Below are positions 1 to 64,000 of a stretch of DNA of 64,000 bases, in pieces. The number at the start of each line of letters is the position of its first letter. Position 1 is the first letter of the stretch. A model generated the notes under the pieces. The model saw only the letters and a program-made list of their open reading frames with translations, ran no database searches and was not told where the DNA came from. Where the stretch lies: contig JACRHH010000010.1 of NCBI GenBank assembly GCA_016212095.1, positions 1 to 64,000 of the forward strand, read 5' to 3'. The DNA comes from Nitrospirota bacterium. Its GTDB lineage: Bacteria > Nitrospirota > Thermodesulfovibrionia > SZUA-242. The translations under genes and the position numbers were made by a program.

Positions 1-1
1 A

Positions 2-213
2 CACGAGCATCCGTCGTACAACTCCTGCCGCGACAGGCACTGCCCGAAATGCCAGACATTGGCAAAAGAGCGATGGCTGAGCGACAGAAAAGCCGAACTT
101 CTGCCCGCGCCGTATTTTCACATAGTCTTCACCCTGCCGCATGAGCTGAACCCGTTAATTCTGCGCAACCGGCGCTTTATGCTTGCCAATTTGTTTGACG
201 CGGCAAGCGAAAC
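2..213 (+). pseudogene. IS91-family transposase fragment
   Basis: Frame 2 is open from the window edge and encodes the N-terminal part of an IS91/IS1294-type transposase. It has the zinc-binding motif CRDRHCPKCQ followed by the family-typical stretch FTLPHELNPLILRNRR. After LFDAASET (about 213) the reading frame passes directly into IS66 TnpB-like residues, so most of the transposase, including the catalytic tyrosine region, is missing. The 5' part lies outside the window. It is a dead remnant; the family call rests on the zinc motif and the FTLPHEL block. Confidence 0.8.
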
Positions 214-431
214 CATAAACGGGCTGTCGGCGCTGGTGGAGGGGCGATGGGCATGAATCCGTTTTCAGGCCTGTTTGTGTTCGGCAACCGATACCGGACG
301 ATGGTGAAGATTCTCTACTGGGACAGGAACGGTTTCTGCCTGTGGCAGAAGCGGCTTGAGAAACACCGGTTCCGCTGGCCTGAGCCATCGACGGATGTGG
401 TGGAGATGGATTCCCGCACCCTCGGCCGGCT
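214..431 (+). pseudogene. IS66-family TnpB remnant, frameshifted
   Basis: Residues INGLSALVEG in frame 2 (214-243) match the usual N-terminus of IS66 TnpB. The rest continues in frame 1 from 247 with GMNPFSGLFVFGNRYR, VKILYWDRNGFCLW and KRLEKHRFRWP, the hallmark TnpB blocks. The switch of frame near 243-247 is a frameshift, and similarity stops near EMDSRTLG (about 425). IS66 TnpB is a small accessory protein required with TnpC for transposition. The N-terminal junction with the IS91 piece shows a recombination or nested insertion followed by decay. Confidence 0.8.
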
Positions 432-551
432 TGCGGAAACGGGCGCGGCAAGCCCGGAAGGAAGCCGCTTCCGGCGCATCTGCCGCGTGTGGAGGTGCTT
501 CACGACATCGACGAATCCGAAAGGCTTTGCGCCTGCGGCGCGGCGAACTCC
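432..551 (+). pseudogene. IS66-family TnpC fragment
   Basis: Frame 3 encodes GRKPLPAHLPRVEVLHD and then ESERLCACGA, the N-terminal and zinc-finger-like region of the IS66 DDE transposase TnpC, followed by a stop at 549-551. The DDE core is absent. It lies in a different frame directly after the TnpB remnant, so internal deletion joined the two pieces. There is no terminal repeat or complete element here. This stretch was found by reading frame 3 by eye and is too short for normal gene callers. Confidence 0.75.
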
Positions 552-594
552 TGATAGTGTCAACAACAGTGGAATTGGCAGTGGCAACGAGCGC

Positions 595-846
595 TTATTG
601 GAGAAGCTTTACAAGCGCGGCGATGGCGGCGGCTTGGGCAACGAGCATGGCCGCAACCCATTTGATGATCTCGGAGGTTATTTCAGCCTTCGTTTTAGCA
701 AGGGCTTCATCAAGGTCTTTTTTTGTAACAAGCCGGTCTTCGACGACTTCCTTGAACACCTCGGCGAGTTCCCTCGCTGCCTTCTCGTCAAAGTTGGCGG
801 TTCTCAGGCGTTCGTAGAGTTTGAGAGTGTCGATGGCCGTTGTCAT
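595..846 (-). CDS. DUF1640/CCDC90-like small coiled-coil protein
   Basis: An 83-residue protein with the layout of small bacterial DUF1640/CCDC90-like proteins: an N-terminal IDTLKLYERLRTANF segment, an acidic helical stretch, the conserved TKKDLDEAL segment that starts a coiled coil, and one C-terminal membrane helix (about residues 63-82). Bacterial function is unknown; such proteins probably self-assemble and anchor to the inner membrane. A relative of the same length class lies at 9284-9535. It sits 66 bases after the MacB-type permease on the same strand and between that gene and the IS relic. Confidence 0.7.
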   Translation of the reverse strand: MTTAIDTLKLYERLRTANFDEKAARELAEVFKEVVEDRLVTKKDLDEALAKTKAEITSEIIKWVAAMLVAQAAAIAALVKLLQ

Positions 847-912
847 GATGGGAATTGTACCTTATGGGTACGCTTATGAATGAGTTCATCTTGAAGGCTG
901 TCCCGATTCCCT

Positions 913-2133
913 CTACTCCGCCCTCAGCGCCTCAACCGGATCGAAGTTAGCGGCCCGTCGGGCCGGAAGAATTCCGGCCATAAGGCCGATGACAACCGCC
1001 AGCGCCTCGGCTGCAACGGCGTATGACCACGGCGTTTTCACCGGCAGGGCCGGAAGCGCGGCGTGAAGCGCCTGCGCCCCGACGGCTCCCACAAACAGCC
1101 CGGCCAGTCCGCCGGCAGCCGCAAGCAGAATCGTCTCGCCAAGAAAAATAGCCAGAATGCTATGTTTCGTTGCGCCGAGCGCGCGCAGCAGCCCGATTTC
1201 GGCGGTTCGTTCGCGCACCGAGATTGTCATGATCGTAAGAATGCCCACGCCGCCCACGAAAAGCGATATTCCGCCAAGCGCTCCAACCGCGAAGGTGAGC
1301 ACGCCAAGCACCGAGCCAAGCACGTCCAGCATCTCCTGCTGGGTGACGATGGTGAAATCATCGCGCCCGTGGCGGGCCGTCAGAATGCGGCGCACGCTGC
1401 CCACAACCTCGTCCACCGGCGCGCCCTCGCGGTAGAGGATGTCTATTTCCATGAGGCCGGTGCGGTTGAAAAGCTCAAGGGCGCGGCCAGCCGGAATAAA
1501 CACCGAATCGTCAAGATCGATGCCCAGAAACTGGCCTTTGGGTTCCATCGAGCCGATCACGCGATAGCGGTCGCCGCCCACTCTAAGATGTGCGCCTATC
1601 GGGTTTTCGTTTCCGAAAAGCTCCGCCTTCATCTTGCTTCCTAGCACGGCGAAGGCGCGGGCCGCGCGCTGATCGTCGGGCGGCAGAAAGCGGCCTGTTG
1701 CCGGAAACGATGTGTACGCCGTTGGAAACTCCGGCCCCACGCCCATCACTATGCCGCGCCGCGATTTGCCGGCGGCCTTCATCTCGGCGTTGCCCTGCAC
1801 AAACGGAACAACAGCCTTGCCGTAGGCCACCTGTTTCATTGCGTCGGCGTCTTCCAGAGTGAGCGGGCGAACCGTGCCGATTACCCCAAGCGGCACTCCG
1901 TGGGTTGACGACTTGCCCGGATTCACGCCAACAAGGTTCGTGCCAAACTGGGTGAACTCCTTCAGAACGTATTGATGAATGCCCTCGCCGATGGAGGTAA
2001 GAAGCACAACCGCCGCGATACCGACCGCGATTCCGAGCGCTGTCAGGCCGCTTCGCAGGCGGTGCGCCAGAACGGCGGATGTGGAAAAACGTATGAGTTC
2101 GCGCGGTTGCATGATGATGACAATCATTATCAC
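913..2133 (-). CDS. MacB/FtsX-type ABC transporter permease (orphan)
   Basis: About 400 residues with one membrane helix near residues 25-45, a long extracytoplasmic MacB-type core (about 50-270), then three membrane helices of the FtsX domain (about 275-400) containing TAEIGLLRALGATK, the typical loop contacting the ATPase. Such permeases work as mechanotransmission exporters with a LolD/MacB-type ATPase and often a periplasmic adaptor. No ATPase or adaptor lies next to it; upstream is a toxin-antitoxin pair and downstream a transposon relic. A paralogue with full partners lies at 34886-36094. A GTG at 2133 has GGAAGAG 8 bases upstream; an in-frame ATG at 2112 is an alternative. Confidence 0.85.
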   Translation of the reverse strand: MIMIVIIMQPRELIRFSTSAVLAHRLRSGLTALGIAVGIAAVVLLTSIGEGIHQYVLKEFTQFGTNLVGVNPGKSSTHGVPLGVIGTVRPLTLEDADAMKQVAYGKAVVPFVQGNAEMKAAGKSRRGIVMGVGPEFPTAYTSFPATGRFLPPDDQRAARAFAVLGSKMKAELFGNENPIGAHLRVGGDRYRVIGSMEPKGQFLGIDLDDSVFIPAGRALELFNRTGLMEIDILYREGAPVDEVVGSVRRILTARHGRDDFTIVTQQEMLDVLGSVLGVLTFAVGALGGISLFVGGVGILTIMTISVRERTAEIGLLRALGATKHSILAIFLGETILLAAAGGLAGLFVGAVGAQALHAALPALPVKTPWSYAVAAEALAVVIGLMAGILPARRAANFDPVEALRAE

Positions 2134-2185
2134 ACAAAAGTCTCTTCCATTCGAACGCAGAGGGCGGAAGGCCGGGTTTCGCTGA

Positions 2186-2191
2186 TATAAT
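2186..2191 (+). promoter_or_regulatory. Candidate -10 box for brnT/brnA
   Basis: TATAAT lies 61 bases before the brnT start codon and precedes an AT-rich leader. No good -35 box is visible at the expected spacing, so this is a weak candidate. BrnT/BrnA modules are normally autorepressed by the antitoxin near such a promoter. Confidence 0.3.
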
Positions 2192-2251
2192 GTAAAAATT
2201 AAACGTACATTTTGGAGATCGGGCGTTGATCAAGGGCGCGGAGGACGACCA

Positions 2252-2548
2252 TTGACGGATTATGATTTTGAATGGGATCCGGGCAAGGCGAAAACAAACA
2301 TGCAAAAACATGGTGTCACGTTTGGTGAAGCAGCAACCGTCATGTGCGATCCTCGCGCCATGAATATGTATGATCCTGATCACAGCGAATCAGAAGATCG
2401 GTGGATGACTCTTGGACTATCCAGTTCAGGCAGGCTTCTGGTAGTCTGCCATACTTTCAACGAGAAGCCAGGAGCAGCGGTGACAATTCGCATTTACTTC
2501 GCTCGCCGTCCGACACCCATGGAAATCAAGAATTATGAAGGAGTTTAG
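2252..2548 (+). CDS. brnT: BrnT-family ribonuclease toxin
   Basis: A 98-residue BrnT toxin. The family signature is visible: FEWDPGKAKTNMQKHGVTF at residues 6-24, an acidic/arginine middle (SEDRWMTLG) and a C-terminal IRIYFARRPTPMEIKNYE. BrnT is a RelE-fold ribonuclease neutralised by BrnA. The start is TTG at 2252, preceded by GGAGG at 2240-2244. The gene overlaps or abuts its antitoxin in the usual toxin-first order. The conserved basic and aromatic positions appear intact, so the toxin is probably functional. It lies between divergent neighbours, as expected for a mobile module. Confidence 0.85.
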   Translation: MTDYDFEWDPGKAKTNMQKHGVTFGEAATVMCDPRAMNMYDPDHSESEDRWMTLGLSSSGRLLVVCHTFNEKPGAAVTIRIYFARRPTPMEIKNYEGV

Positions 2549-2549
2549 C

Positions 2550-2750
2550 ATGAGGGAAGAGTATGATTTTTCAAAAGCGGCGAGAGGTAAGCTATACAGG
2601 CCTGATACGAAGCTGAATTTGCCCGTATACCTTGACGATGAGGTAAAAGCGTTCATTCAGGCAATTGCGGAAAAACGCAACACCGACTTTTCCTCAGTCG
2701 TCAATCAATTGCTTCGAGGAGACATGCAGCTATTGGAAGCAATGAAATAA
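2550..2750 (+). CDS. brnA: BrnA-family antitoxin
   Basis: A 66-residue antitoxin starting MREEYDFSKAARGKLY, the usual BrnA opening, followed by a ribbon-helix-helix region (about 22-60: TKLNLPVYLDDEVKAFI). BrnA binds BrnT and represses the shared promoter. The ATG at 2550 follows GAAGGAG at 2536-2542 and begins one base after the brnT stop codon. A longer in-frame start at 2535 would overlap brnT and is less likely. Similar BrnA openings occur in the orphan gene at 31640. Confidence 0.8.
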   Translation: MREEYDFSKAARGKLYRPDTKLNLPVYLDDEVKAFIQAIAEKRNTDFSSVVNQLLRGDMQLLEAMK

Positions 2751-2843
2751 CTGCATCTATCCTCTGCGCTGACTTTTCGGAAGACGAAAAACCGGGGGAA
2801 GCTCAAACCTCAGGTTTGCCGAGACGTTCGGCGGAATAAGCCC

Positions 2844-3332
2844 TCACCTTGGCGGCTTTGCAAGCGCCGCCCTCACGCGGGATGAAACCGCGTTGATTTC
2901 ATCGCGTTCCATGACCGCAACCGCAAAAATTTTGTCGCCGCGTATGCCGTGGCGGCTGATCGTAGCATTCACGAGCGATTCGTCGGCGGCGGTTTTAACA
3001 ACCTGCGCCACGCGGCTGCGGCAAGCTTCCGTGTTTGATGCGCCTGACAAGCCTGATTCGCCGGAGCAGAACTCAACGAGCATGACATTTTCTATCCGGA
3101 CGCGAATCTGTCCGGCCAGATCGCGCCGGGCCTGAGACGCCGCCTTGCGCCGGGCGGCTTCCTCCCCGGCATTCGCGGCGGCGTCGCCAATTCCAACCAT
3201 CAATATTCCGGCGTCAAACTCGCGCCGCACGTCGCCATATGGATCGGCTGTCGCGCACGACGAAACCAGAATCAGCAGTGCAACCGGCAGCAAACGCTGA
3301 AGAATTTTATTCATACGCCACGCTTTGCCCAT
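2844..3332 (-). CDS. LPP20-like lipoprotein
   Basis: A 162-residue protein with a signal peptide ending in a lipobox (LVSSC, Cys at about residue 26). The mature part carries GIGDAAANAGEEAARRKAAS, the GxG-A-rich helix motif of LPP20/FlgT-N-like lipoproteins, then an IRVRIENVM strand and a conserved helix-strand repeat. The fold is a small alpha/beta domain of unknown biochemical role attached to the outer membrane. The start at 3332 has AAAGGA just upstream; a later ATG at 3314 would also keep the signal peptide. It follows the MFS transporter by 8 bases, so the two are likely co-transcribed. Confidence 0.65.
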   Translation of the reverse strand: MGKAWRMNKILQRLLPVALLILVSSCATADPYGDVRREFDAGILMVGIGDAAANAGEEAARRKAASQARRDLAGQIRVRIENVMLVEFCSGESGLSGASNTEACRSRVAQVVKTAADESLVNATISRHGIRGDKIFAVAVMERDEINAVSSRVRAALAKPPR

Positions 3333-3340
3333 CCTGTCCT

Positions 3341-4663
3341 TTACGCCTTCGCCGCCGCCTCCTGAAGCACTTTCGCCACTATTGCCCTCTTTTGTGACTT
3401 TTCGTCCTTAACCAGGAAGCTCAGTCCGACTCCCAGAAGCAGCATTATTCCGGCTACAAGAAACGATGCCGAAAACGTTCCGGTTCCGGCCACAAGCCGT
3501 TCCGACGCCTTGCTCATCACGAAGCCGCCCACTCCCCATGCCGTAAACAGAACACCGTAATTCACGCCGAAGTTTTTTATTCCCCACATGTCCTTGGCGA
3601 ACGACGGGAAGAGCGCCAGATTCGCGCCGTAGTTGAAGCCTATTGCGGCGGAGAGAAGCACAAGAAGCGCGGTTATCGCTGCCGATGCGCCGGATGCGCC
3701 TGTTATCGGAATTGCCGCGAACATCAGCACAGCCTGAATTGCGAACACGATGCCGAGCGTTTTGGCCCGGCCTATCTTGTCGGAAAGCGTGCCGGCGGCT
3801 ATGCGTCCGCCGGCATTGCCCACCGCAAGCATCACAACCGCAAGAAACGCGTTTTGGCCCATGCTCTTCTGCGCCATTCCGGCAACGCTTCCTATCACCA
3901 TCAAACCGGCTCCGGCTCCGATGAAATAGAGCAGCCACAGCATCCAGAACGACGACGTCCGCAGCATCTCGCCGGGGCCGGAGTTCACCTCAACGAACGT
4001 GGCGCGCGCCTGCGCGTTCAGTGGAGACGGCGAACGCCTGCATTCAAATCCCTGCGGAACATATCCGGGCGGCGGATTTACCAGAAACGTCGAAAGCAGG
4101 CAGACAACTATCGCAAACGCAATGCCGAAGAACATCATCGCGCCCTGCACGCCGTGCGAGGCGACAAGATATTTCGAAAGCGGCGCGATATAGACCGACG
4201 CAAGCCCGAACCCGGCAACAACAATGCCCGCGATCTTGCCGGTCTTGTTGGGGGGAAACCATTTTATGGCCGGCGGCGTTGCCGACGAGTAGCCAAACGC
4301 AATGCCGATTCCCGCAAGCACGCCGAAGCCGAGCACCCAGCTTGTGTAATCGGTGGTGCGCGATATCCAGAGCAGCCCTGCGCCAACCATAATGCCGCCA
4401 GTCGCCGCAGTAAGACGCGGGCCGAACTTGTCCTGACATCTGCCGGCCAGAATCATCGAGAAGGCGAACACCAGACAGCAGACCGCGTATGGATCGTTGA
4501 TGGATGCGGCGTCCCAGTTGAAAGCGCCCGCGCCGCCCTGCTCTATCGAATGCTTGATTGCGGCCTTGAAAATGCTCCAGGTGTAAAGCACTCCAAGCGC
4601 CAGGTTGATGCCGGTTGCCGCTGCGGTTACGGTGTAGCCCTTGTTTTCAGTAACTGTGTCCAT
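3341..4663 (-). CDS. MFS transporter, oxalate/formate antiporter (OFA) family
   Basis: A 440-residue, 12-helix major facilitator. The N-terminal half opens with GINLALGVLYTWSIF and contains GRCQDKFGPR (the loop 2-3 motif), GIGIAFGYSSATPPAIKWFP and an internal repeat GGRIAAGTLSDKIGR in the second half, all typical of the OFA branch. Members exchange small carboxylates such as oxalate, formate, pyruvate or lactate; the actual substrate cannot be read from the sequence. Start ATG at 4663 has GGGAGGG directly upstream. An 8-bp inverted repeat lies 46-63 bases upstream and could be an operator. Confidence 0.85.
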   Translation of the reverse strand: MDTVTENKGYTVTAAATGINLALGVLYTWSIFKAAIKHSIEQGGAGAFNWDAASINDPYAVCCLVFAFSMILAGRCQDKFGPRLTAATGGIMVGAGLLWISRTTDYTSWVLGFGVLAGIGIAFGYSSATPPAIKWFPPNKTGKIAGIVVAGFGLASVYIAPLSKYLVASHGVQGAMMFFGIAFAIVVCLLSTFLVNPPPGYVPQGFECRRSPSPLNAQARATFVEVNSGPGEMLRTSSFWMLWLLYFIGAGAGLMVIGSVAGMAQKSMGQNAFLAVVMLAVGNAGGRIAAGTLSDKIGRAKTLGIVFAIQAVLMFAAIPITGASGASAAITALLVLLSAAIGFNYGANLALFPSFAKDMWGIKNFGVNYGVLFTAWGVGGFVMSKASERLVAGTGTFSASFLVAGIMLLLGVGLSFLVKDEKSQKRAIVAKVLQEAAAKA

Positions 4664-4708
4664 TACCAGCCCTCCATCCCAGGATCTCAGGCGGGAACCA
4701 TTGCCGGC

Positions 4709-4726
4709 GATGAATCAGGATTCATC
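4709..4726. promoter_or_regulatory. Inverted repeat upstream of OFA transporter
   Basis: GATGAATC-AG-GATTCATC is a perfect 8-bp inverted repeat with a 2-base centre in the divergent spacer between the OFA transporter (starts 4663, minus) and the small gene at 4901 (plus). The size and position suit a dimeric regulator site. No regulator gene lies next to it, so the role is inferred only. Confidence 0.4.
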
Positions 4727-4900
4727 TGCCGATGGCCGCCCCGCGACGAATCCGGTCTTATCGGCGTATTGATCGAGGAATATAAGCGGCAGCCAGTTTT
4801 CGTAACGAAATCTTCACGAATCCTTAACCGCCACGTAACAAAGCTCCGGTATCATGCAACTGATTGAAAGAGACTGAATATACTTAAAAGGAGTTCAAGA

Positions 4901-5179
4901 ATGAATCCGGCAGCAATCATCAAAATCGAAAACGGTGTTGTATCAAGTGTTTACTCAACCCATCCCATGCAAGTTCTGATTGTTGACTACGACACGATCG
5001 AAGGCGGCGAAACCATTGAGGACAAGATGCGCAAAGCTGTGCATTACATGACGCCGGATACGTATGTGCGTCCGGAGATGCTCTATCATGTGGTGGAAAT
5101 GCTTGTGCTTGCGTGTCGGCGTCCGATGGACTCGGATGTATTGCCACGCATCAGGGACTGTTACGAGGTGGGGGCATGA
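4901..5179 (+). CDS. Small conserved protein of unknown function
   Basis: A 92-residue soluble protein. The N-terminal segment IIKIENGVVSSVYSTH and VLIVDYDTIEGG resembles a group of short proteins of unknown function often seen in accessory or phage-related DNA. The C-terminal half is helical and contains two cysteines, with no catalytic motif I recognise. The start is well supported by AAAGGAG 8 bases upstream of ATG 4901, and a strong hairpin follows the stop, so it is probably a single-gene transcript. Confidence 0.6.
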   Translation: MNPAAIIKIENGVVSSVYSTHPMQVLIVDYDTIEGGETIEDKMRKAVHYMTPDTYVRPEMLYHVVEMLVLACRRPMDSDVLPRIRDCYEVGA

Positions 5180-5183
5180 TCTG

Positions 5184-5210
5184 AACGGGGCCGGACAAAA
5201 CGGCCCCGTT
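5184..5210 (+). terminator. Hairpin terminator after the 4901 gene
   Basis: AACGGGGCCG and CGGCCCCGTT form a 10-bp stem around a 7-base loop, just after the stop codon at 5179. No long T-tract follows, so it may act in both directions between the convergent genes 4901 and 5249. Confidence 0.6.
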
Positions 5211-5220
5211 ACCGGTTTAT

Positions 5221-5247
5221 AAGGCGACGGCCCAAAGGGCCGCCTTT
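5221..5247 (-). terminator. Second hairpin, bulged stem
   Basis: AAGGCG-ACG-GCCC pairs with GGGC-CGCCTT around an AAA loop, with a short bulge. It lies two bases before the stop codon of the PEP-CTERM gene (5249, minus strand) and probably terminates that transcript. Confidence 0.5.
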
Positions 5248-5248
5248 G

Positions 5249-6061
5249 CTACTGAAGTCTGTTCATTCTCAGTCCGGAAGCAAAAAGCGCGAAGATTCCA
5301 AGCGCCCAGAGCAGCGCGGTGGCCGGTTCCGGAACAGGAGCCGGAAGCATCGTAAGCCTGAGATCGGCTGCGTCGTTGCCGCAGGTCTGGGTTAAATGCA
5401 CGTTGATGCTGTCAAGGCTTGCAGGATTGAAAAACGATGGAAGCGCAATTCTCGACTCGATGTAATACAGGCTGGACATGCCGGGCAGCTTTTCATAGAC
5501 AAAGCCGCTCCCAAGCCCCGTATTGCTTCCGGTCTTGATGTCTGACGGGCTGCTCTGCGGGAAATACGCCGCGGCAGTCCATGTGTCAACCTGCTTGAAC
5601 TTGCCTCTGTCGGTTCCGCGCGTTTCAAGGCCATATTCGTATTTTGAGGTGCTGCCGTCGAAGCTCAGGGCGATGTCGCCCAGATATTCCGTTCCGCCCC
5701 ATGTTGTCCCGTTCCATACGCCGCGCGAGCCTTCAGGCGGAGTGCCAAGAATCGAGGCAACATACATGAATGACTCATCGTAAGTGAAATAGAGCCCCTG
5801 AATGTCGAACGGATAACCGCCGTATCCTGGCCCGACATAGCCCCACGGGTCTTTCGCGCCCTTCTCCTCAACATACCAGACGCCGTTATTGTATCCGGAG
5901 ACCGGGGCGTTAACCGCGTCGGTGGTTGCAAAACCGTTCGTCTGATCGGTTATGCCCCAGTCGCCCACGCCGCCGCCAACCAGAATGCTTATCGCAGAGG
6001 CATCGCCAGCCGCCATCACCATCACGGCAATCGCTATTGCCCGGATAAATCGCTTTCGCAT
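5249..6061 (-). CDS. PEP-CTERM sorting-domain protein
   Basis: A roughly 270-residue exported protein. It begins with a signal peptide (MRKRFIRAIAIAVMVMAAG, cleaved near ASA). A long beta-rich, Gly/Tyr/Thr-rich middle follows. The C-terminus has the PEP-CTERM tripartite signal: VPEPAT, one membrane helix, and a short basic tail (RMNRLQ). Such proteins are processed by an exosortase and often occur with exopolysaccharide genes; no exosortase is visible in this window. The ATG at 6061 follows a GGGGG tract; an in-frame start at 6082 would add seven residues. Function of the middle part is unknown. Confidence 0.8.
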   Translation of the reverse strand: MRKRFIRAIAIAVMVMAAGDASAISILVGGGVGDWGITDQTNGFATTDAVNAPVSGYNNGVWYVEEKGAKDPWGYVGPGYGGYPFDIQGLYFTYDESFMYVASILGTPPEGSRGVWNGTTWGGTEYLGDIALSFDGSTSKYEYGLETRGTDRGKFKQVDTWTAAAYFPQSSPSDIKTGSNTGLGSGFVYEKLPGMSSLYYIESRIALPSFFNPASLDSINVHLTQTCGNDAADLRLTMLPAPVPEPATALLWALGIFALFASGLRMNRLQ

Positions 6062-6139
6062 AAATAACCCCCATCGCATCAAGGCTAATTCACATCCTGA
6101 CTTGATTATCGGAGGAAAGGGGCTGAAACTTGAATTTCA

Positions 6140-6162
6140 GCATTGATATAAGGCATTGATAT
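6140..6162. repeat. Short direct repeat in a divergent promoter region
   Basis: GCATTGATAT occurs at 6140-6149 and again at 6153-6162, 13 bases apart, next to a small hairpin (CTGAAA...TTTCAG, 6123-6140). The region separates the divergent PEP-CTERM and MFS genes. It may hold regulator sites; nothing more specific can be said. Confidence 0.3.
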
Positions 6163-6261
6163 TATTCGTTAATTATGCTTAAACCGGTTGACGCTAAAAC
6201 AATCTTGACTAAATCTGTATCATTGATACCTTTGCATCATGCGCCTCATGCAAAGGATGCC

Positions 6262-7434
6262 ATGAAACTGACGCCCTTCACGCTTCTATGCACAACGGGG
6301 CTTTTGGCGATATTCAGCTCCACCATATCGAAAAGCCCCGTATTGCCGCTATTCGCCTCGCATCTTGGAGCCGATCCCTCCGGAGTCGGCTTCGTGGCGG
6401 CTATTTCGGCGTTCACCGGCGTTCTGTTCAGCATTCCTGCGGGTCTGCTTGCAGACAGGTTCGGCAAGCGCAAAATGCTGCTTGCGTCGGCAGTCGTGTT
6501 TGCCGCAGTGCCGTTTTCATACCTTCCGGTGACGTCCGTCCCGCAGCTTGCCGCCGTAAGATTCGTTCACGGATTTGCCACCGCCATATTCATTCCGGTT
6601 GCGATGGCGCTGGTTTCCGATCTGTTTCACGCAGACCGGGGCGAAAAAATGGGCTGGTTTTCCACAGCAACGCTGCTTGGGCGATTCATGGCCCCGGTTG
6701 CTGGCGGCGCGATAATTGGCGCGTCGGCGCTAAATCCGGCTTCCGGCTTCAAAACCGTCTATCTTGTATGCGGCGCGGCTGGGGTTTCGGCGCTTCTGCT
6801 TTCGCTCCGGCTGCCGGATACCGGTTCAACTTCAGCCAAGCGATCGTGGACGGAAACATTCGACACGTTCAAGGCCGTGGCGTCGGACAGGCGGATAATC
6901 ATCACAAGCGCGGTTGAGGCGGCCATTCTGTTTGCATATGGAACGTTCGAGACTTTTCTGCCGCTCCACGCCAAAAGCGCCGGGATAAGCCCTTACCAGA
7001 TCGGCGCGCTTCTCTCTGCCCAGATCATCACGCTTGCGCTCTCGAAACCGCTCATGGGCGGTTTTTCCGACAGGCACGGCAGGCGTCCGCAGATTTTCTT
7101 CGGCGCGCTGATCGGGGCGATATGCATCGGCCTGTTTGCGGCCTTCGACTCATTTGCGATGATGCTGGCCATGAGCGTGGCGTTCGGCTTCAGCATCTCG
7201 GTGGTCACGTCAGCCACTTCGGCGCATATCGCGGACATCAGCAGACGCGAGGGCCGTGGCTCTGCGATGGGCATTCTGGGATCGATCATGGACATCGGCC
7301 ACACCACCGGGCCGCTGGCCGCCGGATTCGTGGCATCCTGGCGAGGCTATCCGGAAGCGTTTCTTGCGGCGGCTGCGGTGCTGCTAATCGCTGGAGTGGT
7401 CTTCGCCGGTCTGGTGGGGATGAGAAAGGGGTGA
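6262..7434 (+). CDS. MFS transporter (drug/sugar exporter type)
   Basis: About 390 residues and 12 predicted helices. The first half carries GLLADRFGKRKMLL, the motif A loop between helices 2 and 3, and the second half repeats it as MGGFSDRHGRRPQ. RFVHGFATAIFIPVAMALVSD resembles helix 4-5 of DHA1-type exporters. The substrate is not readable. I start it at ATG 6262 because AAAGGA lies just before it and the first helix follows directly; the longer open frame from 6175 would add 29 hydrophilic residues with no ribosome site. It stands alone and converges with the UbiD gene. Confidence 0.8.
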   Translation: MKLTPFTLLCTTGLLAIFSSTISKSPVLPLFASHLGADPSGVGFVAAISAFTGVLFSIPAGLLADRFGKRKMLLASAVVFAAVPFSYLPVTSVPQLAAVRFVHGFATAIFIPVAMALVSDLFHADRGEKMGWFSTATLLGRFMAPVAGGAIIGASALNPASGFKTVYLVCGAAGVSALLLSLRLPDTGSTSAKRSWTETFDTFKAVASDRRIIITSAVEAAILFAYGTFETFLPLHAKSAGISPYQIGALLSAQIITLALSKPLMGGFSDRHGRRPQIFFGALIGAICIGLFAAFDSFAMMLAMSVAFGFSISVVTSATSAHIADISRREGRGSAMGILGSIMDIGHTTGPLAAGFVASWRGYPEAFLAAAAVLLIAGVVFAGLVGMRKG

Positions 7435-7439
7435 AGCGG

Positions 7440-9272
7440 TCACTCATCCAGCCCGTGCAACGCCCCGCCCTTGGCAAACATGGCGTCCACGCGCCGTTCA
7501 ATCTCCGGGTCTTCCACAAGCGGCGGCGCGTATCCGGGTTTCACGCGGGCATCGATCACCAGCGAACCCGCGCAGCCCCAATGTTTTTTCTCGATGAACG
7601 AGCCGACGCCGTAAACGTCGCGCGCCGGATCGGATCGGGTGAACACCGTCCAGACGAAATTGTCTGTCGTCCGCGCCGTAAATTCGCTGTCGTCCGCAAC
7701 AATAATCAGCGGAAATGAATTTATCAGGTCATCCGGCCTGAACGCATCGCAGAACCTCTCGACCGCGTCGTCGTCGCTTCCGCACGGCGGCCCGACGATA
7801 ACCAGCACGCCGGGAAGCGCAACCTGCGGACTGGAAAATCCTGACGGCAGATTCAGCCCGCCTGGAATCACTGTGGGCAACACGCGCAATTTCGGCCCGG
7901 CAGCCGCAATCGCCGCCTTCGATCCCTGATTGAACGCGCCGCCGGTGTAGTCAAGCGTGTCTATCGTGGTTCGCGTATGAAAATGTATGTCGCGCCGCCA
8001 GTCAACCCGCTCAAGAACGTGCCGGAAAAACGCCGGAATATCGTGGATGTCGAGGCCCGGATCGTCTTGGCTGGCCGCGATGAAAAGATATTTCGCAAGC
8101 GAAAGCTGGCCGTGGCCCAAAATCGCGTTTGCGGCGGTGAGCAGTTCCATCGGACGCCTGCGCTCGTCGTATGGCGTGTACCGCTCGCTTCCGATGGCGA
8201 ACAACAGCGGGTGAACGCCGGCGGAATCTACGGCGTGAACCGCGTGAACGCCCGGAAGAACCGCCGGCACAAGCCGTCCGGCAAGCTCGTGGATGAACGC
8301 GCCGAAGTTCGTGTCTTCCTGCGGCGGGCGGCCCACTGTGGTAAACGGCCAGATAGCGCCGGTTCGATGATAGACGTTCTTCACCCGTAGCGCCGGAAAA
8401 TCGTGAACGAGGCTGTAGTAGCCAAGATGATCGCCGAACGGGCCTTCGGGCCGCAGCAGCTCCGGCTCCAGAACGCCGGTTATGCAGAAATCGGCCTCGG
8501 CAGGCATCGGAAGCTCGCCATCAGGCGCAACCATGTTTATGCGGCCTCCGGCAAGAATTCCGGCGAAATACAGCTCCGGCATGTCTTCCGGCAGCGGCAT
8601 CACGGCAGCCACTGTGAGGCTGGGCGGCCCGCCCACGAAAATGTTTACGCGAAGCGGCTCGCCGCGCTCAATCGCCTCGGCCTGATGCACGCCGATTCCG
8701 CGATGAATCTGGTAGTGAATGCCCACCTCCTCGTTCGGCGCGTAGCTGTTGCCCGAAATCTGCACGCGGTACATGCCGATGTTCGAGTGGCGGAAGCCCA
8801 AATTGCGCGGGCTTTCGGAATAGACCTGCGGAAGCGTGATGAACGCCCCGCCGTCGCGCGGCCACGATTTAAGCTGCGGCAGCCTGTCGATGGCGGTCTT
8901 GTTTGCCAGAATCGGGCCGCTTCCCACCCTTTTCGGCAGCATGTGAAGCGCGCCGCGCGCGGCTGTGAAAAGCCCGCCCGGATTTCTGGCAAACGACGCC
9001 GGATTCACCTTCACGTCAACCAGCTTTTCGATAACGCGCAAGGCGTCGCGGAATATGAACCGGGTGCGCTCCATTGTGCCGAACAGGTTGCCGAGCATCG
9101 GAAACGCGCAGCCTTTCACGCGGGTAAAAAGAAGCGCCGGGCCGCCAGCCCTGTAAACCCGCCGCTGGATTACGCCTATTTCGATGTTCGGATCGACCTC
9201 GCAGTCGATTCTGACAAGCTGATTCGTCCGCTCAAGATCGCGGACGCATTCGGAGAGATTGCGGTAGCCCAT
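7440..9272 (-). CDS. UbiD-family prenyl-FMN decarboxylase
   Basis: A 610-residue member of the UbiD family, which decarboxylates aromatic or unsaturated acids using prenylated FMN and a metal. Visible family features: MGYRNLSECVRDLERTNQL at the start, IGMYRVQI in the cofactor-binding domain, and PEGPFGDHLGYYS with the catalytic-region Glu. The length and C-terminal extension fit the long forms linked to ubiquinone or futalosine-route menaquinone synthesis (UbiD/MqnL-like), but the substrate is not certain. ATG 9272 is chosen because upstream codons overlap the next gene and encode low-complexity residues. It is the last gene of a three-gene minus-strand set. Confidence 0.8.
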   Translation of the reverse strand: MGYRNLSECVRDLERTNQLVRIDCEVDPNIEIGVIQRRVYRAGGPALLFTRVKGCAFPMLGNLFGTMERTRFIFRDALRVIEKLVDVKVNPASFARNPGGLFTAARGALHMLPKRVGSGPILANKTAIDRLPQLKSWPRDGGAFITLPQVYSESPRNLGFRHSNIGMYRVQISGNSYAPNEEVGIHYQIHRGIGVHQAEAIERGEPLRVNIFVGGPPSLTVAAVMPLPEDMPELYFAGILAGGRINMVAPDGELPMPAEADFCITGVLEPELLRPEGPFGDHLGYYSLVHDFPALRVKNVYHRTGAIWPFTTVGRPPQEDTNFGAFIHELAGRLVPAVLPGVHAVHAVDSAGVHPLLFAIGSERYTPYDERRRPMELLTAANAILGHGQLSLAKYLFIAASQDDPGLDIHDIPAFFRHVLERVDWRRDIHFHTRTTIDTLDYTGGAFNQGSKAAIAAAGPKLRVLPTVIPGGLNLPSGFSSPQVALPGVLVIVGPPCGSDDDAVERFCDAFRPDDLINSFPLIIVADDSEFTARTTDNFVWTVFTRSDPARDVYGVGSFIEKKHWGCAGSLVIDARVKPGYAPPLVEDPEIERRVDAMFAKGGALHGLDE

Positions 9273-9283
9273 GAAAAAACCGG

Positions 9284-9535
9284 TTACGCCGGGAAGAACG
9301 TTTTTAGAATTATTGCGATTATGCCGCCGATTATTATGCCGAGCATCCACTTTACAAGCGCCATGTCGGCTTTTATAGGGGCAAGTTCCAACTGAAGGTC
9401 TTTTTTTGTGGCGAAATCGGTTTCACCCTGAGCATCCCTGAAGGCTTCAGTAAAAGCCTCTGCCTGCTGCTCGGAAATCCCGGCATCCTTCAGCTTTCGT
9501 ATGAACCTGTGAGTATCGAGGGTTGTCGTCGCCAT
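9284..9535 (-). CDS. DUF1640/CCDC90-like small coiled-coil protein
   Basis: An 83-residue protein with the same plan as the gene at 595-846: LDTHRFIRKLKDAG, EAFTEAFRDAQGE, the conserved TDFATKKDLQLEL, a short helix and a C-terminal membrane anchor (about residues 61-82). It is closer to the common bacterial form of this family. Its role is unknown. It lies between the thioesterase (7 bases upstream) and the UbiD-family gene (11 bases downstream), so it is probably co-transcribed with both. Confidence 0.75.
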   Translation of the reverse strand: MATTTLDTHRFIRKLKDAGISEQQAEAFTEAFRDAQGETDFATKKDLQLELAPIKADMALVKWMLGIIIGGIIAIILKTFFPA

Positions 9536-9542
9536 AGCGCTA

Positions 9543-9938
9543 CTATATCACGAGAGGCGTCTTATTCCCATTGTCATCCACGCAGACAAACGTTATGTGC
9601 GTTGAGAATATCAGTTCCTCGTCGGCCTTTTTAAGCTCGCTCCGGTAGACGTTGGCCTGGTATTGAACCGATGTCCGGCCCTGAGTTGTCTTGTTCACCT
9701 CGAATCGCAGGATCGAGCCTTCGCGCACGCTTTTACGGAATTCCACCTTGTCGAGCGCGATGGTTACAAACCGGCGGCCCGGAAATTCGAGGCTGGCCGC
9801 GATCCATGCGATTTCGTCCACCCATTTGAGCAGATTGCCGCCGAAGAGGTAGCCGAAGTGGTTCAGGTGCTCCGGCATCACGAGTTTATGGTTTTCCACT
9901 GGGTTCTCCTTTGTTCCGTCGTCATGATCAGAAAGCAA
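9543..9938 (-). CDS. Hotdog-fold acyl-CoA thioesterase
   Basis: A 131-residue single hotdog domain of the YciA/BFIT-type acyl-CoA thioesterases, which release free fatty acids from acyl-CoA. The signature NHFGYLFGGNLLKWVDEIA (residues 26-44) contains the Asn and Asp positions used for catalysis in this family, and VEFRKSVREGSILRF follows as the expected central strand. Start GTG/ATG choice is uncertain by a few codons because no strong ribosome site is visible. It is the first gene of the minus-strand set that ends with the UbiD-family decarboxylase. Confidence 0.8.
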   Translation of the reverse strand: MLSDHDDGTKENPVENHKLVMPEHLNHFGYLFGGNLLKWVDEIAWIAASLEFPGRRFVTIALDKVEFRKSVREGSILRFEVNKTTQGRTSVQYQANVYRSELKKADEELIFSTHITFVCVDDNGNKTPLVI

Positions 9939-10145
9939 ACCATTGAACGCTGCATGACGTCAAGAATTATCCGCTCATCATTATGGCTCAGCCGGCTTCA
10001 ACGACCGGTTCCGGCAATTTTACCCGTAACGAAAGGTAACGGCGGAGGCGTTCCATTTTCGGCGCAGGGTTTCCTGAGCTGTTTTCGTAATTGCCAACAT
10101 ATTGAATTCACATAATTATTTAGCACGCAAAGACCGCTTCAAACC

Positions 10146-10162
10146 TGGCATGTCTATTGCTT
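10146..10162 (+). promoter_or_regulatory. Sigma-54-type promoter candidate
   Basis: TGGCATGTCTATTGCTT matches the -24/-12 pattern of sigma-54 promoters, with GG and GC separated by 10 bases. It lies before the acetate-uptake operon. It overlaps the TTG at 10157 that an open-frame search takes as the start, which would place the transcript start near 10172, just before ATG 10175. No enhancer-binding protein gene is in the window. Confidence 0.45.
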
Positions 10163-10174
10163 AACGATGCCGAA

Positions 10175-12079
10175 ATGATAATAGAAGAAGTACTTGAATT
10201 CTTTTCGAAGACGCCGCCTTTCCAGTTTCTCGATGAAGCATCGCGAAGGAGCATTGCCGGTGGTGTTTCGGTCGAGTTCTATCCGAAGGGCTTCACCATT
10301 CTTGCCCAGAACGGCCCGCCGAGCCGGTATCTTCGCGTGGTTAAAAAGGGCGCCGTGAAGGTCTTCATGAAATCACCCGAAGCAGAGGACGTGGTGATCG
10401 ATTACCGGAGCGAGGGCGATTCCTTCGGATTTCTGTCTCTTGTGAGCGACGACCGTTCACGGACGAATATCGTTGCCGCAACCGATACCATCTGTTATCT
10501 GATAGACCGTGAAACCACGCTTCGGCTGATGGACGCAAATCCGGCTTTCACGGAGTTTTTCCTGAAGTCGTTTTTCACCCAATATATCGACAAGACCTAT
10601 CGCGAGATGCGAAACCGGAGCCTGCTCTGCGGCGGCGGGGGCGACAAGCTTCTGTTTTCCACTCCGGTTGGCGAGCTTGCGACCAGGGGCGTGGTGACCG
10701 CTTCACGCGACATATCCATCCGGGATGCTGCCGAGGTGATGTCCCGCAGCCGGATAAGCTGCGTTGTGCTCACCGACGCGGACGGCGTGCCGGTGGGGAT
10801 CATAACCGACCGCGATCTGCGCGACAAGGTTGTGTCGAAGGGGCGGGATGTTTCGGGGCCTGTCGCCGATATCATGAGCGTTTCACTCATAAGGGCGGAT
10901 GAGCGGGAATACTGCTTCGAGGCGCTTCTTAAGATGGTTCGCTACGGCATTCACCATCTGCTTATCGTGGGCGATGGCAAGCTGAGGGGCATCATCACCA
11001 ACCACGATCTCATGATGCTTCAGGGCACGTCGCCCATTTCTGTGGCGCGCGAGATTGAGCATCAGACCACCATCGACGGGCTGGTTCCGGCTGCCGGCAA
11101 GGTGAACAAGATCATCGCGCTTCTGCTGAAGGAAGGGGCGCGGGCAAGCAACATCACCAAGATACTCACAGAGATCAACGACCGGCTCCTTCAAAAGATT
11201 CTGGAAATTACCGAGAAACGGCTGGGCCAGCCGCCCGTGCCTTACTGCTGGATAGTCTACGGCAGCGAAGGCAGGCGCGAGCAGACCTTCCGCACCGATC
11301 AGGACAACGCGATCATATACGCGAATTGTCAGGAAACCGAGCAGGAAAGCCGGGCCAAGGCATATTTTGCCGAGTTCGCCCTGTCCGTGCGCGACAGCCT
11401 GGAACAGTGCGGTTTTCCGCACTGTCCGGCAGGTTACATGGCGAGCAACCAGCAGTGGTGCCAGCCGATACGCGTCTGGAAGAAATACCTGTCGGGCTGG
11501 ATAAGCAACCCGACAGCAGACGCGGTGCTGAAATCGCTTATCTTTTTTGATTTCAGGCCGGTTCACGGCGATTTCCGCCTTGCCGACGATCTTCGCGCGC
11601 ATCTGCAATCCGCGCTCGAAGCACACGAGATTTTCGTGGGACACATGGCCAACATGATCGTGAAGAACAGCCCGCCGGTGGGTTTCTTCAAATCGTTCAT
11701 CGTCGATAAAAGCGGCGAGCACAAGGATGAGTTGAACCTGAAGGTGAAGGGGATTGCCCTGATCGTGGATATAGTCCGGCTTTTCGCGCTCGAAAAGGGC
11801 GTGGATGAAACCTCCACGATCGACCGGATTGCCGCCCTCCGGAACCGCCACACCATAGTTGAGGAGTACGCCGACGAGCTTGAGCACGCGTTCGAGTTCA
11901 TGATGCTGCTTCGCATTCATCATCAGTTCGCGCAGATAGAGGCCGGGACGGAGCCGGACAACTTCATCAATCCGGAAAAGCTTGGCGCGATGGAGAAAAA
12001 GACCATGCGCGAGGCGTTCGGCCTCATCTCGCGGATTCAGGATGTGTTGATTGAGCGCTACAAGCCGCTCATTTGGTAG
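10175..12079 (+). CDS. cNMP-binding/CBS/DUF294 nucleotidyltransferase regulator
   Basis: About 634 residues. Order: cyclic-nucleotide-binding-like domain (about 12-135), two CBS repeats (about 170-290; DADGVPVGIITDRDLRD and DGKLRGIITNHDLM), a DUF294 nucleotidyltransferase domain with YGSEGRREQ and TDQDNAIIY (about 360-385) resembling the GlnD uridylyltransferase core, and a C-terminal DUF294_C helical domain. It is probably a signal-transducing enzyme sensing adenylates or cyclic nucleotides. It is encoded with a DEDDh exonuclease, DUF485 and an acetate symporter, a conserved arrangement in many bacteria, suggesting control of acetate uptake. TTG 10157 would add six residues; I prefer ATG 10175 because of the overlapping promoter. 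Confidence 0.85.
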   Translation: MIIEEVLEFFSKTPPFQFLDEASRRSIAGGVSVEFYPKGFTILAQNGPPSRYLRVVKKGAVKVFMKSPEAEDVVIDYRSEGDSFGFLSLVSDDRSRTNIVAATDTICYLIDRETTLRLMDANPAFTEFFLKSFFTQYIDKTYREMRNRSLLCGGGGDKLLFSTPVGELATRGVVTASRDISIRDAAEVMSRSRISCVVLTDADGVPVGIITDRDLRDKVVSKGRDVSGPVADIMSVSLIRADEREYCFEALLKMVRYGIHHLLIVGDGKLRGIITNHDLMMLQGTSPISVAREIEHQTTIDGLVPAAGKVNKIIALLLKEGARASNITKILTEINDRLLQKILEITEKRLGQPPVPYCWIVYGSEGRREQTFRTDQDNAIIYANCQETEQESRAKAYFAEFALSVRDSLEQCGFPHCPAGYMASNQQWCQPIRVWKKYLSGWISNPTADAVLKSLIFFDFRPVHGDFRLADDLRAHLQSALEAHEIFVGHMANMIVKNSPPVGFFKSFIVDKSGEHKDELNLKVKGIALIVDIVRLFALEKGVDETSTIDRIAALRNRHTIVEEYADELEHAFEFMMLLRIHHQFAQIEAGTEPDNFINPEKLGAMEKKTMREAFGLISRIQDVLIERYKPLIW

Positions 12080-12082
12080 CCG

Positions 12083-12787
12083 ATGATGAATTTACTTCCA
12101 TTCAGACGGAAACCGGCCTCATCGGTCAACATGGACGCTAAACCGTCCGAGGCGCGCTATGTTGTCTTCGACACCGAGCTTACCGGCCTCGACGAGCGCA
12201 AGAACGCCATTGTCTCGATCGGCGCGGTCAGGATGATGAATGGCAAGATCGATCTGGCGGATTCATTCCACCGGTTGGTAAAACCCAAAAACGGTCTTAC
12301 ATGGAAGAGCATCGTCATCCACGGCATCACCCCGTCGGAGGTGGAGGAAGAGCAGGACATTGCCGCCGTGCTGACGGAATTTGCCCGTTATTGCGGAAGC
12401 GATCCGGTTGTCGGCTACTGCGTGGATATTGACCTCGCGTTCCTGAAGCGCGAGGCCGCGCGTGTTTCGCTGCCGCCAGTCACCAACCAGTCGATAGATG
12501 TCGTGCCGCTGTACGAATGGCTTGGAAGCAGGGGGAACGCCCCATGCGGAAGCAACGCCCTAACCGGACGATACCGGCTGCAAGACATGGCGCGCGCCAT
12601 GGGCATATCGGCCAATGGAGCGCACAACGCGCTCATCGACGCCTACATCACCGCGCAGGTTTTTCAGCGGCTTCTGCCCTCCGCGGCAGCTTCGGGAATA
12701 GAAAGCCTTGGCGGCCTGATCCGGGCCGCCGGTAAATTCAGGGGAGGTGACAGAAATACTGCCGTTCTGGGGATGTGCAATTTCTAG
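12083..12787 (+). CDS. DEDDh 3'-5' exonuclease, DNA polymerase III epsilon-like
   Basis: A 234-residue exonuclease. ExoI motif FDTELTG lies near residue 29, ExoII YCVDIDLAFL near 111, and ExoIII GAHNALIDAYITAQVF near 178, giving the full D-E-D-H-D set. It is not the replicative proofreading subunit by context: it begins 3 bases after the cNMP/CBS/DUF294 gene and precedes the acetate permease genes, as in many other genomes where this pair accompanies ActP. Its substrate is unknown; a role in degrading a signalling RNA or nucleotide is only a guess. Confidence 0.8.
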   Translation: MMNLLPFRRKPASSVNMDAKPSEARYVVFDTELTGLDERKNAIVSIGAVRMMNGKIDLADSFHRLVKPKNGLTWKSIVIHGITPSEVEEEQDIAAVLTEFARYCGSDPVVGYCVDIDLAFLKREAARVSLPPVTNQSIDVVPLYEWLGSRGNAPCGSNALTGRYRLQDMARAMGISANGAHNALIDAYITAQVFQRLLPSAAASGIESLGGLIRAAGKFRGGDRNTAVLGMCNF

Positions 12788-12858
12788 GTGTTGCCGTAGC
12801 GCCGTGGGCGCGTAAGTTTGTATGGCTTGAAAAATATCAGTGCAAGAGGAGGCATGAA

Positions 12859-13176
12859 ATGAGTCAAAAAACATCTCACAAGAGCATTCATGAAATCATG
12901 GAAGATCCGGATTTCAAGAAGCTCAAGAGCCAGAAGGATTCGATATCGCTTGTGCTCACTATCCTTGAACTCGTGCTCTACTTCGGGTTCATAGGTCTTA
13001 TCGCATTCAACAGGGAGCTGCTGTCGTCGAAATTCAGCGGAGCGATAACGGTCGGCATTCCAATAGCGGTTGGAACCATCATTCTTTCGTGGGTGCTTAC
13101 AGGAATCTATGTGCGTTGGGCCAACACAAAATATGATCATCTCGTGGCCAACGTGAAAGAGAAAGTGGGAGGATAA
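12859..13176 (+). CDS. DUF485 membrane protein, acetate-permease partner
   Basis: A 105-residue protein with two membrane helices (about 32-55 and 63-88) and the family blocks [17 protein letters not shown] and [14 protein letters not shown]485 proteins are almost always encoded next to ActP-type symporters (YjcH in E. coli) and probably assist them. ATG 12859 has AGGAGG 6 bases upstream; the longer open frame from 12775 overlaps the exonuclease and is not needed. The symporter starts 4 bases after its stop. Confidence 0.85.
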
Positions 13177-13180
13177 GATA

Positions 13181-15061
13181 ATGCCGCAGGCAGCAGTTCA
13201 GACAACAATCGGACAGGTTCACGCAACATCCATACTGTTTTTCATTGCCTTCATCTCCGCCACTCTCGGCATCACATACTGGGCGGCCAAGAGAACAAAG
13301 ACCACGAAGGAATTCTACGCGGCGGGCCGCAGCATCACCGGCTTCCAGAACGGTCTCGCGCTTGCGGGCGACTACATGAGCGCGGCCTCGTTCCTGGGCA
13401 TCGCCGGACTTGTGTCAACCAAGGGTTACGACGGCCTGATCTACTCGGTCGGATGGCTGGTCGGATGGCCAATCCTGACGTTTCTGATCGCGGAGCCGCT
13501 TCGCAACCTCGGAAAGTACACGTTTTCCGACGTGGTGGCCTACCGCCTGAATCCAAAACCGATCCGGGCCGCGGCGGCAGCCGGCTCGCTTGTCACCGTG
13601 CTTTTCTACCTTATCGCGCAGATGGTCGGCGCGGGCACGCTCATAAAGCTGATGTTCGGTCTTCCGTTTGAAATCGCGCTTGTGGCGGTCGGCACGCTGA
13701 TGATCATGTATGTGCTCTTCGGCGGAATGCTTGCAACCACATGGGTGCAGATCATAAAGGCCGTGCTTCTTCTTGGCGGCGCAACGGTTCTGGTTATTCT
13801 TACCCTGTCGAAATTCGGATTCAGCTACGGAGAGCTCTTCTCGCAGGCCGCCAACACCTATGGCGACAAGTTTCTTGAGCCGGGCACGCTCGTGACCAGC
13901 CCGCTTGAGGCATTCTCGCTTGGCCTCGCGCTGATGTTCGGAACCGCCGGACTGCCGCACATTCTCATGCGGTTCTACACCGTGCCGGACGCCAAGGAAG
14001 CGAGGAAATCGGTTTTCTACGCAACAGGCTTCATCGGCTACTTCTACATCCTTACCGTGACCATCGGATTCGGCGCTGCGGTGCTCGTGGGCCAGAAAGT
14101 TATCATGGGCATCGACAAGGGCGGCAACATGGCGGCTCCGCTGCTTGCCGAGGCGCTTGGCGGAACCCCGTTCCTCGGATTCCTTGCCGCCGTTGCCTTC
14201 GCGACAATCCTTGCCGTGGTGGCCGGACTTACCTTGGCCGGAGCCTCGGCGCTTTCGCATGATCTCTACGTGGGCGTTATCCGCAACGGTGTAGCCAACG
14301 AGAAGGAAGAGGTCAAGGTTGCAAAGGGCGCGACGCTCGGTCTTGGCATCGCGGCGATAGTTCTGGGCATGTTGTTCAAGGGGCAAAACGTGGCGTTCAT
14401 GGTCGGCCTTGCGTTCGCGGTTGCATGCAGCGCCAATTTCCCGGCGCTTCTCCTTTCGATCGTCTGGAAGAAGTTCACGACCAACGGAGCCGTGGCCAGC
14501 ATCATCACCGGCCTTGTCCTTGCCGCCGGACTCATATTCCTGAGCCCGACAGTATGGGTTGACGTTATTCACGCAACCGAGAAGAAGGCGGTGGAGACGA
14601 AAATAGCCGACGCCGACAAGGCGATGAAGGCGAGCGTCGAGGCTCTCACAAAGCAGAAGGCAGCCATCCCCGACACCGGAAAGATGGACGCCGAGATTGC
14701 TGCGATCAAGGCCGGGTTCGACGCGAAGAAGAAGTCGATGAAGGGCAAGGCGTTGAAGGAAGCCGAGGCTGCCACGGCGGCCAAGGTCGCCGAAATTGAA
14801 AGACTGAAGGCGGCGGCTCCGGATCCGAAGAAGATCGATGCCGAAATAGCCGCAGCCAAGACCGGCTTCGATGCCAGGAAAAAAGAGCTTGCCGCCCAGA
14901 TGCCGCAGGCGATCTTCCCCATGAAGAACCCGGCGGTTATCTCGATGGGGCTTGCATTCCTCGTCGGCATACTTGTTTCGCTCATGAAAGCCGATCCGGT
15001 TGCCCAAGCGAAGTTCGAGGATGAGAAACTCAGGACGTATCTGGGCATAGGCGCGGAATAG
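13181..15061 (+). CDS. actP: Acetate/cation symporter, ActP-like, with extra coiled-coil insert
   Basis: A 626-residue sodium:solute symporter (SSS family) transporting short carboxylates, probably acetate. Family blocks include [15 protein letters not shown] and [15 protein letters not shown] in the first helices, [21 protein letters not shown], and [13 protein letters not shown]. It is longer than the common form of about 550 residues because of a charged Ala/Lys/Glu insert at residues 464-580 between the last helices. The insert holds two copies of an 18-residue motif ([18 protein letters not shown] and [18 protein letters not shown]) and looks like a helical hairpin. GGGAGGATAAG precedes ATG 13181. 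Confidence 0.85.
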
Positions 15062-15133
15062 AACGCGACGTTTTATTAGCTACAAGGCGCCGATAAACCC
15101 GCAGCCATCTCCCTCCTTCGGCGCCTTACACTG

Positions 15134-15171
15134 CCGTCCGGGAAGTCAGCCTCCCGGACGGTTCTTTTTTT
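15134..15171 (+). terminator. Rho-independent terminator of the acetate operon
   Basis: CCGTCCGGGA and TCCCGGACGG form a perfect 10-bp stem with an 8-base loop, followed by TTCTTTTTTT. It lies 72 bases after the symporter stop codon. Confidence 0.85.
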
Positions 15172-15371
15172 GCAAAAGGAATGGTTCGAATATTTTTCAG
15201 GCCTGGCAGGTTTGGTGTATGATGGGGAGTATGTCACGCCACTGTTTATTAAAAGCAATCCGACGAAGGCAGTGGAAGGATAAGCTGCTGAAGGCTGCGT
15301 GATTACTTTTCCATGCGTAGCCAAGATAAACACCGTCAACCGTCAGTTGATTCATGTCAAGGGCTGGTGCG
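15172..15371. other. Spacer with no assignable gene
   Basis: Short open frames occur on both strands, but none has a recognisable domain or a ribosome site. The stretch lies at the edge of a toxin-antitoxin islet and may be decayed accessory DNA. Confidence 0.4.
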
Positions 15372-15635
15372 ATGCAGATCAGATATTCCGATAAATCCTT
15401 AAAACAGTTCGAGAAGATAGCCAAGGGCGACAGAAAAAGCGCCGAAATGATATTGAACGCTATCGAAGCATACGCTGAGAATAAATCTGGACGGCTTGAT
15501 GTTAAGATTCTGTAAGGTAATTTCGGCGATCTCAGAAGGCTTCGGGGCGGAAACTACAGGGTGATCTTTGATGATGACGGATTCATTATGTCAGTTTATG
15601 AGGTAAAACACAGACAGGAGGCATACCATGATTAA
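15372..15635 (+). pseudogene. RelE-family toxin gene inactivated by a nonsense codon
   Basis: From ATG 15372 the frame encodes MQIRYSDKSLKQFEKIAKGD and continues to DVKIL, then meets TAA at 15513-15515. After the stop the same frame resumes with GNFGDLRRLRGGNYRVIF, VYEVKHRQEAYHD and a stop at 15633-15635. The pieces together match a RelE/ParE-type ribosome-dependent RNase in one reading frame (DVKxLxG, RLRxGxYRVIF, HRxxaY). A single Lys or Gln codon changed to TAA would explain this. The 3' end overlaps the antitoxin start by 8 bases, as in an intact toxin-first module. Confidence 0.85.
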
Positions 15636-15813
15636 AACCCAGGTAATCAAGGAGGACAGCAGGCCAGTGGCGGTTATTCTGGATTATCAGGAATATCGCA
15701 GACTTAAGGAGATTGAACAGGACAAGTTCGACTACGATTCAGCGATAATAACCAAAAACAGAACAAAAAAATGGACAAGCCATAGCGAACTTAAGGCAAA
15801 GCTAGGGTTGTAA
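15628..15813 (+). CDS. Phd/YefM-like antitoxin, partner of the broken RelE toxin
   Basis: A 61-residue antitoxin. MIKTQVIKEDSRPVAVILDY and EYRRLKEIEQDKFDY match the DNA-binding and linker part of Phd/YefM-type antitoxins encoded with RelE toxins; the short C-terminus would wrap the toxin. ATG 15628 has AGGAGG 5 bases upstream. The frame is intact although its toxin is interrupted, so it may now act only as a repressor or protect against related toxins. Confidence 0.75.
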   Translation: MIKTQVIKEDSRPVAVILDYQEYRRLKEIEQDKFDYDSAIITKNRTKKWTSHSELKAKLGL

Positions 15814-15903
15814 AATGGCTGAAGCGTCTTCTTCCGAGGAAGGCGAGGTTCGGCTTGTAAACCTGATACTGTAAGGCTATTCGATGGAAAGTGACCGCAA
15901 TAA

Positions 15904-16248
15904 ATGAGCGTTTTCAGAATACAGTACGCGATCAAATATCATGACGCGATCAAATATCATGAGGATGCGACAATGCTGTACGGACATGCCCGGTTCAACA
16001 GCGCCATGTCCCGGCTCTACTATGCGTCATTCCACGCAATGTGGGCGGCTCTCGGTGATCCGGAAACAGGCCGCACATGGAAGCATCTCGCCATCATCAA
16101 GCCGTTTGTTCATGGATTTTGGTTCAGCCCTTCCCATGGACGGCAATCTGCCGGGTTGCTGGAAAATTTCAGGTTGCCGTTGAGACAGATGCTTGAAATG
16201 GTTGATAATGTCATCAAGTCAGTGACAGAATACAGGAAGCAATTATGA
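15904..16248 (+). CDS. HEPN-domain protein, toxin-like
   Basis: A 114-residue all-helical HEPN protein. The core YHEDATMLYGHARFNSAMS and RLYYASFHAMWAAL resembles the first two helices of HEPN proteins that pair with minimal nucleotidyltransferases or act as RNases. The canonical R-x4-6-H pair is not clear: RLYYASFH (R-x6-H) in helix 2 is the best candidate. An 18-bp perfect tandem duplication (15926-15961) adds six codons (AIKYHD then AIKYHE) near the N-terminus. The stop codon overlaps the next start by ATGA, so it is coupled to the small gene at 16245. Confidence 0.65.
   Translation: MSVFRIQYAIKYHDAIKYHEDATMLYGHARFNSAMSRLYYASFHAMWAALGDPETGRTWKHLAIIKPFVHGFWFSPSHGRQSAGLLENFRLPLRQMLEMVDNVIKSVTEYRKQL
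15926..15961 (+). repeat. 18-bp perfect tandem duplication inside the HEPN gene
   Basis: ACGCGATCAAATATCATG occurs twice without a gap (15926-15943 and 15944-15961). It keeps the reading frame and duplicates six codons. It looks like a recent slippage event. Confidence 0.9.
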
Positions 16249-16502
16249 AAGTTGCGGTTAGCGATAATCTTCAGATTGCGGATGCGGTTGCGGAGCTTGT
16301 TGAGCATCTTCATATCAAATATCCCGGCATTCGCACAAAACCGGTTCCCTCAATTGAGGATGAGGACTTCGCGCTTGAGGTTGAAGTCCCGGATTCATAC
16401 GAGCTGGATACGGTTGAGGTGGAATGCCACCTGGAATGTATTGCTCTCGAAGACAAGTACGGCGTTTATATTCTGCCGCTGGTGAAGCAGCACAGATTTT
16501 GA
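16245..16502 (+). CDS. Small protein coupled to the HEPN gene, unknown
   Basis: An 85-residue acidic protein beginning MKVAVSDNLQIADAVAELVE and rich in Glu and Asp, with an EVECHLECIALEDKYGVYILPL segment split by acidic residues that suggests a small alpha/beta fold. It is not a nucleotidyltransferase (no GSx10DxD motif), the usual HEPN partner. The ATGA overlap with the HEPN gene and isolation from other genes indicate a two-gene unit; an antitoxin role is inferred from this arrangement only. Confidence 0.6.
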   Translation: MKVAVSDNLQIADAVAELVEHLHIKYPGIRTKPVPSIEDEDFALEVEVPDSYELDTVEVECHLECIALEDKYGVYILPLVKQHRF

Positions 16503-16517
16503 CTTCCCCCCCCCGCC

Positions 16518-19500
16518 CTAAGCCCTCCTCCCCAACATCCGTATGCGCCTCTTCGCCGCGTCGAACACGTCATACGCAACCGGCACAACCAGCAGCGTCA
16601 GAAATAGCGATGTAATCAGCCCGCCCACGGTTGCCACAGCCATCGGCGCGCGGGTTTCGGAGCCTTCGCCAAGCCCAAGCGCAATCGGCATCATGCCAAG
16701 AACCATCGCAAACGTGGTCATCAAGATTGGCCGCAGACGCACAGGCCCGGCCTGCAATATCGCCTCGCGGCGCGACATGCCGCGCTCCCGGAGCGTGTTT
16801 GTGTAATCCACAAGCAAAATGGCGTTTTTCTTCACCAGTCCCATAAGCAGAATCAGCCCGATGAAGCTGAATATGTTCAGGGTCATCCCGGCCAGATATA
16901 GCGCCCCGAACGCGCCGATGAACGAAAACGGCATCGACAGAAGCACTGTTACCGGGTGTAAAAAGCTTTCGAACTGCGCCGCGAGGATCATGTAGGCCAG
17001 AACAATTCCGAGCACAATCGCGTATATCAGATACTTGAACGACTCGCCCATGGTTTCGGCCATGCCCTTGAACACGCCAGAATAGTCCGACGGAAGCGTT
17101 TTATCGGCAATCGCAGTCAGTTCGCCGGTGGCCTGGCCAAGCGGCTTGCCTTCCAGATTGGCAAATATCATGATCGAACGCTGCCGGTCTGTCCGGTTGA
17201 TAACGCTTGGCCCGCCGCCTTCCCGCACCGTGACGATGTTCGAAAGCGCAATTAATCTGCCGTCCTTCGAGCGCACATACAGCCGCCCAAGATCGTCGGG
17301 GTTCTGCCGGTCAGCCGGATTCAGCCGCGCGCGCACGTCGTAGCGCCGCCCTCTGGCCTCGTCCTTGAACTTGGTGACGTCAACCTCGCCGCCAACAAGG
17401 AAGTTGATCGATTCGGCGATGGTTGCGATGTCCACGCCCAGATCCGCCGCCTTGTCGCGGTCGATATACACTTTCAACTCCGGCTTGCCGGCTTCGAGCG
17501 ACGTATCCACGTCAACGATGCCGGGCAGTTTCGTGAACTCGCCCACGATCTGCCTCGTGTGCTCTTGAAGCGTCGGCAGATCGCGCCCGCGTATAACGTA
17601 CTGAATCGGCACGTTTCTCATGCCGCCGCCAACCATCGAAACATCCTCGGCGCTTGCCCGGATGCCGGGAATCTGCCTGAGGTATTTCCGCACCTGCGCC
17701 TTCATCTGCTCCTGCGACTTCGATCGCTCGCTTTTTGGCTTCAGGCCGATGAACATCGAACCCTTGTTCGCCTCGCGGCTACTGCCGAACCCCTGCGCGT
17801 AGAAGACGGTTTTCACCTCCGGAAGGCTCCGAATGTAGTCCTCGGCCTGCCGGAACGCTCGGTCAACCGCGTCAACCGAATAGTCAACCGGAGCCTGCAA
17901 CCGCACGATGAACCGGCTCTGGTCTTCAGGCGGCACGAACTCCTTGCCCAGATATTTCGTAATCGACATGCTGCCAACAAAAACCAGAACCGCCGCAATC
18001 AGCACAATCAGCCTGTTACTCAGCGCAAAAACAAGAATGCGCCTGTAAAAATTCTCCAGTTTCTTGTAATTGCGCTCCAGCCGGTTCGAAACCGGCTCGA
18101 AAAACTTGTGGATTGCGCCGGTGTCGTGCTTCGCGCGAAGCAGGCGCGACGCCATCATCGGCGTGAGAGTGAACGAGATCAGGAGCGAGATCAGCACGGC
18201 GAAGACCACGGTGAGCGCAAACTGCACGAAAAACCTGCCGATGATGCCCTTCATGAACGCAACCGGCAGAAATATCGCCACGATTGCAAGCGTTGTGGCC
18301 ATCACGGCAAGCCCTATTTCCGACGTGGCGAAAGACGCCGCCTCGCGCGGGCTCATGCCTTCCTCTATATGCCGGTGAATGTTCTCGATCACAATAATGG
18401 CGTCGTCTATCAGGATTCCGACAGAAAGCGACAGCGCCAGCATCGACATGTTGTTGAACGTGAAGTTGAACATCTTCATCACCGCGAACGTGGCCACGAT
18501 GGATGTGGGGATGGCAAGCGCGCTTATCAGCGTGATCCGCACGCTCTTCAGGAACAGCAGCACCGCAAACGCCGCAAAGAAGCCGCCGTATATAAGATGA
18601 TGCTGAACCTCGCTGATCGAGCGCCTGATGAACGTTGACTGGTCGAACGATATGCCAAGCTCCATGCCCGCAGGAAGCGTTTTTTTAATGTTTTCAAGCT
18701 CGCGCTTCACTCGCTCGACAACTTCCACAGTGTTCGTGCCGGACTGCTTCTGCATTCCCATGCCCACGCCGTTTGCGCCGTTGAAGCGGGCGATGGAGCG
18801 TTTTTCCTCCATGCCGTCCTCGGCCCGGCCAACGTCGCGAAGGCGCACCGGAACGCCGTTTTCATAGCCCAAAACCAGATCGTTGAAGTCCTGAATGCTC
18901 TGAAATTCGCCCTTTATCTTGATGGCGTATTCCTTCGTGCCGCTTTCGATGCGGCCTCCCGGAAGCTCCGCGTTTTCCCGCGCAAGGGCTCGCATCACGT
19001 CCTGCGCCGTTATCCTGCGTGCCTCCATCTTTCGCGCGTCGAGCCAGATTCGCGCCTGCCGCAACTGCAAACCGGCCAGCCTGATCGATCCAACGCCCTG
19101 AATGCGCTGAATTTGTTCTTTTAAAACCTCGTCAACGTATGTGGAAATCTCGCGCACGGAGCGGGTTTTGCTGGTGAGCACGGTCCAGAGCACCGGAACC
19201 GCGTCGGGATCAACCTTCTCGATCACCGGCTCAAGGATGTCGGCTGGCAGCTTGTTGCGCGCAGCCGCCACCTTTTCGCGCACGTCCTGCACCGCAAGAT
19301 CGATGTCGCGCTCAAGCTGGAACTCCACGGTGACGGTGGAAACGCCTTCGATGCTGCTGGAGCTTATCGATTTCACGCCGTTAATCGTATTGACAGCTTC
19401 CTCGATCCTGTCGGTCACGTCAACGTCCATGATTTCGGGGCTTGCGCCCTTCAGCACGGTATTAATGTTGATGATCGGGAAATCCACCTTCGGAAACAGG

Positions 19501-19604
19501 TCAACACCAATGTCCGGATAGCTGATAATGCCGAAGATCACGATGGCCGAGATCACCATCGTGGCGAAAACAGGCCGCTTTATGGATGTATCAGCGAGCC
19601 ACAT
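16518..19604 (-). CDS. RND efflux pump permease (HAE1 type), second system
   Basis: A 1028-residue inner-membrane proton-driven pump. It starts with WLADTSIKRPVFATMV, has 12 helices with two large periplasmic loops, and shows GILIDDAIIVIENIHRHIEE, containing the Asp-Asp pair of the proton relay in helix 4 (about residue 400), and LLMGLVKKNAILLVDYTN near helix 10-11. It shares an operon with the adaptor gene just upstream; the pump start overlaps the adaptor stop by 14 bases. It is of the type common for hydrophobic or amphiphilic drugs, but the substrate is unknown. Confidence 0.9.
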   Translation of the reverse strand: MWLADTSIKRPVFATMVISAIVIFGIISYPDIGVDLFPKVDFPIININTVLKGASPEIMDVDVTDRIEEAVNTINGVKSISSSSIEGVSTVTVEFQLERDIDLAVQDVREKVAAARNKLPADILEPVIEKVDPDAVPVLWTVLTSKTRSVREISTYVDEVLKEQIQRIQGVGSIRLAGLQLRQARIWLDARKMEARRITAQDVMRALARENAELPGGRIESGTKEYAIKIKGEFQSIQDFNDLVLGYENGVPVRLRDVGRAEDGMEEKRSIARFNGANGVGMGMQKQSGTNTVEVVERVKRELENIKKTLPAGMELGISFDQSTFIRRSISEVQHHLIYGGFFAAFAVLLFLKSVRITLISALAIPTSIVATFAVMKMFNFTFNNMSMLALSLSVGILIDDAIIVIENIHRHIEEGMSPREAASFATSEIGLAVMATTLAIVAIFLPVAFMKGIIGRFFVQFALTVVFAVLISLLISFTLTPMMASRLLRAKHDTGAIHKFFEPVSNRLERNYKKLENFYRRILVFALSNRLIVLIAAVLVFVGSMSITKYLGKEFVPPEDQSRFIVRLQAPVDYSVDAVDRAFRQAEDYIRSLPEVKTVFYAQGFGSSREANKGSMFIGLKPKSERSKSQEQMKAQVRKYLRQIPGIRASAEDVSMVGGGMRNVPIQYVIRGRDLPTLQEHTRQIVGEFTKLPGIVDVDTSLEAGKPELKVYIDRDKAADLGVDIATIAESINFLVGGEVDVTKFKDEARGRRYDVRARLNPADRQNPDDLGRLYVRSKDGRLIALSNIVTVREGGGPSVINRTDRQRSIMIFANLEGKPLGQATGELTAIADKTLPSDYSGVFKGMAETMGESFKYLIYAIVLGIVLAYMILAAQFESFLHPVTVLLSMPFSFIGAFGALYLAGMTLNIFSFIGLILLMGLVKKNAILLVDYTNTLRERGMSRREAILQAGPVRLRPILMTTFAMVLGMMPIALGLGEGSETRAPMAVATVGGLITSLFLTLLVVPVAYDVFDAAKRRIRMLGRRA

Positions 19605-20676
19605 TTATCTTCGCTCCGTCCGAGAGGCTCTGCTGACCGGCGGTGACAACCATCTCGCCAGCGCTCAAGCCCTCGGCAATCTCCATCGCCTCGCCGATTT
19701 TCTTGCCGACCTTAACGCGCCGCTCCCGCGCCATGTTTCCATCGGCCACGAATATCCGCACCTGCTCGCCTTCATACAAAAGCGCGGTAACCGGAGCTGT
19801 CACAGCGCTTTTTTCCGCGCCTGTATAAAGGGTTACGCTTGCAAACAGGCCGGGCTTCAGCGCCCCGCCGGCGTTTGCAACCGTTGCCTCAACCTGAAGA
19901 GTGCGCGTCTTCTCGTCAAGGTTCGGGTGGATGATGCTCACGGTTGCGTGGAATTCCTTCTCAGGAAACGTATCGACGCGGAAGGCAGCATCCTGAGCGA
20001 TTTTCAACCAGCCCGATTCCTTCTCTGTCACGCTGAAAACCAGTTTCAGCGGATTGTTGCGGATGATAGTGACAAGCTGCGCGCCATTACGAACGTAATC
20101 GCCCGCGGAAACCTTTTTGGCCTTCACCACTCCGGCAAGCGGCGAGTGGATGACGGTCTTGGAAAGCTTCTGTTTCGCGATGGACACCGCAACCTCGGCC
20201 CGTTCGATTTCGGCCTCGGCAAGCGTGAGCCGGGTGGAAACATCGTCGAACTGCTGGCGCGTGACAAGCTGCTCGTCGTAAAGCGATTTTTTCCTGTCGA
20301 ACTCGGCTCGCGCGTTTTCGAGGCTTGCACGCGTCTGCCGAAGCGCCGCCTCGGCGCGCTTCACCTCAAGCGCGTAATCGGTGTCGTCGATCCGGGCGAT
20401 TACCATGCCCTCGGAAACCGTCGAGCCTTCGTCAACCGCAACCTCTTTCAACTGGCCGTCGGCCTCGATGCCGAGCGTCACTTCTTCATCCGGGTTGAGC
20501 GAGCCGGTTGCCTCGATAAACGGGCGCATCGCCATTTTACCGGCGGGCTGCGCCTTCACGTTCACGATTTTCTCCGCCGGAACCTTGGTTTCTTCTTTCT
20601 TCCGGGCGCAACCGGAGTTTATCGAAACGAGCAGAATCAGGATTGCGGCGGTGATATTTAAAAAACGCTTGGACAT
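19591..20676 (-). CDS. RND periplasmic adaptor lipoprotein, second system
   Basis: A 361-residue membrane-fusion protein linking the RND pump at 16518 with an outer-membrane channel. A signal peptide ends in a lipobox (INSGC), so it is probably a lipoprotein. It has a lipoyl-like domain (GSTVSEGMVIARIDDTDY), an alpha-helical hairpin (about 95-160), the second lipoyl half (SPLAGVVKAKKVSAGDYV) and a beta-barrel. ATG 20676 follows CTGGAGACAAACG; an upstream in-frame start at 20709 would read into a repeat element and is rejected. Both genes lie downstream of the first pump on the same strand. Confidence 0.85.
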   Translation of the reverse strand: MSKRFLNITAAILILLVSINSGCARKKEETKVPAEKIVNVKAQPAGKMAMRPFIEATGSLNPDEEVTLGIEADGQLKEVAVDEGSTVSEGMVIARIDDTDYALEVKRAEAALRQTRASLENARAEFDRKKSLYDEQLVTRQQFDDVSTRLTLAEAEIERAEVAVSIAKQKLSKTVIHSPLAGVVKAKKVSAGDYVRNGAQLVTIIRNNPLKLVFSVTEKESGWLKIAQDAAFRVDTFPEKEFHATVSIIHPNLDEKTRTLQVEATVANAGGALKPGLFASVTLYTGAEKSAVTAPVTALLYEGEQVRIFVADGNMARERRVKVGKKIGEAMEIAEGLSAGEMVVTAGQQSLSDGAKINVAR

Positions 20677-20702
20677 CGTTTGTCTCCAGTTAAATACAGA
20701 TA

Positions 20703-20840
20703 AATTCAACCAACTCCCCCCTTGCCCCCCTCATCGAGGGGGGTGGCCGAAGGCGAGCTTGTGGCCCACGACGCATAATTCAACCAACTCCCCCCTTGCC
20801 CCCCTCATCGAGGGGGGTGGCCGAAGGCCGGGGGGAGTTA
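20703..20840. repeat. GC-rich palindromic repeat element, two copies
   Basis: A 52-bp unit occurs at 20703-20754 and identically at 20777-20828. Each has the hairpin CCCCCTC-ATC-GAGGGGG. The second copy continues to GGCCGGGGGGAGTT (20826-20839), the inverse of its left end AACTCCCCCC, so it is a complete imperfect palindrome; the first copy is cut short. This looks like a dispersed REP/MITE-like element. Its right end supplies the stop codon of the RND gene at 20838, and its hairpins may stop or attenuate transcription between the two pumps. Confidence 0.8.
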
Positions 20841-23800
20841 CTCAATGAGGGGAGTTGGTGGGAGTTTTCTTGCCAGCATTCGCGACACCAGCACAAAGAA
20901 GAACGGTATGAATAGCAGGTCGATGAATGTGGCCGAGAGCAGGCCGCCGGTAACGGCTGTGCCTATGGCGTTCTGGGCTCCGGCCCCAGCGCCCCTGGTT
21001 AGCGCCAGCGGCAGCGTGCCGAAGAAGAAGGCCAGAGAGGTCATGATAACCGGGCGCAGCCGGATTCGCACCGCCGAGCGTGTCGCCGCCACCAGTTCAT
21101 GCCCCTGCTGCATCTGATCCTTGATGAACTGGATTATCAAGATGGCGTTTTTGGTGGACAGGCCGATAGTAGTAAGCAAGCCGATCTGTAAATATATATC
21201 GTTGGGCAGCATCCGCAAAGTAACAGCCGTAACCGCGCCCACCAGCCCCAGCGGCAGCATCAGCAGATTCACAAACGGGATTGTCCAGCTCTCGTACAAC
21301 GCCGCCACGGCAAGGAAGACCACCAGCAGCGAGATGGCGTAGAGGGCCGGGGCCTGCGCGCCCGCGTTCTTCTCCTCGTAGGAAAGGCCTGTCCACTCGT
21401 AACCTATGCCAGGCTGCAGTTGCGCGGCCATCTTCTCCATCTCGTCCATCGCCTCGCCGGTGCTTATTCCCGGCGCGGCCTGTCCCATGATCTCAACGGA
21501 CGGAATGCCGTTGTAACGTTCAAGCCGTGGCGAGCCGTACTGCCAGCGGGCTGTGGAAAAGGCCGAAAACGGAACCATCTCGCCCTTGTTGTTACGGACA
21601 TGCCACCTACCGATGTCTTCCGGCAGCATCCGGGAACCGGCGTCGGCCTGAAGATAGACCTTCTTGACCCTGCCGTTCTGGATGAAGTCGTTGACGTATG
21701 CGCCGCCCCATGCGGTGGCCAGCACGCTGTTTATGTCGGCAAGCGACAACCCAAGCGCGCCCGCGCGCGCGTCGTCGATGTCGAGCTTGAACTGCGGGCT
21801 GTCGTCCTGGCCGTTTGGGCGAACCGCGACAAGTTTCGGGTTCTTCATAGCCATGCCAAGAAGCTGGTTGCGGGCTTCCATCAGCTTTTCATGGCCAAGC
21901 CCGCCGCGATCCTGAAGATGGAAGTCGAAGCCGTTGGCCTGCCCCAACTCCACCACCGCGGGCGGCGAGAAGGCAAAGGCCAGACCGTCCCGAATCTTCG
22001 AAAACTCGCCCATGGCCCGCCCGGCCAGAGCCGGAGCCTTAAGATCGGGTGTCTGGCGAAGCTTCCAGTCTTTCAGTTTGACGAAGGCCAAACCCATGTT
22101 CTGGCCGCGACCGGCGAAGCTGAAGCCGGTGACGGTAATTATCCCATCGACTGTTTTGCTTTCCTTCTCCAGAAAATACTGCTCCATCCTGCGGATCACC
22201 TGAAGGGTTCGCTCCTGTGTGGCTCCGGTGGGCAACTGCACCTGACATACGATAAACCCCTGATCCTCGTCCGGCAGAAATGCGGTGGGCAGGCGCATGA
22301 AAAAGAAGGCCATGGCCGCGACAATGGCCCCGTAGACAGCCAGATAGCGCACCGGCTTGCCGAAAGATCGGCCAACGATTCCCTCGTATTTAGTCCGGCA
22401 AAAGTCGAAAAGGTTGTTGAACACGCGGAAAAAACCCTTGAACCAGCCGGACTCGCCGGCTGAATGCCCCTTGGCAACCGGCTTTAGCAGCGTGGAGCAT
22501 AGCGCCGGGGTCAGTATCATCGCCACCAGCACAGATAGAATCATGGCGGAGATGATGGTTATGGAGAACTGGCGATAGATCACGCCGGTTGAGCCGCCGA
22601 AGAAGGCCATCGGCAGAAAAACCGCGGTCAGCACCGTGGCGATGCCGATCAGCGCGCTGGTGATCTGCTCCATCGACTTGATTGTGGCGTCGTGCGGGGA
22701 AAGCCCTTCCTCCGACATGATCCGCTCAACGTTTTCCACAACCACGATTGCGTCGTCAACCAGCAGGCCGATGACGATGACCAGAGCGAACATGGTGAGA
22801 GTGTTGATCGAAAAGCCGCCGATTGCCAGCACGCCAAGCGTTCCAAGCAGCACCACCGGAACCGCGATGGTTGGAATGAGCGTGGCCCGGATGTTCTGCA
22901 GGAAGAGGAACATTATGATGAATACAAGCAGCACCGCCTCCAAAAGGGTATGCACCACTTCTTCGATGGAAATTTTGACGAACGGCGTGGTGTCGTAGGG
23001 GTAGACAACCTGCACGCCGGGCGGGAAGAACCGCGACAGCTCAGCCATCTTGGCCTTGATCCGGTTGCCGGTATCGAGGGCGTTGGCTCCGGCGGCCAGC
23101 CGGATGGCCATGCCGCCGACCGGCTTGCCCTTGTAGAACGACTGAACATCGTAGTTTTCTGTCCCGATCCGGCATTCGGCCACGTCTTTAAGCCGCACGG
23201 TTGCGCCGTCGCTGCCGGTTCGCAGTATGATGTTGCCGAACTGCTCCGGGGTTTGCAGCAAAGTGCGGGCGGTTATTGTGGCGTTCAACTGCTGGCCAAG
23301 CGCCGCCGGGGTTCCGCCGAACTGCCCGGCGGAAATCTGGGCGTTCTGGGCCTGCATCGCCGCGATCACGTCGTTGGTTGTGAGGCGGTAGCTATGAAGC
23401 TTTGCCGGATCCAGCCAGATGCGCATGGCGTTCTGCGTGCCAAAAAGCTGCAACTCGCCCACGCCCTCCACGCGGCTGATGATGTCTTGCAGGTTGGAAA
23501 CCATGTAGTCGGTCAGGGCGTTTCGATCCATCGAACCGTCTTCCGAGACGAGGCCGACGATAAGCAGGAAGTTGCGTGTTGATTTCACCACCTGAATTCC
23601 CTGCCGCTGAACAACTTGGGGCAAAAGAGGCGTGGCCAGTTGCAGCTTGTTCTGCACCTGAACCTGTGCGATGTTGGGGTCTGTGCCGGCCTTGAAGGTG
23701 AGGTTTATAGCCACCACACCAGCCGAATCGCTGGTGGAGGACATATAGATGAGGTTGTCGATGCCGTTTAGTTTCTGCTCGATGACCTGCGTGACCGTGT

Positions 23801-23975
23801 CTTGCACGGTCTGGGCCGACGCGCCCGGATAGACGGCGTTTATGGTGATCTGCGGCGGCGCGATGGGCGGATACTGGGAAACCGGCAATGTTCTTATTGC
23901 CAGAAGCCCCGCCAGCATGATCATTATGGCGATCACCCATGCGAATATCGGGCGGTTGATGAAAAAACGCGGCAT
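20838..23975 (-). CDS. RND efflux pump permease (AcrB-like), first system
   Basis: A 1045-residue AcrB-type pump. It begins [20 protein letters not shown], has the docking/porter loops ([25 protein letters not shown]) and helix 4 with [19 protein letters not shown] (Asp-Asp near residue 405). Helix 11 carries [13 protein letters not shown]. It exports toxic amphiphiles together with the adaptor upstream and the TolC-like channel in the same operon. AAGGGGA precedes ATG 23975. Its last residues (KLPPTPLIE) and stop codon are formed by the repeat at 20703-20840, so the native C-terminus was probably replaced. Confidence 0.9.
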
Positions 23976-23984
23976 GGCTTCCCC

Positions 23985-25154
23985 TTATTTCCCGGCTGCC
24001 GCTGCCGGAGCCGTCTCCGGCTTGCCGCCAAACGGCACGGCCTTCACCGGCGTTCCGGGGCGCGCCCGCTGTATCCCTTCCAGAATAATCCGGTCGCCCG
24101 CCTTCAGTCCGTCGCTCACCAGCCAGTTTTCGCCAACCGTCCGCACAACCCTGATAACACGCGGCTCAACCTTCTCCTCGCCCCCCACAACCATAACCAT
24201 CGCGTCGCCTTTGGGGTTGCGGGTTACTCCGCGCTGCGGCACGAGAATGGCGTTTTCGTTCACCCCATCCTCCAGAATGGCGCGGACAAACATGCCGGGC
24301 AGAAGCGATTTATCGGGATTCGGGAAAACCGCGCGCAAGGTGACCGAACCGGTGTCCTGATCCACAGTGACCTCCGAAAACCTGAGGGTTCCGGCAAGCG
24401 GATAGGCTGAGCCGTCTTCCAGCAGCAGCTTGACCGCCGCCTGCGCCGAGCCGCCTTTTTTAAGTACGCCGTCGGCCAGATTCCGCCTGAGCTTCAGCAT
24501 ATCGGCGGTTGACTGGGTGACATCCACATACATGGGGTCGATCTGCTGGATGGTGGCCAAAGCCGCCGGTTGGCCGGCGGTGACAAGCGCCCCTTCGCTC
24601 ATGGCGGAGCGGCCAATTCTGCCTGAAATCGGAGCCTTGACATCGGTGTAGGCCAGATTTATCCGGGCAATTTCCACCGCCGCGCCGGTTAGCGCCACAT
24701 CAGCCTCGGCCTGCTTGAGCGCGGCATGAGCATCATCGTAATCCTGTCGGCTGACCATGTTGGTCTGCACCAGTTCGCTTTTGCGCTGCTCCTTCAGCCG
24801 CGCCGCGTCCCGATTGGCCTCGGCCCTTGCCATTGCCGCCTTTGCGCTTTCAAAGGCAGCCTGATACATGGCCGGATCGATCTGATACAACACCTGACCT
24901 GCCTCCACATCGGTTCCTTCGGTAAATACGCGCTTCTGAATTATTCCGCCAACCTGAGGCCTAACCTCCGCGATCTGTTGCGGCACGGTTCGGCCAGACA
25001 GTTCGGTGCTTAAAGCCACCCGCTGCGGCTGCACAACAACAACGCCAACCTCAGGCGCACCAACCTGCGGCGGCATGTTTCCGCCCGCCTTTTTTCCGCA
25101 TCCGGCAATCATCAGGCATCCTGCAATGACAATCATTCTGGCAATCACAATCAT
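23985..25154 (-). CDS. RND periplasmic adaptor (AcrA-like), first system
   Basis: About 389 residues with a lipoprotein signal (IAGCLMIAGC). Family blocks: QQIAEVRPQVGGIIQKRVF, EGTDVEAGQVLYQIDPAMYQ, a helical hairpin (about 95-160), APISGRIGRSAMSEGALV and a C-terminal beta-barrel plus membrane-proximal domain. It bridges the AcrB-like pump and TolC. The open frame extends to 25328, but those extra codons run through a hairpin repeat (25219-25294) and are not part of the protein in my view. ATG 25154 or 25136 are both possible. It ends 9 bases before the pump gene. Confidence 0.85.
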   Translation of the reverse strand: MIVIARMIVIAGCLMIAGCGKKAGGNMPPQVGAPEVGVVVVQPQRVALSTELSGRTVPQQIAEVRPQVGGIIQKRVFTEGTDVEAGQVLYQIDPAMYQAAFESAKAAMARAEANRDAARLKEQRKSELVQTNMVSRQDYDDAHAALKQAEADVALTGAAVEIARINLAYTDVKAPISGRIGRSAMSEGALVTAGQPAALATIQQIDPMYVDVTQSTADMLKLRRNLADGVLKKGGSAQAAVKLLLEDGSAYPLAGTLRFSEVTVDQDTGSVTLRAVFPNPDKSLLPGMFVRAILEDGVNENAILVPQRGVTRNPKGDAMVMVVGGEEKVEPRVIRVVRTVGENWLVSDGLKAGDRIILEGIQRARPGTPVKAVPFGGKPETAPAAAAGK

Positions 25155-25218
25155 TCCGCCAACCGGCGTGAATTCAAGTTTGCCACCCCCGTAATAAGTC
25201 GAACGAAGCCCTTCCCGT

Positions 25219-25294
25219 GTCATTCCGGCTTGCCCGGAATCCTTCTTTTTCAATGTGTTACGCAAAAGAGTGATTCCCGACAAGCGGGAATGAC
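25219..25294. repeat. Dispersed hairpin repeat, inverted pair
   Basis: GTCATTCCGGCTTGCCCGGA (25219-25238) and its imperfect inverse ending GCGGGAATGAC (25272-25294) bound a 76-bp element; each arm can itself fold back. Such units are widely dispersed noncoding repeats in bacterial genomes. This one lies between the TolC-like gene and the adaptor gene and could process or attenuate the operon mRNA. Confidence 0.7.
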
Positions 25295-25360
25295 AACTTT
25301 TTACGAGGTTGTCAAACTTTATTTTCATGCAATACCTCTGTCATTCGTTATTTTGCGGGG

Positions 25361-26671
25361 TCATTTCAGCTTCGCGCCGGAATTTTCAAGCAGCGATCCG
25401 GTTGCGCGTTTCAGCCTTATCTCTGCCAGTTTCACGCCGTATGCCGCGTCCGCCTCCTGTTTTTCGGCTGACGAAAGCAGGTTGTTGGCGTCGATAACAT
25501 CGAGGCTGCTTGCAAGCCCAAGCTCATACTTGCGCGTTGTGGCGGCGAAGTTGTCGCGGGCGAACGCCGCGCGGTCGCCGGACGATTTCAACACGCCCCT
25601 GTTGGTTTCGAGATCGAGCCATGCGTTTTCCACCTCGATGCCGATGTTTTTCAGCAAATCGTCGTATACAAGCTCAATCTGCCTGCTTTTTGTTGTTATC
25701 TCCGCAACATCGGCGTTTCGAATGCCGCCGTCGTAGATAAGCCAGCTTGCGCGAATTCCGGCGTAAACGCTGGATCGGTTCAGCATAGACGAAGCCGGAG
25801 ACTGATCCGCGCCGGTGTATGCCGCTTCGAGCGAAACCGTAGGCTTGTACGCGCCCTTCACATATTCTATCTGGCGCTCGGTTGCCAGCTTCTGAATCTC
25901 CGCCGCCCTGACCTCGGCCCGCCCGGCAATCGCCCGCGCCCTAAGCGCGTCTAAACCGCCCGAAACATCCGGCGAATTCCCGCCGTCCGGCTCGCGAAGG
26001 CCGAATTCGCCGTCGATTCCGGCAAGCCGCGCCAGCACCGCCTTTCCCGACCGAACGCCGTTGTCGGCACGAAGCATGTCGGCCTCCGCGCCGGAAAGCT
26101 CCGCTTCGGCCCGCAGCAGATCGGTTTTCGTCGCCTCGCCCGCCTTCAGCCTTGCAACCGCAGCGTCGCGGTGTTTTTTCAGGCGTTCGAGATTCGAACG
26201 CGCATTTTCCACATTCTTTCGCGCCTTTAACACGTCGAAGTACGCGCCCGATATGTTCAGCAGGTAATTATTCTTCACCGCCTCCAGATCGCGCCCGCTT
26301 TTATCCACAAGCGATTTCGCAATCTCCATGGCGATGAACTCGCGCCCGCTTGTCGAGAACGACTGCTCGGCCTTCAGCGACCAGTTCATCGAGCTTTCCG
26401 GCTGAATGACCGCGCCGGTTGAAGAGAGCCTGTCGCCGCTGTAGCGGACATATCCGCCCGATGCCGTGACACGCGGATAGATAACGGCGTTTGCCTTGTC
26501 AACGCCGCGCTCTGCGATGCTTATGTCGCCCTCCGAAATCCGGATACGCTCGGCCTTAGAAAGCGCCATTCCGTAAAGCTCATCCAGCGAATAATCCGAA
26601 GCGCCGGCGTTTCCGGCAAACGGCAGCATTAACGCAAGCGCCGCCGCAATCGATATTTTTTTCATTCTCAT
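25361..26671 (-). CDS. TolC-family outer-membrane efflux channel
   Basis: A 436-residue outer-membrane factor. It has a Sec signal (ISIAAALALMLPFAGNAGA), then two repeats of a coiled-coil/beta-strand unit: the first around YSLDELYGMALSKAERIRIS and the second ending in RKYELGLASSLDVIDANNLL and AEIRLKRATGSLL. It forms the trimeric exit duct for the RND complexes encoded downstream. ATG 26671 overlaps the tetR stop by ATGA, so translation is coupled; the longer open frame into tetR is spurious. Confidence 0.85.
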   Translation of the reverse strand: MRMKKISIAAALALMLPFAGNAGASDYSLDELYGMALSKAERIRISEGDISIAERGVDKANAVIYPRVTASGGYVRYSGDRLSSTGAVIQPESSMNWSLKAEQSFSTSGREFIAMEIAKSLVDKSGRDLEAVKNNYLLNISGAYFDVLKARKNVENARSNLERLKKHRDAAVARLKAGEATKTDLLRAEAELSGAEADMLRADNGVRSGKAVLARLAGIDGEFGLREPDGGNSPDVSGGLDALRARAIAGRAEVRAAEIQKLATERQIEYVKGAYKPTVSLEAAYTGADQSPASSMLNRSSVYAGIRASWLIYDGGIRNADVAEITTKSRQIELVYDDLLKNIGIEVENAWLDLETNRGVLKSSGDRAAFARDNFAATTRKYELGLASSLDVIDANNLLSSAEKQEADAAYGVKLAEIRLKRATGSLLENSGAKLK

Positions 26672-27264
26672 CCGGTTTTCTCCATGATTCCGTTTAGTAA
26701 TATTTCGTAAAGCATTTCGCTCTGAGTGCCCGCGCCCTGCCCCTCGGACAGATATGAAAGCACCAGCCCGCGCACGCACGAGAACACAACCGGCGCTGCC
26801 CGGTCGATCTCCATCTTTCTGAACACGCCGCTGTCCATGCCGTCTTGCAGAATGCCGCGAATGATTCTGTGCTGCGAGCTTAGAAACAGTTCCTTGAGCG
26901 GCTTTCTGATTTCGAGATCGTGCTCTTTAAGATGAAGCGACACGAGCTTGGTCTTGCGGACGGCGTAATCGAGGTAGCTGTCGATAAGCGCCTTCAGCGC
27001 CTGCGCCGGTTCCATGTCTGCCACGCGCCCGATGTAGAGGTTGAAATCCTCCATCTCGGAGCGCAGAAGCGCAAGGTAAAGCTCTTCCTTCGTGGGGAAA
27101 TAAATATATATTCCGCCAACGCTTATGCCCGCCCTGTTGGCAACATCGCGCATGGCCGCGCCCGCGTAGCCGCGCCCGGCGAAAACGTCGTATGCGGCGG
27201 CCAGTATGTCGCGGCGAGAATCATCGCCGGTGCGTTTTGCCGTGGGTCTGGTTGATTGCTTCAT
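26668..27264 (-). CDS. TetR/AcrR-family repressor of the efflux operon
   Basis: A 198-residue regulator with a TetR-type helix-turn-helix (SRRDILAAAYDVFAGRGYAG, NRAGISVGGIYIYFPTKEEL; residues about 16-65) and a helical ligand domain. It is the first gene of the efflux operon (tetR-tolC-adaptor-RND-adaptor-RND) and very probably represses it in the absence of pump substrate. Directly upstream lie a strong promoter and two 14-bp palindromes that fit its operators. Confidence 0.9.
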   Translation of the reverse strand: MKQSTRPTAKRTGDDSRRDILAAAYDVFAGRGYAGAAMRDVANRAGISVGGIYIYFPTKEELYLALLRSEMEDFNLYIGRVADMEPAQALKALIDSYLDYAVRKTKLVSLHLKEHDLEIRKPLKELFLSSQHRIIRGILQDGMDSGVFRKMEIDRAAPVVFSCVRGLVLSYLSEGQGAGTQSEMLYEILLNGIMEKTG

Positions 27265-27279
27265 GCGGCTTCCTTTTGG

Positions 27280-27309
27280 TGAACATGTGTTCAGGTGAAC
27301 GACTGTTCA
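27280..27309. promoter_or_regulatory. Tandem operators for the TetR-type repressor
   Basis: TGAACATGTGTTCA (27280-27293) is a perfect palindrome; TGAACGACTGTTCA (27296-27309) is the same site with changes in the centre. They repeat at a 16-base interval, 16-45 bases before the tetR start, and the second touches the -10 box. This is a typical autoregulated TetR arrangement. Confidence 0.75.
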
Positions 27310-27338
27310 TGTTAGCCGAAGGCGGGAAGGGGTGTCAA
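27309..27338 (-). promoter_or_regulatory. Sigma-70 promoter of the efflux operon
   Basis: On the minus strand TTGACA (27338-27333) and TAACAT (27314-27309) are 18 bases apart and end just upstream of the operators, so the start of transcription would fall inside the operator pair. Confidence 0.7.
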
Positions 27339-27412
27339 GGTGAGGAGGGGAAAGAAGGCGGCGGTTACCTCAAGACTTCAAGCTGCCTGGTTCGCCGCCA
27401 ACGAAGTAATCA

Positions 27413-27676
27413 TCAAGCCATGCTTGCAATTTTTTCCTGCTTCACACGTTCATGAAGCCAGATTTTTATTAACGCGCCCCTGTCCACTCCTATCGCGTTA
27501 CGTATATCGTCAATATCATTGACCAGCGACTCCGCTATATCAAGGGTAATTCTGACTTTTTTCCCGTGATGGACAACAACAGCTTTGGCCATATCAACAA
27601 GGTCATGCATATCCTCCCCCTCGTCAAAACGTTTGTCGAATTCCTTCGCGGTTTTAGCCGCCGTTTTCATTGTCAT
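27413..27676 (-). CDS. Antitoxin of a BrnT-type module (ribbon-helix-helix)
   Basis: An 87-residue protein with a Lys/Glu-rich N-terminus and a ribbon-helix-helix-like segment, KVRITLDIAESLVNDIDDI then GVDRGALIKIWLHERV. It starts inside the end of the BrnT-like toxin gene (overlap of 23 bases), and AAAGGAG lies 10 bases before ATG 27676. It resembles BrnA/CopG antitoxins and probably neutralises the BrnT protein and represses the pair. It differs in sequence from the antitoxin at 2550, so the two modules are separate acquisitions. Confidence 0.75.
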   Translation of the reverse strand: MTMKTAAKTAKEFDKRFDEGEDMHDLVDMAKAVVVHHGKKVRITLDIAESLVNDIDDIRNAIGVDRGALIKIWLHERVKQEKIASMA

Positions 27677-27941
27677 ATAACAGCATCTCCTTTTCCCGCG
27701 AACGTCTGACCGAAATTATGCGTATTTTAGCGTCTCTCATCGTATAAACAGCCGTCCAATGTTTGTTCTTGAGCTTGCCGACTATAATAAATCGCTCCTC
27801 GTCAGGGTATGGCACATGGATTTCAACGCGTTTTTCATCGCGCCATAGCTCCTTGGCTGTCTCAAAGTCTATGCCATGTTTTGCATTGTTGGTTGCGCTT
27901 TTAGCCGGATCCCATTCAAACCTCATATTTTTATTATGCAT
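27654..27941 (-). CDS. brnT: BrnT-family ribonuclease toxin, second copy
   Basis: A 90-95-residue BrnT toxin: FEWDPAKSATNNAKHGIDF at the start, DEERFIIVGKLKNKHWTAVY in the middle and RIISVRRSREKEMLLYD at the end, covering all conserved family blocks. Either ATG 27941 or ATG 27926 could start it; the second gives the usual MRFEWD opening. It is encoded before its antitoxin. The sequence appears intact, so this is probably a working toxin. Confidence 0.85.
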   Translation of the reverse strand: MHNKNMRFEWDPAKSATNNAKHGIDFETAKELWRDEKRVEIHVPYPDEERFIIVGKLKNKHWTAVYTMRDAKIRIISVRRSREKEMLLYDNENGG

Positions 27942-28050
27942 CTGATGGACAGATTTGCAACATGCTTACGTGAACGCTATCACATATTGATTCGCTTGCT
28001 TGACGCTCCGTAACCTCTCAGGGCACACTTTAAGTGTCTGTGGTGTTACT

Positions 28051-28128
28051 GTGCGAGCGAACTGGCGGATCACGTTCAGATTTGCAGATGGGCGTGCCGA
28101 AATAGTGAATTACGAGGACTACCATTAA
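28051..28128 (+). pseudogene. HigB-type toxin remnant (C-terminal part only)
   Basis: Frame 1 encodes [17 protein letters not shown] and then EIVNYEDYH before TAA at 28126-28128, the conserved end of HigB/RelE-type toxins that precede HigA. Upstream (about 27990-28050) the frame has a stop at 27988-27990 and only distorted similarity, so the N-terminal two thirds are lost or scrambled. Because the end of the gene sits 11 bases before higA, the original higBA order is clear. Confidence 0.75.
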
Positions 28129-28139
28129 GAGGTGCAAAC

Positions 28140-28433
28140 ATGAAAATGCATAATCCGGCGCATCCGGGCGAGGTGTTGAGGGAATTGTGGCTTGAGCCGA
28201 TGGGGCTAACGCTCGCCGCCGCTGCCGCGCGGCTTGGCGTTACGCGCAAGACAGTATCGAGGATTGTGAACGGGAAGGCCTCCATATCGCCTGAAATGGC
28301 GCTCAGGCTGGAGATAATTTTCGGAACGTCGGCTCAGGCATGGCTGAATATGCAGGCTGCGTTCGACATTGAAACCATGTCGGCGGTGCGCAACGAACTG
28401 ATGAAAACATTGCTTCATCCGGCGGCATGTTGA
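28140..28433 (+). CDS. higA: HigA-family antitoxin (XRE helix-turn-helix)
   Basis: A 97-residue HigA antitoxin. [20 protein letters not shown] at the start, [20 protein letters not shown] as helix-turn-helix, then [19 protein letters not shown] are the canonical blocks. GAGGTG lies 6 bases before ATG 28140. The toxin partner upstream is broken, so this gene may persist as a repressor or an anti-addiction protein. The frame is complete with no sign of decay. Confidence 0.85.
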
Positions 28434-28574
28434 ACGGTGCGGCATGTCGCTTCCGGTGTTGCGAACCGGGCATCAAACTTCACGCCGAAGCTGTTCATGT
28501 CTGATTAGCAGGAACGCGCATGATCAACGGCGAAGGTTCTTTTGCGTGCGGCTTGATACTCAACAACCAAAAAC
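28434..28574. other. Spacer with no assignable gene
   Basis: Convergent region between higA and the helicase terminator. I see no coding frame with family similarity and no RNA gene. Confidence 0.4.
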
Positions 28575-28606
28575 AAAGGGCAGACAACATACATTGTCTG
28601 CCCTTT
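28575..28606 (-). terminator. Terminator of the DEAD-box helicase gene
   Basis: AAAGGGCAGACAA and TTGTCTGCCCTTT form a perfect 13-bp stem around a 6-base loop, with a T-rich run after it on the minus strand. It lies 28 bases past the helicase stop codon. Confidence 0.8.
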
Positions 28607-28633
28607 GCAGGTATTAATTCAGCAGAACTTACC

Positions 28634-30133
28634 TTACCTCGCCCTGCCCGTTGACGCCCCCTGATACTGACGGGGCTTTCCGCTGTCGCTTCCGCGCCAG
28701 TTGTTATTGCGCTCGGCTCCGGCGTAATTATCCCTGCGCGGGCGGTAGCTTCCGCTGTCGGAACGCGGCTGATACCTGTTGTCCGCCGGGCGGCTGTTGT
28801 ATGCGGGCCTGTTTCGCTCCTCAGCAGCGCGTTTCGCCGCCTCGACGATTGCGTCGCCTGCAAGCAGATGAAGCGCCGCAGCCACAACATCCGACGCCGA
28901 ATGTTCCGCGATAAGCGACTTGGCCATTGTTTCAAGGCCGTTGTGCTTTTTCTCGGTGATTGCGGTGACGAGCTTGCCGACAAGCGTCTTTTCACGCGCC
29001 AGCTTCACATCGGCCCATGACGGCGACATTGCCCTCGAAATCACCGTTTTGGCGGTGCGCTCGATCATCCGGAGCCTGCCGAACTGCCGCGAGCTAACCA
29101 AGCTGATCGCGATGCCGGATTTCCCGGCGCGTCCGGTTCTTCCGATGCGGTGAACATACGCCTCCGGATTCTGCGGAAGGCTGTAGTTGACAACGTGGCT
29201 CACGTCGGAAACGTCGATGCCGCGAGCAGCAACGTCGGTGGCAACCAGAATGTCGATCTGACCCTTTCGGAACTTGCCCATCGCCTCATCGCGCGCCGCC
29301 TGCGTGAAGTCGCCATGAATGGCGCCCGCCTTGTAGCCAAGCCTGCCCAGGCTTTCAGCAACCTCGTCGGTTTCCCGCTTGGTGTGGCAGAAGACCAGCA
29401 TGAGCGACGGCAATTCGGTGTCGATGATCCGGCTAAGGACGCTGATCTTGTCATCTTCCCGCACCTCGTGGAATACCTGCTTTATCGCGTCAACCACGGT
29501 ATTCTGGGCCGCCACGCGTATCTTCATCGGATCGCGCATGTAGTTTTCGGAAATGCGCATGATCTCTCTCGGCATCGTTGCCGAGAAGAGCATCATCTGG
29601 CGCTCCGCCGGAACGCCGTCAAGAATGGTCTTGATGTCGTCAACAAAACCCATGTTCAGCATTTCGTCGGCCTCGTCGAGGACGACGTGCCTTATCTCGG
29701 CAAGCGAAAGGGATTTTCTGGTGATGTGATCGATTACCCTGCCCGGCGTGCCAACTACTATGTCAGCGCCTCTGGAAAGGCTTTTAAGCTGAAGCACCAT
29801 CGACTGGCCGCCGTAGATAGGAATGGTTGTAATGCCGCGATGCTCACCGATGCGGCCAAGCTCAAGCGAAACCTGCATGGCAAGCTCGCGGGTGGGAACA
29901 AGCACGATGGCGTATGGACGCCTGCTTTTTCCTGCGTGCGGCGACTCGACAAGCGGAATGCCGAAAGCGGCGGTCTTACCCGTGCCGGTCTGGGCAAGGC
30001 CCACAATATCGTGGCCCTTCAACGCGGGGCCGATGGCCTCCTGCTGAATGGCCGTGGGTGTTTCGATGCCCATACCGGAAAGAGCGCGAAGCGTCTCCTC
30101 CGACAGAGCGAAGCTCTGGAAGTTACTGTGCAT
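28634..30133 (-). CDS. DEAD-box ATP-dependent RNA helicase
   Basis: A 499-residue helicase. Motifs in order: Q motif (GIETPTAIQQEAI), I (AQTGTGKT), Ia (PTRELA), II (LDEADEML), III (FSATMP), V (ATDVAARGID) and VI (HRIGRTGRAG). After the two RecA-like domains there is a basic tail rich in Arg, Asn, Ser and Gly from about residue 425, typical of RNA-binding RhlE/CsdA-type proteins. It unwinds structured RNA in ribosome assembly or mRNA decay, often at low temperature. AGGAGA precedes ATG 30133, and a promoter about 190 bases upstream gives a long 5' leader. Confidence 0.9.
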   Translation of the reverse strand: MHSNFQSFALSEETLRALSGMGIETPTAIQQEAIGPALKGHDIVGLAQTGTGKTAAFGIPLVESPHAGKSRRPYAIVLVPTRELAMQVSLELGRIGEHRGITTIPIYGGQSMVLQLKSLSRGADIVVGTPGRVIDHITRKSLSLAEIRHVVLDEADEMLNMGFVDDIKTILDGVPAERQMMLFSATMPREIMRISENYMRDPMKIRVAAQNTVVDAIKQVFHEVREDDKISVLSRIIDTELPSLMLVFCHTKRETDEVAESLGRLGYKAGAIHGDFTQAARDEAMGKFRKGQIDILVATDVAARGIDVSDVSHVVNYSLPQNPEAYVHRIGRTGRAGKSGIAISLVSSRQFGRLRMIERTAKTVISRAMSPSWADVKLAREKTLVGKLVTAITEKKHNGLETMAKSLIAEHSASDVVAAALHLLAGDAIVEAAKRAAEERNRPAYNSRPADNRYQPRSDSGSYRPRRDNYAGAERNNNWRGSDSGKPRQYQGASTGRAR

Positions 30134-30329
30134 TTAAAAATTCTCCTGTGCGATTGTGGCTGCGCGGAACAAAAACAGTCGGCAGCCTGCTTCAGGACGA
30201 ACCGAGGGAGGTTTAAAACCCGTGGTGGTGATTTCCCTGAAAAACCCGATCCAAACAGATAATATGGCCGCTTGCGCTTTAATCCGCCGGATTCGCCTTT
30301 ACCGGCGACATCCGATTTCAATCCAGTAA

Positions 30330-30357
30330 ACTATCAGACTTCATGGCATTGTGTCAA
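30330..30357 (-). promoter_or_regulatory. Candidate promoter of the helicase gene
   Basis: TTGACA (30357-30352) and GATAGT (30335-30330) on the minus strand are 16 bases apart. Transcription would start near 30323 and give a 5' leader of about 190 nt. Long leaders are common for cold-inducible DEAD-box genes. Confidence 0.45.
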
Positions 30358-30461
30358 ATTATCCACTTCCGCAACTTTTCCCTGACACAATATAAAGGTT
30401 ACCCTGCCGGGCCGTTTTATGGCAAACTGATCTGGAACTTATCCCTATTCATGAGGTCTCC

Positions 30462-31622
30462 ATGACGCGTAAAAGCCGTTATCTCATATTTGCATTGGTG
30501 GCATTTGCCGTCATCGCCGCCGCCGTTTATTACATGAAACGCCCGAAACCTGTTCCGGTTGTCGTTGCAGCCGTGGATCGTGGCCGCGTGACAGCCGCCG
30601 TTGCCAACACGCGGGCCGGAACCGTGAAGGCCTGCCGCAGGGCGAAGCTTGCGCCGCCTGTGGGCGGACGGGTTTCGCGGCTTCCGGTGCGCGAGGGCGA
30701 CCGCGTGAAGGGCGGCGAAATTCTGCTTGAACTCTGGAATGACGACCTTGCGGCTCAGGTTCGCGTTTCGGAAAGCGAGGCCGCAGCCGCGCATACGGCG
30801 GTTGAGGAAGCCTGTTTGATGGCCGCGCAGTCGCGGCGCGAGTCTGACCGGGCGGTTACGCTGAAGGGCAAGGGGCTGGCCACCGACGAGGCAAGCGAAC
30901 GCGCGCAGGCAAACGCCGACGCGTCCGGCTCACGCTGTCGGGCCGCGAGCGAGCGGGCGAAAATGGCGGACGCCGCAGTGGACATGGCCCGCGCATCGCT
31001 AGAGCGCACAATCCTTCGCGCGCCGTTTGACGGGCGAATTGCCGACGTGACCAGCGAGCTTGGCGAGTTCGTGACGCCGTCTCCGCCCGGCATCCCCACG
31101 CTTCCGGCTGTCGATCTGATCGACGACAGTTGTCTCTACATATCCGCGCCGATTGACGAGGTTGACGCTCCGGCTGTCAGAATCGGCATGGACGTAAAAA
31201 TCACGCTCGACTCCATCCCCGGACGCGCTTTTTCCGGAAAAGTCCGGCTGATCATGCCGTATGTGCTTGAGCTTGAAAAACAGGCGCGAACGGTTGATGT
31301 CGAGGCGGATTTCCTGAGCGCAGCAGACACGAAGGGGCTTCTGCCCGGATACAGCGCCGACATGGAGATCACCCTGAACGCCCGCGACAACGTGGTTCGC
31401 GTGCCGACCGAGGCGGTGCTTGAGGGCGGGCGGGTGCTTGTTCTTCGCGCCGACGGCCTGATAGAGGAGCGAAAAATTACGTCAGGCATAGCGAACTGGA
31501 AATCGACCGAGGTTCTATCCGGGGTTGCCGAAGGCGACCGAGTCATCACGTCGCTCGACCGCAAGGACGTGAAGCCCGGCGCATACGGCGTGGCAGAAAC
31601 GCCGGGCGCGTCTGCCAAGTGA
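30462..31622 (+). CDS. Periplasmic adaptor (HlyD/MacA-like) of a MacB-type exporter
   Basis: A 386-residue membrane-fusion protein: one N-terminal membrane anchor (about 7-25), lipoyl half (KLAPPVGGRVSRLPVREGD), a helical hairpin (about 95-170), second half (RAPFDGRIADVTSELGEFV) and a beta-barrel (about 220-370). It partners an ABC exporter; its stop codon originally overlapped the start of the ATPase gene now at 34185 (GTGA overlap), a coupling now split by the inserted cassette. GAGG precedes ATG 30462. Confidence 0.85.
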   Translation: MTRKSRYLIFALVAFAVIAAAVYYMKRPKPVPVVVAAVDRGRVTAAVANTRAGTVKACRRAKLAPPVGGRVSRLPVREGDRVKGGEILLELWNDDLAAQVRVSESEAAAAHTAVEEACLMAAQSRRESDRAVTLKGKGLATDEASERAQANADASGSRCRAASERAKMADAAVDMARASLERTILRAPFDGRIADVTSELGEFVTPSPPGIPTLPAVDLIDDSCLYISAPIDEVDAPAVRIGMDVKITLDSIPGRAFSGKVRLIMPYVLELEKQARTVDVEADFLSAADTKGLLPGYSADMEITLNARDNVVRVPTEAVLEGGRVLVLRADGLIEERKITSGIANWKSTEVLSGVAEGDRVITSLDRKDVKPGAYGVAETPGASAK

Positions 31623-31623
31623 T
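31611..31623 (+). repeat. 13-bp direct repeat, left copy
   Basis: TCTGCCAAGTGAT at the end of the adaptor gene (SAK-stop). The identical sequence lies at 34177-34189. Bases on either side differ (G before and A after here; A before and C after at the right copy), so the repeat is exactly 13 bp and bounds the inserted segment. Confidence 0.9.
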
Positions 31624-31639
31624 AAGGGGGAAAATCAAT

Positions 31640-31915
31640 ATGCGCAAGGAATATGATTTCACAGGAGCTAGCCGAGCCAAAGACGTTCCGCATCTGGCAA
31701 GGCTACAGGCTGAAGAAACCGCCGGAAAGACACGTATCACAATCAATATCGACAATGATGTGCTGGCAAGCTTCCGCGAACGCGCCGAAAGCAAGGGCAT
31801 CGGCTACCATACGCTCATAAATTCGGAACTGCGCCGGGCGGTTTCCCCTGAACAGACGCCGGTCACGGTTGAAGCGTTGCGGCAGGTGTTGCGCGAGGAA
31901 CTGAAGGCGGCGTGA
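31640..31915 (+). CDS. Orphan BrnA-like antitoxin
   Basis: A 91-residue protein opening with MRKEYDFTGASRAKDVPHL, the BrnA signature, followed by the ribbon-helix-helix part RITINIDNDVLASFRERAE and a C-terminal helical extension. No BrnT gene is beside it; the left repeat of the cassette begins 17 bases before the start codon, where a brnT gene would normally end. AAGGGGGAAAA precedes ATG 31640. It may be a DNA-binding repressor of the cassette or a former antitoxin cut from its partner. Confidence 0.7.
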   Translation: MRKEYDFTGASRAKDVPHLARLQAEETAGKTRITINIDNDVLASFRERAESKGIGYHTLINSELRRAVSPEQTPVTVEALRQVLREELKAA

Positions 31916-32170
31916 CGGGAACTCCAGCCAGCCATCCCAAGGCCGCGCAAGCAAGATAAACATTCCAATCGTCGCCTCAAAAGCCGTAATATATGGGGCA
32001 ACTTTTGCTTGTTGGGAGGGTGACTTGGAAATATTGGCCTGCATCGACGGGTACAACGAGTTCTGAAATGCATATTCTCAAAATATCTGTAGCGTGCTGC
32101 AAACATGACATTCGCAAATGGTAGAGATTTCACACATGGAATACAGGTTAAAGCCGGGGAGGAATTAAGA
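31916..32170. other. Spacer inside the cassette
   Basis: About 255 bases between the BrnA-like gene and the GHKL-nuclease gene. No coding frame with similarity is visible; base composition shifts here from GC-rich to AT-rich. It probably holds the promoter of the second gene. Confidence 0.4.
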
Positions 32171-34114
32171 ATGTCTTTAATGCATTTGAATGTGGCAAGA
32201 AAAGTACGACACTACAGGCTATCGAAAAGCAGGGCTTATGTCGCCATATTTGAGGCGATATCCAACTCCATTGATGCCATAAAAGAGAGAGAAACGTCCG
32301 GATCAATATCTGTATCATTTAAGAGAGATACATCACAAACAAGCCTATTGCCAGATATTGAAGATAGCGGGCGATTGAAAGAGGTCACCGTATCCGATGA
32401 CGGGATTGGATTCAATAATGAGAACTATTCGTCATTTTTAGAGTCAGACACAGCAAAGAAGGAACAACTCGGCGGTAGAGGTCTTGGACGATTTAGTTGG
32501 CTTAAGGTGTTTGAGAAAGTTGAGATCATAAGCCATTTTGTTGCAGACGGTAAAGGACATAAGCGCACATTTACTTTTGAAAGGACGTCTGACGGAATTT
32601 CCAATCCATCCCTGATAGGTACTGACGATCATAAGTTCTCCACAACAGTCAAATTCGTCAATCAGAAGAAGGAATGGGAAATCCCCAAAAGACAGATCAC
32701 CTTCGCGGAAAAACTTATCGAGCACTTTCTTCCTTTGTTTGTAAGCGGAACTGCCCCTAAAATTGTTTTAGCCGATGATGACAAGGGCGATAAAATCATT
32801 GTCAATGACTATTTCAAGCAACACTATAAAGGTCTTATTTCTGAGAAGCCACTTGATGTGTTAAATAAAAGCTTCCTGCTTTCTGTACATAAGACATGTA
32901 TCGGATCATGTAATAGCCTTGTTCTGCTGGCCAATTACCGCGCAACCAAGGTGGTAAATCTTTCAAAACATATCGTTGACCTTGAAAATAAGCTCTTCGA
33001 TAAGGACGAGGAGTTTTTCATCATAGCCTTCATCAAAGGAGATTATCTCGATTCTGGCGCATCACCAGAAAGGGACGAATTCCGTTTCGGATATGATGAA
33101 GAGCAGGACGAAATAGATGTTAAAGCGATTATTACACAGGCGTCAGACATTATTAAGAAAGAAATATCTACTTATTTGCAGCCGATTATGGAAAAAAAGA
33201 AGAGGCGGCTCGAAAACATAGTTTCTACCGTGTCACCTGAATACCGGCATGTCATAGCAAAGAATCCGGCGATTGTGGATGAAATCAGTCCCAATGCATC
33301 CGATACTGAAATTGAATCCATACTGCATCGTGAAGAATACAAGCAGAAGCAGGCAACAATAAAGGCAATAGAAAAAATACTGAAAGCCAATTCAATGGAG
33401 CATGAAAAGGTTCTGGAAGCCTTCAAGGAGATTGCTGAAACAGCGAAGGCGGAGCTGGCTAAATATGTCTTATGGAGAAAGCACATCATCAACCTTCTGG
33501 AAAAAAGAATTTCATGGAACGCGGATAAGACATTTGAAAAGGAAGAAACCCTCCATAACTTGTTTTACTCTATGAGAAAGACATCTAATGAGGTTCCCCA
33601 TGAGGCTAACAACCTGTGGCTTGTTGATGAAAGGCTTAATTTCCACAGTTATTTGGCTTCGGATAAGTATTGGGATGAAGAAAGCCGTCCTGACGTGCTG
33701 ATTTATAATTCCCCGGTACTGTTTAATAACAGCGAAAACCCGGAGAACAGTTTTGTTGTCATAGAATTTAAGAGACCAAGCCGCAACGACTATGACGAGG
33801 AGGAAAATCCAATTGATCAGGTTTATGAATATATCGACAAAATCCGTTCAAAGAAAGCCAAACATCCAAACGGACAGTTGATCATAATAACCGAAAACAC
33901 ACCTTGCTATGTGTATATTATTTCTGACCTTACGGAAAAAATGACTAAGTATTGTCGTAAGAACGATTTCATCATTACCCATGATGGGTTAGGATTCTTT
34001 TATTACCATAAAGAATACAGGGCTTATATAGAGGTTCTTTCTTATCAGAAGGTTCTAAAGGATTCTAAGCAGAGAAACCGTATCTTCATGAAGAAAATCG
34101 GTGTCCAGCCGTAG
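32171..34114 (+). CDS. GHKL ATPase fused to a PD-(D/E)XK nuclease-like domain
   Basis: A 647-residue protein. The N-terminal third is a GHKL (HSP90/gyrase/MutL/MORC) ATPase with the N-box FEAISNSIDAI (about residue 27), VSDDGIGF (about 76) and GGRGLGRFSW (about 101). A charged helical middle follows (about 345-450). The C-terminus has RPDVLIYN (about 506) and FVVIEFKRP (about 531), then a Q and a Y, matching the D-x(n)-E-x-K core of PD-(D/E)XK nucleases. The arrangement recalls the bacterial MORC-like ATPases linked to restriction systems. It is probably a defence or DNA-processing effector. GGGGAGGA precedes ATG 32171. AT-rich codon use marks recent transfer. Confidence 0.8.
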   Translation: MSLMHLNVARKVRHYRLSKSRAYVAIFEAISNSIDAIKERETSGSISVSFKRDTSQTSLLPDIEDSGRLKEVTVSDDGIGFNNENYSSFLESDTAKKEQLGGRGLGRFSWLKVFEKVEIISHFVADGKGHKRTFTFERTSDGISNPSLIGTDDHKFSTTVKFVNQKKEWEIPKRQITFAEKLIEHFLPLFVSGTAPKIVLADDDKGDKIIVNDYFKQHYKGLISEKPLDVLNKSFLLSVHKTCIGSCNSLVLLANYRATKVVNLSKHIVDLENKLFDKDEEFFIIAFIKGDYLDSGASPERDEFRFGYDEEQDEIDVKAIITQASDIIKKEISTYLQPIMEKKKRRLENIVSTVSPEYRHVIAKNPAIVDEISPNASDTEIESILHREEYKQKQATIKAIEKILKANSMEHEKVLEAFKEIAETAKAELAKYVLWRKHIINLLEKRISWNADKTFEKEETLHNLFYSMRKTSNEVPHEANNLWLVDERLNFHSYLASDKYWDEESRPDVLIYNSPVLFNNSENPENSFVVIEFKRPSRNDYDEEENPIDQVYEYIDKIRSKKAKHPNGQLIIITENTPCYVYIISDLTEKMTKYCRKNDFIITHDGLGFFYYHKEYRAYIEVLSYQKVLKDSKQRNRIFMKKIGVQP

Positions 34115-34176
34115 TGGATCGGTACAATATGGGTGACAATGAAGTTTATCCGGCAACGGGTTCCGCCCATGCCCCA

Positions 34177-34189
34177 TCTGCCAAGTGAT
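34177..34189 (+). repeat. 13-bp direct repeat, right copy
   Basis: TCTGCCAAGTGAT, identical to 31611-31623. The GTG within it (34185-34187) is the start codon of the ABC ATPase, which lacks any ribosome site of its own here because it was formerly coupled to the adaptor gene. Confidence 0.9.
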
Positions 34190-34889
34190 CCGTCTCGATT
34201 CCGTAAGCCGCGTTTTTCAGGTGGGCGATCAGGAGGTTCCGGCGCTCGACTCCGTGAATCTGGCCGTGGGGCGCGGCGAGTATGTGTCGATCATGGGGCC
34301 GTCCGGATCGGGCAAGTCCACGCTTTTAAACATAATCGGGCTTCTCGACCGGCCATCGTCGGGCCGGTACTTCCTTGAAGACCGCGACATCACCGCGCTA
34401 ACAGACGAGGAAGAGGCCGAAACCCGCCGCAACCGCATCGGATTCGTCTTCCAGTTTTTTCATCTTGTGCCGCGCATGACAGCCGCGCAGAATGTTGAGC
34501 TTCCAATGATGCTTGGCGGCGTTCCGCCAAAAATACGGGCGGAGCGCGTTGCCGCCGCGCTGGATGCGATGGGGCTGTCAGACCGCGCCGACCATCGGCC
34601 CGGACAGCTCTCCGGCGGACAGCGCCAGCGCGTGGCGATTGCGCGGGCAACGATCATGCAGCCTGCGGTGCTTCTGGCCGACGAGCCGACCGGCAACCTC
34701 GACCGGGCTTCCGGCGCAGAGGTTGTGCATGTGATCGAACGCCTGGTTGACCGCGGAATAACGCTGGTTGTGGTCACTCACGACCCGGAGCTTGGCGGCA
34801 GGGCCCGCAGGCGCATAAGAATGGTTGACGGCAGGGTGGTGGAGGATTCGGCCAGCAATACGGCCAGTTATTCGCCAACAGGGCCATGA
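34185..34889 (+). CDS. MacB/LolD-type ABC transporter ATPase
   Basis: A 234-residue ATPase with Walker [11 protein letters not shown]-loop FVFQFFHL, signature [14 protein letters not shown], Walker [13 protein letters not shown] and the H-loop VVTHDPE. It energises the FtsX-type permease encoded by the next gene (ATGA overlap at 34886). The start is GTG 34185, inside the right repeat of the cassette; there is no Shine-Dalgarno sequence before it. Expression may now depend on read-through from the cassette or be reduced. Confidence 0.9.
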
Positions 34890-36094
34890 TGCGGATAACC
34901 GACATCTTCCGCTTTGTGCGAAACGCCGCCGGAGGCTACCGCGTGCGAACCGCGCTGATGCTTCTTGCGATGGCGATCGGCGTGGCGTCTGTCGTCATTC
35001 TCACCTCGCTTGGCGAGGGCGCGCGCGTTTATGTGAACAACGAATTCGCGTCGCTCGGCACGAATCTTCTTATTGTTCTGCCCGGCAGGAACGAGACGTC
35101 GGGCGGCCCGCCGATGATGGTTACCGGAACATCGCGCGATATTACAACCGGCGACGCGATGGCGCTTCTGCGCCATTCGTCGGTGCGCCGCGTCGCTCCG
35201 CTCACCGTTGGCGTTGCGCCGGTGTCGTGGGGCGGACGAACGCGCGAATGCACGATAGGCGGATCGACGCCCGACATGTTGAGCATACGCAACTGGAAGC
35301 TGGCGCAGGGCGGATTTCCCGCGCCCGACGACCCTGACCGCGCCTCTCCGGTTGCGGTTATCGGCGCGAAAATACGGCGCGAGCTTTTCGGCTCGCATTC
35401 GGCTGTGGGCGAATGGCTGAAGATCGGCGACCGCCGTTTCCGCGTGACCGGCATTCTCGCGTCCGAGGGCCGCTCCATGGGGTTCGACGTGGAGGAACTT
35501 GTGCTTGTTCCTGTTGCGTCGGCGCAGGCGCTTTTCAACACGCCGTCGCTTTTCCGGGTGATGGTGGAGGCCAAAAGCCGCGATGTTATAGAGCGGGCGC
35601 GGGCCGATGTGGTCTCCACGTTCAAGCTTCGGCATCAGGGAGAGGAGGACGTAACTGTTATTACTCAGGACGCCGTGCTTGCTACGTTCGACAAAATACT
35701 TCGCGCCCTCACCTTCACTGTTGGCGGAATAGCCGCGATAAGCCTTGGCGTGGCCGGAATCCTGATAATGAACGTGATGCTGGTTGCGGTTTCGCAGCGC
35801 ACTTCCGAGATCGGCCTGTTGAAGGCGCTTGGGGCGTCGCGGCGGCGGATATTGGCGCTTTTCCTCACCGAGGCGGCGATGCTTTCCTGCGTTGGCGGCC
35901 TTTTGGGGCTGATGCTCGGATACGCCGGAAATCAGGCCGTTATCTGGCTCTATCCCGCGTTTCCGGTCACGGCTCCGTGGTGGGCTGTGGCGGCGGCGCT
36001 TGGAATCGCGCTATCAGCCGGGCTGATATTCGGCGCGATGCCGGCATGGCGCGCGGCAAAGCTCGATCCGGTGATGGCGCTGGCGAGGAGGTAG
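34886..36094 (+). CDS. MacB/FtsX-type ABC transporter permease
   Basis: A 402-residue permease with a membrane helix near 25-45, the MacB-type extracytoplasmic core (about 50-270) and the FtsX helices (about 280-395) with TSEIGLLKALGASRRRILA. Together with the ATPase (ATGA overlap) and the adaptor at 30462 it forms a tripartite exporter that pushes periplasmic substrates through an outer-membrane channel. It is paralogous to the orphan permease at 913. Two exported proteins of unknown function follow and may be its cargo or partners. Confidence 0.9.
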   Translation: MMRITDIFRFVRNAAGGYRVRTALMLLAMAIGVASVVILTSLGEGARVYVNNEFASLGTNLLIVLPGRNETSGGPPMMVTGTSRDITTGDAMALLRHSSVRRVAPLTVGVAPVSWGGRTRECTIGGSTPDMLSIRNWKLAQGGFPAPDDPDRASPVAVIGAKIRRELFGSHSAVGEWLKIGDRRFRVTGILASEGRSMGFDVEELVLVPVASAQALFNTPSLFRVMVEAKSRDVIERARADVVSTFKLRHQGEEDVTVITQDAVLATFDKILRALTFTVGGIAAISLGVAGILIMNVMLVAVSQRTSEIGLLKALGASRRRILALFLTEAAMLSCVGGLLGLMLGYAGNQAVIWLYPAFPVTAPWWAVAAALGIALSAGLIFGAMPAWRAAKLDPVMALARR

Positions 36095-36196
36095 CGACAA
36101 TAATAACTGCTTGCTAACCGGATTCGGATGAATGGCTTGAATTTCGCGAGCGAGCGTATTCGCGTTGTAATAAATTCACGTTTTTTCGGAGGGGAT

Positions 36197-37654
36197 ATGA
36201 AGGCTCCATTGGTTCTGTTGTTTCTGCTGTTGGCATCCGTTTTATCCGCCGCGGACAGTCCGCAGGAGAAAGTTTCGATCGAAGATGTCATTCCGCTAAC
36301 CGCCGCCAACATGCGCGGCCACAGGATGCTCTACGATGAGGGCTGGTACGTTATCACGTCCAGCCGTAAGGCTCTGGAATACGCGAAGGAGCATTCGATC
36401 TCGGCATCGAAAGACGCTCTTTTGCGCGCCGCGAAAAGTCAGCCGCAACGGGCGAAGGAGCTCAAAGAGAATCTGGCTTCGGATCTGGCCAGCTCGGTCG
36501 ATACCGCAAAAAGCATAGCCAAAACCGGCGCGGAAACAAGCGCCGCCATCCGCGCCGCCACAGACGACGCCACAAGCGCCGAGCTGGCGTATGCCCGCGA
36601 AGGGTTTTCACGGGCGTGGGAGAAGCTCATTAAAGGCAATCTATCGATAGCAAAGCGCACCGAGGCCGATCGGAACGAACTGGCGTCTCTGCCCGGAAAT
36701 CTTGTTGGCGGCATAAAAAGCGACTGGAGCAACATCCACCAACTGGCAGAATCTGCCAATAAAAAATTCGGCGGCAGCATAGAAAACTCGTGGGACGCGG
36801 CATTCAAGCGGGCAAGCAGCGAATTCCGGGCCGAGTACGAGAAATCGGGCGAAAAAGAGAACTCGCTCATGGCGCTTGGCCCGATACTTTGGGGCTGGCT
36901 GAAATCGTTCTACTATGGCATTGCCGAGCCTTCCGCGAAATCTGTTGTGAAAACAGGCGTCACTGGCGTTACCCACGGCGTATTCCTGCCGGTTGCCGAC
37001 ACCGCAGTTGTGGCGGGGCGCACGGTTCAGTCGGTCGGGCTCACGTTTTACTACACCGGCAAAACCGGCGTGAATATTGTGTCGCCCACGGTTGAAGGCG
37101 GCCTGCTTGGCGGACTGTCGCTTCTGTCGCTTGCCACGGTTCCGCCCACATTCGCCGTCGGACAGACCGCTGGCGCGATCAATCAGGTTGCCTTCACAAC
37201 CGCCGCGCCGGTTTACGCCGCCGGTGAAGCCGCCGCGAAAACCGCCGCCCACACCGCGAAATACGTGGCGTTCGTGGCCTACGACGGCGCTCACGGCGCA
37301 ACGGAGGTGGTCATCAATCAGGCGTCGTCGGGCGTGGTGCTTGGCTACAACGCGCTCACCGCCATTCCGGCACATCTCATGATGGGCGTTTTCGACGCCG
37401 CAGTCTTTCTCGCGTGGGACGGCCCGAATCTCGTAATAGCAACCGCAAAGGGGAAGCTGCGGACGAAAGACAACGCTGGTGATTACTCGGCAGGGGATAT
37501 TCCCGTGGGCGCGGTGGTCGATCTTGGCAAACTCCAGACCGAAAGTGGGATGGAAGTGAAAATAATCTCTAATGATCCGGCTGTCATCCGGGACGTGCTT
37601 GGAAAAATTCCGTGCGATCTGGGAGGGAAAAGCGATGCGTGCGAAAGTAAATAG
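36197..37654 (+). CDS. Large exported protein of unknown function, first of a paralogous pair
   Basis: A 485-residue protein with a Sec signal peptide (LVLLFLLLASVLSAA). Residues about 40-230 are amphipathic helix rich in Ala, Ser, Lys and Glu; residues about 230-420 are Gly/Ala/Val-rich with aromatic residues at intervals, like membrane-seeking or densely packed strands; the C-terminus has DIPVGAVVDLGKL. It shares this plan, and the blocks EPSAKSVVK and PVGAVVDL, with the next gene. No enzyme motif is visible. GGAGGGG precedes ATG 36197. It lies 102 bases after the permease on the same strand. Confidence 0.75.
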   Translation: MKAPLVLLFLLLASVLSAADSPQEKVSIEDVIPLTAANMRGHRMLYDEGWYVITSSRKALEYAKEHSISASKDALLRAAKSQPQRAKELKENLASDLASSVDTAKSIAKTGAETSAAIRAATDDATSAELAYAREGFSRAWEKLIKGNLSIAKRTEADRNELASLPGNLVGGIKSDWSNIHQLAESANKKFGGSIENSWDAAFKRASSEFRAEYEKSGEKENSLMALGPILWGWLKSFYYGIAEPSAKSVVKTGVTGVTHGVFLPVADTAVVAGRTVQSVGLTFYYTGKTGVNIVSPTVEGGLLGGLSLLSLATVPPTFAVGQTAGAINQVAFTTAAPVYAAGEAAAKTAAHTAKYVAFVAYDGAHGATEVVINQASSGVVLGYNALTAIPAHLMMGVFDAAVFLAWDGPNLVIATAKGKLRTKDNAGDYSAGDIPVGAVVDLGKLQTESGMEVKIISNDPAVIRDVLGKIPCDLGGKSDACESK

Positions 37655-39521
37655 CATTACATTTCAACTGGCTACCGCCGCGCTCTGCATGGCGGCGCTA
37701 TCGTCATGCGCCACAACCGGCCCGGACGATCCGCTGAAAAACACAAAGAAGCTGGCGCGGGAAGGGCATGTTTCACTCTACAACAACGGCGCTTTCCGTG
37801 TTCCGAACACATCCATAAGCCTGATTCCGCCCGGCCCGTCCACAATGGAACTGGCGGGAGAGATGGCAGGCGCGCGCGCGAGGGAATCGTTCGTGAAGGC
37901 CGTCCGAAATGCCGCCGATTCGGTTTATATTGTTTCGGAGGGAACGAAAATCAGCTACCGCTGGGCTTCGGACATTCATGAGGGCTCCGGGGATTTGGCC
38001 GACGCCATAAAGAAATACTCGCGCGAAAACAGCAGGCTGATTGTGTACAGGTCGTCCGATTACGGCAAAAAGATCGCCGGGGAATCGTGGAAATCAGCCG
38101 GTGAAATATGGGCTTCGGGCGGCAAGACAGGCGATGAGATAGTGCAACGTTCCGGTGAAACCGCAGAGGCCGTAAGCCGCGAAAGCGCCGCAGCGGGCGA
38201 GAAAATCACAGCGGAATCGCTGGCGATGGCGCGCGATGTTTCAGCGTCAGGCACGGCGCGCTCGAAATCCGCGCTGTCATACGCCGGGAAATCGTTTGTG
38301 CTCGGCTACGCGGCTGTGCCATCTAAACTTAAGGGCAGGATCGGCGAGATGGGCGAGGACATCAGCAAGGCCAACCTTGGCGGAATAATGCATGAGGAGA
38401 ACGAGCGGCGAGCCAGATGGTCGGGAATGGCAACCGACATCATCGCAGACACGGTGAAGAACTATGGCGGCAACGTGAAGCGGTCGTTCGACAATGCGCG
38501 AAACGAATTTAACGACTCGTACCGCACAACCGGCCTGAGCCTTGCCGCGCTCAAGTCGCTTCGGTGGGTATTGCAGGGCGTGTTGTGGGACGCAACAATC
38601 GAGCCTGCCGCAAAGATCACAGCCGCGTCCGTCGGCTATGTTGGCGTGAACGCGGTTGCGTTTCCAACGATGGTGGTTGTCCGCGAGGGCATGTCCGTAA
38701 CCAGTCTGGCGGTCGAGGTTACGTGGGACGCGTCGAAGGCCGGATATGATCTTGTCGCGCCAACCGGAACCGCCGCTGTCGCGTCGATCTACGGACTGGT
38801 GGATTTCACCGGATCGAACCTGTTCGCGGGCACTGTCGGCACTGTCGGCGGCGCGTCGGGCTATGCGCTTCAGGGTTCGGGCAAGGTGGCGGGCGTAACG
38901 ATAAGGGCGGGCGGCCATGCTGGAGCGGCCATCACCGAATACATCGGCGTGCCGCTCACGGCGGCTGGCGTTGCGGTTGGCGGCGGCGCGGTAGGCACGG
39001 TTGTTGGCGCGGCAGGCGCAACCACCGGCGCAACGCTTGCGGTATCGGGCGAGGCGGCGTCTGCCGGAACCTACGTTTTCGGCAACATAATAGCGGGGGC
39101 AACGCTTGTCGGCGGAACAGCCGGATCGACTGCCGGCGGCGCGGCGGCTGGAGTGTATGAGCTTTCGAAGGCGGTTGTTGTGCCGACAGGCTACGAGCTT
39201 GGAAGCGGCATAGTGATCAGCTACGGCACGATGTCGCACATCGCCGCGCACTCCATTCTTGCCGTGTCGGACTGCTCATACATGGTGCTGTCGCTGGAAG
39301 GGCCGCGCTGGGTGCTTTATGCCGTGAAAGGGAAAGGCGGCGAAGGCGAAGAAATGCCGGTTGGCGCGGTTGTTGACCTTGACAAAGTGAGAGAATCCGG
39401 CGAGGAGATCTATTATCTTCCGGTTTCAGACGGCGAGATGAAAGGCGCGGTCGATTCGGTGTACGACAACCTGCCGGAGCTGAAACCGGCGGGCGGGGAG
39501 GCATCAACTTCACAGCCGTAA
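37635..39521 (+). CDS. Large lipoprotein of unknown function, second of the pair
   Basis: A 628-residue protein with a lipoprotein signal (CMAALSSCATT, lipid Cys near residue 25). The plan matches the preceding gene: charged amphipathic helices with about 11-residue periodicity (residues 120-240, LEA-like), a block WVLQGVLWDATIEPAAK, a long Gly/Ala/Val-rich zone (about 330-540) and a C-terminal EMPVGAVVDLDKV block. GGGAGG precedes ATG 37635, and it overlaps the previous gene by 20 bases, so the two are coupled. I recognise no known family; a surface or envelope structural role is inferred. Confidence 0.75.
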   Translation: MRAKVNSITFQLATAALCMAALSSCATTGPDDPLKNTKKLAREGHVSLYNNGAFRVPNTSISLIPPGPSTMELAGEMAGARARESFVKAVRNAADSVYIVSEGTKISYRWASDIHEGSGDLADAIKKYSRENSRLIVYRSSDYGKKIAGESWKSAGEIWASGGKTGDEIVQRSGETAEAVSRESAAAGEKITAESLAMARDVSASGTARSKSALSYAGKSFVLGYAAVPSKLKGRIGEMGEDISKANLGGIMHEENERRARWSGMATDIIADTVKNYGGNVKRSFDNARNEFNDSYRTTGLSLAALKSLRWVLQGVLWDATIEPAAKITAASVGYVGVNAVAFPTMVVVREGMSVTSLAVEVTWDASKAGYDLVAPTGTAAVASIYGLVDFTGSNLFAGTVGTVGGASGYALQGSGKVAGVTIRAGGHAGAAITEYIGVPLTAAGVAVGGGAVGTVVGAAGATTGATLAVSGEAASAGTYVFGNIIAGATLVGGTAGSTAGGAAAGVYELSKAVVVPTGYELGSGIVISYGTMSHIAAHSILAVSDCSYMVLSLEGPRWVLYAVKGKGGEGEEMPVGAVVDLDKVRESGEEIYYLPVSDGEMKGAVDSVYDNLPELKPAGGEASTSQP

Positions 39522-39566
39522 TTCCATTTCTAAATCAATGGTTAAATTACGTAGGGGCGAGGTCAA

Positions 39567-40259
39567 TCAGGGCGCATCGAGCCCGATAATGCCGTCCATA
39601 ATAATGGTGGCGCAATTCAGACATTCGTTTTTTACAGTCCGCCAATCATGCCACCGCGAATCGAGGTTCTTGTACTCGGCAAGGTTCATCTCGTCCAGAT
39701 CGTACGGCAACGGATTCGCAAGCTGAATCTGAAGCTGCTGCAAGGCCGATTCATCGTTTGGCTGCGGATACAGGCTGTCGAAACACCTCATGGATGCGAT
39801 AAAATCATCGCTGCCCATGCGGTTTGCAAGAACTGCAAAATCCAGATAGTCCCGCGTGGCGTTCCTTTTTATTATCAGAATGCCCTTTATCCGCAATATC
39901 TCGGCCTGTGTGGGAACGGTGATTTTCCCTTCCGGACGCTCAATGCAAGTGGTTTCAAGCGGTTTGCTTCTGACCAGTTGACGTATTCCTGTCTCGATGC
40001 CGTCAAGGCTGCCAAGAATCTGAACAGGCCGCGTAATGCGGGCGGTATGCCACCCGGCAACGGATTCCAGTTGCGCCAGCACTTCGTCGAAGCGAATCCG
40101 CAGGTCGGTCAGCACATGATCGGCGTCAACAGACAACCTGTGATCCGCGAACATCGCCGCAGCGGTTCCACCCACCAGCACTGCATCGGGAAATATGCCT
40201 TGAAGCCGGACGGCGGCGGAAAGAACGCGCTCCCATTCAGGCAAGATTTTTTTTTGCAT
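39567..40259 (-). CDS. Nucleotidyltransferase-fold toxin-like protein (AbiEii-like)
   Basis: A 230-residue protein. GGTAAAMFADHRLSVDADH (about 31-49) fits the GG/S...DxD core of nucleotidyltransferases such as the AbiEii/AbiGii toxins, and ATRDYLDFAVLANRMG further on fits the family's conserved helix. It would modify a nucleotide, RNA or protein. ATG 40259 is preceded by the small gene that overlaps it by 23 bases; the longer open frame to 40382 only covers that gene in another frame. It probably forms a toxin-antitoxin-type pair. Confidence 0.7.
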   Translation of the reverse strand: MQKKILPEWERVLSAAVRLQGIFPDAVLVGGTAAAMFADHRLSVDADHVLTDLRIRFDEVLAQLESVAGWHTARITRPVQILGSLDGIETGIRQLVRSKPLETTCIERPEGKITVPTQAEILRIKGILIIKRNATRDYLDFAVLANRMGSDDFIASMRCFDSLYPQPNDESALQQLQIQLANPLPYDLDEMNLAEYKNLDSRWHDWRTVKNECLNCATIIMDGIIGLDAP

Positions 40260-40458
40260 AATGCATCCAGAAGTGATAACGCTGCGCGTATGGGTCGAAA
40301 CAACGGGAAACGCATATGCGCAACACTTTCTCCATGACAGACCTGTCACGGAGCGCCGCATTGCGCAGAACCGCCCAGTCACACCGCTTTCCCCTACTGA
40401 TTATGTCGTCGATGGCGGCCAGGGTGAAGCCCTCGTGGTTCAGATGGCGATGTTGCAT
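40237..40458 (-). CDS. Small partner of the nucleotidyltransferase, antitoxin-like
   Basis: A 73-residue protein, MQHRHLNHEGFTLAAIDDI through RNAALRDRSVMEKVLRIC to QRYHFWMHYAKK. This is a compact helical family usually encoded just before nucleotidyltransferase toxin-like genes, and I infer it to be the antitoxin. It starts 20 bases after the gspD stop codon and overlaps the next gene. An in-frame extension into gspD to 40566 is unlikely. Confidence 0.6.
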   Translation of the reverse strand: MQHRHLNHEGFTLAAIDDIISRGKRCDWAVLRNAALRDRSVMEKVLRICVSRCFDPYAQRYHFWMHYAKKNLA

Positions 40459-40477
40459 ATATTCTGTGCGCCGCCCG

Positions 40478-42334
40478 CTAATACTCCAGCCTCTTGTTGA
40501 TATGCCGCAGCTTGTTCCGGAACTGCTCGGTTGCCGAATCGCCGTCGCCCGGATTGCCGACGACATGCGGCGTGACCATGATGAGAAGCTCGGTTCTTAT
40601 CAAATCCTCGCCAATACTGCCAAATAGCCAGCCGATGTACGGGATGGATGAGAGATACGGAATCCCCTTGTTTGTGCTTATCTTTTTCTCGGAGATGAGT
40701 CCGCCGATCACCAGCGTGTGGCCGTTCTGCACAATCGCGGTTGTCTTTGCCTTGCGGGAATTGAACGTCGGATAATCTTTACCGCCCACTGATGTGGCCT
40801 TGGTAGACACGTTGCTGATCTCCTGCGAGATCTTCAGCGTGACCATGCCTTTTTCGCTGATGGTCGGCGTGACTTCCAGAATGGTGCCGGTTGTCTTGTA
40901 CTGTATCTGGCTGGTCAGGTTGCCCGATGTGCTGTCGCTTGTCAGTGTGCCGGTAGCTGTCGGAACCTCGTCGCCAACCTCAATGCGCGCCTCCTTGGTG
41001 TCGGTTGCCAGCACGCTGGGGCTTGAAAGAACCTTCAGCTTGTCCTGAGATGCGAACATGCCGATGAAATAGTTGAATTTATCGGCGCTGAATATCGTTG
41101 TGAATAGTCCGGCTGAATTTGTCACGGGCGTTTTCATGTCTTTCAGCGATCCGGATCCGCCTCCGATCGTGGTGGAAGAATCGGATGCCTTGACCAGCCA
41201 TTCAACGCCGTATTTCTCGGACTCGCCCAGCGTCACCTCCGCAACCATCACGTCTATCAGCACCTGCTTGCGCGGCGTGTCTAGTTTGCGGAGCGATTCG
41301 ACTATTTCAAGGTAGTTCTTCGCGGTTGTCTTGATGATGATTGCGTTGATGTCATCGTATGTGGTTATGGCGATGTCGCCGCTCACCTCGCTGAGCGTTG
41401 GAGCGCTTGCAACAGGCGAAGGCGCAGCCGGTGTTGCAGGCCTGCGCTGCTGCTGTCCGGTGGCCGGCGGCGCTACGGGCTTGCGCACAGGCTGCGTTGC
41501 GGCTTTCGCCTGTCCTTGGGTTCCGTAGATCGCCTTCAAAATCTCGGCAAGCGATTTGGCCTCGCCGTGCTCGGCGTAATAAACGAAGGTTTTTACAGTG
41601 TCGGTTTCGGTTTCGGCAATGTCAACCGCCTCAAGCACCTTCATCAACCGGGCAAGCGACGCCGGGCGTGCCGTGATGATAAGCAGGTTCGTAGGCTCGT
41701 AAACAACAAGATCAGCGCCCTTGGGCAGCAGGTTTCTCAGAATGTTCGAAGCGTCCGTCGCCTTTACGTATTCGAGCGTAACAATCTGCGTGACAAACCC
41801 GGCGTCAAGCGACATCTCGATCTCCCGGCCTTTTTCCGTGGGCAACGGAAGCCCCTTGGCCTGATCCAGCGGCGTTATCATGTAGAAATTGCCGTCCTTG
41901 ACGGCGGTCAGGTTGTTCAGCTCAAGCACCGCCTGAAAGACCGAGAAAAGGTCATTTACAGGAAACTTGTGGTTCGACTGAATGGTGACCTGCCCGGAAA
42001 TGCCCGGCGGCAGGATGTAGTTGATTCCAAGAATATCGCCCACGGTCTGGATCACGGTGTTGATGTCGGCGTTCTCGAAGTTCAGGATGATGTTCTTCCC
42101 GTCATCTCCGGCCTCGACGCGCGCCGCAATCGGCTTGCGCGGAGATTCAGCCTCGGCCTGTCTGGCGACAGGCTCCGACATAACCTCGGCAAGAAACGGC
42201 GGCGGAAGTTCGGGCGTTTCCGTCTTGACTGCCTGGGAAGGCTCCTCCGATGTCCGCACGGATTCCCGCGGAGCGCACGACGCCATGATGAGCGTCAGGA
42301 GCGCGGCGACAGGAAAAATCATCAATCGTGTCAT
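40478..42334 (-). CDS. gspD: Type II secretion secretin (lipoprotein)
   Basis: A roughly 618-residue secretin forming the outer-membrane pore of the type II secretion system. A lipobox (LIMASC) suggests it is lipidated, which can replace a pilotin. N0 and N1-N3 domains are recognisable (NFENADINTVIQTVGDILG; VTLEYVKATDASNILRNLL), with a Gln/Pro/Ala-rich insert near residue 275, then the secretin core with VLIDVMVAEVTLGESEKYG, VLSSPSVLATDTKEARIEVG and GLISEKKISTNKGIPYLSSI. It ends the operon of gsp genes. Confidence 0.9.
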   Translation of the reverse strand: MTRLMIFPVAALLTLIMASCAPRESVRTSEEPSQAVKTETPELPPPFLAEVMSEPVARQAEAESPRKPIAARVEAGDDGKNIILNFENADINTVIQTVGDILGINYILPPGISGQVTIQSNHKFPVNDLFSVFQAVLELNNLTAVKDGNFYMITPLDQAKGLPLPTEKGREIEMSLDAGFVTQIVTLEYVKATDASNILRNLLPKGADLVVYEPTNLLIITARPASLARLMKVLEAVDIAETETDTVKTFVYYAEHGEAKSLAEILKAIYGTQGQAKAATQPVRKPVAPPATGQQQRRPATPAAPSPVASAPTLSEVSGDIAITTYDDINAIIIKTTAKNYLEIVESLRKLDTPRKQVLIDVMVAEVTLGESEKYGVEWLVKASDSSTTIGGGSGSLKDMKTPVTNSAGLFTTIFSADKFNYFIGMFASQDKLKVLSSPSVLATDTKEARIEVGDEVPTATGTLTSDSTSGNLTSQIQYKTTGTILEVTPTISEKGMVTLKISQEISNVSTKATSVGGKDYPTFNSRKAKTTAIVQNGHTLVIGGLISEKKISTNKGIPYLSSIPYIGWLFGSIGEDLIRTELLIMVTPHVVGNPGDGDSATEQFRNKLRHINKRLEY

Positions 42335-42378
42335 GTGGTTACCCATATCAGTTTAATCGCATTTCCTTAAAATGTATG

Positions 42379-42951
42379 TCATTTTGGCTTGGGCTGCCCG
42401 CGCTTTGCCTGATCCTTTTCCGTCGTCGCGCCTCGCAGGTGAAGCTCCACAGGCTCGTTGTTCCACCGCAGCTTCACATCCAGACGGCCTATCTCGATCA
42501 GTTCGAAATCGCCGAACATGTCGCCGACCCTATACGACCTCGCCCTCTGCCCCTCGACCTCTATCACGGCAACCTGTTCGCCGACCGTATTTTCCAGTAT
42601 GCCCTTAAGTGAAATCGATGGCATGACCGGCGGCGGTGGCGGCGGCGCTGGCGGCTGAACCGGCTGCGGCGGCGCTTCAGGCGCGGCAGCCGCGGCTCCT
42701 GTCTTCATCGCCGCCTGCGTCTTTCTTCCGGCTCCTCGATCCGGATTGAACAGGCTGCGTTCCAGAATGTCCGCTCCGTCGGTAGCAACATATTTCACAT
42801 CAGGAAGGGCTGCCGCGCCCCTGACGGCTTCGCCGCCTTCCGCCCCAAACTCCGCCAGAGGATCGTACTGCGTCATGACGCCGTGAAGCGTAACCAGCGA
42901 ATATGCCAGCAATCCCATCAGCGCCATCTCCAGGGCAATTTTGCGTATCAT
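42379..42951 (-). CDS. gspC: Type II secretion inner-membrane protein GspC-like
   Basis: A 190-residue protein with one N-terminal membrane anchor, a periplasmic linker with LERSLFNPDR, a Pro/Ala-rich spacer, and a homology region (ISLKGILENTVGEQVAVIE, YRVGDMFGDFELIEI) that in GspC contacts the secretin. The start overlaps the gspM stop (ATGA). It lacks a PDZ domain, so it is the short form. The secretin gene follows after 44 bases. Confidence 0.8.
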   Translation of the reverse strand: MIRKIALEMALMGLLAYSLVTLHGVMTQYDPLAEFGAEGGEAVRGAAALPDVKYVATDGADILERSLFNPDRGAGRKTQAAMKTGAAAAAPEAPPQPVQPPAPPPPPPVMPSISLKGILENTVGEQVAVIEVEGQRARSYRVGDMFGDFELIEIGRLDVKLRWNNEPVELHLRGATTEKDQAKRGQPKPK

Positions 42952-43493
42952 AACTTCATGATCCCGTGTATGGCAATTTTAACATTCAGGTTGTCCGGCT
43001 CCCTGATATTCACGAGCGACAGCGAAAGCTTGCTGACGCGCAGACCAAGATTCTCCGCCTCGATGCGCCGCACGAAAAACGTGAACGCCTGCATGTTGCC
43101 GCGAAGCTCGGCCTGAAGCGGTATTTCCACGAATTCGCCCTTCTCGATCTGGGCAAGCGGCTTTATGGCCATAAGCTCAAGACCGGCATCGCGGGCATGT
43201 CTGCCGACCACGCTCTGAAGCTCGGCAAATCCGAGCGAGGCGTTCGGGCCGGCAAGAAAACGTTTTTCGTAAGATTCCCGTTCAGAAACCAGATCGGACG
43301 CAACCTCACCGCCAGACTCCTTCCGGGCAGCCATGGCCCGGTACTTGACGAGCTGGCTGTATCGGGCGGCAATGTCCTCCTCCAGCCCGATCGGCTCGAT
43401 TCGCGGCTGAATCACGAAAACGTACAAGACCGCCGTAGCGGCAAGGACGAAGAGCGCCAGCTTTTTCTTATTTTTTAACAGTTCCTTCAACAT
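42948..43493 (-). CDS. gspM: Type II secretion protein GspM/PilO-like
   Basis: A 181-residue bitopic protein: a basic N-terminus, one membrane helix (about 12-30), a coiled coil and a ferredoxin-like periplasmic domain ending NVKIAIHGIMKL. It partners GspL in the inner-membrane platform that transmits movement from the ATPase. It overlaps both neighbours by a few bases. The call rests on position between gspL and gspC and on this topology. Confidence 0.75.
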   Translation of the reverse strand: MLKELLKNKKKLALFVLAATAVLYVFVIQPRIEPIGLEEDIAARYSQLVKYRAMAARKESGGEVASDLVSERESYEKRFLAGPNASLGFAELQSVVGRHARDAGLELMAIKPLAQIEKGEFVEIPLQAELRGNMQAFTFFVRRIEAENLGLRVSKLSLSLVNIREPDNLNVKIAIHGIMKL

Positions 43494-44787
43494 TCTTCCA
43501 ATACATCCTGAGCGAGAAATGCTCCCCCTGCTCCTGCACCATTATGGGGCCAGAAACCTCCACGCCCGAAAACATTCCGGAACCGGCAATTATGCCCACA
43601 AGCTCCGAGGATCGGGCCGAGAAGCCGTCGATCTCAACCTTGCCCTTTTCGTCCATCGAAAAACTCGCAAGCCATGTGTCCGGCGGCATTATCCTGCTCA
43701 ACTCCTGGAGCGCGCGAAAAGGCGCGTTGCCTTCCGCGAAATATGGGCGTAGCACCGCAAGCGAGCGGATCGCGCCTTCCCGCTCCTTCGATCCCTCGGA
43801 AGCGCGCTTCACGGTCTGTTTCAGTTCGGCCAGCTCCCTGTCTATTTCGGCAAGCGCCGTGGTCTCCTTGCGGCTCTGTTCATGGTGCTGAAGCGAGTAG
43901 GTACACATAAGGCTTACCACCAGCGCCGAAAGCAGCATCCGGTGATAATCGCGCTTGCCCCTGAAACCGGCGGGCAACAGATCTATGTCTGAACCTCGTC
44001 GTCTAAACGGCAGGGCCATGCGCCGCGTCGAGAGCGTGGGGCTTTTCTCCTCTGCCCTGAAAACGGCTGCATTCAATATTGCCGCAAGCTTTGACGGCTC
44101 GAATCCGTCACGCGCGCCATGGACGGCTATTCGGCTGCATCCGTGCTGTTCGATATCCCGCGAGATGGAGCGGGCCAGCGATTCGTAGACAAGCTCGCTC
44201 ATCGGCGAGCGCTCAATGCTCCGGAGCACAACCGGCCTGCCGTTTTTGAAGATCATGAAATCGAAGTCGGTTCCGTTAACGCCGAGGCAGGCGGTTTCGG
44301 CGTCGGAACGCCGCTTGCAGTGAAACCTGAAAGCGGCTATTTCCGCCGACAGAATCGTGATCCCCGCAGAAATCAGCGCGTTCAGATACGGATCGAGCAA
44401 CGAGCGGCGCACGCATACCGCGAGAATCCGCATCGCATCGCGCCGCTTCTCGATGATCCTGTATCCCCAGTAGAAGCTGTCGAGCGAGATCGGAAGGTAG
44501 CGTTCAAGCTCAAACGGTATGGCGCGTTTCGCGTCGGAGCGTTTCATGGGCGGCATTTCGAACATCTGGACAACGGCCATGCCCAGAGGAAGATAAAGCC
44601 GCGCGCGGTCGATCTTTCGCGCCTTGAGTTCCTGCGTCATTATCTCGGCAACCGGAAGCGGCCTGCTTTCCGACGGCTCGCATACGCATTCGTCGATAAT
44701 TCCGCCTCCGGCCAACATGCTGCGCTCCACCGAGAAACGAATGCTGTTGCGGTCAACAAATACAAGCGCGTGGCTAGCGGGAAACAT
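43468..44787 (-). CDS. gspL: Type II secretion protein GspL-like (PilM/PilN fusion)
   Basis: A 439-residue protein with a cytoplasmic actin-like part (about 1-270; FVDRNSIRFSVERSML, PFELERYLP) that binds the ATPase GspE, a single membrane helix (about 275-295), and a periplasmic ferredoxin-like domain (about 330-430) with GNAPFRALQELSRIMPPDTW. It recruits GspE to the membrane together with GspM. It overlaps gspK by 14 bases and gspM by 26. Confidence 0.8.
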   Translation of the reverse strand: MFPASHALVFVDRNSIRFSVERSMLAGGGIIDECVCEPSESRPLPVAEIMTQELKARKIDRARLYLPLGMAVVQMFEMPPMKRSDAKRAIPFELERYLPISLDSFYWGYRIIEKRRDAMRILAVCVRRSLLDPYLNALISAGITILSAEIAAFRFHCKRRSDAETACLGVNGTDFDFMIFKNGRPVVLRSIERSPMSELVYESLARSISRDIEQHGCSRIAVHGARDGFEPSKLAAILNAAVFRAEEKSPTLSTRRMALPFRRRGSDIDLLPAGFRGKRDYHRMLLSALVVSLMCTYSLQHHEQSRKETTALAEIDRELAELKQTVKRASEGSKEREGAIRSLAVLRPYFAEGNAPFRALQELSRIMPPDTWLASFSMDEKGKVEIDGFSARSSELVGIIAGSGMFSGVEVSGPIMVQEQGEHFSLRMYWKNVEGTVKK

Positions 44788-45703
44788 CGTCCCTCCATTG
44801 GAGAACGTTCACATCCTTGTGTCCGCCACGGGTTACCCTCATCACAACAGCCTCGACGGTTCTTGCATATGTGGTTCCGGCAGGCTCGGCGGACGCAACG
44901 ATGCGGAAACAGTTGGAGGAAGTGCTGTTGATTCCGACACGGCGGGCAAGATCGGGAATCGAGAGCACAGGGCCGGACGCCCGCTGCAAGATAATGCTCT
45001 GGATGCTTGAGTATGGCACGCCCAACAGATCCATCATCTCCTGCGAAACGGTGTTCACGTTCATTCCGCCCGCCGGACATATCGTGAAGTAATCGCGGAT
45101 ACCTGTAAGCTCCCGCTCGGCGTTTCCGTAAAGTATGTCCTTGTCCATCCCCTTGAGCAGAAGCAACTCCTCCACCGAGCTGAAATTGCCGTTCTTTGCC
45201 TCGTAGCCAAGCGGCTCGTAGAAGTCTGTTTCAGCGCCGTTTAATCTGTGCTCGTCGTCCGGATCGCGCCAGTCGGCGATAGAATCGGCTATCTCGTCGG
45301 CGCCCTTGTCGTCAACGCCTGAGCGCGCAAGCATCGTGACGAAAGAATCGCGCGGCGCGGAGTTCAGGCTTATGCGGGCGCTCTCGTCGAAAATGCGAAC
45401 CGTAACCTTGCCGAAGCCGGTCTCGCGCTCCTCCTCGAACGGCTCTCCCATGTTGGCCACGATCAGCCTTTCCTCCGTGTCGGTATAATCCACCGTGTCG
45501 TCCTTGTCGTCAAGCAGAAACCGCACCGCATCCTCGTAACCGGCAATCGCCTGATAATACGCCTGGGTATCTTCCCGGAAGTTTCTGGCGCTCGCAAGCC
45601 CGGCCCGCATCGAGACCGCAAACGACGCGCCGACAACCGCAAGAAGCACCAATACCCACAGCGTCATCAGCAGCGCAAGTCCGCGTTCGTCCGTTTTCCG
45701 CAT
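44774..45703 (-). CDS. gspK: Type II secretion minor pseudopilin GspK
   Basis: A 309-residue minor pseudopilin. It has a short leader ending ERGLALLMTLWVLVLLAVVG, a prepilin-like helix, and the large GspK globular part with helix-hairpin-helix-like repeats (VDDKGADEIADSIADWRD, SSVEELLLLKGMDKDILYG). GspK caps the pseudopilus tip. The genes for GspG, H, I, J and F are not in the window. Confidence 0.85.
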   Translation of the reverse strand: MRKTDERGLALLMTLWVLVLLAVVGASFAVSMRAGLASARNFREDTQAYYQAIAGYEDAVRFLLDDKDDTVDYTDTEERLIVANMGEPFEEERETGFGKVTVRIFDESARISLNSAPRDSFVTMLARSGVDDKGADEIADSIADWRDPDDEHRLNGAETDFYEPLGYEAKNGNFSSVEELLLLKGMDKDILYGNAERELTGIRDYFTICPAGGMNVNTVSQEMMDLLGVPYSSIQSIILQRASGPVLSIPDLARRVGINSTSSNCFRIVASAEPAGTTYARTVEAVVMRVTRGGHKDVNVLQWRDDVSR

Positions 45704-45715
45704 CGCCCATAACCG

Positions 45716-47413
45716 TTACAAGGCTATCTGCGTCACGCGCATGACTTCGTCAAGCGTCGTCGAACCGCTCAACACCTTCAGAAGTCCGTCTTCCCGAAGC
45801 GTGCGCATACCCTTGTTTATCGCGTATTCCTTCAGGCGCGCCGATGTCGCGTTTTCCACGATCAAAAGCCGCAGTCCCTCGTCCACCGGCAAAAGCTCGA
45901 ATATGCCTATGCGGCCCTTGTAGCCCGATCCCTTGCATGTCTGGCAGCCTCGCCCCCGATATAGTTTCTCCACCGGATGCCCGAACACCGCCGACACGTC
46001 ATCGCCGGGCGCATACGCCTCGCGGCAGTCGGGGCATATCTTGCGGACAAGCCGTTGCGCCATCACGCCGATAAGCGTGGACGACACGAGAAAGCTTTCA
46101 ACCCCCATGTCCATCAGACGGGTTATGGCTCCGGGCGCATCGTTGGTGTGAAGCGTGCTGAACAGCAGATGACCTGTAAGCGCCGCGTGGATGGCTATTC
46201 CGGCGGTCTCCACATCGCGAATTTCACCAACCATGATTACGTCCGGGTCTTGCCTGACGATATGTCTAAGACCGGTCGAGAACGTCAGGCCAATCTTTGC
46301 GCGCACATGAATCTGGTTCACGCCGGGAAGCTGATATTCGACAGGCTCCTCAACCGTGATTATCTTCTTGTCGGGCGAATTTATCTTGTCCAGGGTTCCG
46401 TAAAGCGTGGTCGTCTTTCCGCTTCCGGTTGGGCCGGTGATAAGAAACATTCCGTAAGGGAGCCTGATCAGCTTTTCGTAAATTCCCCGCAGATCCTCGG
46501 TGAAACCAAGCTCTTCCAGAGTGTAGAACGCGGATGATTTATCGAGGATACGCATCACGATGCTTTCGCCGTGGACTGTCGGCAGTGTCGAGACGCGCAG
46601 ATCGATCTCCCTGCCGTCGTAGATGCCTTTAATCCGGCCATCTTGCGGAAGCCTGCGCTCGGCTATGTTCATCTGGGCCATCAGCTTCAGGCGCGACGAT
46701 ATGGCCGGCTGCATCCGCTTTGGAAAAGACTGCGATTCGTGCAGTATGCCGTCAACGCGATAGCGGACGCGCACGGAATGCTCGAACGGCTCCACATGGA
46801 TGTCGCTGCAACGGTCGTGAACCGCGTTTTCTATGAGCATGGTCACAAGCTGGATTATTCCGCTGTCCTGCGCCAGATCCTTGAGCTGGCTCACCTCGCC
46901 GGTTTCCGGAGCGGTTGAAGCGGGCGCTTCATCTTCTTCTTCCTGCACCACGTCGAGAATGCGCCGCATTACCGCGCCGCGCGAGCCATAGAACGCGTCC
47001 AGCGATTCAATTATGTCCTCGGCGAATCCGAGGCGAACCTCAAGCCGCTTGCCGATGGCGCTACGGAGGTTGCTCAGGGCCATGTCGTTGTCCGGATTGG
47101 CGACGACTATTGTGAGCGTATCCTCCGTCATCTTGACAGGGAATATCAGGTTGTCGCGAAGGAACTCATACGAAATCGAATGATCAACCGTAGCCTCCTT
47201 CGGGAACTGGTCGGAGGTGAGATAAGGCACGCCTGTCTGCCTGCTCAGGGCCTTGAGCACGTCAACCCGGTTGATCCAGCCCTTGTCAACCAATATCTCG
47301 CCGATTTTCTTGTGAGCGCCCTTCTCGGCGCGCTGTGTTTTCAGCGCCTCGTCGATCTGCTCCTGCGTGATCATGCTCATGTCGAGCATTATTTCGCTTA
47401 TGCGCCTGGGCAA
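45716..47413 (-). CDS. gspE: Type II secretion ATPase GspE
   Basis: A 565-residue hexameric ATPase. N-terminal GspE-type domain (about 1-150), then GPTGSGKTTTLYGTL (Walker A), DPDVIMVGEIRDVETA (Walker B/Asp box), ALTGHLLFSTLHTNDAP (His box) and a zinc tetracysteine (CPDC...CQTC) near residues 445-490. It powers pseudopilus assembly with GspL. It starts 9 bases after the mlaD stop codon, tying the lipid transporter and secretion genes into one transcript. Confidence 0.9.
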   Translation of the reverse strand: MPRRISEIMLDMSMITQEQIDEALKTQRAEKGAHKKIGEILVDKGWINRVDVLKALSRQTGVPYLTSDQFPKEATVDHSISYEFLRDNLIFPVKMTEDTLTIVVANPDNDMALSNLRSAIGKRLEVRLGFAEDIIESLDAFYGSRGAVMRRILDVVQEEEDEAPASTAPETGEVSQLKDLAQDSGIIQLVTMLIENAVHDRCSDIHVEPFEHSVRVRYRVDGILHESQSFPKRMQPAISSRLKLMAQMNIAERRLPQDGRIKGIYDGREIDLRVSTLPTVHGESIVMRILDKSSAFYTLEELGFTEDLRGIYEKLIRLPYGMFLITGPTGSGKTTTLYGTLDKINSPDKKIITVEEPVEYQLPGVNQIHVRAKIGLTFSTGLRHIVRQDPDVIMVGEIRDVETAGIAIHAALTGHLLFSTLHTNDAPGAITRLMDMGVESFLVSSTLIGVMAQRLVRKICPDCREAYAPGDDVSAVFGHPVEKLYRGRGCQTCKGSGYKGRIGIFELLPVDEGLRLLIVENATSARLKEYAINKGMRTLREDGLLKVLSGSTTLDEVMRVTQIAL

Positions 47414-47422
47414 TGTTGTTTC

Positions 47423-48979
47423 CTATTTCCCTGGAATGCTCGGCAGCGAGCCCATCAGATACTTGAGGTCTTCATCCTCGAACCGCACGCCGCCGCCGAT
47501 GTAGGCTCCGCCTGTTTTGCGATTGAAAACATTGTCGTATCCGGCGTCGATAAACAGGTTTTGGAAGAACCTGTATTCCAGCCCCACCTTTATGTGCGGG
47601 TTTTTCGAATCGGCCTCGTCCTTGCCGAAGTCCCACGCGTCGGCGGAGAAAACAAGATTGCCGCCGGACGCATGATAGTCGGCTCCAAGGCCGAACGAGC
47701 TTTCGATCAGGCCGATACGCACGTCGGTGTCGGCGAACCGGCGGGCCAGCATCGCGGTGAATTCGATCTGGGTTTCGGTTGTCTTTTCGGTGGTTCTGGT
47801 GACGACCCCGCCAACATCGGTAACGGTCTCCTTCGTGTCGGTGTTGCCTACCGGATCGCGAACTATGCCGATGAGATAATATTTGTCGTCGCGCGGCTGA
47901 AGGCGAACGTTGAACGCGCCCTTGCCGTCGCTCGCCTTCGTCATGTAATCGCCCTTGAATTCGACGTAGGTTTTGAAACGGTCGATCTTTGCAATCTGCC
48001 GTCCGATGCCGTCGGCTGCGCCGCTGACGGAGTTGTAGAGCTTTTCGTCGTTGACCAGCTTGCCGAGTGTTCCTTCGCCCTTGTCTATGCGCTCGGTCAT
48101 CCGGCTGACGGAATCGAGCGTGGTTTTAGCCCTCATCGCAACGCCTTCCAGCTCCTTCGCGGTGTTCACGGCAGGGCCGTGCAGTTCCGCCATGAGTTTC
48201 TTCAATTCGGCGGCGGATGCCGACAGGTCATCCAGCAGTTGCGGGGCTTTCTGCCTGAACGTGTCCGAGACGGACGAAAGGTTGGCAAACGCAGTGGAAA
48301 CCTGCTGACGATTTTCGGTAACCATGCCGTTTGCCGAATCGGTAAGACTTACCGCTTTATCCACAAGAGTGTTCACCTTTTCCATCAATTGCGCGATTCT
48401 GTTGTCGTTTGCCGTAATCACGCTGTTCAGGTTATCGGTAATATGGCGGATGTTCTGTATGGTCTGGGCAATCGCCTCGCGGCTCTCCTCCGTGCCAATG
48501 GAATGATTGAGAGAATCGCCCAGCGCAGCGAAGTTGGCCGACATCGCCGCGAGATTGGTTATCAGAGTGTCGTAATCGGTTGGAACCCGTGAAATCTGGA
48601 TCGTGTCGCCATCCGCCAGAAACCTCGCGCCCGGAGTGCCGCCGTATATCGCCAGATACTTGTCGCCAAGCAGTCCGTGAGCCTGAACCGCTATGCCGGA
48701 ATCGGAGCGCACCGAGACGTTCGGGAACATCCGGAGCGTGATTTTTGCGCGATCTTCAACCAGTTCGATCCTTTCAACCCTTCCGGCATCGACGCCCGCA
48801 AGCTTCACCTTCGTGTTCTTGTCCACTCCCGCGGTATTTTCGAACCAGGCGTACAGTCTGTAGCCGGTTTCATCGTTGAGGCTAAGGCCGCCGATCTTGA
48901 ACGTCATGAACGACAGCACCACCATCACCAAAATAGAGAACAGGCCAACCTTGAGTTCCGACGAAAGCGCTCCCCTCAT
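47423..48979 (-). CDS. mlaD: MlaD-like MCE protein with C-terminal beta-barrel-like domain
   Basis: A 518-residue protein much longer than enteric MlaD. It has an N-terminal membrane anchor (about 9-27), one MCE domain (about 38-120; VKLAGVDAGRVERIEL, GLLGDKYLAIYGG), a long helical region (about 130-330) and a C-terminal region of amphipathic strands (about 335-518; FVEFKGDYMTK-like, IKVGLEYRFFQNLFIDAGYD, GGAYIGGGVRFEDED) ending near an outer-membrane type signature. A transenvelope MlaD with a beta-barrel has been described in diderm Firmicutes; this looks like the same idea. It carries lipid between the membranes with MlaE and MlaF. Confidence 0.85.
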   Translation of the reverse strand: MRGALSSELKVGLFSILVMVVLSFMTFKIGGLSLNDETGYRLYAWFENTAGVDKNTKVKLAGVDAGRVERIELVEDRAKITLRMFPNVSVRSDSGIAVQAHGLLGDKYLAIYGGTPGARFLADGDTIQISRVPTDYDTLITNLAAMSANFAALGDSLNHSIGTEESREAIAQTIQNIRHITDNLNSVITANDNRIAQLMEKVNTLVDKAVSLTDSANGMVTENRQQVSTAFANLSSVSDTFRQKAPQLLDDLSASAAELKKLMAELHGPAVNTAKELEGVAMRAKTTLDSVSRMTERIDKGEGTLGKLVNDEKLYNSVSGAADGIGRQIAKIDRFKTYVEFKGDYMTKASDGKGAFNVRLQPRDDKYYLIGIVRDPVGNTDTKETVTDVGGVVTRTTEKTTETQIEFTAMLARRFADTDVRIGLIESSFGLGADYHASGGNLVFSADAWDFGKDEADSKNPHIKVGLEYRFFQNLFIDAGYDNVFNRKTGGAYIGGGVRFEDEDLKYLMGSLPSIPGK

Positions 48980-49749
48980 GCCCGCGTCACCTCCATGGTT
49001 ATGGGGCCGACGGCGCTGCCGGTGATGAACTGGCGAACGATTTCGTTGGATGTATTTCTTATTTCATCAACGGTTCCAACCTCGATGATCCTGCCCTTGT
49101 AGAGCATTGCTATTCGGTCGGCTATTTTGTATGCGCTTGCCATGTCGTGAGTGATGCTTATGGATGTCACCTTGAGTTTCTTCCTTAAATCTACAATCAG
49201 TTCGTTAATAACATCGGCCATTATCGGATCGAGTCCGGTTGTCGGCTCGTCATAGAATATTACCTCAGGCTCCATGGCTATGGCGCGGGCAAGCCCCACC
49301 CGCTTGCGCATTCCACCGGAAAGCTCCGAGGGCATCAGATCCTCGATGCCCGCCAAACCGACCATCCGCAGCTTTTCCGAGGCAACTTTCCGCACTTCGG
49401 CGGATGAAAGCCTTGTGTGCTGCTTCAATCCGAAGCCTACATTTTCCCATACGCTGAACGAATCGAAAAGGGCGGCGTTCTGGAAAAGCATCCCGAATTT
49501 CTTTCTAAGCTCGCCCAAGTCGTGCTCGCCCAGCGACAGAACATCATGCCCGTCAACATAAATCCTGCCGCTGTCCGGCTTCAGCAGCCCGATGATATGT
49601 TTTATCAGCACGCTCTTGCCGGTTCCGCTTCCGCCGATAACCACCATGCTCTCGCCGCGCATCACGTCCAGTTCCAGACCGTCCAGCACCTGTTTCCTAC
49701 CGAATGACTTCGAAAGTCCTTCGATGTGAATCATGATGTCGGAATTCAT
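48976..49749 (-). CDS. mlaF: MlaF-like ABC ATPase
   Basis: A 257-residue ATPase of the Mla lipid transporter: GGSGTGKSVL (Walker A), LSGGMRKRVGLARA (signature), VIFYDEPTTGLDP (Walker B) and SITHDMASA (switch His). ATG 49749 overlaps the mlaE stop (ATGA), and its own stop overlaps the mlaD start. It works with MlaE in the inner membrane and MlaD in the periplasm to move phospholipid. Confidence 0.9.
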   Translation of the reverse strand: MNSDIMIHIEGLSKSFGRKQVLDGLELDVMRGESMVVIGGSGTGKSVLIKHIIGLLKPDSGRIYVDGHDVLSLGEHDLGELRKKFGMLFQNAALFDSFSVWENVGFGLKQHTRLSSAEVRKVASEKLRMVGLAGIEDLMPSELSGGMRKRVGLARAIAMEPEVIFYDEPTTGLDPIMADVINELIVDLRKKLKVTSISITHDMASAYKIADRIAMLYKGRIIEVGTVDEIRNTSNEIVRQFITGSAVGPITMEVTRA

Positions 49750-50552
49750 TTGAACAGCCATGCCGACAGGAAATAGTCAGAGATAAGTATTGCCATCGAA
49801 GATAATACCACTGCGCGCGTGGTTGCCTTGCCCACGCCCTCCGCGCCGCCCTCGGAAGCAAATCCCTCGTAGCTGCTTATGAGCGCGATTGCGGCTCCGA
49901 AAAAGAACGATTTCAGAAGGCCGTGAAAAATATCCTCCATTTCCAGAAAATCCCACGTGCGCGTCATGTATGTTGTGGGATTCGCGCCAAGCACACGGGT
50001 GCTCACGATAAACCCGCCCATTATGCCGATGCCGTCGGAAAGCACCGTGAGAGCGGGAAGCATCAGCATCCCGCCGATGAAACGCGGAACTACGAGGTAT
50101 CGAACCGGATTTGTTGCAAGGGTTTCGAGCGCGTCTATCTGTTCGGTAACGCGCATGGTTCCAAGCTCGGCAGCCATAGCCGCGCCGGCCCTGCCGGCAA
50201 CTATCAGTCCGGTGAGCACCGGGCCAAGCTCGCGTGTCATCGAAAGCGCGACCACAGTTCCGACAAGGGTTTCGGCGTCGAAACGCTTGAACGCCGTGTG
50301 ACTCTGGAGGGCCAGCACAGCTCCGGTGAACGATGCTGTTATGAGGACAACCGGCATCGAATTCACGCCGATCTCCACCATCTGCTTAAAAATGTTTCGC
50401 AGATAAAAAGGCGGCGTGAAAATATACCTGAGCGTGAAACAGAGCATCATTATCATGCCGCCCACCACGGAAAAAGACGGGATCAGAAGGCTGCCCAGAT
50501 ATTCGACAGGACAAAGCAATGTTACGGTTTTCCGAGGCTCCCGGCTGGTCAC
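49746..50552 (-). CDS. mlaE: MlaE-like permease
   Basis: A 268-residue permease with about five membrane helices and the MlaE blocks SFTGAVLALQSH, ELGPVLTGLIVAGRAGAAMA, ELGTMRVTEQIDALETLA and GFIVSTRVLG. It starts at GTG 50552, overlapping the alr stop (GTGA). An N-terminal segment of about 20 residues precedes the usual start of MlaE. It is the membrane core of the Mla/MCE transporter. Confidence 0.9.
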   Translation of the reverse strand: MTSREPRKTVTLLCPVEYLGSLLIPSFSVVGGMIMMLCFTLRYIFTPPFYLRNIFKQMVEIGVNSMPVVLITASFTGAVLALQSHTAFKRFDAETLVGTVVALSMTRELGPVLTGLIVAGRAGAAMAAELGTMRVTEQIDALETLATNPVRYLVVPRFIGGMLMLPALTVLSDGIGIMGGFIVSTRVLGANPTTYMTRTWDFLEMEDIFHGLLKSFFFGAAIALISSYEGFASEGGAEGVGKATTRAVVLSSMAILISDYFLSAWLFK

Positions 50553-51655
50553 GAATCGTAAATCCTTTTTACGCGTCTGCCGAAGCAGGTCAGTATTTCG
50601 TAAGGGATTGTTCCGGCAAGCCCGGCCATCTCATCGGCCCCGATGCTCTCGCTGCCGGACGAGCCCAGCACAATCACCTCGTCGCCGACCGAAACTCCGC
50701 GGGTGTCTGTCATGTCGATCATGGTCAGATCCATGCAGACCCTGCCGACTACCGGAACGCGCTGCCCATTGTAAAGAACGCTTCCGGAATTGGACAGATG
50801 CCTGCGGAATCCGTCGGCGTATCCGATTGCGATTGTAGCGATAAGGCTCTCGCGTTCGGCGCGAAACGTTCGGCCATAGCCGATTGTCGTGCCGGTTGGC
50901 ACTCGCTTCATGGCCACTATCCGGGCGGTGACTGTCATGACGGGTTCAAGAGTAATATTGGAAACAAGCGGCGCCGGGTTGTAACCGTAGAGCATAAGGC
51001 CCGGACGCACCATGTCGAGATGCGTCTCCGGCAGGTTCAAAACAGCCGCGCTGTTTGCCAGATGACGAAACCGGATGTTGACGCCCTTTCCGGCTATTTC
51101 GGCGGATATGCGGTTGAAGACCGCAAGCTGTTCGCGCGCGCTGTCAGGATCGGCAAGATCGGCATCGGAAAGATGGCTCATAAGACCTTCCACCAAAACG
51201 CCAGGCATGGATGATATTTCCGAAACAGTCTTGACAGCCATATCCGGCAGAATGCCGACCCTTCCCATTCCAGTGTCTATTTTTACGTGAACATTGACGC
51301 TTTTGCCGAGTCGCACCGCTTCCGCCGACAATGACTTGGCCTGCTCGATGCTCCAGACCACAGGCGTGAGGCTGTGCTTGAAAATATCGCAAACCGATTG
51401 CGGCTCACATCCAAACAGCAGAACAATCGGCTTCGCGATGCCGGCATTGCGAAGCTCAACGGCCTCATCCGGATATGCAACCGCAAGACCGTGTGCGCCG
51501 GCATCGACAAGGGTTTTCGATGCCTCTATCGCTCCATGCCCGTATGCGTCGGCCTTGACAACAGCCAGAACCGGTCTGCCCGAAGCAATCGCCGAGGCCT
51601 TTTTAAAATTACGTTTGATCGCCCCAAGCGATATATGGGCGAATGCGAAACTCAG
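50549..51655 (-). CDS. alr: Alanine racemase with a CTG start codon
   Basis: A 368-residue pyridoxal-phosphate enzyme that makes D-alanine for peptidoglycan. The cofactor lysine motif AVVKADAYGHG lies near residue 30, and the C-terminal domain contains TIGYGRTF and GRVCMDLTMIDMT. The N-terminus, from SFAFAHISLGAIKRNF, is in frame back to CTG 51655 with AGGGGA upstream; there is no ATG, GTG or TTG between the previous stop and the conserved core except far inside. The CTG overlaps the tatA stop (CTGA). A call from GTG/ATG 51361 would cut off 98 residues, including the catalytic lysine. Confidence 0.8.
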   Translation of the reverse strand: MSFAFAHISLGAIKRNFKKASAIASGRPVLAVVKADAYGHGAIEASKTLVDAGAHGLAVAYPDEAVELRNAGIAKPIVLLFGCEPQSVCDIFKHSLTPVVWSIEQAKSLSAEAVRLGKSVNVHVKIDTGMGRVGILPDMAVKTVSEISSMPGVLVEGLMSHLSDADLADPDSAREQLAVFNRISAEIAGKGVNIRFRHLANSAAVLNLPETHLDMVRPGLMLYGYNPAPLVSNITLEPVMTVTARIVAMKRVPTGTTIGYGRTFRAERESLIATIAIGYADGFRRHLSNSGSVLYNGQRVPVVGRVCMDLTMIDMTDTRGVSVGDEVIVLGSSGSESIGADEMAGLAGTIPYEILTCFGRRVKRIYDS

Positions 51656-51864
51656 GCCGTCTTCCCCTCGCTCGACCCGGGTTTGGTTTCTCCGGCGCTT
51701 TTTGGAGGCGTGACATCAATCTCATCCGGCGAATTCACCGATTTCTTGAAGTTTCTCATCGCCTCGCCGATGCCCTTGCCGAGCTCAGGAAGGCGTCGCG
51801 CCCCGAACATAACCACGACTATCACCAGAATCAACACCAGTTCCGGCACGCCAAGACCAAACAT
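51652..51864 (-). CDS. tatA: TatA-family twin-arginine translocase subunit
   Basis: A 70-residue protein with an N-terminal membrane helix (ELVLILVIVVVMFGARRLPE) followed by the Gly-Lys amphipathic helix (LGKGIGEAMRNFKKSV) and a short acidic tail. It forms the pore of the Tat export system; TatB and TatC are not encoded nearby. AAAGGAAAA precedes ATG 51864, the first gene of the operon that leads into alr, mla and gsp. Confidence 0.9.
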   Translation of the reverse strand: MFGLGVPELVLILVIVVVMFGARRLPELGKGIGEAMRNFKKSVNSPDEIDVTPPKSAGETKPGSSEGKTA

Positions 51865-51968
51865 ACTGTTTTCCTTTCACAGGCACATTCAGAATTCTTC
51901 AACTTTACTTCGGAGGGCGGTTTTTGTCAATGTTTACAGGATTTTCCGAGCTACCGCCTCACCCCTGC

Positions 51969-51988
51969 CCCTCTCCTGAAGGAGAGGG
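51969..51988. repeat. Hairpin within a dispersed GC-rich repeat
   Basis: CCCTCTCC-TGAA-GGAGAGGG, an 8-bp stem between the divergent tatA and coaE genes, inside sequence resembling a common dispersed repeat. Read as protein it gives the false coaE extension PHPCPSPEGEG. Confidence 0.6.
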
Positions 51989-52004
51989 ATTACCTCGCCC
52001 CTGT

Positions 52005-52010
52005 TATAAT
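52005..52010 (+). promoter_or_regulatory. -10 box next to the coaE start
   Basis: TATAAT ends one base before ATG 52011 and 10 bases before ATG 52020. If used, transcription would start at or near ATG 52020 and give a leaderless mRNA. No strong -35 box is seen, so this is tentative. Confidence 0.35.
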
Positions 52011-52019
52011 ATGGACGCA

Positions 52020-52634
52020 ATGCCTTACATAGGACTGACAGGCATATTCGGGGCGGGGAAATCCTCTATTTTAAGGATTTTCGAGCGGCTTGGCGCATTC
52101 GTGATCGATGCCGATGAAATCGTGCGCGATATTCTGGACAACGATGCGGCTGTGCAGGGCGAGATCGCAAGAATTCTGGGCGCCGACACGACCGCCCCGG
52201 ACGGAACCATCGACAGGAAACAACTTGCCAGGATCGTGTTTGCCGACGATTTCAGGCGGGCACAGCTTGAGGCTTTAATTCATCCGCGTGTTTTCGCAGA
52301 AGCCGAGATCAGGCGCGACCGCGCGTATGCGGAAGCGCATGGCCAAATGCAGGAACGGATGGTGGTATTCGAAGCTCCGCTTCTTGTGGAAACCGGATAC
52401 CACAAGAGGCTGGACGCACTAATAGTCATTGTCTGTCCCATCGAAACCGCCCTTGCGCGGCTTGAGGGCCGCGGGTTTTCAAGGCAACAGTCCGTTGCGC
52501 GAATGAGGGCGCAGCTTGGTCAGGAAGAGAAGAAGAAAGAAGCCGATTTCATCATCGACAACAGCGGAACCGCCAAAGAGGCTGCGATTCAGGCGGCGGA
52601 AATATACCGGAAAATCACGACAGCGCCTCATTGA
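52020..52634 (+). CDS. coaE: Dephospho-CoA kinase
   Basis: A 204-residue kinase for the last step of coenzyme A synthesis. P-loop GIFGAGKSS near residue 7, DADEIVRDIL (Asp near the substrate site), HPRVFAEAE and FEAPLLVETG are the CoaE blocks. The open frame to 51924 reads through a hairpin repeat and is not used. ATG 52011 is also possible. Its 3' end overlaps the converging dehydratase gene by 20 bases. Confidence 0.85.
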   Translation: MPYIGLTGIFGAGKSSILRIFERLGAFVIDADEIVRDILDNDAAVQGEIARILGADTTAPDGTIDRKQLARIVFADDFRRAQLEALIHPRVFAEAEIRRDRAYAEAHGQMQERMVVFEAPLLVETGYHKRLDALIVIVCPIETALARLEGRGFSRQQSVARMRAQLGQEEKKKEADFIIDNSGTAKEAAIQAAEIYRKITTAPH

Positions 52635-54591
52635 CCGACCGCGCGGCGGCGTTGTTTATCCGGCTTCTGGCCGCAAAACGCGCATTTGCCGGATTGTAGC
52701 TTGAGACAAGCTCCTTCAGAAAGGCGCGAAGCGTGTCCGGGTCGGGATTATGCACCATGTCATCGAAGAGCGGTATTCTGGCAAGCACTTCATCGTGCCT
52801 CAACGAATCCTTGGCCTTGAATATCTTGGCATGTGACGTTGCCTCGACATTCTCGCTGGTGGTCAGAAGTTCCTCGTACATCTTCTCTCCGGGGCGAATG
52901 CCGGAAATAACAATCGGAATATCGACATCAGGAATCAGGCCGTGAAGACGGATCATTTCACGCGCTACCTCAATGATTTTCACCGGCTCGCCCATGTCGA
53001 GCACGAACACCTCGCCGCCCTCGCCCATGGCTCCGGCCTGCAGAATAAGCGTGACCGCCTCCGGTATCGACATGAAGTAGCGCGTCATCTCCTCGTGGGT
53101 GACGGTTACCGGCCCGCCGGCCTTGATCTGCTTCTGGAATATGGGAACAACGCTTCCACGGCTGCCAACCACGTTGCCGAAACGAACCGAAACAAATGGC
53201 GTGCCGCCGATCGAATTGAGCTCGTTTACGATCTTCTCGGCCACTCGCTTGGTTGCGCCCATCACGTTCGTTGGGCGCACCGCCTTGTCTGTCGAAACCA
53301 TCACGAAGCGTTCTGCGCCGAACTCGACAGCCATCCGGGCAACCGTTCGCGTGCCGAAAATGTTTGTCTTGATCGCCTCTTCCGGGTATTCCTCCATCAC
53401 CGGCACATGCTTGTATGCGGCTGCATGAAACACGACGTGCGGCAGGTGGTTGGCAAAAACCCACCGAACCTTCGCCACGTCGCGTATGTCTCCAACAACC
53501 GGACATAGCCTCGAAGCCCCGTTCACACCCTTGAGCTCCTGCTCAACATTGAAAAGCTCGGTCTCGTCGATGTCGAATGCTATTACTCTCTCAGGCTTGA
53601 AGCCAAGCACCTGCCTCAGCACCTCCGACCCTATCGAGCCGCCCGCACCGGTAACAAGCACCCGCTTGCCCTTCAGATACCGGGCTATCATGTTGCAATC
53701 CACCTCGGCCTGTTCGCGCCCAAGTATGTCCTCGATCCTGATTTCCTGAATGTCCGACAGACTAACCTTGCCCTGCATCAGCTCGGTCAGGCCAGGAATC
53801 GTTTTTACCTGGGTAATGCCCGATGCTCGCAACCTTGCAAGGATATCCCGTATGTCGCGCGACGGAGCGGAAGGCATTGCTATTAGCGCCATCTCGACGT
53901 CATGTTGATTTATAACGTCCTGAATGCGGTTTCTGTCGCCGCAAACCCTTACGCCATGAATGTAAATGCCGGTTTTCCTTAAGTCGTCATCGATGAAAGC
54001 AACCGGCCTGTACCCGGAATCGCGGTTGCGCTTCATGTCGCGAACAATCTGCTCGCCGGCGTTTCCGGCTCCGATAACAAGCATTCGCTTGCCGGTGACC
54101 GCGTTTGCGCCCTTGATCACATGCAGGTAAAACCTCTTGGACATCCGCAAACCGGCAACCAGCAGCAGCGAACAGCCGTAATCGATAAGGTAAACGGAAC
54201 GCGGCACGCCAAGAAAAAGACCGGCTCCCTGCATGATGAATGAAAGTCCTGCGAGCATGAAGAGAGAGAGAGAGAGAGCTTTCACGATCTCCCAAAGCTC
54301 GTACATGCCGAAGTATGACCAGCTCATGCGGTAAACGCGGAAGAACGCAAACACCATGATCTTCAGCGAGACGAAAATTGCTGCAAGCGGAAGAATCGTT
54401 GACATGGCGGAGTTGGACGATAACCCGCCGAACCGAAGCGCCATGGAAACAAGAAACGAGAAGGAGAGAATCAGTGCGTCGGCCAGAAGGAAAAACATGG
54501 CGCGGTTGAGGGAGCTGGATGTAACTGGAAGCATGGGAAAAGTGTAATGCCGATTTAACCTTCTGACAACTGAAAATATGTTCAACCCCAT
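52615..54591 (-). CDS. Membrane-anchored UDP-sugar 4,6-dehydratase (WbpM/CapD/PglF type)
   Basis: A 658-residue protein: four N-terminal helices (about 30-150), a first Rossmann-like domain (LVIGAGNAGEQ, about 170) and a C-terminal SDR dehydratase domain with VTGAGGSIGSE (about 312), VSTDKA (about 412) and NVMGATKRVAE, where Met replaces the usual Tyr as in this subfamily. It converts UDP-GlcNAc to a 4-keto-6-deoxy sugar at the start of surface polysaccharide or glycan synthesis. A nine-unit AG repeat lies in its coding region near the N-terminal helices. It is the last gene of the polysaccharide cluster in transcription order. Confidence 0.85.
   Translation of the reverse strand: MGLNIFSVVRRLNRHYTFPMLPVTSSSLNRAMFFLLADALILSFSFLVSMALRFGGLSSNSAMSTILPLAAIFVSLKIMVFAFFRVYRMSWSYFGMYELWEIVKALSLSLFMLAGLSFIMQGAGLFLGVPRSVYLIDYGCSLLLVAGLRMSKRFYLHVIKGANAVTGKRMLVIGAGNAGEQIVRDMKRNRDSGYRPVAFIDDDLRKTGIYIHGVRVCGDRNRIQDVINQHDVEMALIAMPSAPSRDIRDILARLRASGITQVKTIPGLTELMQGKVSLSDIQEIRIEDILGREQAEVDCNMIARYLKGKRVLVTGAGGSIGSEVLRQVLGFKPERVIAFDIDETELFNVEQELKGVNGASRLCPVVGDIRDVAKVRWVFANHLPHVVFHAAAYKHVPVMEEYPEEAIKTNIFGTRTVARMAVEFGAERFVMVSTDKAVRPTNVMGATKRVAEKIVNELNSIGGTPFVSVRFGNVVGSRGSVVPIFQKQIKAGGPVTVTHEEMTRYFMSIPEAVTLILQAGAMGEGGEVFVLDMGEPVKIIEVAREMIRLHGLIPDVDIPIVISGIRPGEKMYEELLTTSENVEATSHAKIFKAKDSLRHDEVLARIPLFDDMVHNPDPDTLRAFLKELVSSYNPANARFAARSRINNAAARSVNEALS
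54261..54278 (+). repeat. Dinucleotide (AG)9 tract in coding sequence
   Basis: Nine AG repeats without interruption, read on the minus strand as alternating Ser and Leu codons in a membrane helix of the 4,6-dehydratase. A change of unit number not divisible by three would shift the frame. Confidence 0.85.
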
Positions 54592-54622
54592 TTCACACCC
54601 CTATTCCCCTTGATAACCACCG

Positions 54623-55663
54623 TCAGGTCGGCTTCACGCCGAGCGAGTTCTCCTTCACGTGAATGAGAAGGATCAACAGTGCGTATGCAATGCCCCAAGC
54701 AGATAAAACGCACGTTGGATTCATGTTGCGCCATTCAAAAACGACGGCTGACCCTCCAGCCGAAGCCATGATAACATATTCCACCAGTACGGTTTTCCTG
54801 TGTCCCCATCCCATCCTGACAAGACGCTGATAGTAGTGGCTTCTATGCGCTTCCCATACCCGTTCGCCATTCAGTGCGCGTCTGACCAGCACTAAAGTAG
54901 CATCGACAATAAACGGAGAAAATATCAGCAGAGGCGTCCATATATGAAAGATGCCTTCACGCAAGCCCCAAAGCGAAAACCCGGCGGCCATGAAACCCAT
55001 GGTTGCGGAACCGGTATCTCCCATGAATATGCGTGCCGGTGGGAAATTATGGACGAGAAATCCCAAGTTTGCTCCAACAATAAGAATGGCTGACAATGCA
55101 AAAAACTCTTGGCCATCCTGAAACCCGAGCAGAGCCAAAAAGCCGAAACCACTCACACCCATGCCACCAGCGAATCCGTCCATTCCATCCATGAAATTGT
55201 AAAGGTTGGTCATCCAGACAATGAATAAAAACGGCAGGAGAAGGGCGGATCGCCCCAAATCCGTCATTGTCGTCCCAACCAACGCAACAATCACATCGCC
55301 AAATCCTCCCGTCAATATCACAAACGCTGCCAGCATCTGAAGCAACAGACGGATGGGGGGAGAAATGCCCAGCCGGTCATCCAGCCATGAAATGACGGCT
55401 ACTATTGCAGCGCCGAGAAAAATGAATTGTACGCCCTCAGGTATTTTTGACGTTATCGCAACAACAGGCAATGTGACTATGAGGCTAAAAACAATAGCAA
55501 GTCCACCGGAACGCGGTGTCGGATGCTCGTGAAGGGAGCGCTCGTTAGGATTATCCACCAGATAAAGTTTTGACGTCGGGTCGCTGAACCGCCCCGTCAA
55601 CCACCACGACATGAGACAGGTGAAAATGAACAAGGAAATTGCGGTCATTTCTATATAATTCAT
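54623..55663 (-). CDS. WecA/MraY-type undecaprenyl-phosphate sugar-1-P transferase
   Basis: A 346-residue, 11-helix membrane enzyme. WLDDRLG, NLYNFMDGMDG, FMGDTGS and the cytoplasmic HRSHYYQRL loop are the catalytic blocks of the WecA family, which adds HexNAc-1-phosphate or deoxyHexNAc-1-phosphate to the lipid carrier and so starts O-antigen or capsule units. Its neighbour, the SDR epimerase, starts 28 bases upstream on the same strand, and the two act together in many clusters (WbpL/WbpV-like). Confidence 0.85.
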   Translation of the reverse strand: MNYIEMTAISLFIFTCLMSWWLTGRFSDPTSKLYLVDNPNERSLHEHPTPRSGGLAIVFSLIVTLPVVAITSKIPEGVQFIFLGAAIVAVISWLDDRLGISPPIRLLLQMLAAFVILTGGFGDVIVALVGTTMTDLGRSALLLPFLFIVWMTNLYNFMDGMDGFAGGMGVSGFGFLALLGFQDGQEFFALSAILIVGANLGFLVHNFPPARIFMGDTGSATMGFMAAGFSLWGLREGIFHIWTPLLIFSPFIVDATLVLVRRALNGERVWEAHRSHYYQRLVRMGWGHRKTVLVEYVIMASAGGSAVVFEWRNMNPTCVLSAWGIAYALLILLIHVKENSLGVKPT

Positions 55664-55691
55664 CTATAGATATAACAGGATACCCTCACGA

Positions 55692-56645
55692 TTATCTTGC
55701 AAGATACCATGAAACGGTTCCCGAAATTCCATCGTCAAGTGTAAACGGCGGTTTCCAGTCTAATCGTTCCCTTATCCAGGAACTGTCGATTTCAAGGGAA
55801 CCGATAAGCCTCTCAACCTCCGAGCCTTTACCGGCGATCTTGCCGATTGTTTTCAGCACTGACAGCGGACAAGGCAACAGGCGGGGACTTTTCCCAATCG
55901 CCCATGCAATCTTTTTTATCAGGTCAGGGGTTGAGACATCCTGTCCATCACTGACCAGAAATGTCTGCCCTGCAGCAGCAGGATGGCTGATGCATTGCAC
56001 GATTGCATCAACAAAATTCCCCAAATAGATCATGCTGCGGCTATTTCTGATGCTGGTAAACGGCAACGGAACACCACTATTTATCAAGCCAAGCAACCTC
56101 ATGAAGTTGGCTTTCACCTTAGGCCCGTAAACAAGAGGAGGACGCAGGATTACTACCTCCAGCCCTGTCTCCAGAGCCACCTGCCGCAATCCGATCTCGG
56201 CTTCGTGCTTGGATATTCCGTAGGCATCAACTGGTAACGGCACGTCATCGGCAGTGAAGGGCCGCCCCGGCAAAGTATCCTCACCGTTAACCTTGATCGA
56301 ACTGATAAATACAAAACGTCGTGCGCCCGCCTCAGCCGCTTGGCGCGCCAGGTTCAAGGTTCCCGCAACATTTACGCGCCGGAATTCGGCCAGTGAATCG
56401 GAAGCCTCTTCGCGCATCACATGCACACGGGCGGCGGCATGCACAACAGCGTCCACTCCGATGACCGCTCCGCTCCAGTCTGTGTCCGGCGATAAATCGC
56501 CTATCATCACAGGCTCAACGCCGCGCGGCATATCCTGCACATGACAACGCACTGCACCGCGAAGCCGAAGACCCCTATCGGAGTTTAAACGGCTCAGCAC
56601 AGCATTGCCAATAAAGCCACTTGCACCGGTAACCAATACGAACAT
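55692..56645 (-). CDS. NAD-dependent sugar epimerase (SDR, WbpV-like)
   Basis: A 317-residue extended SDR with VLVTGASGFIGN (cofactor), a YGISKHEAE catalytic YxxxK pair, and SIKVNGEDT around the Ser. It fits 4-epimerase/4-reductase enzymes acting on UDP-HexNAc-derived sugars in polysaccharide clusters; the exact reaction is not fixed. It begins one base after the glycosyltransferase stop codon, so the set is an operon. Confidence 0.75.
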   Translation of the reverse strand: MFVLVTGASGFIGNAVLSRLNSDRGLRLRGAVRCHVQDMPRGVEPVMIGDLSPDTDWSGAVIGVDAVVHAAARVHVMREEASDSLAEFRRVNVAGTLNLARQAAEAGARRFVFISSIKVNGEDTLPGRPFTADDVPLPVDAYGISKHEAEIGLRQVALETGLEVVILRPPLVYGPKVKANFMRLLGLINSGVPLPFTSIRNSRSMIYLGNFVDAIVQCISHPAAAGQTFLVSDGQDVSTPDLIKKIAWAIGKSPRLLPCPLSVLKTIGKIAGKGSEVERLIGSLEIDSSWIRERLDWKPPFTLDDGISGTVSWYLAR

Positions 56646-56646
56646 G

Positions 56647-57840
56647 CTATTGTTTTCCGGCGGCCACTGCTAGAATATCTTCAGCCATTTGCCGGCTTAT
56701 GTTGACACGCGCATACTTGTCAACAAAAGCATTGCGCGGTGAATTTTTTATTATCAATTTATCGAATGAACTCACGGCATCCTCGACGTCGCACGGATGA
56801 AAAACCGCCGAGTTATCGATCTCTGATTTTACGAACTCAGCCGCGTACCCTGCAACCCCGGCCCACACCGGTTTGCCCAACGCCGCATATTCAAAAAGCT
56901 TGGAGGGCAGCACCTTTTTAAATGCATTGTAATCGTTTAGATGCAGGAACAGGACATCCGCAGTTTTATAGGCTTCAAGTAGCGAGTCTCGCTTGAGGGG
57001 GGGGAGCAACTCCACGTTTACAACTCCCCTTTCCGATAGCGCCGTCTCCAGCGCTCGCCTGCGTCCGCCGTCTCCAATAATTTTGAACTGAACACGTGCT
57101 CCCATCCGTCCCGCCAGATCAGGAATAATCGCATGCAGTCCCTGTCCATCACCCATGTTCCCCGCATATAGCACGGTAAACGGTCGATCCTCGGCGACAT
57201 TGGATGGTTCAGATAATTGGTTGGGCGCAGCCGCCAGAAACTCGTCGTCGATGCCGTTGGTGAAATACGAGAATCGCCGCTGCGGATAACGCGCACTAAA
57301 ATACTCGGAGAATCCTGCTGATACAAGGTTCACTTTATCGGCTTTCTTGATCGCCCACTTTTCCAGCATCGAAAAGATGGGTGTAACAATCCACGATACC
57401 TTGCGCGGCAACAGATCTTTAATGGTATCAGCAAAGATATCCCGAATATCAAGATAAAGCTTTGCGCTCATTCGTTGTGCAAACCAGGCGCCCAGTACTG
57501 CCGTCATCAGCCGACTTGAGGTGGCGAAAATGATGTCATAATGCTGCCCGGCAACCTGCCGACCGGCCCCACGGGAAAATGTCAGGAACGCCTTGGACTG
57601 ATCCAATAACCCGCTTTGGTGTTTCGGCAACGTTATTCTGGAAATGAACATTCCGGCCTTTTGTTCCAGTAGCGGCGCATCCGCGGTGTATGAGTGGTAC
57701 CGGTTGGGCAATGTCGTTATCACGTCGATCTGCGCATCGGCTGGAACAAGCTTGCAGAGGGCATCAACAAGCGCAGTTGTCCGGAAAGAGCCTGCGCTCA
57801 GGTCAGGGCGGAAATAAAAGCTAAGCACCAGAATCTTCAT
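56647..57840 (-). CDS. Glycosyltransferase, GT4 family (WbuB-like)
   Basis: A 397-residue GT-B enzyme. The start MKILVLSFYFRPDLSAGSFR fits WbuB-type transferases; LYLDIRDIFADTIKDLLP lies in the N-terminal half, and VLYAGNMGDGQG, then PSKLFEYAALGKPVWAG with the catalytic-site Glu in the C-terminal half. It adds a sugar, probably a 6-deoxy-HexNAc, to a lipid-linked unit. ATG 57840 overlaps the stop of the heparinase-like gene (ATGA). Confidence 0.8.
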   Translation of the reverse strand: MKILVLSFYFRPDLSAGSFRTTALVDALCKLVPADAQIDVITTLPNRYHSYTADAPLLEQKAGMFISRITLPKHQSGLLDQSKAFLTFSRGAGRQVAGQHYDIIFATSSRLMTAVLGAWFAQRMSAKLYLDIRDIFADTIKDLLPRKVSWIVTPIFSMLEKWAIKKADKVNLVSAGFSEYFSARYPQRRFSYFTNGIDDEFLAAAPNQLSEPSNVAEDRPFTVLYAGNMGDGQGLHAIIPDLAGRMGARVQFKIIGDGGRRRALETALSERGVVNVELLPPLKRDSLLEAYKTADVLFLHLNDYNAFKKVLPSKLFEYAALGKPVWAGVAGYAAEFVKSEIDNSAVFHPCDVEDAVSSFDKLIIKNSPRNAFVDKYARVNISRQMAEDILAVAAGKQ

Positions 57841-59498
57841 GCCGCGTCCGACCATTCAAGATGCGTACGAAGCACTGAACCCTTGATGTCCGCTACAAGA
57901 CAAAGGCTCCGCAGGCTAAGTCCGAATTCAGGATGCCATGTGGAAATCTCCTCGCGCAACAAACCGCCATCCACTGTAACCTGTACCTTCTCCCCTTTTG
58001 GCAACTGCAGTACTACTTTTGCACATCCACGGGAATCAACACTTCTTCCAGAGATTACGACCTGGGGATGAAGATGAAACCGAGCCTCGGCGCGACCAAA
58101 TCCGCCGGAAATCCGATCTTCCACCACTAGGGCAGTAGTGCCGAACAACCACCGCCGCATATGCTCCGGCTTGCCCGGCAATCGCCGATAGCCATCGTGA
58201 GCGCAACGCACTTCAATCCCGCCATTGCAAGTCAGACTCAGGCCAATAGGACGAGCCCGTCGCGCAACGCGAAAGCCTGACCAGACCTCGGAAGAATTTT
58301 GCTCATCCACAACCACCGTATTGTGCGCCGCCGTTCCGCGCTGCCGCAACCGCTCGGCATCATTGCCATAACATGAAGTACCAGAATTCACAATAACCCG
58401 TTGACCGGACAACGACAGTTCAAAAGAGAGGGTATCCGCGTGCGCATGACCCGGCAGGTAATCAGGCCCTACTGGAGCCACATCCAGCAAGGCAACCATA
58501 CCCCCCTGTTGAATGCGAATGTAGCCGCTGTCAGCCAGATGCGTCGCGCCATCACGCTCATCCGGAAGCGTTGGGAAACCAAGCCTTTCAGCATACGCCT
58601 CAAGTTCCTCCAGTGGAGGGGATATTCCTGTTGCCGAATCGTTGAAAAACGATATTCCCCCATCCGGGTGACACATCGCAGCCAACCAGTTCCTCATACG
58701 GCTGACAACGTCAAGTTGGATCGCAACCTGCACAGAGGCCCGGTACGACGGAACTGCATCCTGAAATGCCTGCGTAACATTGCAGATGTCCAGCATGTCT
58801 TCCAGCGCAAGGGCATGATACATGGTGCTGCGCTCGAACTGGCCGCCATCGGCCAGAATCTGTTCCGGAACCTCGCGCGCCAGAAACCGTAGGCCCTTCT
58901 CCAGCCATAGCTCCGATTCCGGACCGCTGAAGAACAATCCGGCGAACACCAATGCCTTGGCGTTTGTTAAAAGATGATTACCGAGCAGGTGAATCTCCAT
59001 GCGGCGAGAAAGCCACCTGGCCTGAACAGCCAGACTGTGCAGGCAATCAGGTGCGAGGTTATTCCCCGACAACGCCCACTTGATCCAGTTGACAACACGC
59101 ATTGATACCGGATACGGCTCCCAACCGGTTCCCTTAGCCGGCGGGTTCTCAAGCACCCAGCGGGGCATCAACTCCCTGTGCCAGTCGATTCGGGATTCCG
59201 CATCCTCAGCATTCAGGTCATCGAAATAATGGAGGTTGTAACGCCAAAGCTTCTCCAGCGCCGGATTGTCCCAAAAAGACGCATCCGTCAATTCGTGCTC
59301 GCTGTTAAGAAAACGAAAACTAAGCGGTTCAAGCAAGCTAGGCCGCCGCCTGGCTGGAGGCACCCAATTGCCGCTCATCGTTCGTAATGCAGGAGCCTCG
59401 GCAAAGTCAATGCGGGGCTTGCTTAGCTTGAACCAGGCACGGCCATAGAACTGAACAGGCCGCAGATAGCGCAATGTGTGCAAATACCGGGACAGCAT
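57837..59498 (-). CDS. Heparinase II/III-family protein
   Basis: A 553-residue protein with an N-terminal alpha/alpha-toroid (about 60-330; LWRYNLHYFDDLNA, LLGNHLLTNAKALVFAG) and a C-terminal beta-sandwich containing PGHAHADTLSFELS with the catalytic-site histidines. Such proteins occur in O-antigen and capsule clusters, where they probably trim or depolymerise uronic-acid-containing chains. No signal peptide is seen. ATG 59498 is preferred over a GTG at 59504. Confidence 0.8.
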   Translation of the reverse strand: MLSRYLHTLRYLRPVQFYGRAWFKLSKPRIDFAEAPALRTMSGNWVPPARRRPSLLEPLSFRFLNSEHELTDASFWDNPALEKLWRYNLHYFDDLNAEDAESRIDWHRELMPRWVLENPPAKGTGWEPYPVSMRVVNWIKWALSGNNLAPDCLHSLAVQARWLSRRMEIHLLGNHLLTNAKALVFAGLFFSGPESELWLEKGLRFLAREVPEQILADGGQFERSTMYHALALEDMLDICNVTQAFQDAVPSYRASVQVAIQLDVVSRMRNWLAAMCHPDGGISFFNDSATGISPPLEELEAYAERLGFPTLPDERDGATHLADSGYIRIQQGGMVALLDVAPVGPDYLPGHAHADTLSFELSLSGQRVIVNSGTSCYGNDAERLRQRGTAAHNTVVVDEQNSSEVWSGFRVARRARPIGLSLTCNGGIEVRCAHDGYRRLPGKPEHMRRWLFGTTALVVEDRISGGFGRAEARFHLHPQVVISGRSVDSRGCAKVVLQLPKGEKVQVTVDGGLLREEISTWHPEFGLSLRSLCLVADIKGSVLRTHLEWSDAA

Positions 59499-59517
59499 TT
59501 TCACTCTACTTGATTAT

Positions 59518-60618
59518 TCAGCAAAGCAGATGGTGCAACGCTTTCACAATACGCTCGCCAGCCCTGCCGTCCCACTTCTCAGGAATCCCACCCGTCTTCC
59601 ATTGCCCGGCGAAAAGTTTATCCATCGCCGGCTTCAGTCTGGCCGGTTCCGTACCGATCAACTCGTTGGTTCCGATGGTCACAGTCTCCGGGCGCTCAGT
59701 GGTGTCGCGCAGTGTCATGCAGGGCACGCCCATCACTGTGGTTTCTTCGGTGACACCTCCTGAGTCTGTGATCACCGCCTTTGCGTGCTTAACAAGATAG
59801 TTGAACTCCAGATACGGCTGGGGCTCAACCAGCTTAATACTGTCCGGCAGTCCATCCAATCCGCGCAGTGACTTGGCTGTACGCGGGTGGACGGGAAAAA
59901 CGACAGGCAGGTTGCGACAGTTGTTTCCGATAGCCAGCAACATCGCCAGCAACTGATCGACTCCATCCACGTTTGCGGGCCGGTGCAAGGTGACTACCAT
60001 GTATTGTCCGGCTTCAAGTCCCATTACACTCCAAAATGCGGGAGCACGGAGCCGATCCATGTTTGCCAGTAAACTATCTATCATGGTGTTGCCGACGAAA
60101 AATATACGTTCGTCAGATACGCCGGATCGTCGCAGGTTCTGATTCGCAATCTCGCTTGTAGTGAAGAAATAATTCGTGATTGCATCCGTCACCATCCGGT
60201 TGATTTCCTCCGGCATTGTCCAGTCACCTGAGCGAATGCCGCCTTCCACATGCGCCACCGGAACACAAAGCTTCTGAGCCGTAATCGAGCAGGCCATGGT
60301 GGATGTTACATCACCCACCACCAGACACAGGTCACTGCGCTGCGCCAGCAGAAGCTTTTCATAGCTAACCATGATTGCTGATGTTTGCTCGGCTTGAGTT
60401 CCGGAACCTACTTCCAGATTGACATCCGGTTCTGGAATGCCCAATTGCACGAAAAAATCTCCGGACATGCTGGCGTCATAGTGCTGCCCTGTATGCACCA
60501 GACGATACCGCAACAGCCCGCCTTCCGCGCTACGAGCATCAAGCGCCCTGATTATCGGCGCAATCTTCATGAAGTTGGGGCGGGCTCCGGCGATAATGTC
60601 GATTAAAGGCGTCTTCAT
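59518..60618 (-). CDS. wecB: UDP-N-acetylglucosamine 2-epimerase
   Basis: A 366-residue enzyme interconverting UDP-GlcNAc and UDP-ManNAc (or 6-deoxy analogues as in WbjD/FnlC). Family blocks: GARPNFMKIAPIIRAL, HVEGGIRSGDWTMPEEINR, VTLHRPANVD and DSGGVTEETTVMGVPCMTLR. It starts inside the end of the bi-domain oxidoreductase (4-base overlap). In this cluster it may make an N-acetyl-L-fucosamine-type precursor, but that is inferred only. Confidence 0.85.
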   Translation of the reverse strand: MKTPLIDIIAGARPNFMKIAPIIRALDARSAEGGLLRYRLVHTGQHYDASMSGDFFVQLGIPEPDVNLEVGSGTQAEQTSAIMVSYEKLLLAQRSDLCLVVGDVTSTMACSITAQKLCVPVAHVEGGIRSGDWTMPEEINRMVTDAITNYFFTTSEIANQNLRRSGVSDERIFFVGNTMIDSLLANMDRLRAPAFWSVMGLEAGQYMVVTLHRPANVDGVDQLLAMLLAIGNNCRNLPVVFPVHPRTAKSLRGLDGLPDSIKLVEPQPYLEFNYLVKHAKAVITDSGGVTEETTVMGVPCMTLRDTTERPETVTIGTNELIGTEPARLKPAMDKLFAGQWKTGGIPEKWDGRAGERIVKALHHLLC

Positions 60619-62744
60619 GCTTTATCCCCATGCAACGCCTCGGCCATTTCAATAGTCACCCGGCTCACTTCCATTATTTCCTTAAATGGAATTGGAGCCG
60701 CCAGACCTTTCTCAACCGCCTTCACAAAGGCCGCCACACAGGCATTCTGCCCCTTGTCCTGACGCCATAGGTGCATCCTGCCGAATCCTGGCCAACCGAA
60801 ACCGGTCAGTTTACGGAAATTATCGAGTTGCAGCACCCGTCCGGCGGCAAATACTTCAAGCCGTTCCTTGGGAAAGGACTTGCATCCATTGGCCAGATAA
60901 TGGACTGCGCCCATCGAACCATCGGCAAACCGCAGACCGATGGAAACCGTGTCATCCGTCTGCGACTTCATCTTCATGACACTATAACCGGCGATGGTTG
61001 TGTCTGCAAGAAAGCGCAGCAGATCGATGAAGTGGCAGGCTTCTCCGATGATTCGCCCGCCACCAACCTCACGGTTCTGAGTCCAGTGCTCAGCAGGAAT
61101 CGCCCCGGCGTTCACCGTCATCACAAATGACTTGGCACCGGGAACACCGGTCAGGAGGCTCTTGATCTTTTGAATCTGTGGTGCGAATCGGCGGTTGAAT
61201 CCGACCATCACCATGGAACCGTCCGGGTTATGGGCCATCTCAATCCGCTTGAGTTCATCCAGTGTCAGACAAAGCGGCTTTTCCACAAAGACGTGCTTGC
61301 CGACCTCCATGGCTTTCAATACAAATCCGGCATGACTGTCGTGGCGCGTAGCCACCACCACCGCATTGACTTCTTTATGAACAAACACACTTCCTGTAGC
61401 GGTGGTGGTTTCATCGAATCCAAATTTACGGCCTGCATGCAGGCCGCTTACGCCACCACTGGATACTACGGTTTTCAGATATGCGCCTGCGGACTTGAAG
61501 GCAGGAATCAAGACGGCGGTTGCATAGTTTCCCGAGCCGATCACCGCAATCGTAGCCTTGCCCGGCACTGTTGAGCCGGCAGAATCGGCAAGTTTTACAA
61601 TAGTATTGCGCAACACATCATCGGGTGTTTCTGAAACCGTCTGGTACTGCAGCACGATACCAAGTGAAGGCCCGGCACCGCCGATCAGAGCATACGCCTG
61701 TTCCGCATCGTTCAAATTGAAGCGATGGGAAATAAGCGGGTTCATGTTCAGCCTGTCGGCGGCCATCATGTCCAGCACGGCTTCAAAGTTGCGCTGCTCG
61801 GTCCAGCGCACAAACCCCACAGGATAGTCCTGCCCCTTTTCCTCGTAATTAGGGTCATAGCGTCCCGGCCCATAGGAAGCCGAAACCTGAAAGGTCAGTT
61901 CCTTCTTGAAGAAATCCTCCCGCGACAATTCCAGTCCTGTCACCCCAACCAGCACAATCCGTCCGCGTTTTCTGCACATTAATGCCGCCTGATGAATCGG
62001 CTCGCTGCTCTTGGTGGCAGCCGTTACTATCACGGCATCCACCCCCCGCCCACGCGAAAACGCTTCAGCAGCCGCAACAGGGTCTTGTCCGATAGACAGA
62101 TCAACGATATCTGCACCAAACTGTTGCGCCAGCGCCAACTTTTCCGGATCGAAATCCAGTCCCAACACGCGACAGCCATGAGCGCGCAACAATTGAACCG
62201 TCATCAGACCGATCAATCCCAAGCCTGTCACCACCACCGCCTCCCCCAGTGTCGGCTGCGCCAAACGTATCCCTTGCAACGCAATCGCGCCGATTACCGT
62301 AAAAGAGGCTTCATCATCCGACACGCCATCGGGCACCTTGGCGCACAGATTCAGCGGCACGCTCACCACCTCGGCATGCTTGCCGTTGGAAGCCACGCGG
62401 TCACCTATTGAGAAGCCGGAAACTCCGCTTCCAAGCTCCATTACAGTGCCGACATTGCAATAGCCAAGCGGCAATGGTTGATCCAGTTTATTGAAAACTG
62501 CCTCTATCGTAGGCATTAGGCCATCGGTTCTGATCTTGTCTAGAACCATGCGCACCTTGTCGGGCTGCTGGCGGGCTTTATCCAACCAGCCTGCCTTGCC
62601 AAACTCCAACAACATGCGTTCCGTTCCGGCGGAAACCAGCGTGCGGGAGGAGCGAATAAGCAACTGTCCCCGCTGAACGGTTGGGCATGGTATTTCAGCG
62701 GCCTCAGTCGCGCCCGTCTTGAGGGATTGAAGAATCTGTTTCAA
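60615..62744 (-). CDS. Two-domain oxidoreductase: zinc-type alcohol dehydrogenase fused to Gfo/Idh/MocA
   Basis: About 709 residues. The N-terminal half is a medium-chain dehydrogenase (RTLVSAGTERMLLEFGKA, GLGLIGLMTVQLLRAHGCRV, GLDFDPEKLALAQQFGAD) and the C-terminal half a Gfo/Idh/MocA enzyme (IAVIGSGNYATAVLIP, HVFVEKPLCLT with the Glu-Lys pair, GEACHFIDLLRFL). The fusion is known from polysaccharide clusters together with heparinase-like genes. TTG 62744 gives the usual LKQILQSLKTG opening; the longer frame to 62819 overlaps the previous gene. The reaction on its sugar is not known. Confidence 0.8.
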   Translation of the reverse strand: MKQILQSLKTGATEAAEIPCPTVQRGQLLIRSSRTLVSAGTERMLLEFGKAGWLDKARQQPDKVRMVLDKIRTDGLMPTIEAVFNKLDQPLPLGYCNVGTVMELGSGVSGFSIGDRVASNGKHAEVVSVPLNLCAKVPDGVSDDEASFTVIGAIALQGIRLAQPTLGEAVVVTGLGLIGLMTVQLLRAHGCRVLGLDFDPEKLALAQQFGADIVDLSIGQDPVAAAEAFSRGRGVDAVIVTAATKSSEPIHQAALMCRKRGRIVLVGVTGLELSREDFFKKELTFQVSASYGPGRYDPNYEEKGQDYPVGFVRWTEQRNFEAVLDMMAADRLNMNPLISHRFNLNDAEQAYALIGGAGPSLGIVLQYQTVSETPDDVLRNTIVKLADSAGSTVPGKATIAVIGSGNYATAVLIPAFKSAGAYLKTVVSSGGVSGLHAGRKFGFDETTTATGSVFVHKEVNAVVVATRHDSHAGFVLKAMEVGKHVFVEKPLCLTLDELKRIEMAHNPDGSMVMVGFNRRFAPQIQKIKSLLTGVPGAKSFVMTVNAGAIPAEHWTQNREVGGGRIIGEACHFIDLLRFLADTTIAGYSVMKMKSQTDDTVSIGLRFADGSMGAVHYLANGCKSFPKERLEVFAAGRVLQLDNFRKLTGFGWPGFGRMHLWRQDKGQNACVAAFVKAVEKGLAAPIPFKEIMEVSRVTIEMAEALHGDKA

Positions 62745-62775
62745 TAATCTGTTCCCAATCTTTCCATATCCGGAA

Positions 62776-63555
62776 TCAGTCCAATCGGTGCGCTTGTGCA
62801 GCAAGCGCATCTTTTTCAACCCGACTCGGATAGTTGATCAATACCGCCCGATAAACACCCTTGAATACAAACAGACTGCCAGCGGCGGCTCCCACAATCC
62901 CGAACGCATCAATCAATTCACCGATGTCCTTGAGCGAACCCGCGCCACCAAGCACCGTTAGCGGCAGGGTGATCGATTCCCGGATCATGCGAGCAAGCGA
63001 CATATCGTAGCCTTTCATGACGCCGTCATTATCGATGGAGTTAACCACCACCTCTCCGGCGCCAAGACTTTCCATGAGCTTGGCAAATGCAACCGGACAC
63101 TTGCCTGTCGCCCTACCGCCGTTGTGAGTCCAGATTTCGTACTTGCCGTTTTTACCCTTCTTCACATCCATAACCACAACCACACTCTGACTGCCTACGA
63201 CCGCAGACATACCAGCAATAAGTTCGGGGTTGTCTACCGCTGCCGAACTAACGGCTACCTTCTCAACGCCAAGACTGATAATTCTTTCCACCTGTTCCAC
63301 GGTCTTGACTCCGCCGCCATAGCAAAGCGGCATCCGGCATTCCGCGGCAAGGTTCCTGATCCGGGCATAATCGGGCTCTTTGTTATATACGGAAGCATCG
63401 ATGTCTGAAACAATTAATTCATCCACTTCCTTCTCGTTGAAAATCTTGACCGCGTTGATCGGATCGCCCACATACTTTGGGTTTGCGAACTTCACAGTCT
63501 TGACGAGTCCGTTGTTCTTAATAAGCAGGCATGGGATTATTCTTGGACGCAGCAT
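62776..63555 (-). CDS. hisF2: HisF-like cyclase subunit (HisF2, amidation type)
   Basis: A 259-residue TIM barrel of the HisF family: LRPRIIPCLLIKNNGLVKT, DELIVSDIDAS, CYGGGVKTVEQVERIISLG, and EVVVNSIDNDGVMKGYD. In surface-polysaccharide clusters such HisF/HisH pairs supply ammonia for making acetamidino or amidated sugars (with a WbpG-like partner) instead of histidine; the placement next to sugar genes supports that. ATG 63555 follows the HisH stop by 2 bases. The first catalytic Asp of HisF is replaced in this subfamily-like start (CLLIKNN in place of CLDV), which also argues against histidine synthesis. Confidence 0.8.
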   Translation of the reverse strand: MLRPRIIPCLLIKNNGLVKTVKFANPKYVGDPINAVKIFNEKEVDELIVSDIDASVYNKEPDYARIRNLAAECRMPLCYGGGVKTVEQVERIISLGVEKVAVSSAAVDNPELIAGMSAVVGSQSVVVVMDVKKGKNGKYEIWTHNGGRATGKCPVAFAKLMESLGAGEVVVNSIDNDGVMKGYDMSLARMIRESITLPLTVLGGAGSLKDIGELIDAFGIVGAAAGSLFVFKGVYRAVLINYPSRVEKDALAAQAHRLD

Positions 63556-63557
63556 AT

Positions 63558-64000
63558 TTATATCTCGGCAAAATTTTTCAGAAGCTGGATTCCCCATTGG
63601 TGGCTTTTCTCGGGGTGAAATTGCACTCCAAAGACGTTTCCCGATCGCACGCTTGATGCATACGTACCATTGTAGTCCGTAGCCGCCAGTATGTGATCCA
63701 AGTTCTGAGGCACGAAATAATACGAATGCAGAAAGTAAAAACGGGCGCCCGATCCAAGATTTCTGAACAGCCCCTCATCACTGCACGGCGACACATCGTT
63801 CCAGCCCATATGTGGAAGATGCGTCATCTGCGTAAACAATGAATCGTCGAATCTCCTGACTTCGGCGTCGATCCAGCCAAGGCCCGCCATAACGCCCTCA
63901 TCGCTCCTTTTGGCCATCATCTGCATGCCTACGCAAATGCCCAGAACCGGCCTGCCCTTCCTCTGCACCAACTCCTCAAGCTCATCCCTCATTCCGGATT
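63558..64000 (-). CDS. hisH2: HisH-like glutamine amidotransferase, partial
   Basis: The C-terminal 147 residues of a class I amidotransferase, cut by the window edge. The nucleophile Cys lies in LGICVGMQMMAK and the His-Glu pair in FGVQFHPEKSH. It releases ammonia from glutamine for the HisF-like protein encoded directly after it. The N-terminal part and other amidation genes are outside the window. Confidence 0.85.
   Translation of the reverse strand, partial: SGMRDELEELVQRKGRPVLGICVGMQMMAKRSDEGVMAGLGWIDAEVRRFDDSLFTQMTHLPHMGWNDVSPCSDEGLFRNLGSGARFYFLHSYYFVPQNLDHILAATDYNGTYASSVRSGNVFGVQFHPEKSHQWGIQLLKNFAEI

What the first reader, a model, noticed from the sequence alone, without database searches (positions are those of the whole stretch)
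36197..39521. Paralogous pair of large exported proteins with no recognisable family
Two adjacent, overlapping genes encode an exported protein and a lipoprotein with the same plan: LEA-like amphipathic helices, an E-P-[SA]-A-K block, a 190-210-residue Gly/Ala/Val-rich zone, and a PVGAVVDL C-terminal block. The pattern suggests an ancient duplication and two partners that work together in the envelope.
Basis: partly seen in the sequence, partly recalled or inferred. Interest (0 to 1): 0.72.

Follow-up and report, generated by a model that had tools for sequence, protein, structure and literature searches.

The report
Paired envelope proteins with matched helical arms
Two neighbouring bacterial genes, always found as a pair, encode sister envelope proteins of an undescribed family that appear to be long folded-back helical rods; in one of them the two arms grow by the same number of 11-residue units, as if the rod's length mattered.

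Summary
Gene A (36197-37654, exported) and gene B (37635-39521, lipoprotein) overlap by 20 bp and are true paralogues (HHalign E = 1.5e-27; composition-matched shuffles never reach the real score). Neither matches Pfam, NCBIfam, PHROGs, PADLOC or solved structures by sequence. The pair recurs as A-then-B in two other Nitrospirota groups, a 'Proteobacteria' MAG and Leptospira replicons, so the duplication is ancient. The MacB neighbour is incidental: nearest relatives have that exporter without the pair, and the pair usually lives elsewhere.

New: the 'Gly/Ala/Val zone' is not compositional noise. Both it and the hydrophilic N-terminal arm show the ~3.67-residue (11/3, hendecad) helical period. 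Spacing between conserved anchors in B is otherwise nearly fixed across phyla, except in two places, one on each arm at similar distance from a conserved Gly turn. These lengthen together: +33/+33, +55/+55, +66/+66 residues (N side up to 2 short). I read this as a long antiparallel helical hairpin whose arms pack in register, anchored to the outer membrane by B's lipid.

Architecture is inferred from sequence (AlphaFold failed, pLDDT 31). The function, a two-part envelope strut, is a hypothesis.

The parts
36197..37654 (+). gene A: exported paralogue, 485 aa
   Evidence: open frame with SD GGAGGGG; orthologues in at least 16 other genomes; dN/dS about 0.1-0.2
37635..39521 (+). gene B: lipoprotein paralogue, 628 aa
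   Evidence: open frame with SD GGGAGGG; lipobox LSSC; orthologues in Nitrospirota, one 'Proteobacteria' MAG, Leptospira
37635..37654 (+). 20-bp A/B overlap (likely translational coupling)
   Evidence: an overlap of 1-23 bp in 15 of 17 junctions, gaps of 28 and 334 bp in the other two
36197..36253 (+). A signal peptide (no lipobox in the window copy)
   Evidence: sequence; orthologues toggle between lipobox and plain signal
37635..37709 (+). B lipoprotein signal with Cys25, +2 = Ala
   Evidence: sequence; conserved in all B homologues with an intact N-terminus
36365..36847 (+). A N-terminal arm (residues 57-217), hydrophilic helix
   Evidence: family-averaged hydropathy period 3.65, p<0.002
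36848..36928 (+). A tip: conserved SG218 turn up to the EPSAK block (residues 218-244)
   Evidence: spacing 71 and 27 residues constant in all 13 homologues; helix break in the low-confidence model
36929..37384 (+). A C-terminal arm, Gly/Ala/Val-rich (residues 245-396)
   Evidence: hydropathy period 3.68, p = 0.002 or better
37385..37612 (+). A C-terminal small domain (residues 397-472) with DGP...PVGAVVDL
   Evidence: weakly predicted beta-beta-(beta)-alpha-beta-alpha pattern, same in B
37842..38531 (+). B N-terminal arm (residues 70-299)
   Evidence: hydropathy period 3.70, p<0.002
38094..38291 (+). B N-zone hendecads (residues 154-219), the first of two places where B homologues lengthen
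   Evidence: 11-residue layout; +31/+53/+66 residues in homologues
38532..38603 (+). B tip: conserved TTG300 turn up to the EPAAK block (residues 300-323)
   Evidence: 75-77 residues on one side and 76 on the other in every complete homologue
38604..39194 (+). B C-terminal arm, Gly/Ala/Val-rich (residues 324-520); the second variable zone is residues 376-435
   Evidence: hydropathy period 3.71, p<0.002; +33/+55/+66 residues in homologues
39195..39476 (+). B C-terminal small domain (residues 521-614) with EGPRW...PVGAVVDL
   Evidence: among the better conserved regions; profile match to A

Best explanation
A and B are the two subunits of an undescribed envelope complex. Each is a long antiparallel alpha-helical hairpin. 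A hydrophilic N-terminal arm runs away from the membrane to a conserved [ST]-G turn (A218, B300), and a Gly/Ala/Val-rich arm returns and packs against it with hendecad (11-residue, 3 turns) geometry; the small residues allow close helix packing. The conserved N-terminal block and the C-terminal small domain therefore lie together at the base. B's lipid, with a +2 residue that is not Asp, holds the base at the outer membrane, and A (itself lipidated in some species) is held by pairing with B, probably through the outward hydrophobic faces of the Gly/Ala/Val arms. The conserved tips reach into the periplasm and touch another layer or protein, so the pair works as a strut, tether or scaffold of set length. 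Steps: homology, pairing, lipobox, hendecad periodicity and coupled arm lengths are shown from sequence. The hairpin packing is strongly suggested. Membrane side, A-B contact and strut function are inferred.
For: Two-gene module with constant order in distant bacteria. Paralogy. Hydropathy period 3.65-3.71 in both arms of both families, permutation p<=0.002, no beta period. Spacing of all other anchors varies by at most 1-2 residues across B homologues. The two variable zones of B grow together: N-zone/G-zone +31/+33 (L040), +53/+55 (L042), +66/+66 (L041, L043), 0/0 in the short members outside Leptospira. The 2-residue shortfall is one deletion shared by L040 and L042. The expanded units are clean 11-mers or 33-mers, with 33-bp DNA repeats in L040 and L042, and differ in sequence between the two zones, so one zone was not copied from the other. 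L041/L043 group with the unexpanded L046, so expansion arose at least twice. Precedent: coiled-coil hairpins of periplasmic adaptors lengthen by inserting heptads in both helices (PMC4446572). B is always lipidated, A sometimes.
Against: AlphaFold with three-row alignments gave pLDDT about 31 for both, so no fold is demonstrated. Coupling rests on four complete expanded proteins, perhaps three independent events. The two Leptospira copies break strict coupling (-10 or -9 in the N-zone, -4 in the G-zone). Conserved prolines in the C-terminal arm (B 324, 344, 376, 440, 517) may split it into several helices. Some 19-residue windows reach the usual hydropathy for membrane insertion (about 1.6). 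No neighbour gene or experiment points to tethering. The pair is dispensable in many Nitrospira, where only relics remain.
Confidence: 0.42

Rival explanations
1. A two-part alpha-helical pore former or membrane-remodelling system: the Gly/Ala/Val arms insert into a lipid bilayer and oligomerise, as in the ClyA-like binary toxins (YaxAB, XaxAB), perhaps against competitors or in the cell's own outer membrane.
For: Adjacent helical genes with small-residue-rich hydrophobic zones; some 19-residue windows reach hydropathy 1.6; binary helical pore formers exist (PMC5935710).
Against: No sequence or profile match to any ClyA-family structure or Pfam family. B is always a lipoprotein, unusual for a released toxin. 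The zone keeps an amphipathic 11/3 period and low mean hydropathy (0.7-0.8). Arm lengths are coupled, which a free membrane domain would not need.
Confidence: 0.15
2. LEA-like or apolipoprotein-like protectants: amphipathic 11-mer helices that lie on the periplasmic face of a membrane and stabilise it under drying, freezing or salt stress.
For: 11-residue helical repeats in both arms; very weak profile resemblance to apolipophorin-III (E = 2.1).
Against: LEA proteins are hydrophilic and tolerate irregular lengths (own knowledge). Here half of the protein is hydrophobic, anchor spacing is nearly invariant and C-terminal domains are conserved. No LEA family matched.
Confidence: 0.1
3. Accessory subunits of the MacB-type exporter directly upstream (30462-36094), for example its outer-membrane-side partner or its substrate.
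For: Same strand, 103 bp downstream of the permease; MacB-type or FtsX-type permeases also lie about 2-8 kb from the pair in L041 and in Leptospira p74.
Against: G001 and G002 carry the same permease (61-63% identity) followed by a second permease and no A/B; 12 of 13 relatives have a related permease, but only G000 of 230 genomes of its class has B; most pairs elsewhere have no MacB-type neighbour.
Confidence: 0.05
4. Surface-exposed lipoprotein pair, such as an adhesin or fibre, with the rods pointing outward.
For: B is a lipoprotein; in L. biflexa most p74 genes rise in late biofilm (PMC4863578), though these two genes are not named there. Long undecad-containing coiled coils occur in surface adhesins such as NadA (PMC6191539).
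Against: No surface-anchoring or adhesin domain; strong length and sequence conservation without hypervariable regions.
Confidence: 0.12
5. The likeness is only shared low-complexity composition and there is no family.
For: Both zones are rich in Gly, Ala and Val.
Against: Window-shuffled controls never reach the real score, HHalign E = 1.5e-27, conserved non-repetitive C-terminal blocks, purifying selection, orthologous pairs in distant groups.
Confidence: 0.01

Closest known systems
Periplasmic adaptor proteins (MacA, EmrA, AcrA family)
   Same: Predicted antiparallel helical hairpin whose two helices lengthen together by whole coiled-coil repeats (PMC4446572); envelope location.
   Different: No lipoyl, beta-barrel or membrane-proximal domain; hendecads, not heptads; one arm Gly/Ala/Val-rich; no exporter partner conserved; no sequence match.
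Hendecad/undecad coiled coils (phiX174 H tube, NadA, Omp-alpha)
   Same: 11-residue repeats with three helical turns in cell-envelope proteins (PMC7354561; PMC6191539).
   Different: Those are parallel oligomeric tubes or stalks; here the length coupling points to an intramolecular hairpin, in two paralogous subunits, with extreme Gly/Ala/Val content on one arm.
ClyA-like binary alpha-pore-forming toxins (YaxAB, XaxAB)
   Same: Two adjacent helical genes with hydrophobic zones.
   Different: No sequence relation; lipoprotein; zone amphipathic, not a short hydrophobic head; no toxin context.
LEA group 3 proteins / apolipoproteins
   Same: 11-residue amphipathic helical periodicity.
   Different: Not uniformly hydrophilic; fixed architecture; conserved terminal domains.

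Membership tests
Periplasmic adaptor (HlyD/MacA) family | lipoyl / barrel-sandwich domains (PF13437, PF16576, PF13533) | tested here: not met
   No such match in A, B or 13 homologues of each; the true adaptor at 30462-31622 scores E about 1e-15
Periplasmic adaptor (HlyD/MacA) family | helical hairpin whose two arms change length together | tested here: inconclusive
   Coupled +33, +55, +66 in B fits, but hairpin packing is not shown structurally and A does not vary
Hendecad coiled coil | 11/3 hydrophobic periodicity and indels in multiples of 11 | tested here: met
   Period 3.65-3.71; G-zone indels +33/+55/+66; explicit 11-mers
Hendecad coiled coil | knobs-into-holes packing in a solved or confident structure | not testable with these tools
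   AlphaFold pLDDT 31
ClyA-like binary pore-forming toxins | sequence or profile relation to XaxA/YaxA/HblB/ClyA | tested here: not met
   No PDB sequence match with single proteins or 13-member profiles
ClyA-like binary pore-forming toxins | pore formation in membranes | not testable with these tools
   needs liposome assays
LEA proteins | hydrophilic throughout and matching an LEA Pfam family | tested here: not met
   C-terminal arms have mean hydropathy +0.7; no LEA match
MacAB exporter component | conserved co-occurrence with MacB | tested here: not met
   and neighbourhoods
Outer-membrane lipoprotein (B) | lipobox Cys with +2 not Asp | tested here: met
   LSSC-A in the window; Ala, Thr, Lys or Val at +2 in all homologues with an intact N-terminus; actual localisation untested

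The most novel reading that the evidence does not exclude
A/B is a length-set, two-subunit periplasmic strut: a lipid-anchored pair of hendecad helical hairpins whose reach is tuned in evolution by adding equal numbers of 11-residue units to both arms, so as to match or set the distance between envelope layers in Nitrospirota, Leptospira and relatives.
Probability: 0.15. Interest if true: 0.8.

Novelty: new variant of a known kind. Interest (0 to 1): 0.55.

Why it matters
It defines an undescribed two-gene envelope protein family present in at least two phyla by record name, including the tractable saprophyte Leptospira biflexa. It also shows that what looks like low-complexity Gly/Ala/Val sequence is an ordered helical arm. 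The matched growth of the two arms is a rare sequence-level signature of which helix packs against which, and raises a testable question: whether some bacteria use adjustable helical rods to set envelope spacing.

Tried and rejected
Known family: Pfam, NCBIfam, PHROGs, PADLOC and PDB sequence searches with single proteins and with families gave only chance-level hits. AlphaFold on three-row alignments: pLDDT about 31 for both, so I did not run fold searches on these models. Exporter partnership: rejected on synteny. Phage or viral origin: none found in phage records or viral contigs; plasmids only Leptospira. Third partner: LPP20-like exported proteins lie upstream in L002, L032 and L034, but similarity is weak and they are absent elsewhere. 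Heptad or canonical coiled coil: the power at period 3.5 is far below that at 3.67. Simple whole-protein periodicity in B was weaker and less consistent than in A; it became clear only per arm and family-averaged. A-versus-B arm length differences (roughly 74 and 67 residues) hint at the same coupling but depend on an uncertain alignment and are not counted. Leptospira locus-tag literature search: no paper found.

Full report
What is there. Gene A (36197-37654) encodes a 485-residue exported protein, gene B (37635-39521) a 628-residue lipoprotein. They overlap by 20 bp, and each start has a good Shine-Dalgarno sequence. Neither protein matches Pfam, NCBIfam, PHROGs, PADLOC or PDB sequences beyond chance, alone or as families.

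They are paralogues. BLASTP with composition adjustment gives E = 2e-9, mostly from a C-terminal stretch of 78 residues (38% identity). The 13-member profiles align over 357 columns with E = 1.5e-27. Shuffling B within 20-residue windows, which keeps the Gly/Ala/Val bias in place, never reproduces the score in 2000 trials.

Relatives. The pair was found in a Nitrospirae MAG (L002) and a 'Proteobacteria' MAG (L003), B in 22 of 396 sampled genomes of the phylum, and the pair on Leptospira plasmids p74 and pE30-1, where A-B is followed by genes annotated as diguanylate cyclase and Ser/Thr kinase. One deep Nitrospirota group has B in 12 of 14 genomes. In Nitrospira and its relatives the pair is patchy (A in 11 of 270); at one conserved place near polA several genomes keep only fragments. 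In the window organism's own class, only this genome of 230 has it, so horizontal acquisition or repeated loss is likely. Order was A then B at all 17 junctions examined; 15 overlap by 1-23 bp, and L042 (B start uncertain) and L035 have gaps of 28 and 334 bp.

The exporter. Same-family genomes G001 and G002 have an operon of ABC ATPase, permease 1 and permease 2 (G001 also has the adaptor directly upstream), with no A/B. In the window genome the permease-2 orthologue (67-68% identity) lies about 33 kb away at 913-2133 on the other strand, and a low-GC ATPase gene sits between adaptor and ABC ATPase. The pair therefore appears to sit in a rearranged exporter operon. Most other neighbourhoods lack such an exporter. 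Partnership with MacB is not supported.

Hendecad arms. Family-averaged hydropathy has its strongest period at 3.65 (A N-arm), 3.68 (A Gly-rich arm), 3.70 (B N-arm) and 3.71 (B Gly-rich arm), with permutation p of 0.002 or less for the helical band and no beta period. 11/3 is 3.667, the hendecad value; the heptad value 3.5 is not supported. Laid out in elevens, the repeats are visible by eye in expanded homologues (for example SGDKIIAGGIE in the N-zone and GGGFVAGEAVK in the G-zone of L042) and more faintly in the window's B. The DNA of L040 and L042 carries 33-bp tandem repeats there.

Coupled lengths. Using anchors in 13 complete B homologues, six of eight intervals are constant to within 1-2 residues, even in Leptospira at about 30% identity. 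Only two vary: the N-zone (75 residues in short members; 106, 128, 141, 141 in L040, L042, L041, L043) and the G-zone (60; 93, 115, 126, 126). The gains are +31/+33, +53/+55, +66/+66, +66/+66. The 2-residue shortfall is a deletion shared by L040 and L042. Four more Nitrospira-group homologues and L046 (whose middle is masked as N) are unexpanded in both zones. L041/L043 group with the unexpanded L046, apart from L040/L042, so expansion arose at least twice, and L040 and L042 differ by a further +22/+22. The unit is 33 residues in one lineage and 11 in the other, in both zones alike, and the zones' units differ in sequence, so one zone was not copied from the other. If each event could have added one to six units independently, three matches have a chance of the order of 1 in 200 (a rough estimate of mine). 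The exceptions are the two Leptospira copies (-10/-4 and -9/-4).

Interpretation. The simplest geometry is an antiparallel hairpin: the variable zones lie about 120-140 residues either side of the conserved TTG300 in B, with 75-77 residues from FV.G(Y) to TTG and 76 from TTG to AP[TS]. A has the same plan around SG218 (71 and 79-83 residues). Coiled-coil hairpins of periplasmic adaptors are known to lengthen by repeats in both helices (PMC4446572). If each arm were one straight helix, B would reach about 34 nm and A about 24 nm (my arithmetic, 1.5 A per residue); conserved prolines make these upper limits. B always carries a lipobox with +2 not Asp; A does in about 6 of 13. Hence the proposal of an outer-membrane-anchored, two-subunit helical strut or tether. 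AlphaFold with only three sequences could not test it (pLDDT 31).

What is shown and what is not. Shown from sequence: genes, paralogy, pairing, selection, periodicity, coupled lengths, lack of known family, no exporter linkage. Inferred: hairpin packing, A-B complex, membrane side. Speculative: strut or ruler function.

Noticed in passing
window 31640-34114: BrnA-like antitoxin gene (no BrnT partner identified) and a 669-aa GHKL-ATPase gene of about 40% GC (surroundings 56-62%) between the adaptor and the ABC ATPase; looks like a recent insertion.
   Followed up: partly
window 913-2133 (-): Orthologue of the second permease of the relatives' exporter operon, now about 33 kb from the first permease: the operon was split in this genome.
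   Followed up: yes
window 39567-40382 (-): AbiEii-like nucleotidyltransferase gene between the pair and the type II secretion operon.
   Followed up: no
window 40478-50552 (-): Type II secretion-like operon (secretin and partners), largely conserved in G001 and G002 without the A/B pair nearby.
   Followed up: partly
L033 10324-11670 and L034 7185-9144 (genome G168): Gene B is split between two places of one contig about 278 kb apart, with the break near residue 145: a rearrangement or misassembly inside B.
   Followed up: no
L037, L038, L039, L047 and G313: Short remnants of B in several Nitrospira genomes; those in L038, L039 and L047 lie at the same site near polA, showing repeated loss of the pair.
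   Followed up: partly
L030 8302-12071: On Leptospira biflexa p74 the pair is followed by genes annotated as diguanylate cyclase and Ser/Thr kinase (the genome paper's table calls the latter homoserine kinase), also in L. kobayashii.
   Followed up: partly
L032 4576-7736, L034 2304-5401, L002 352-1560: LPP20-like or weakly related exported proteins upstream of the pair in two different groups; possible but unproven third partner.
   Followed up: partly
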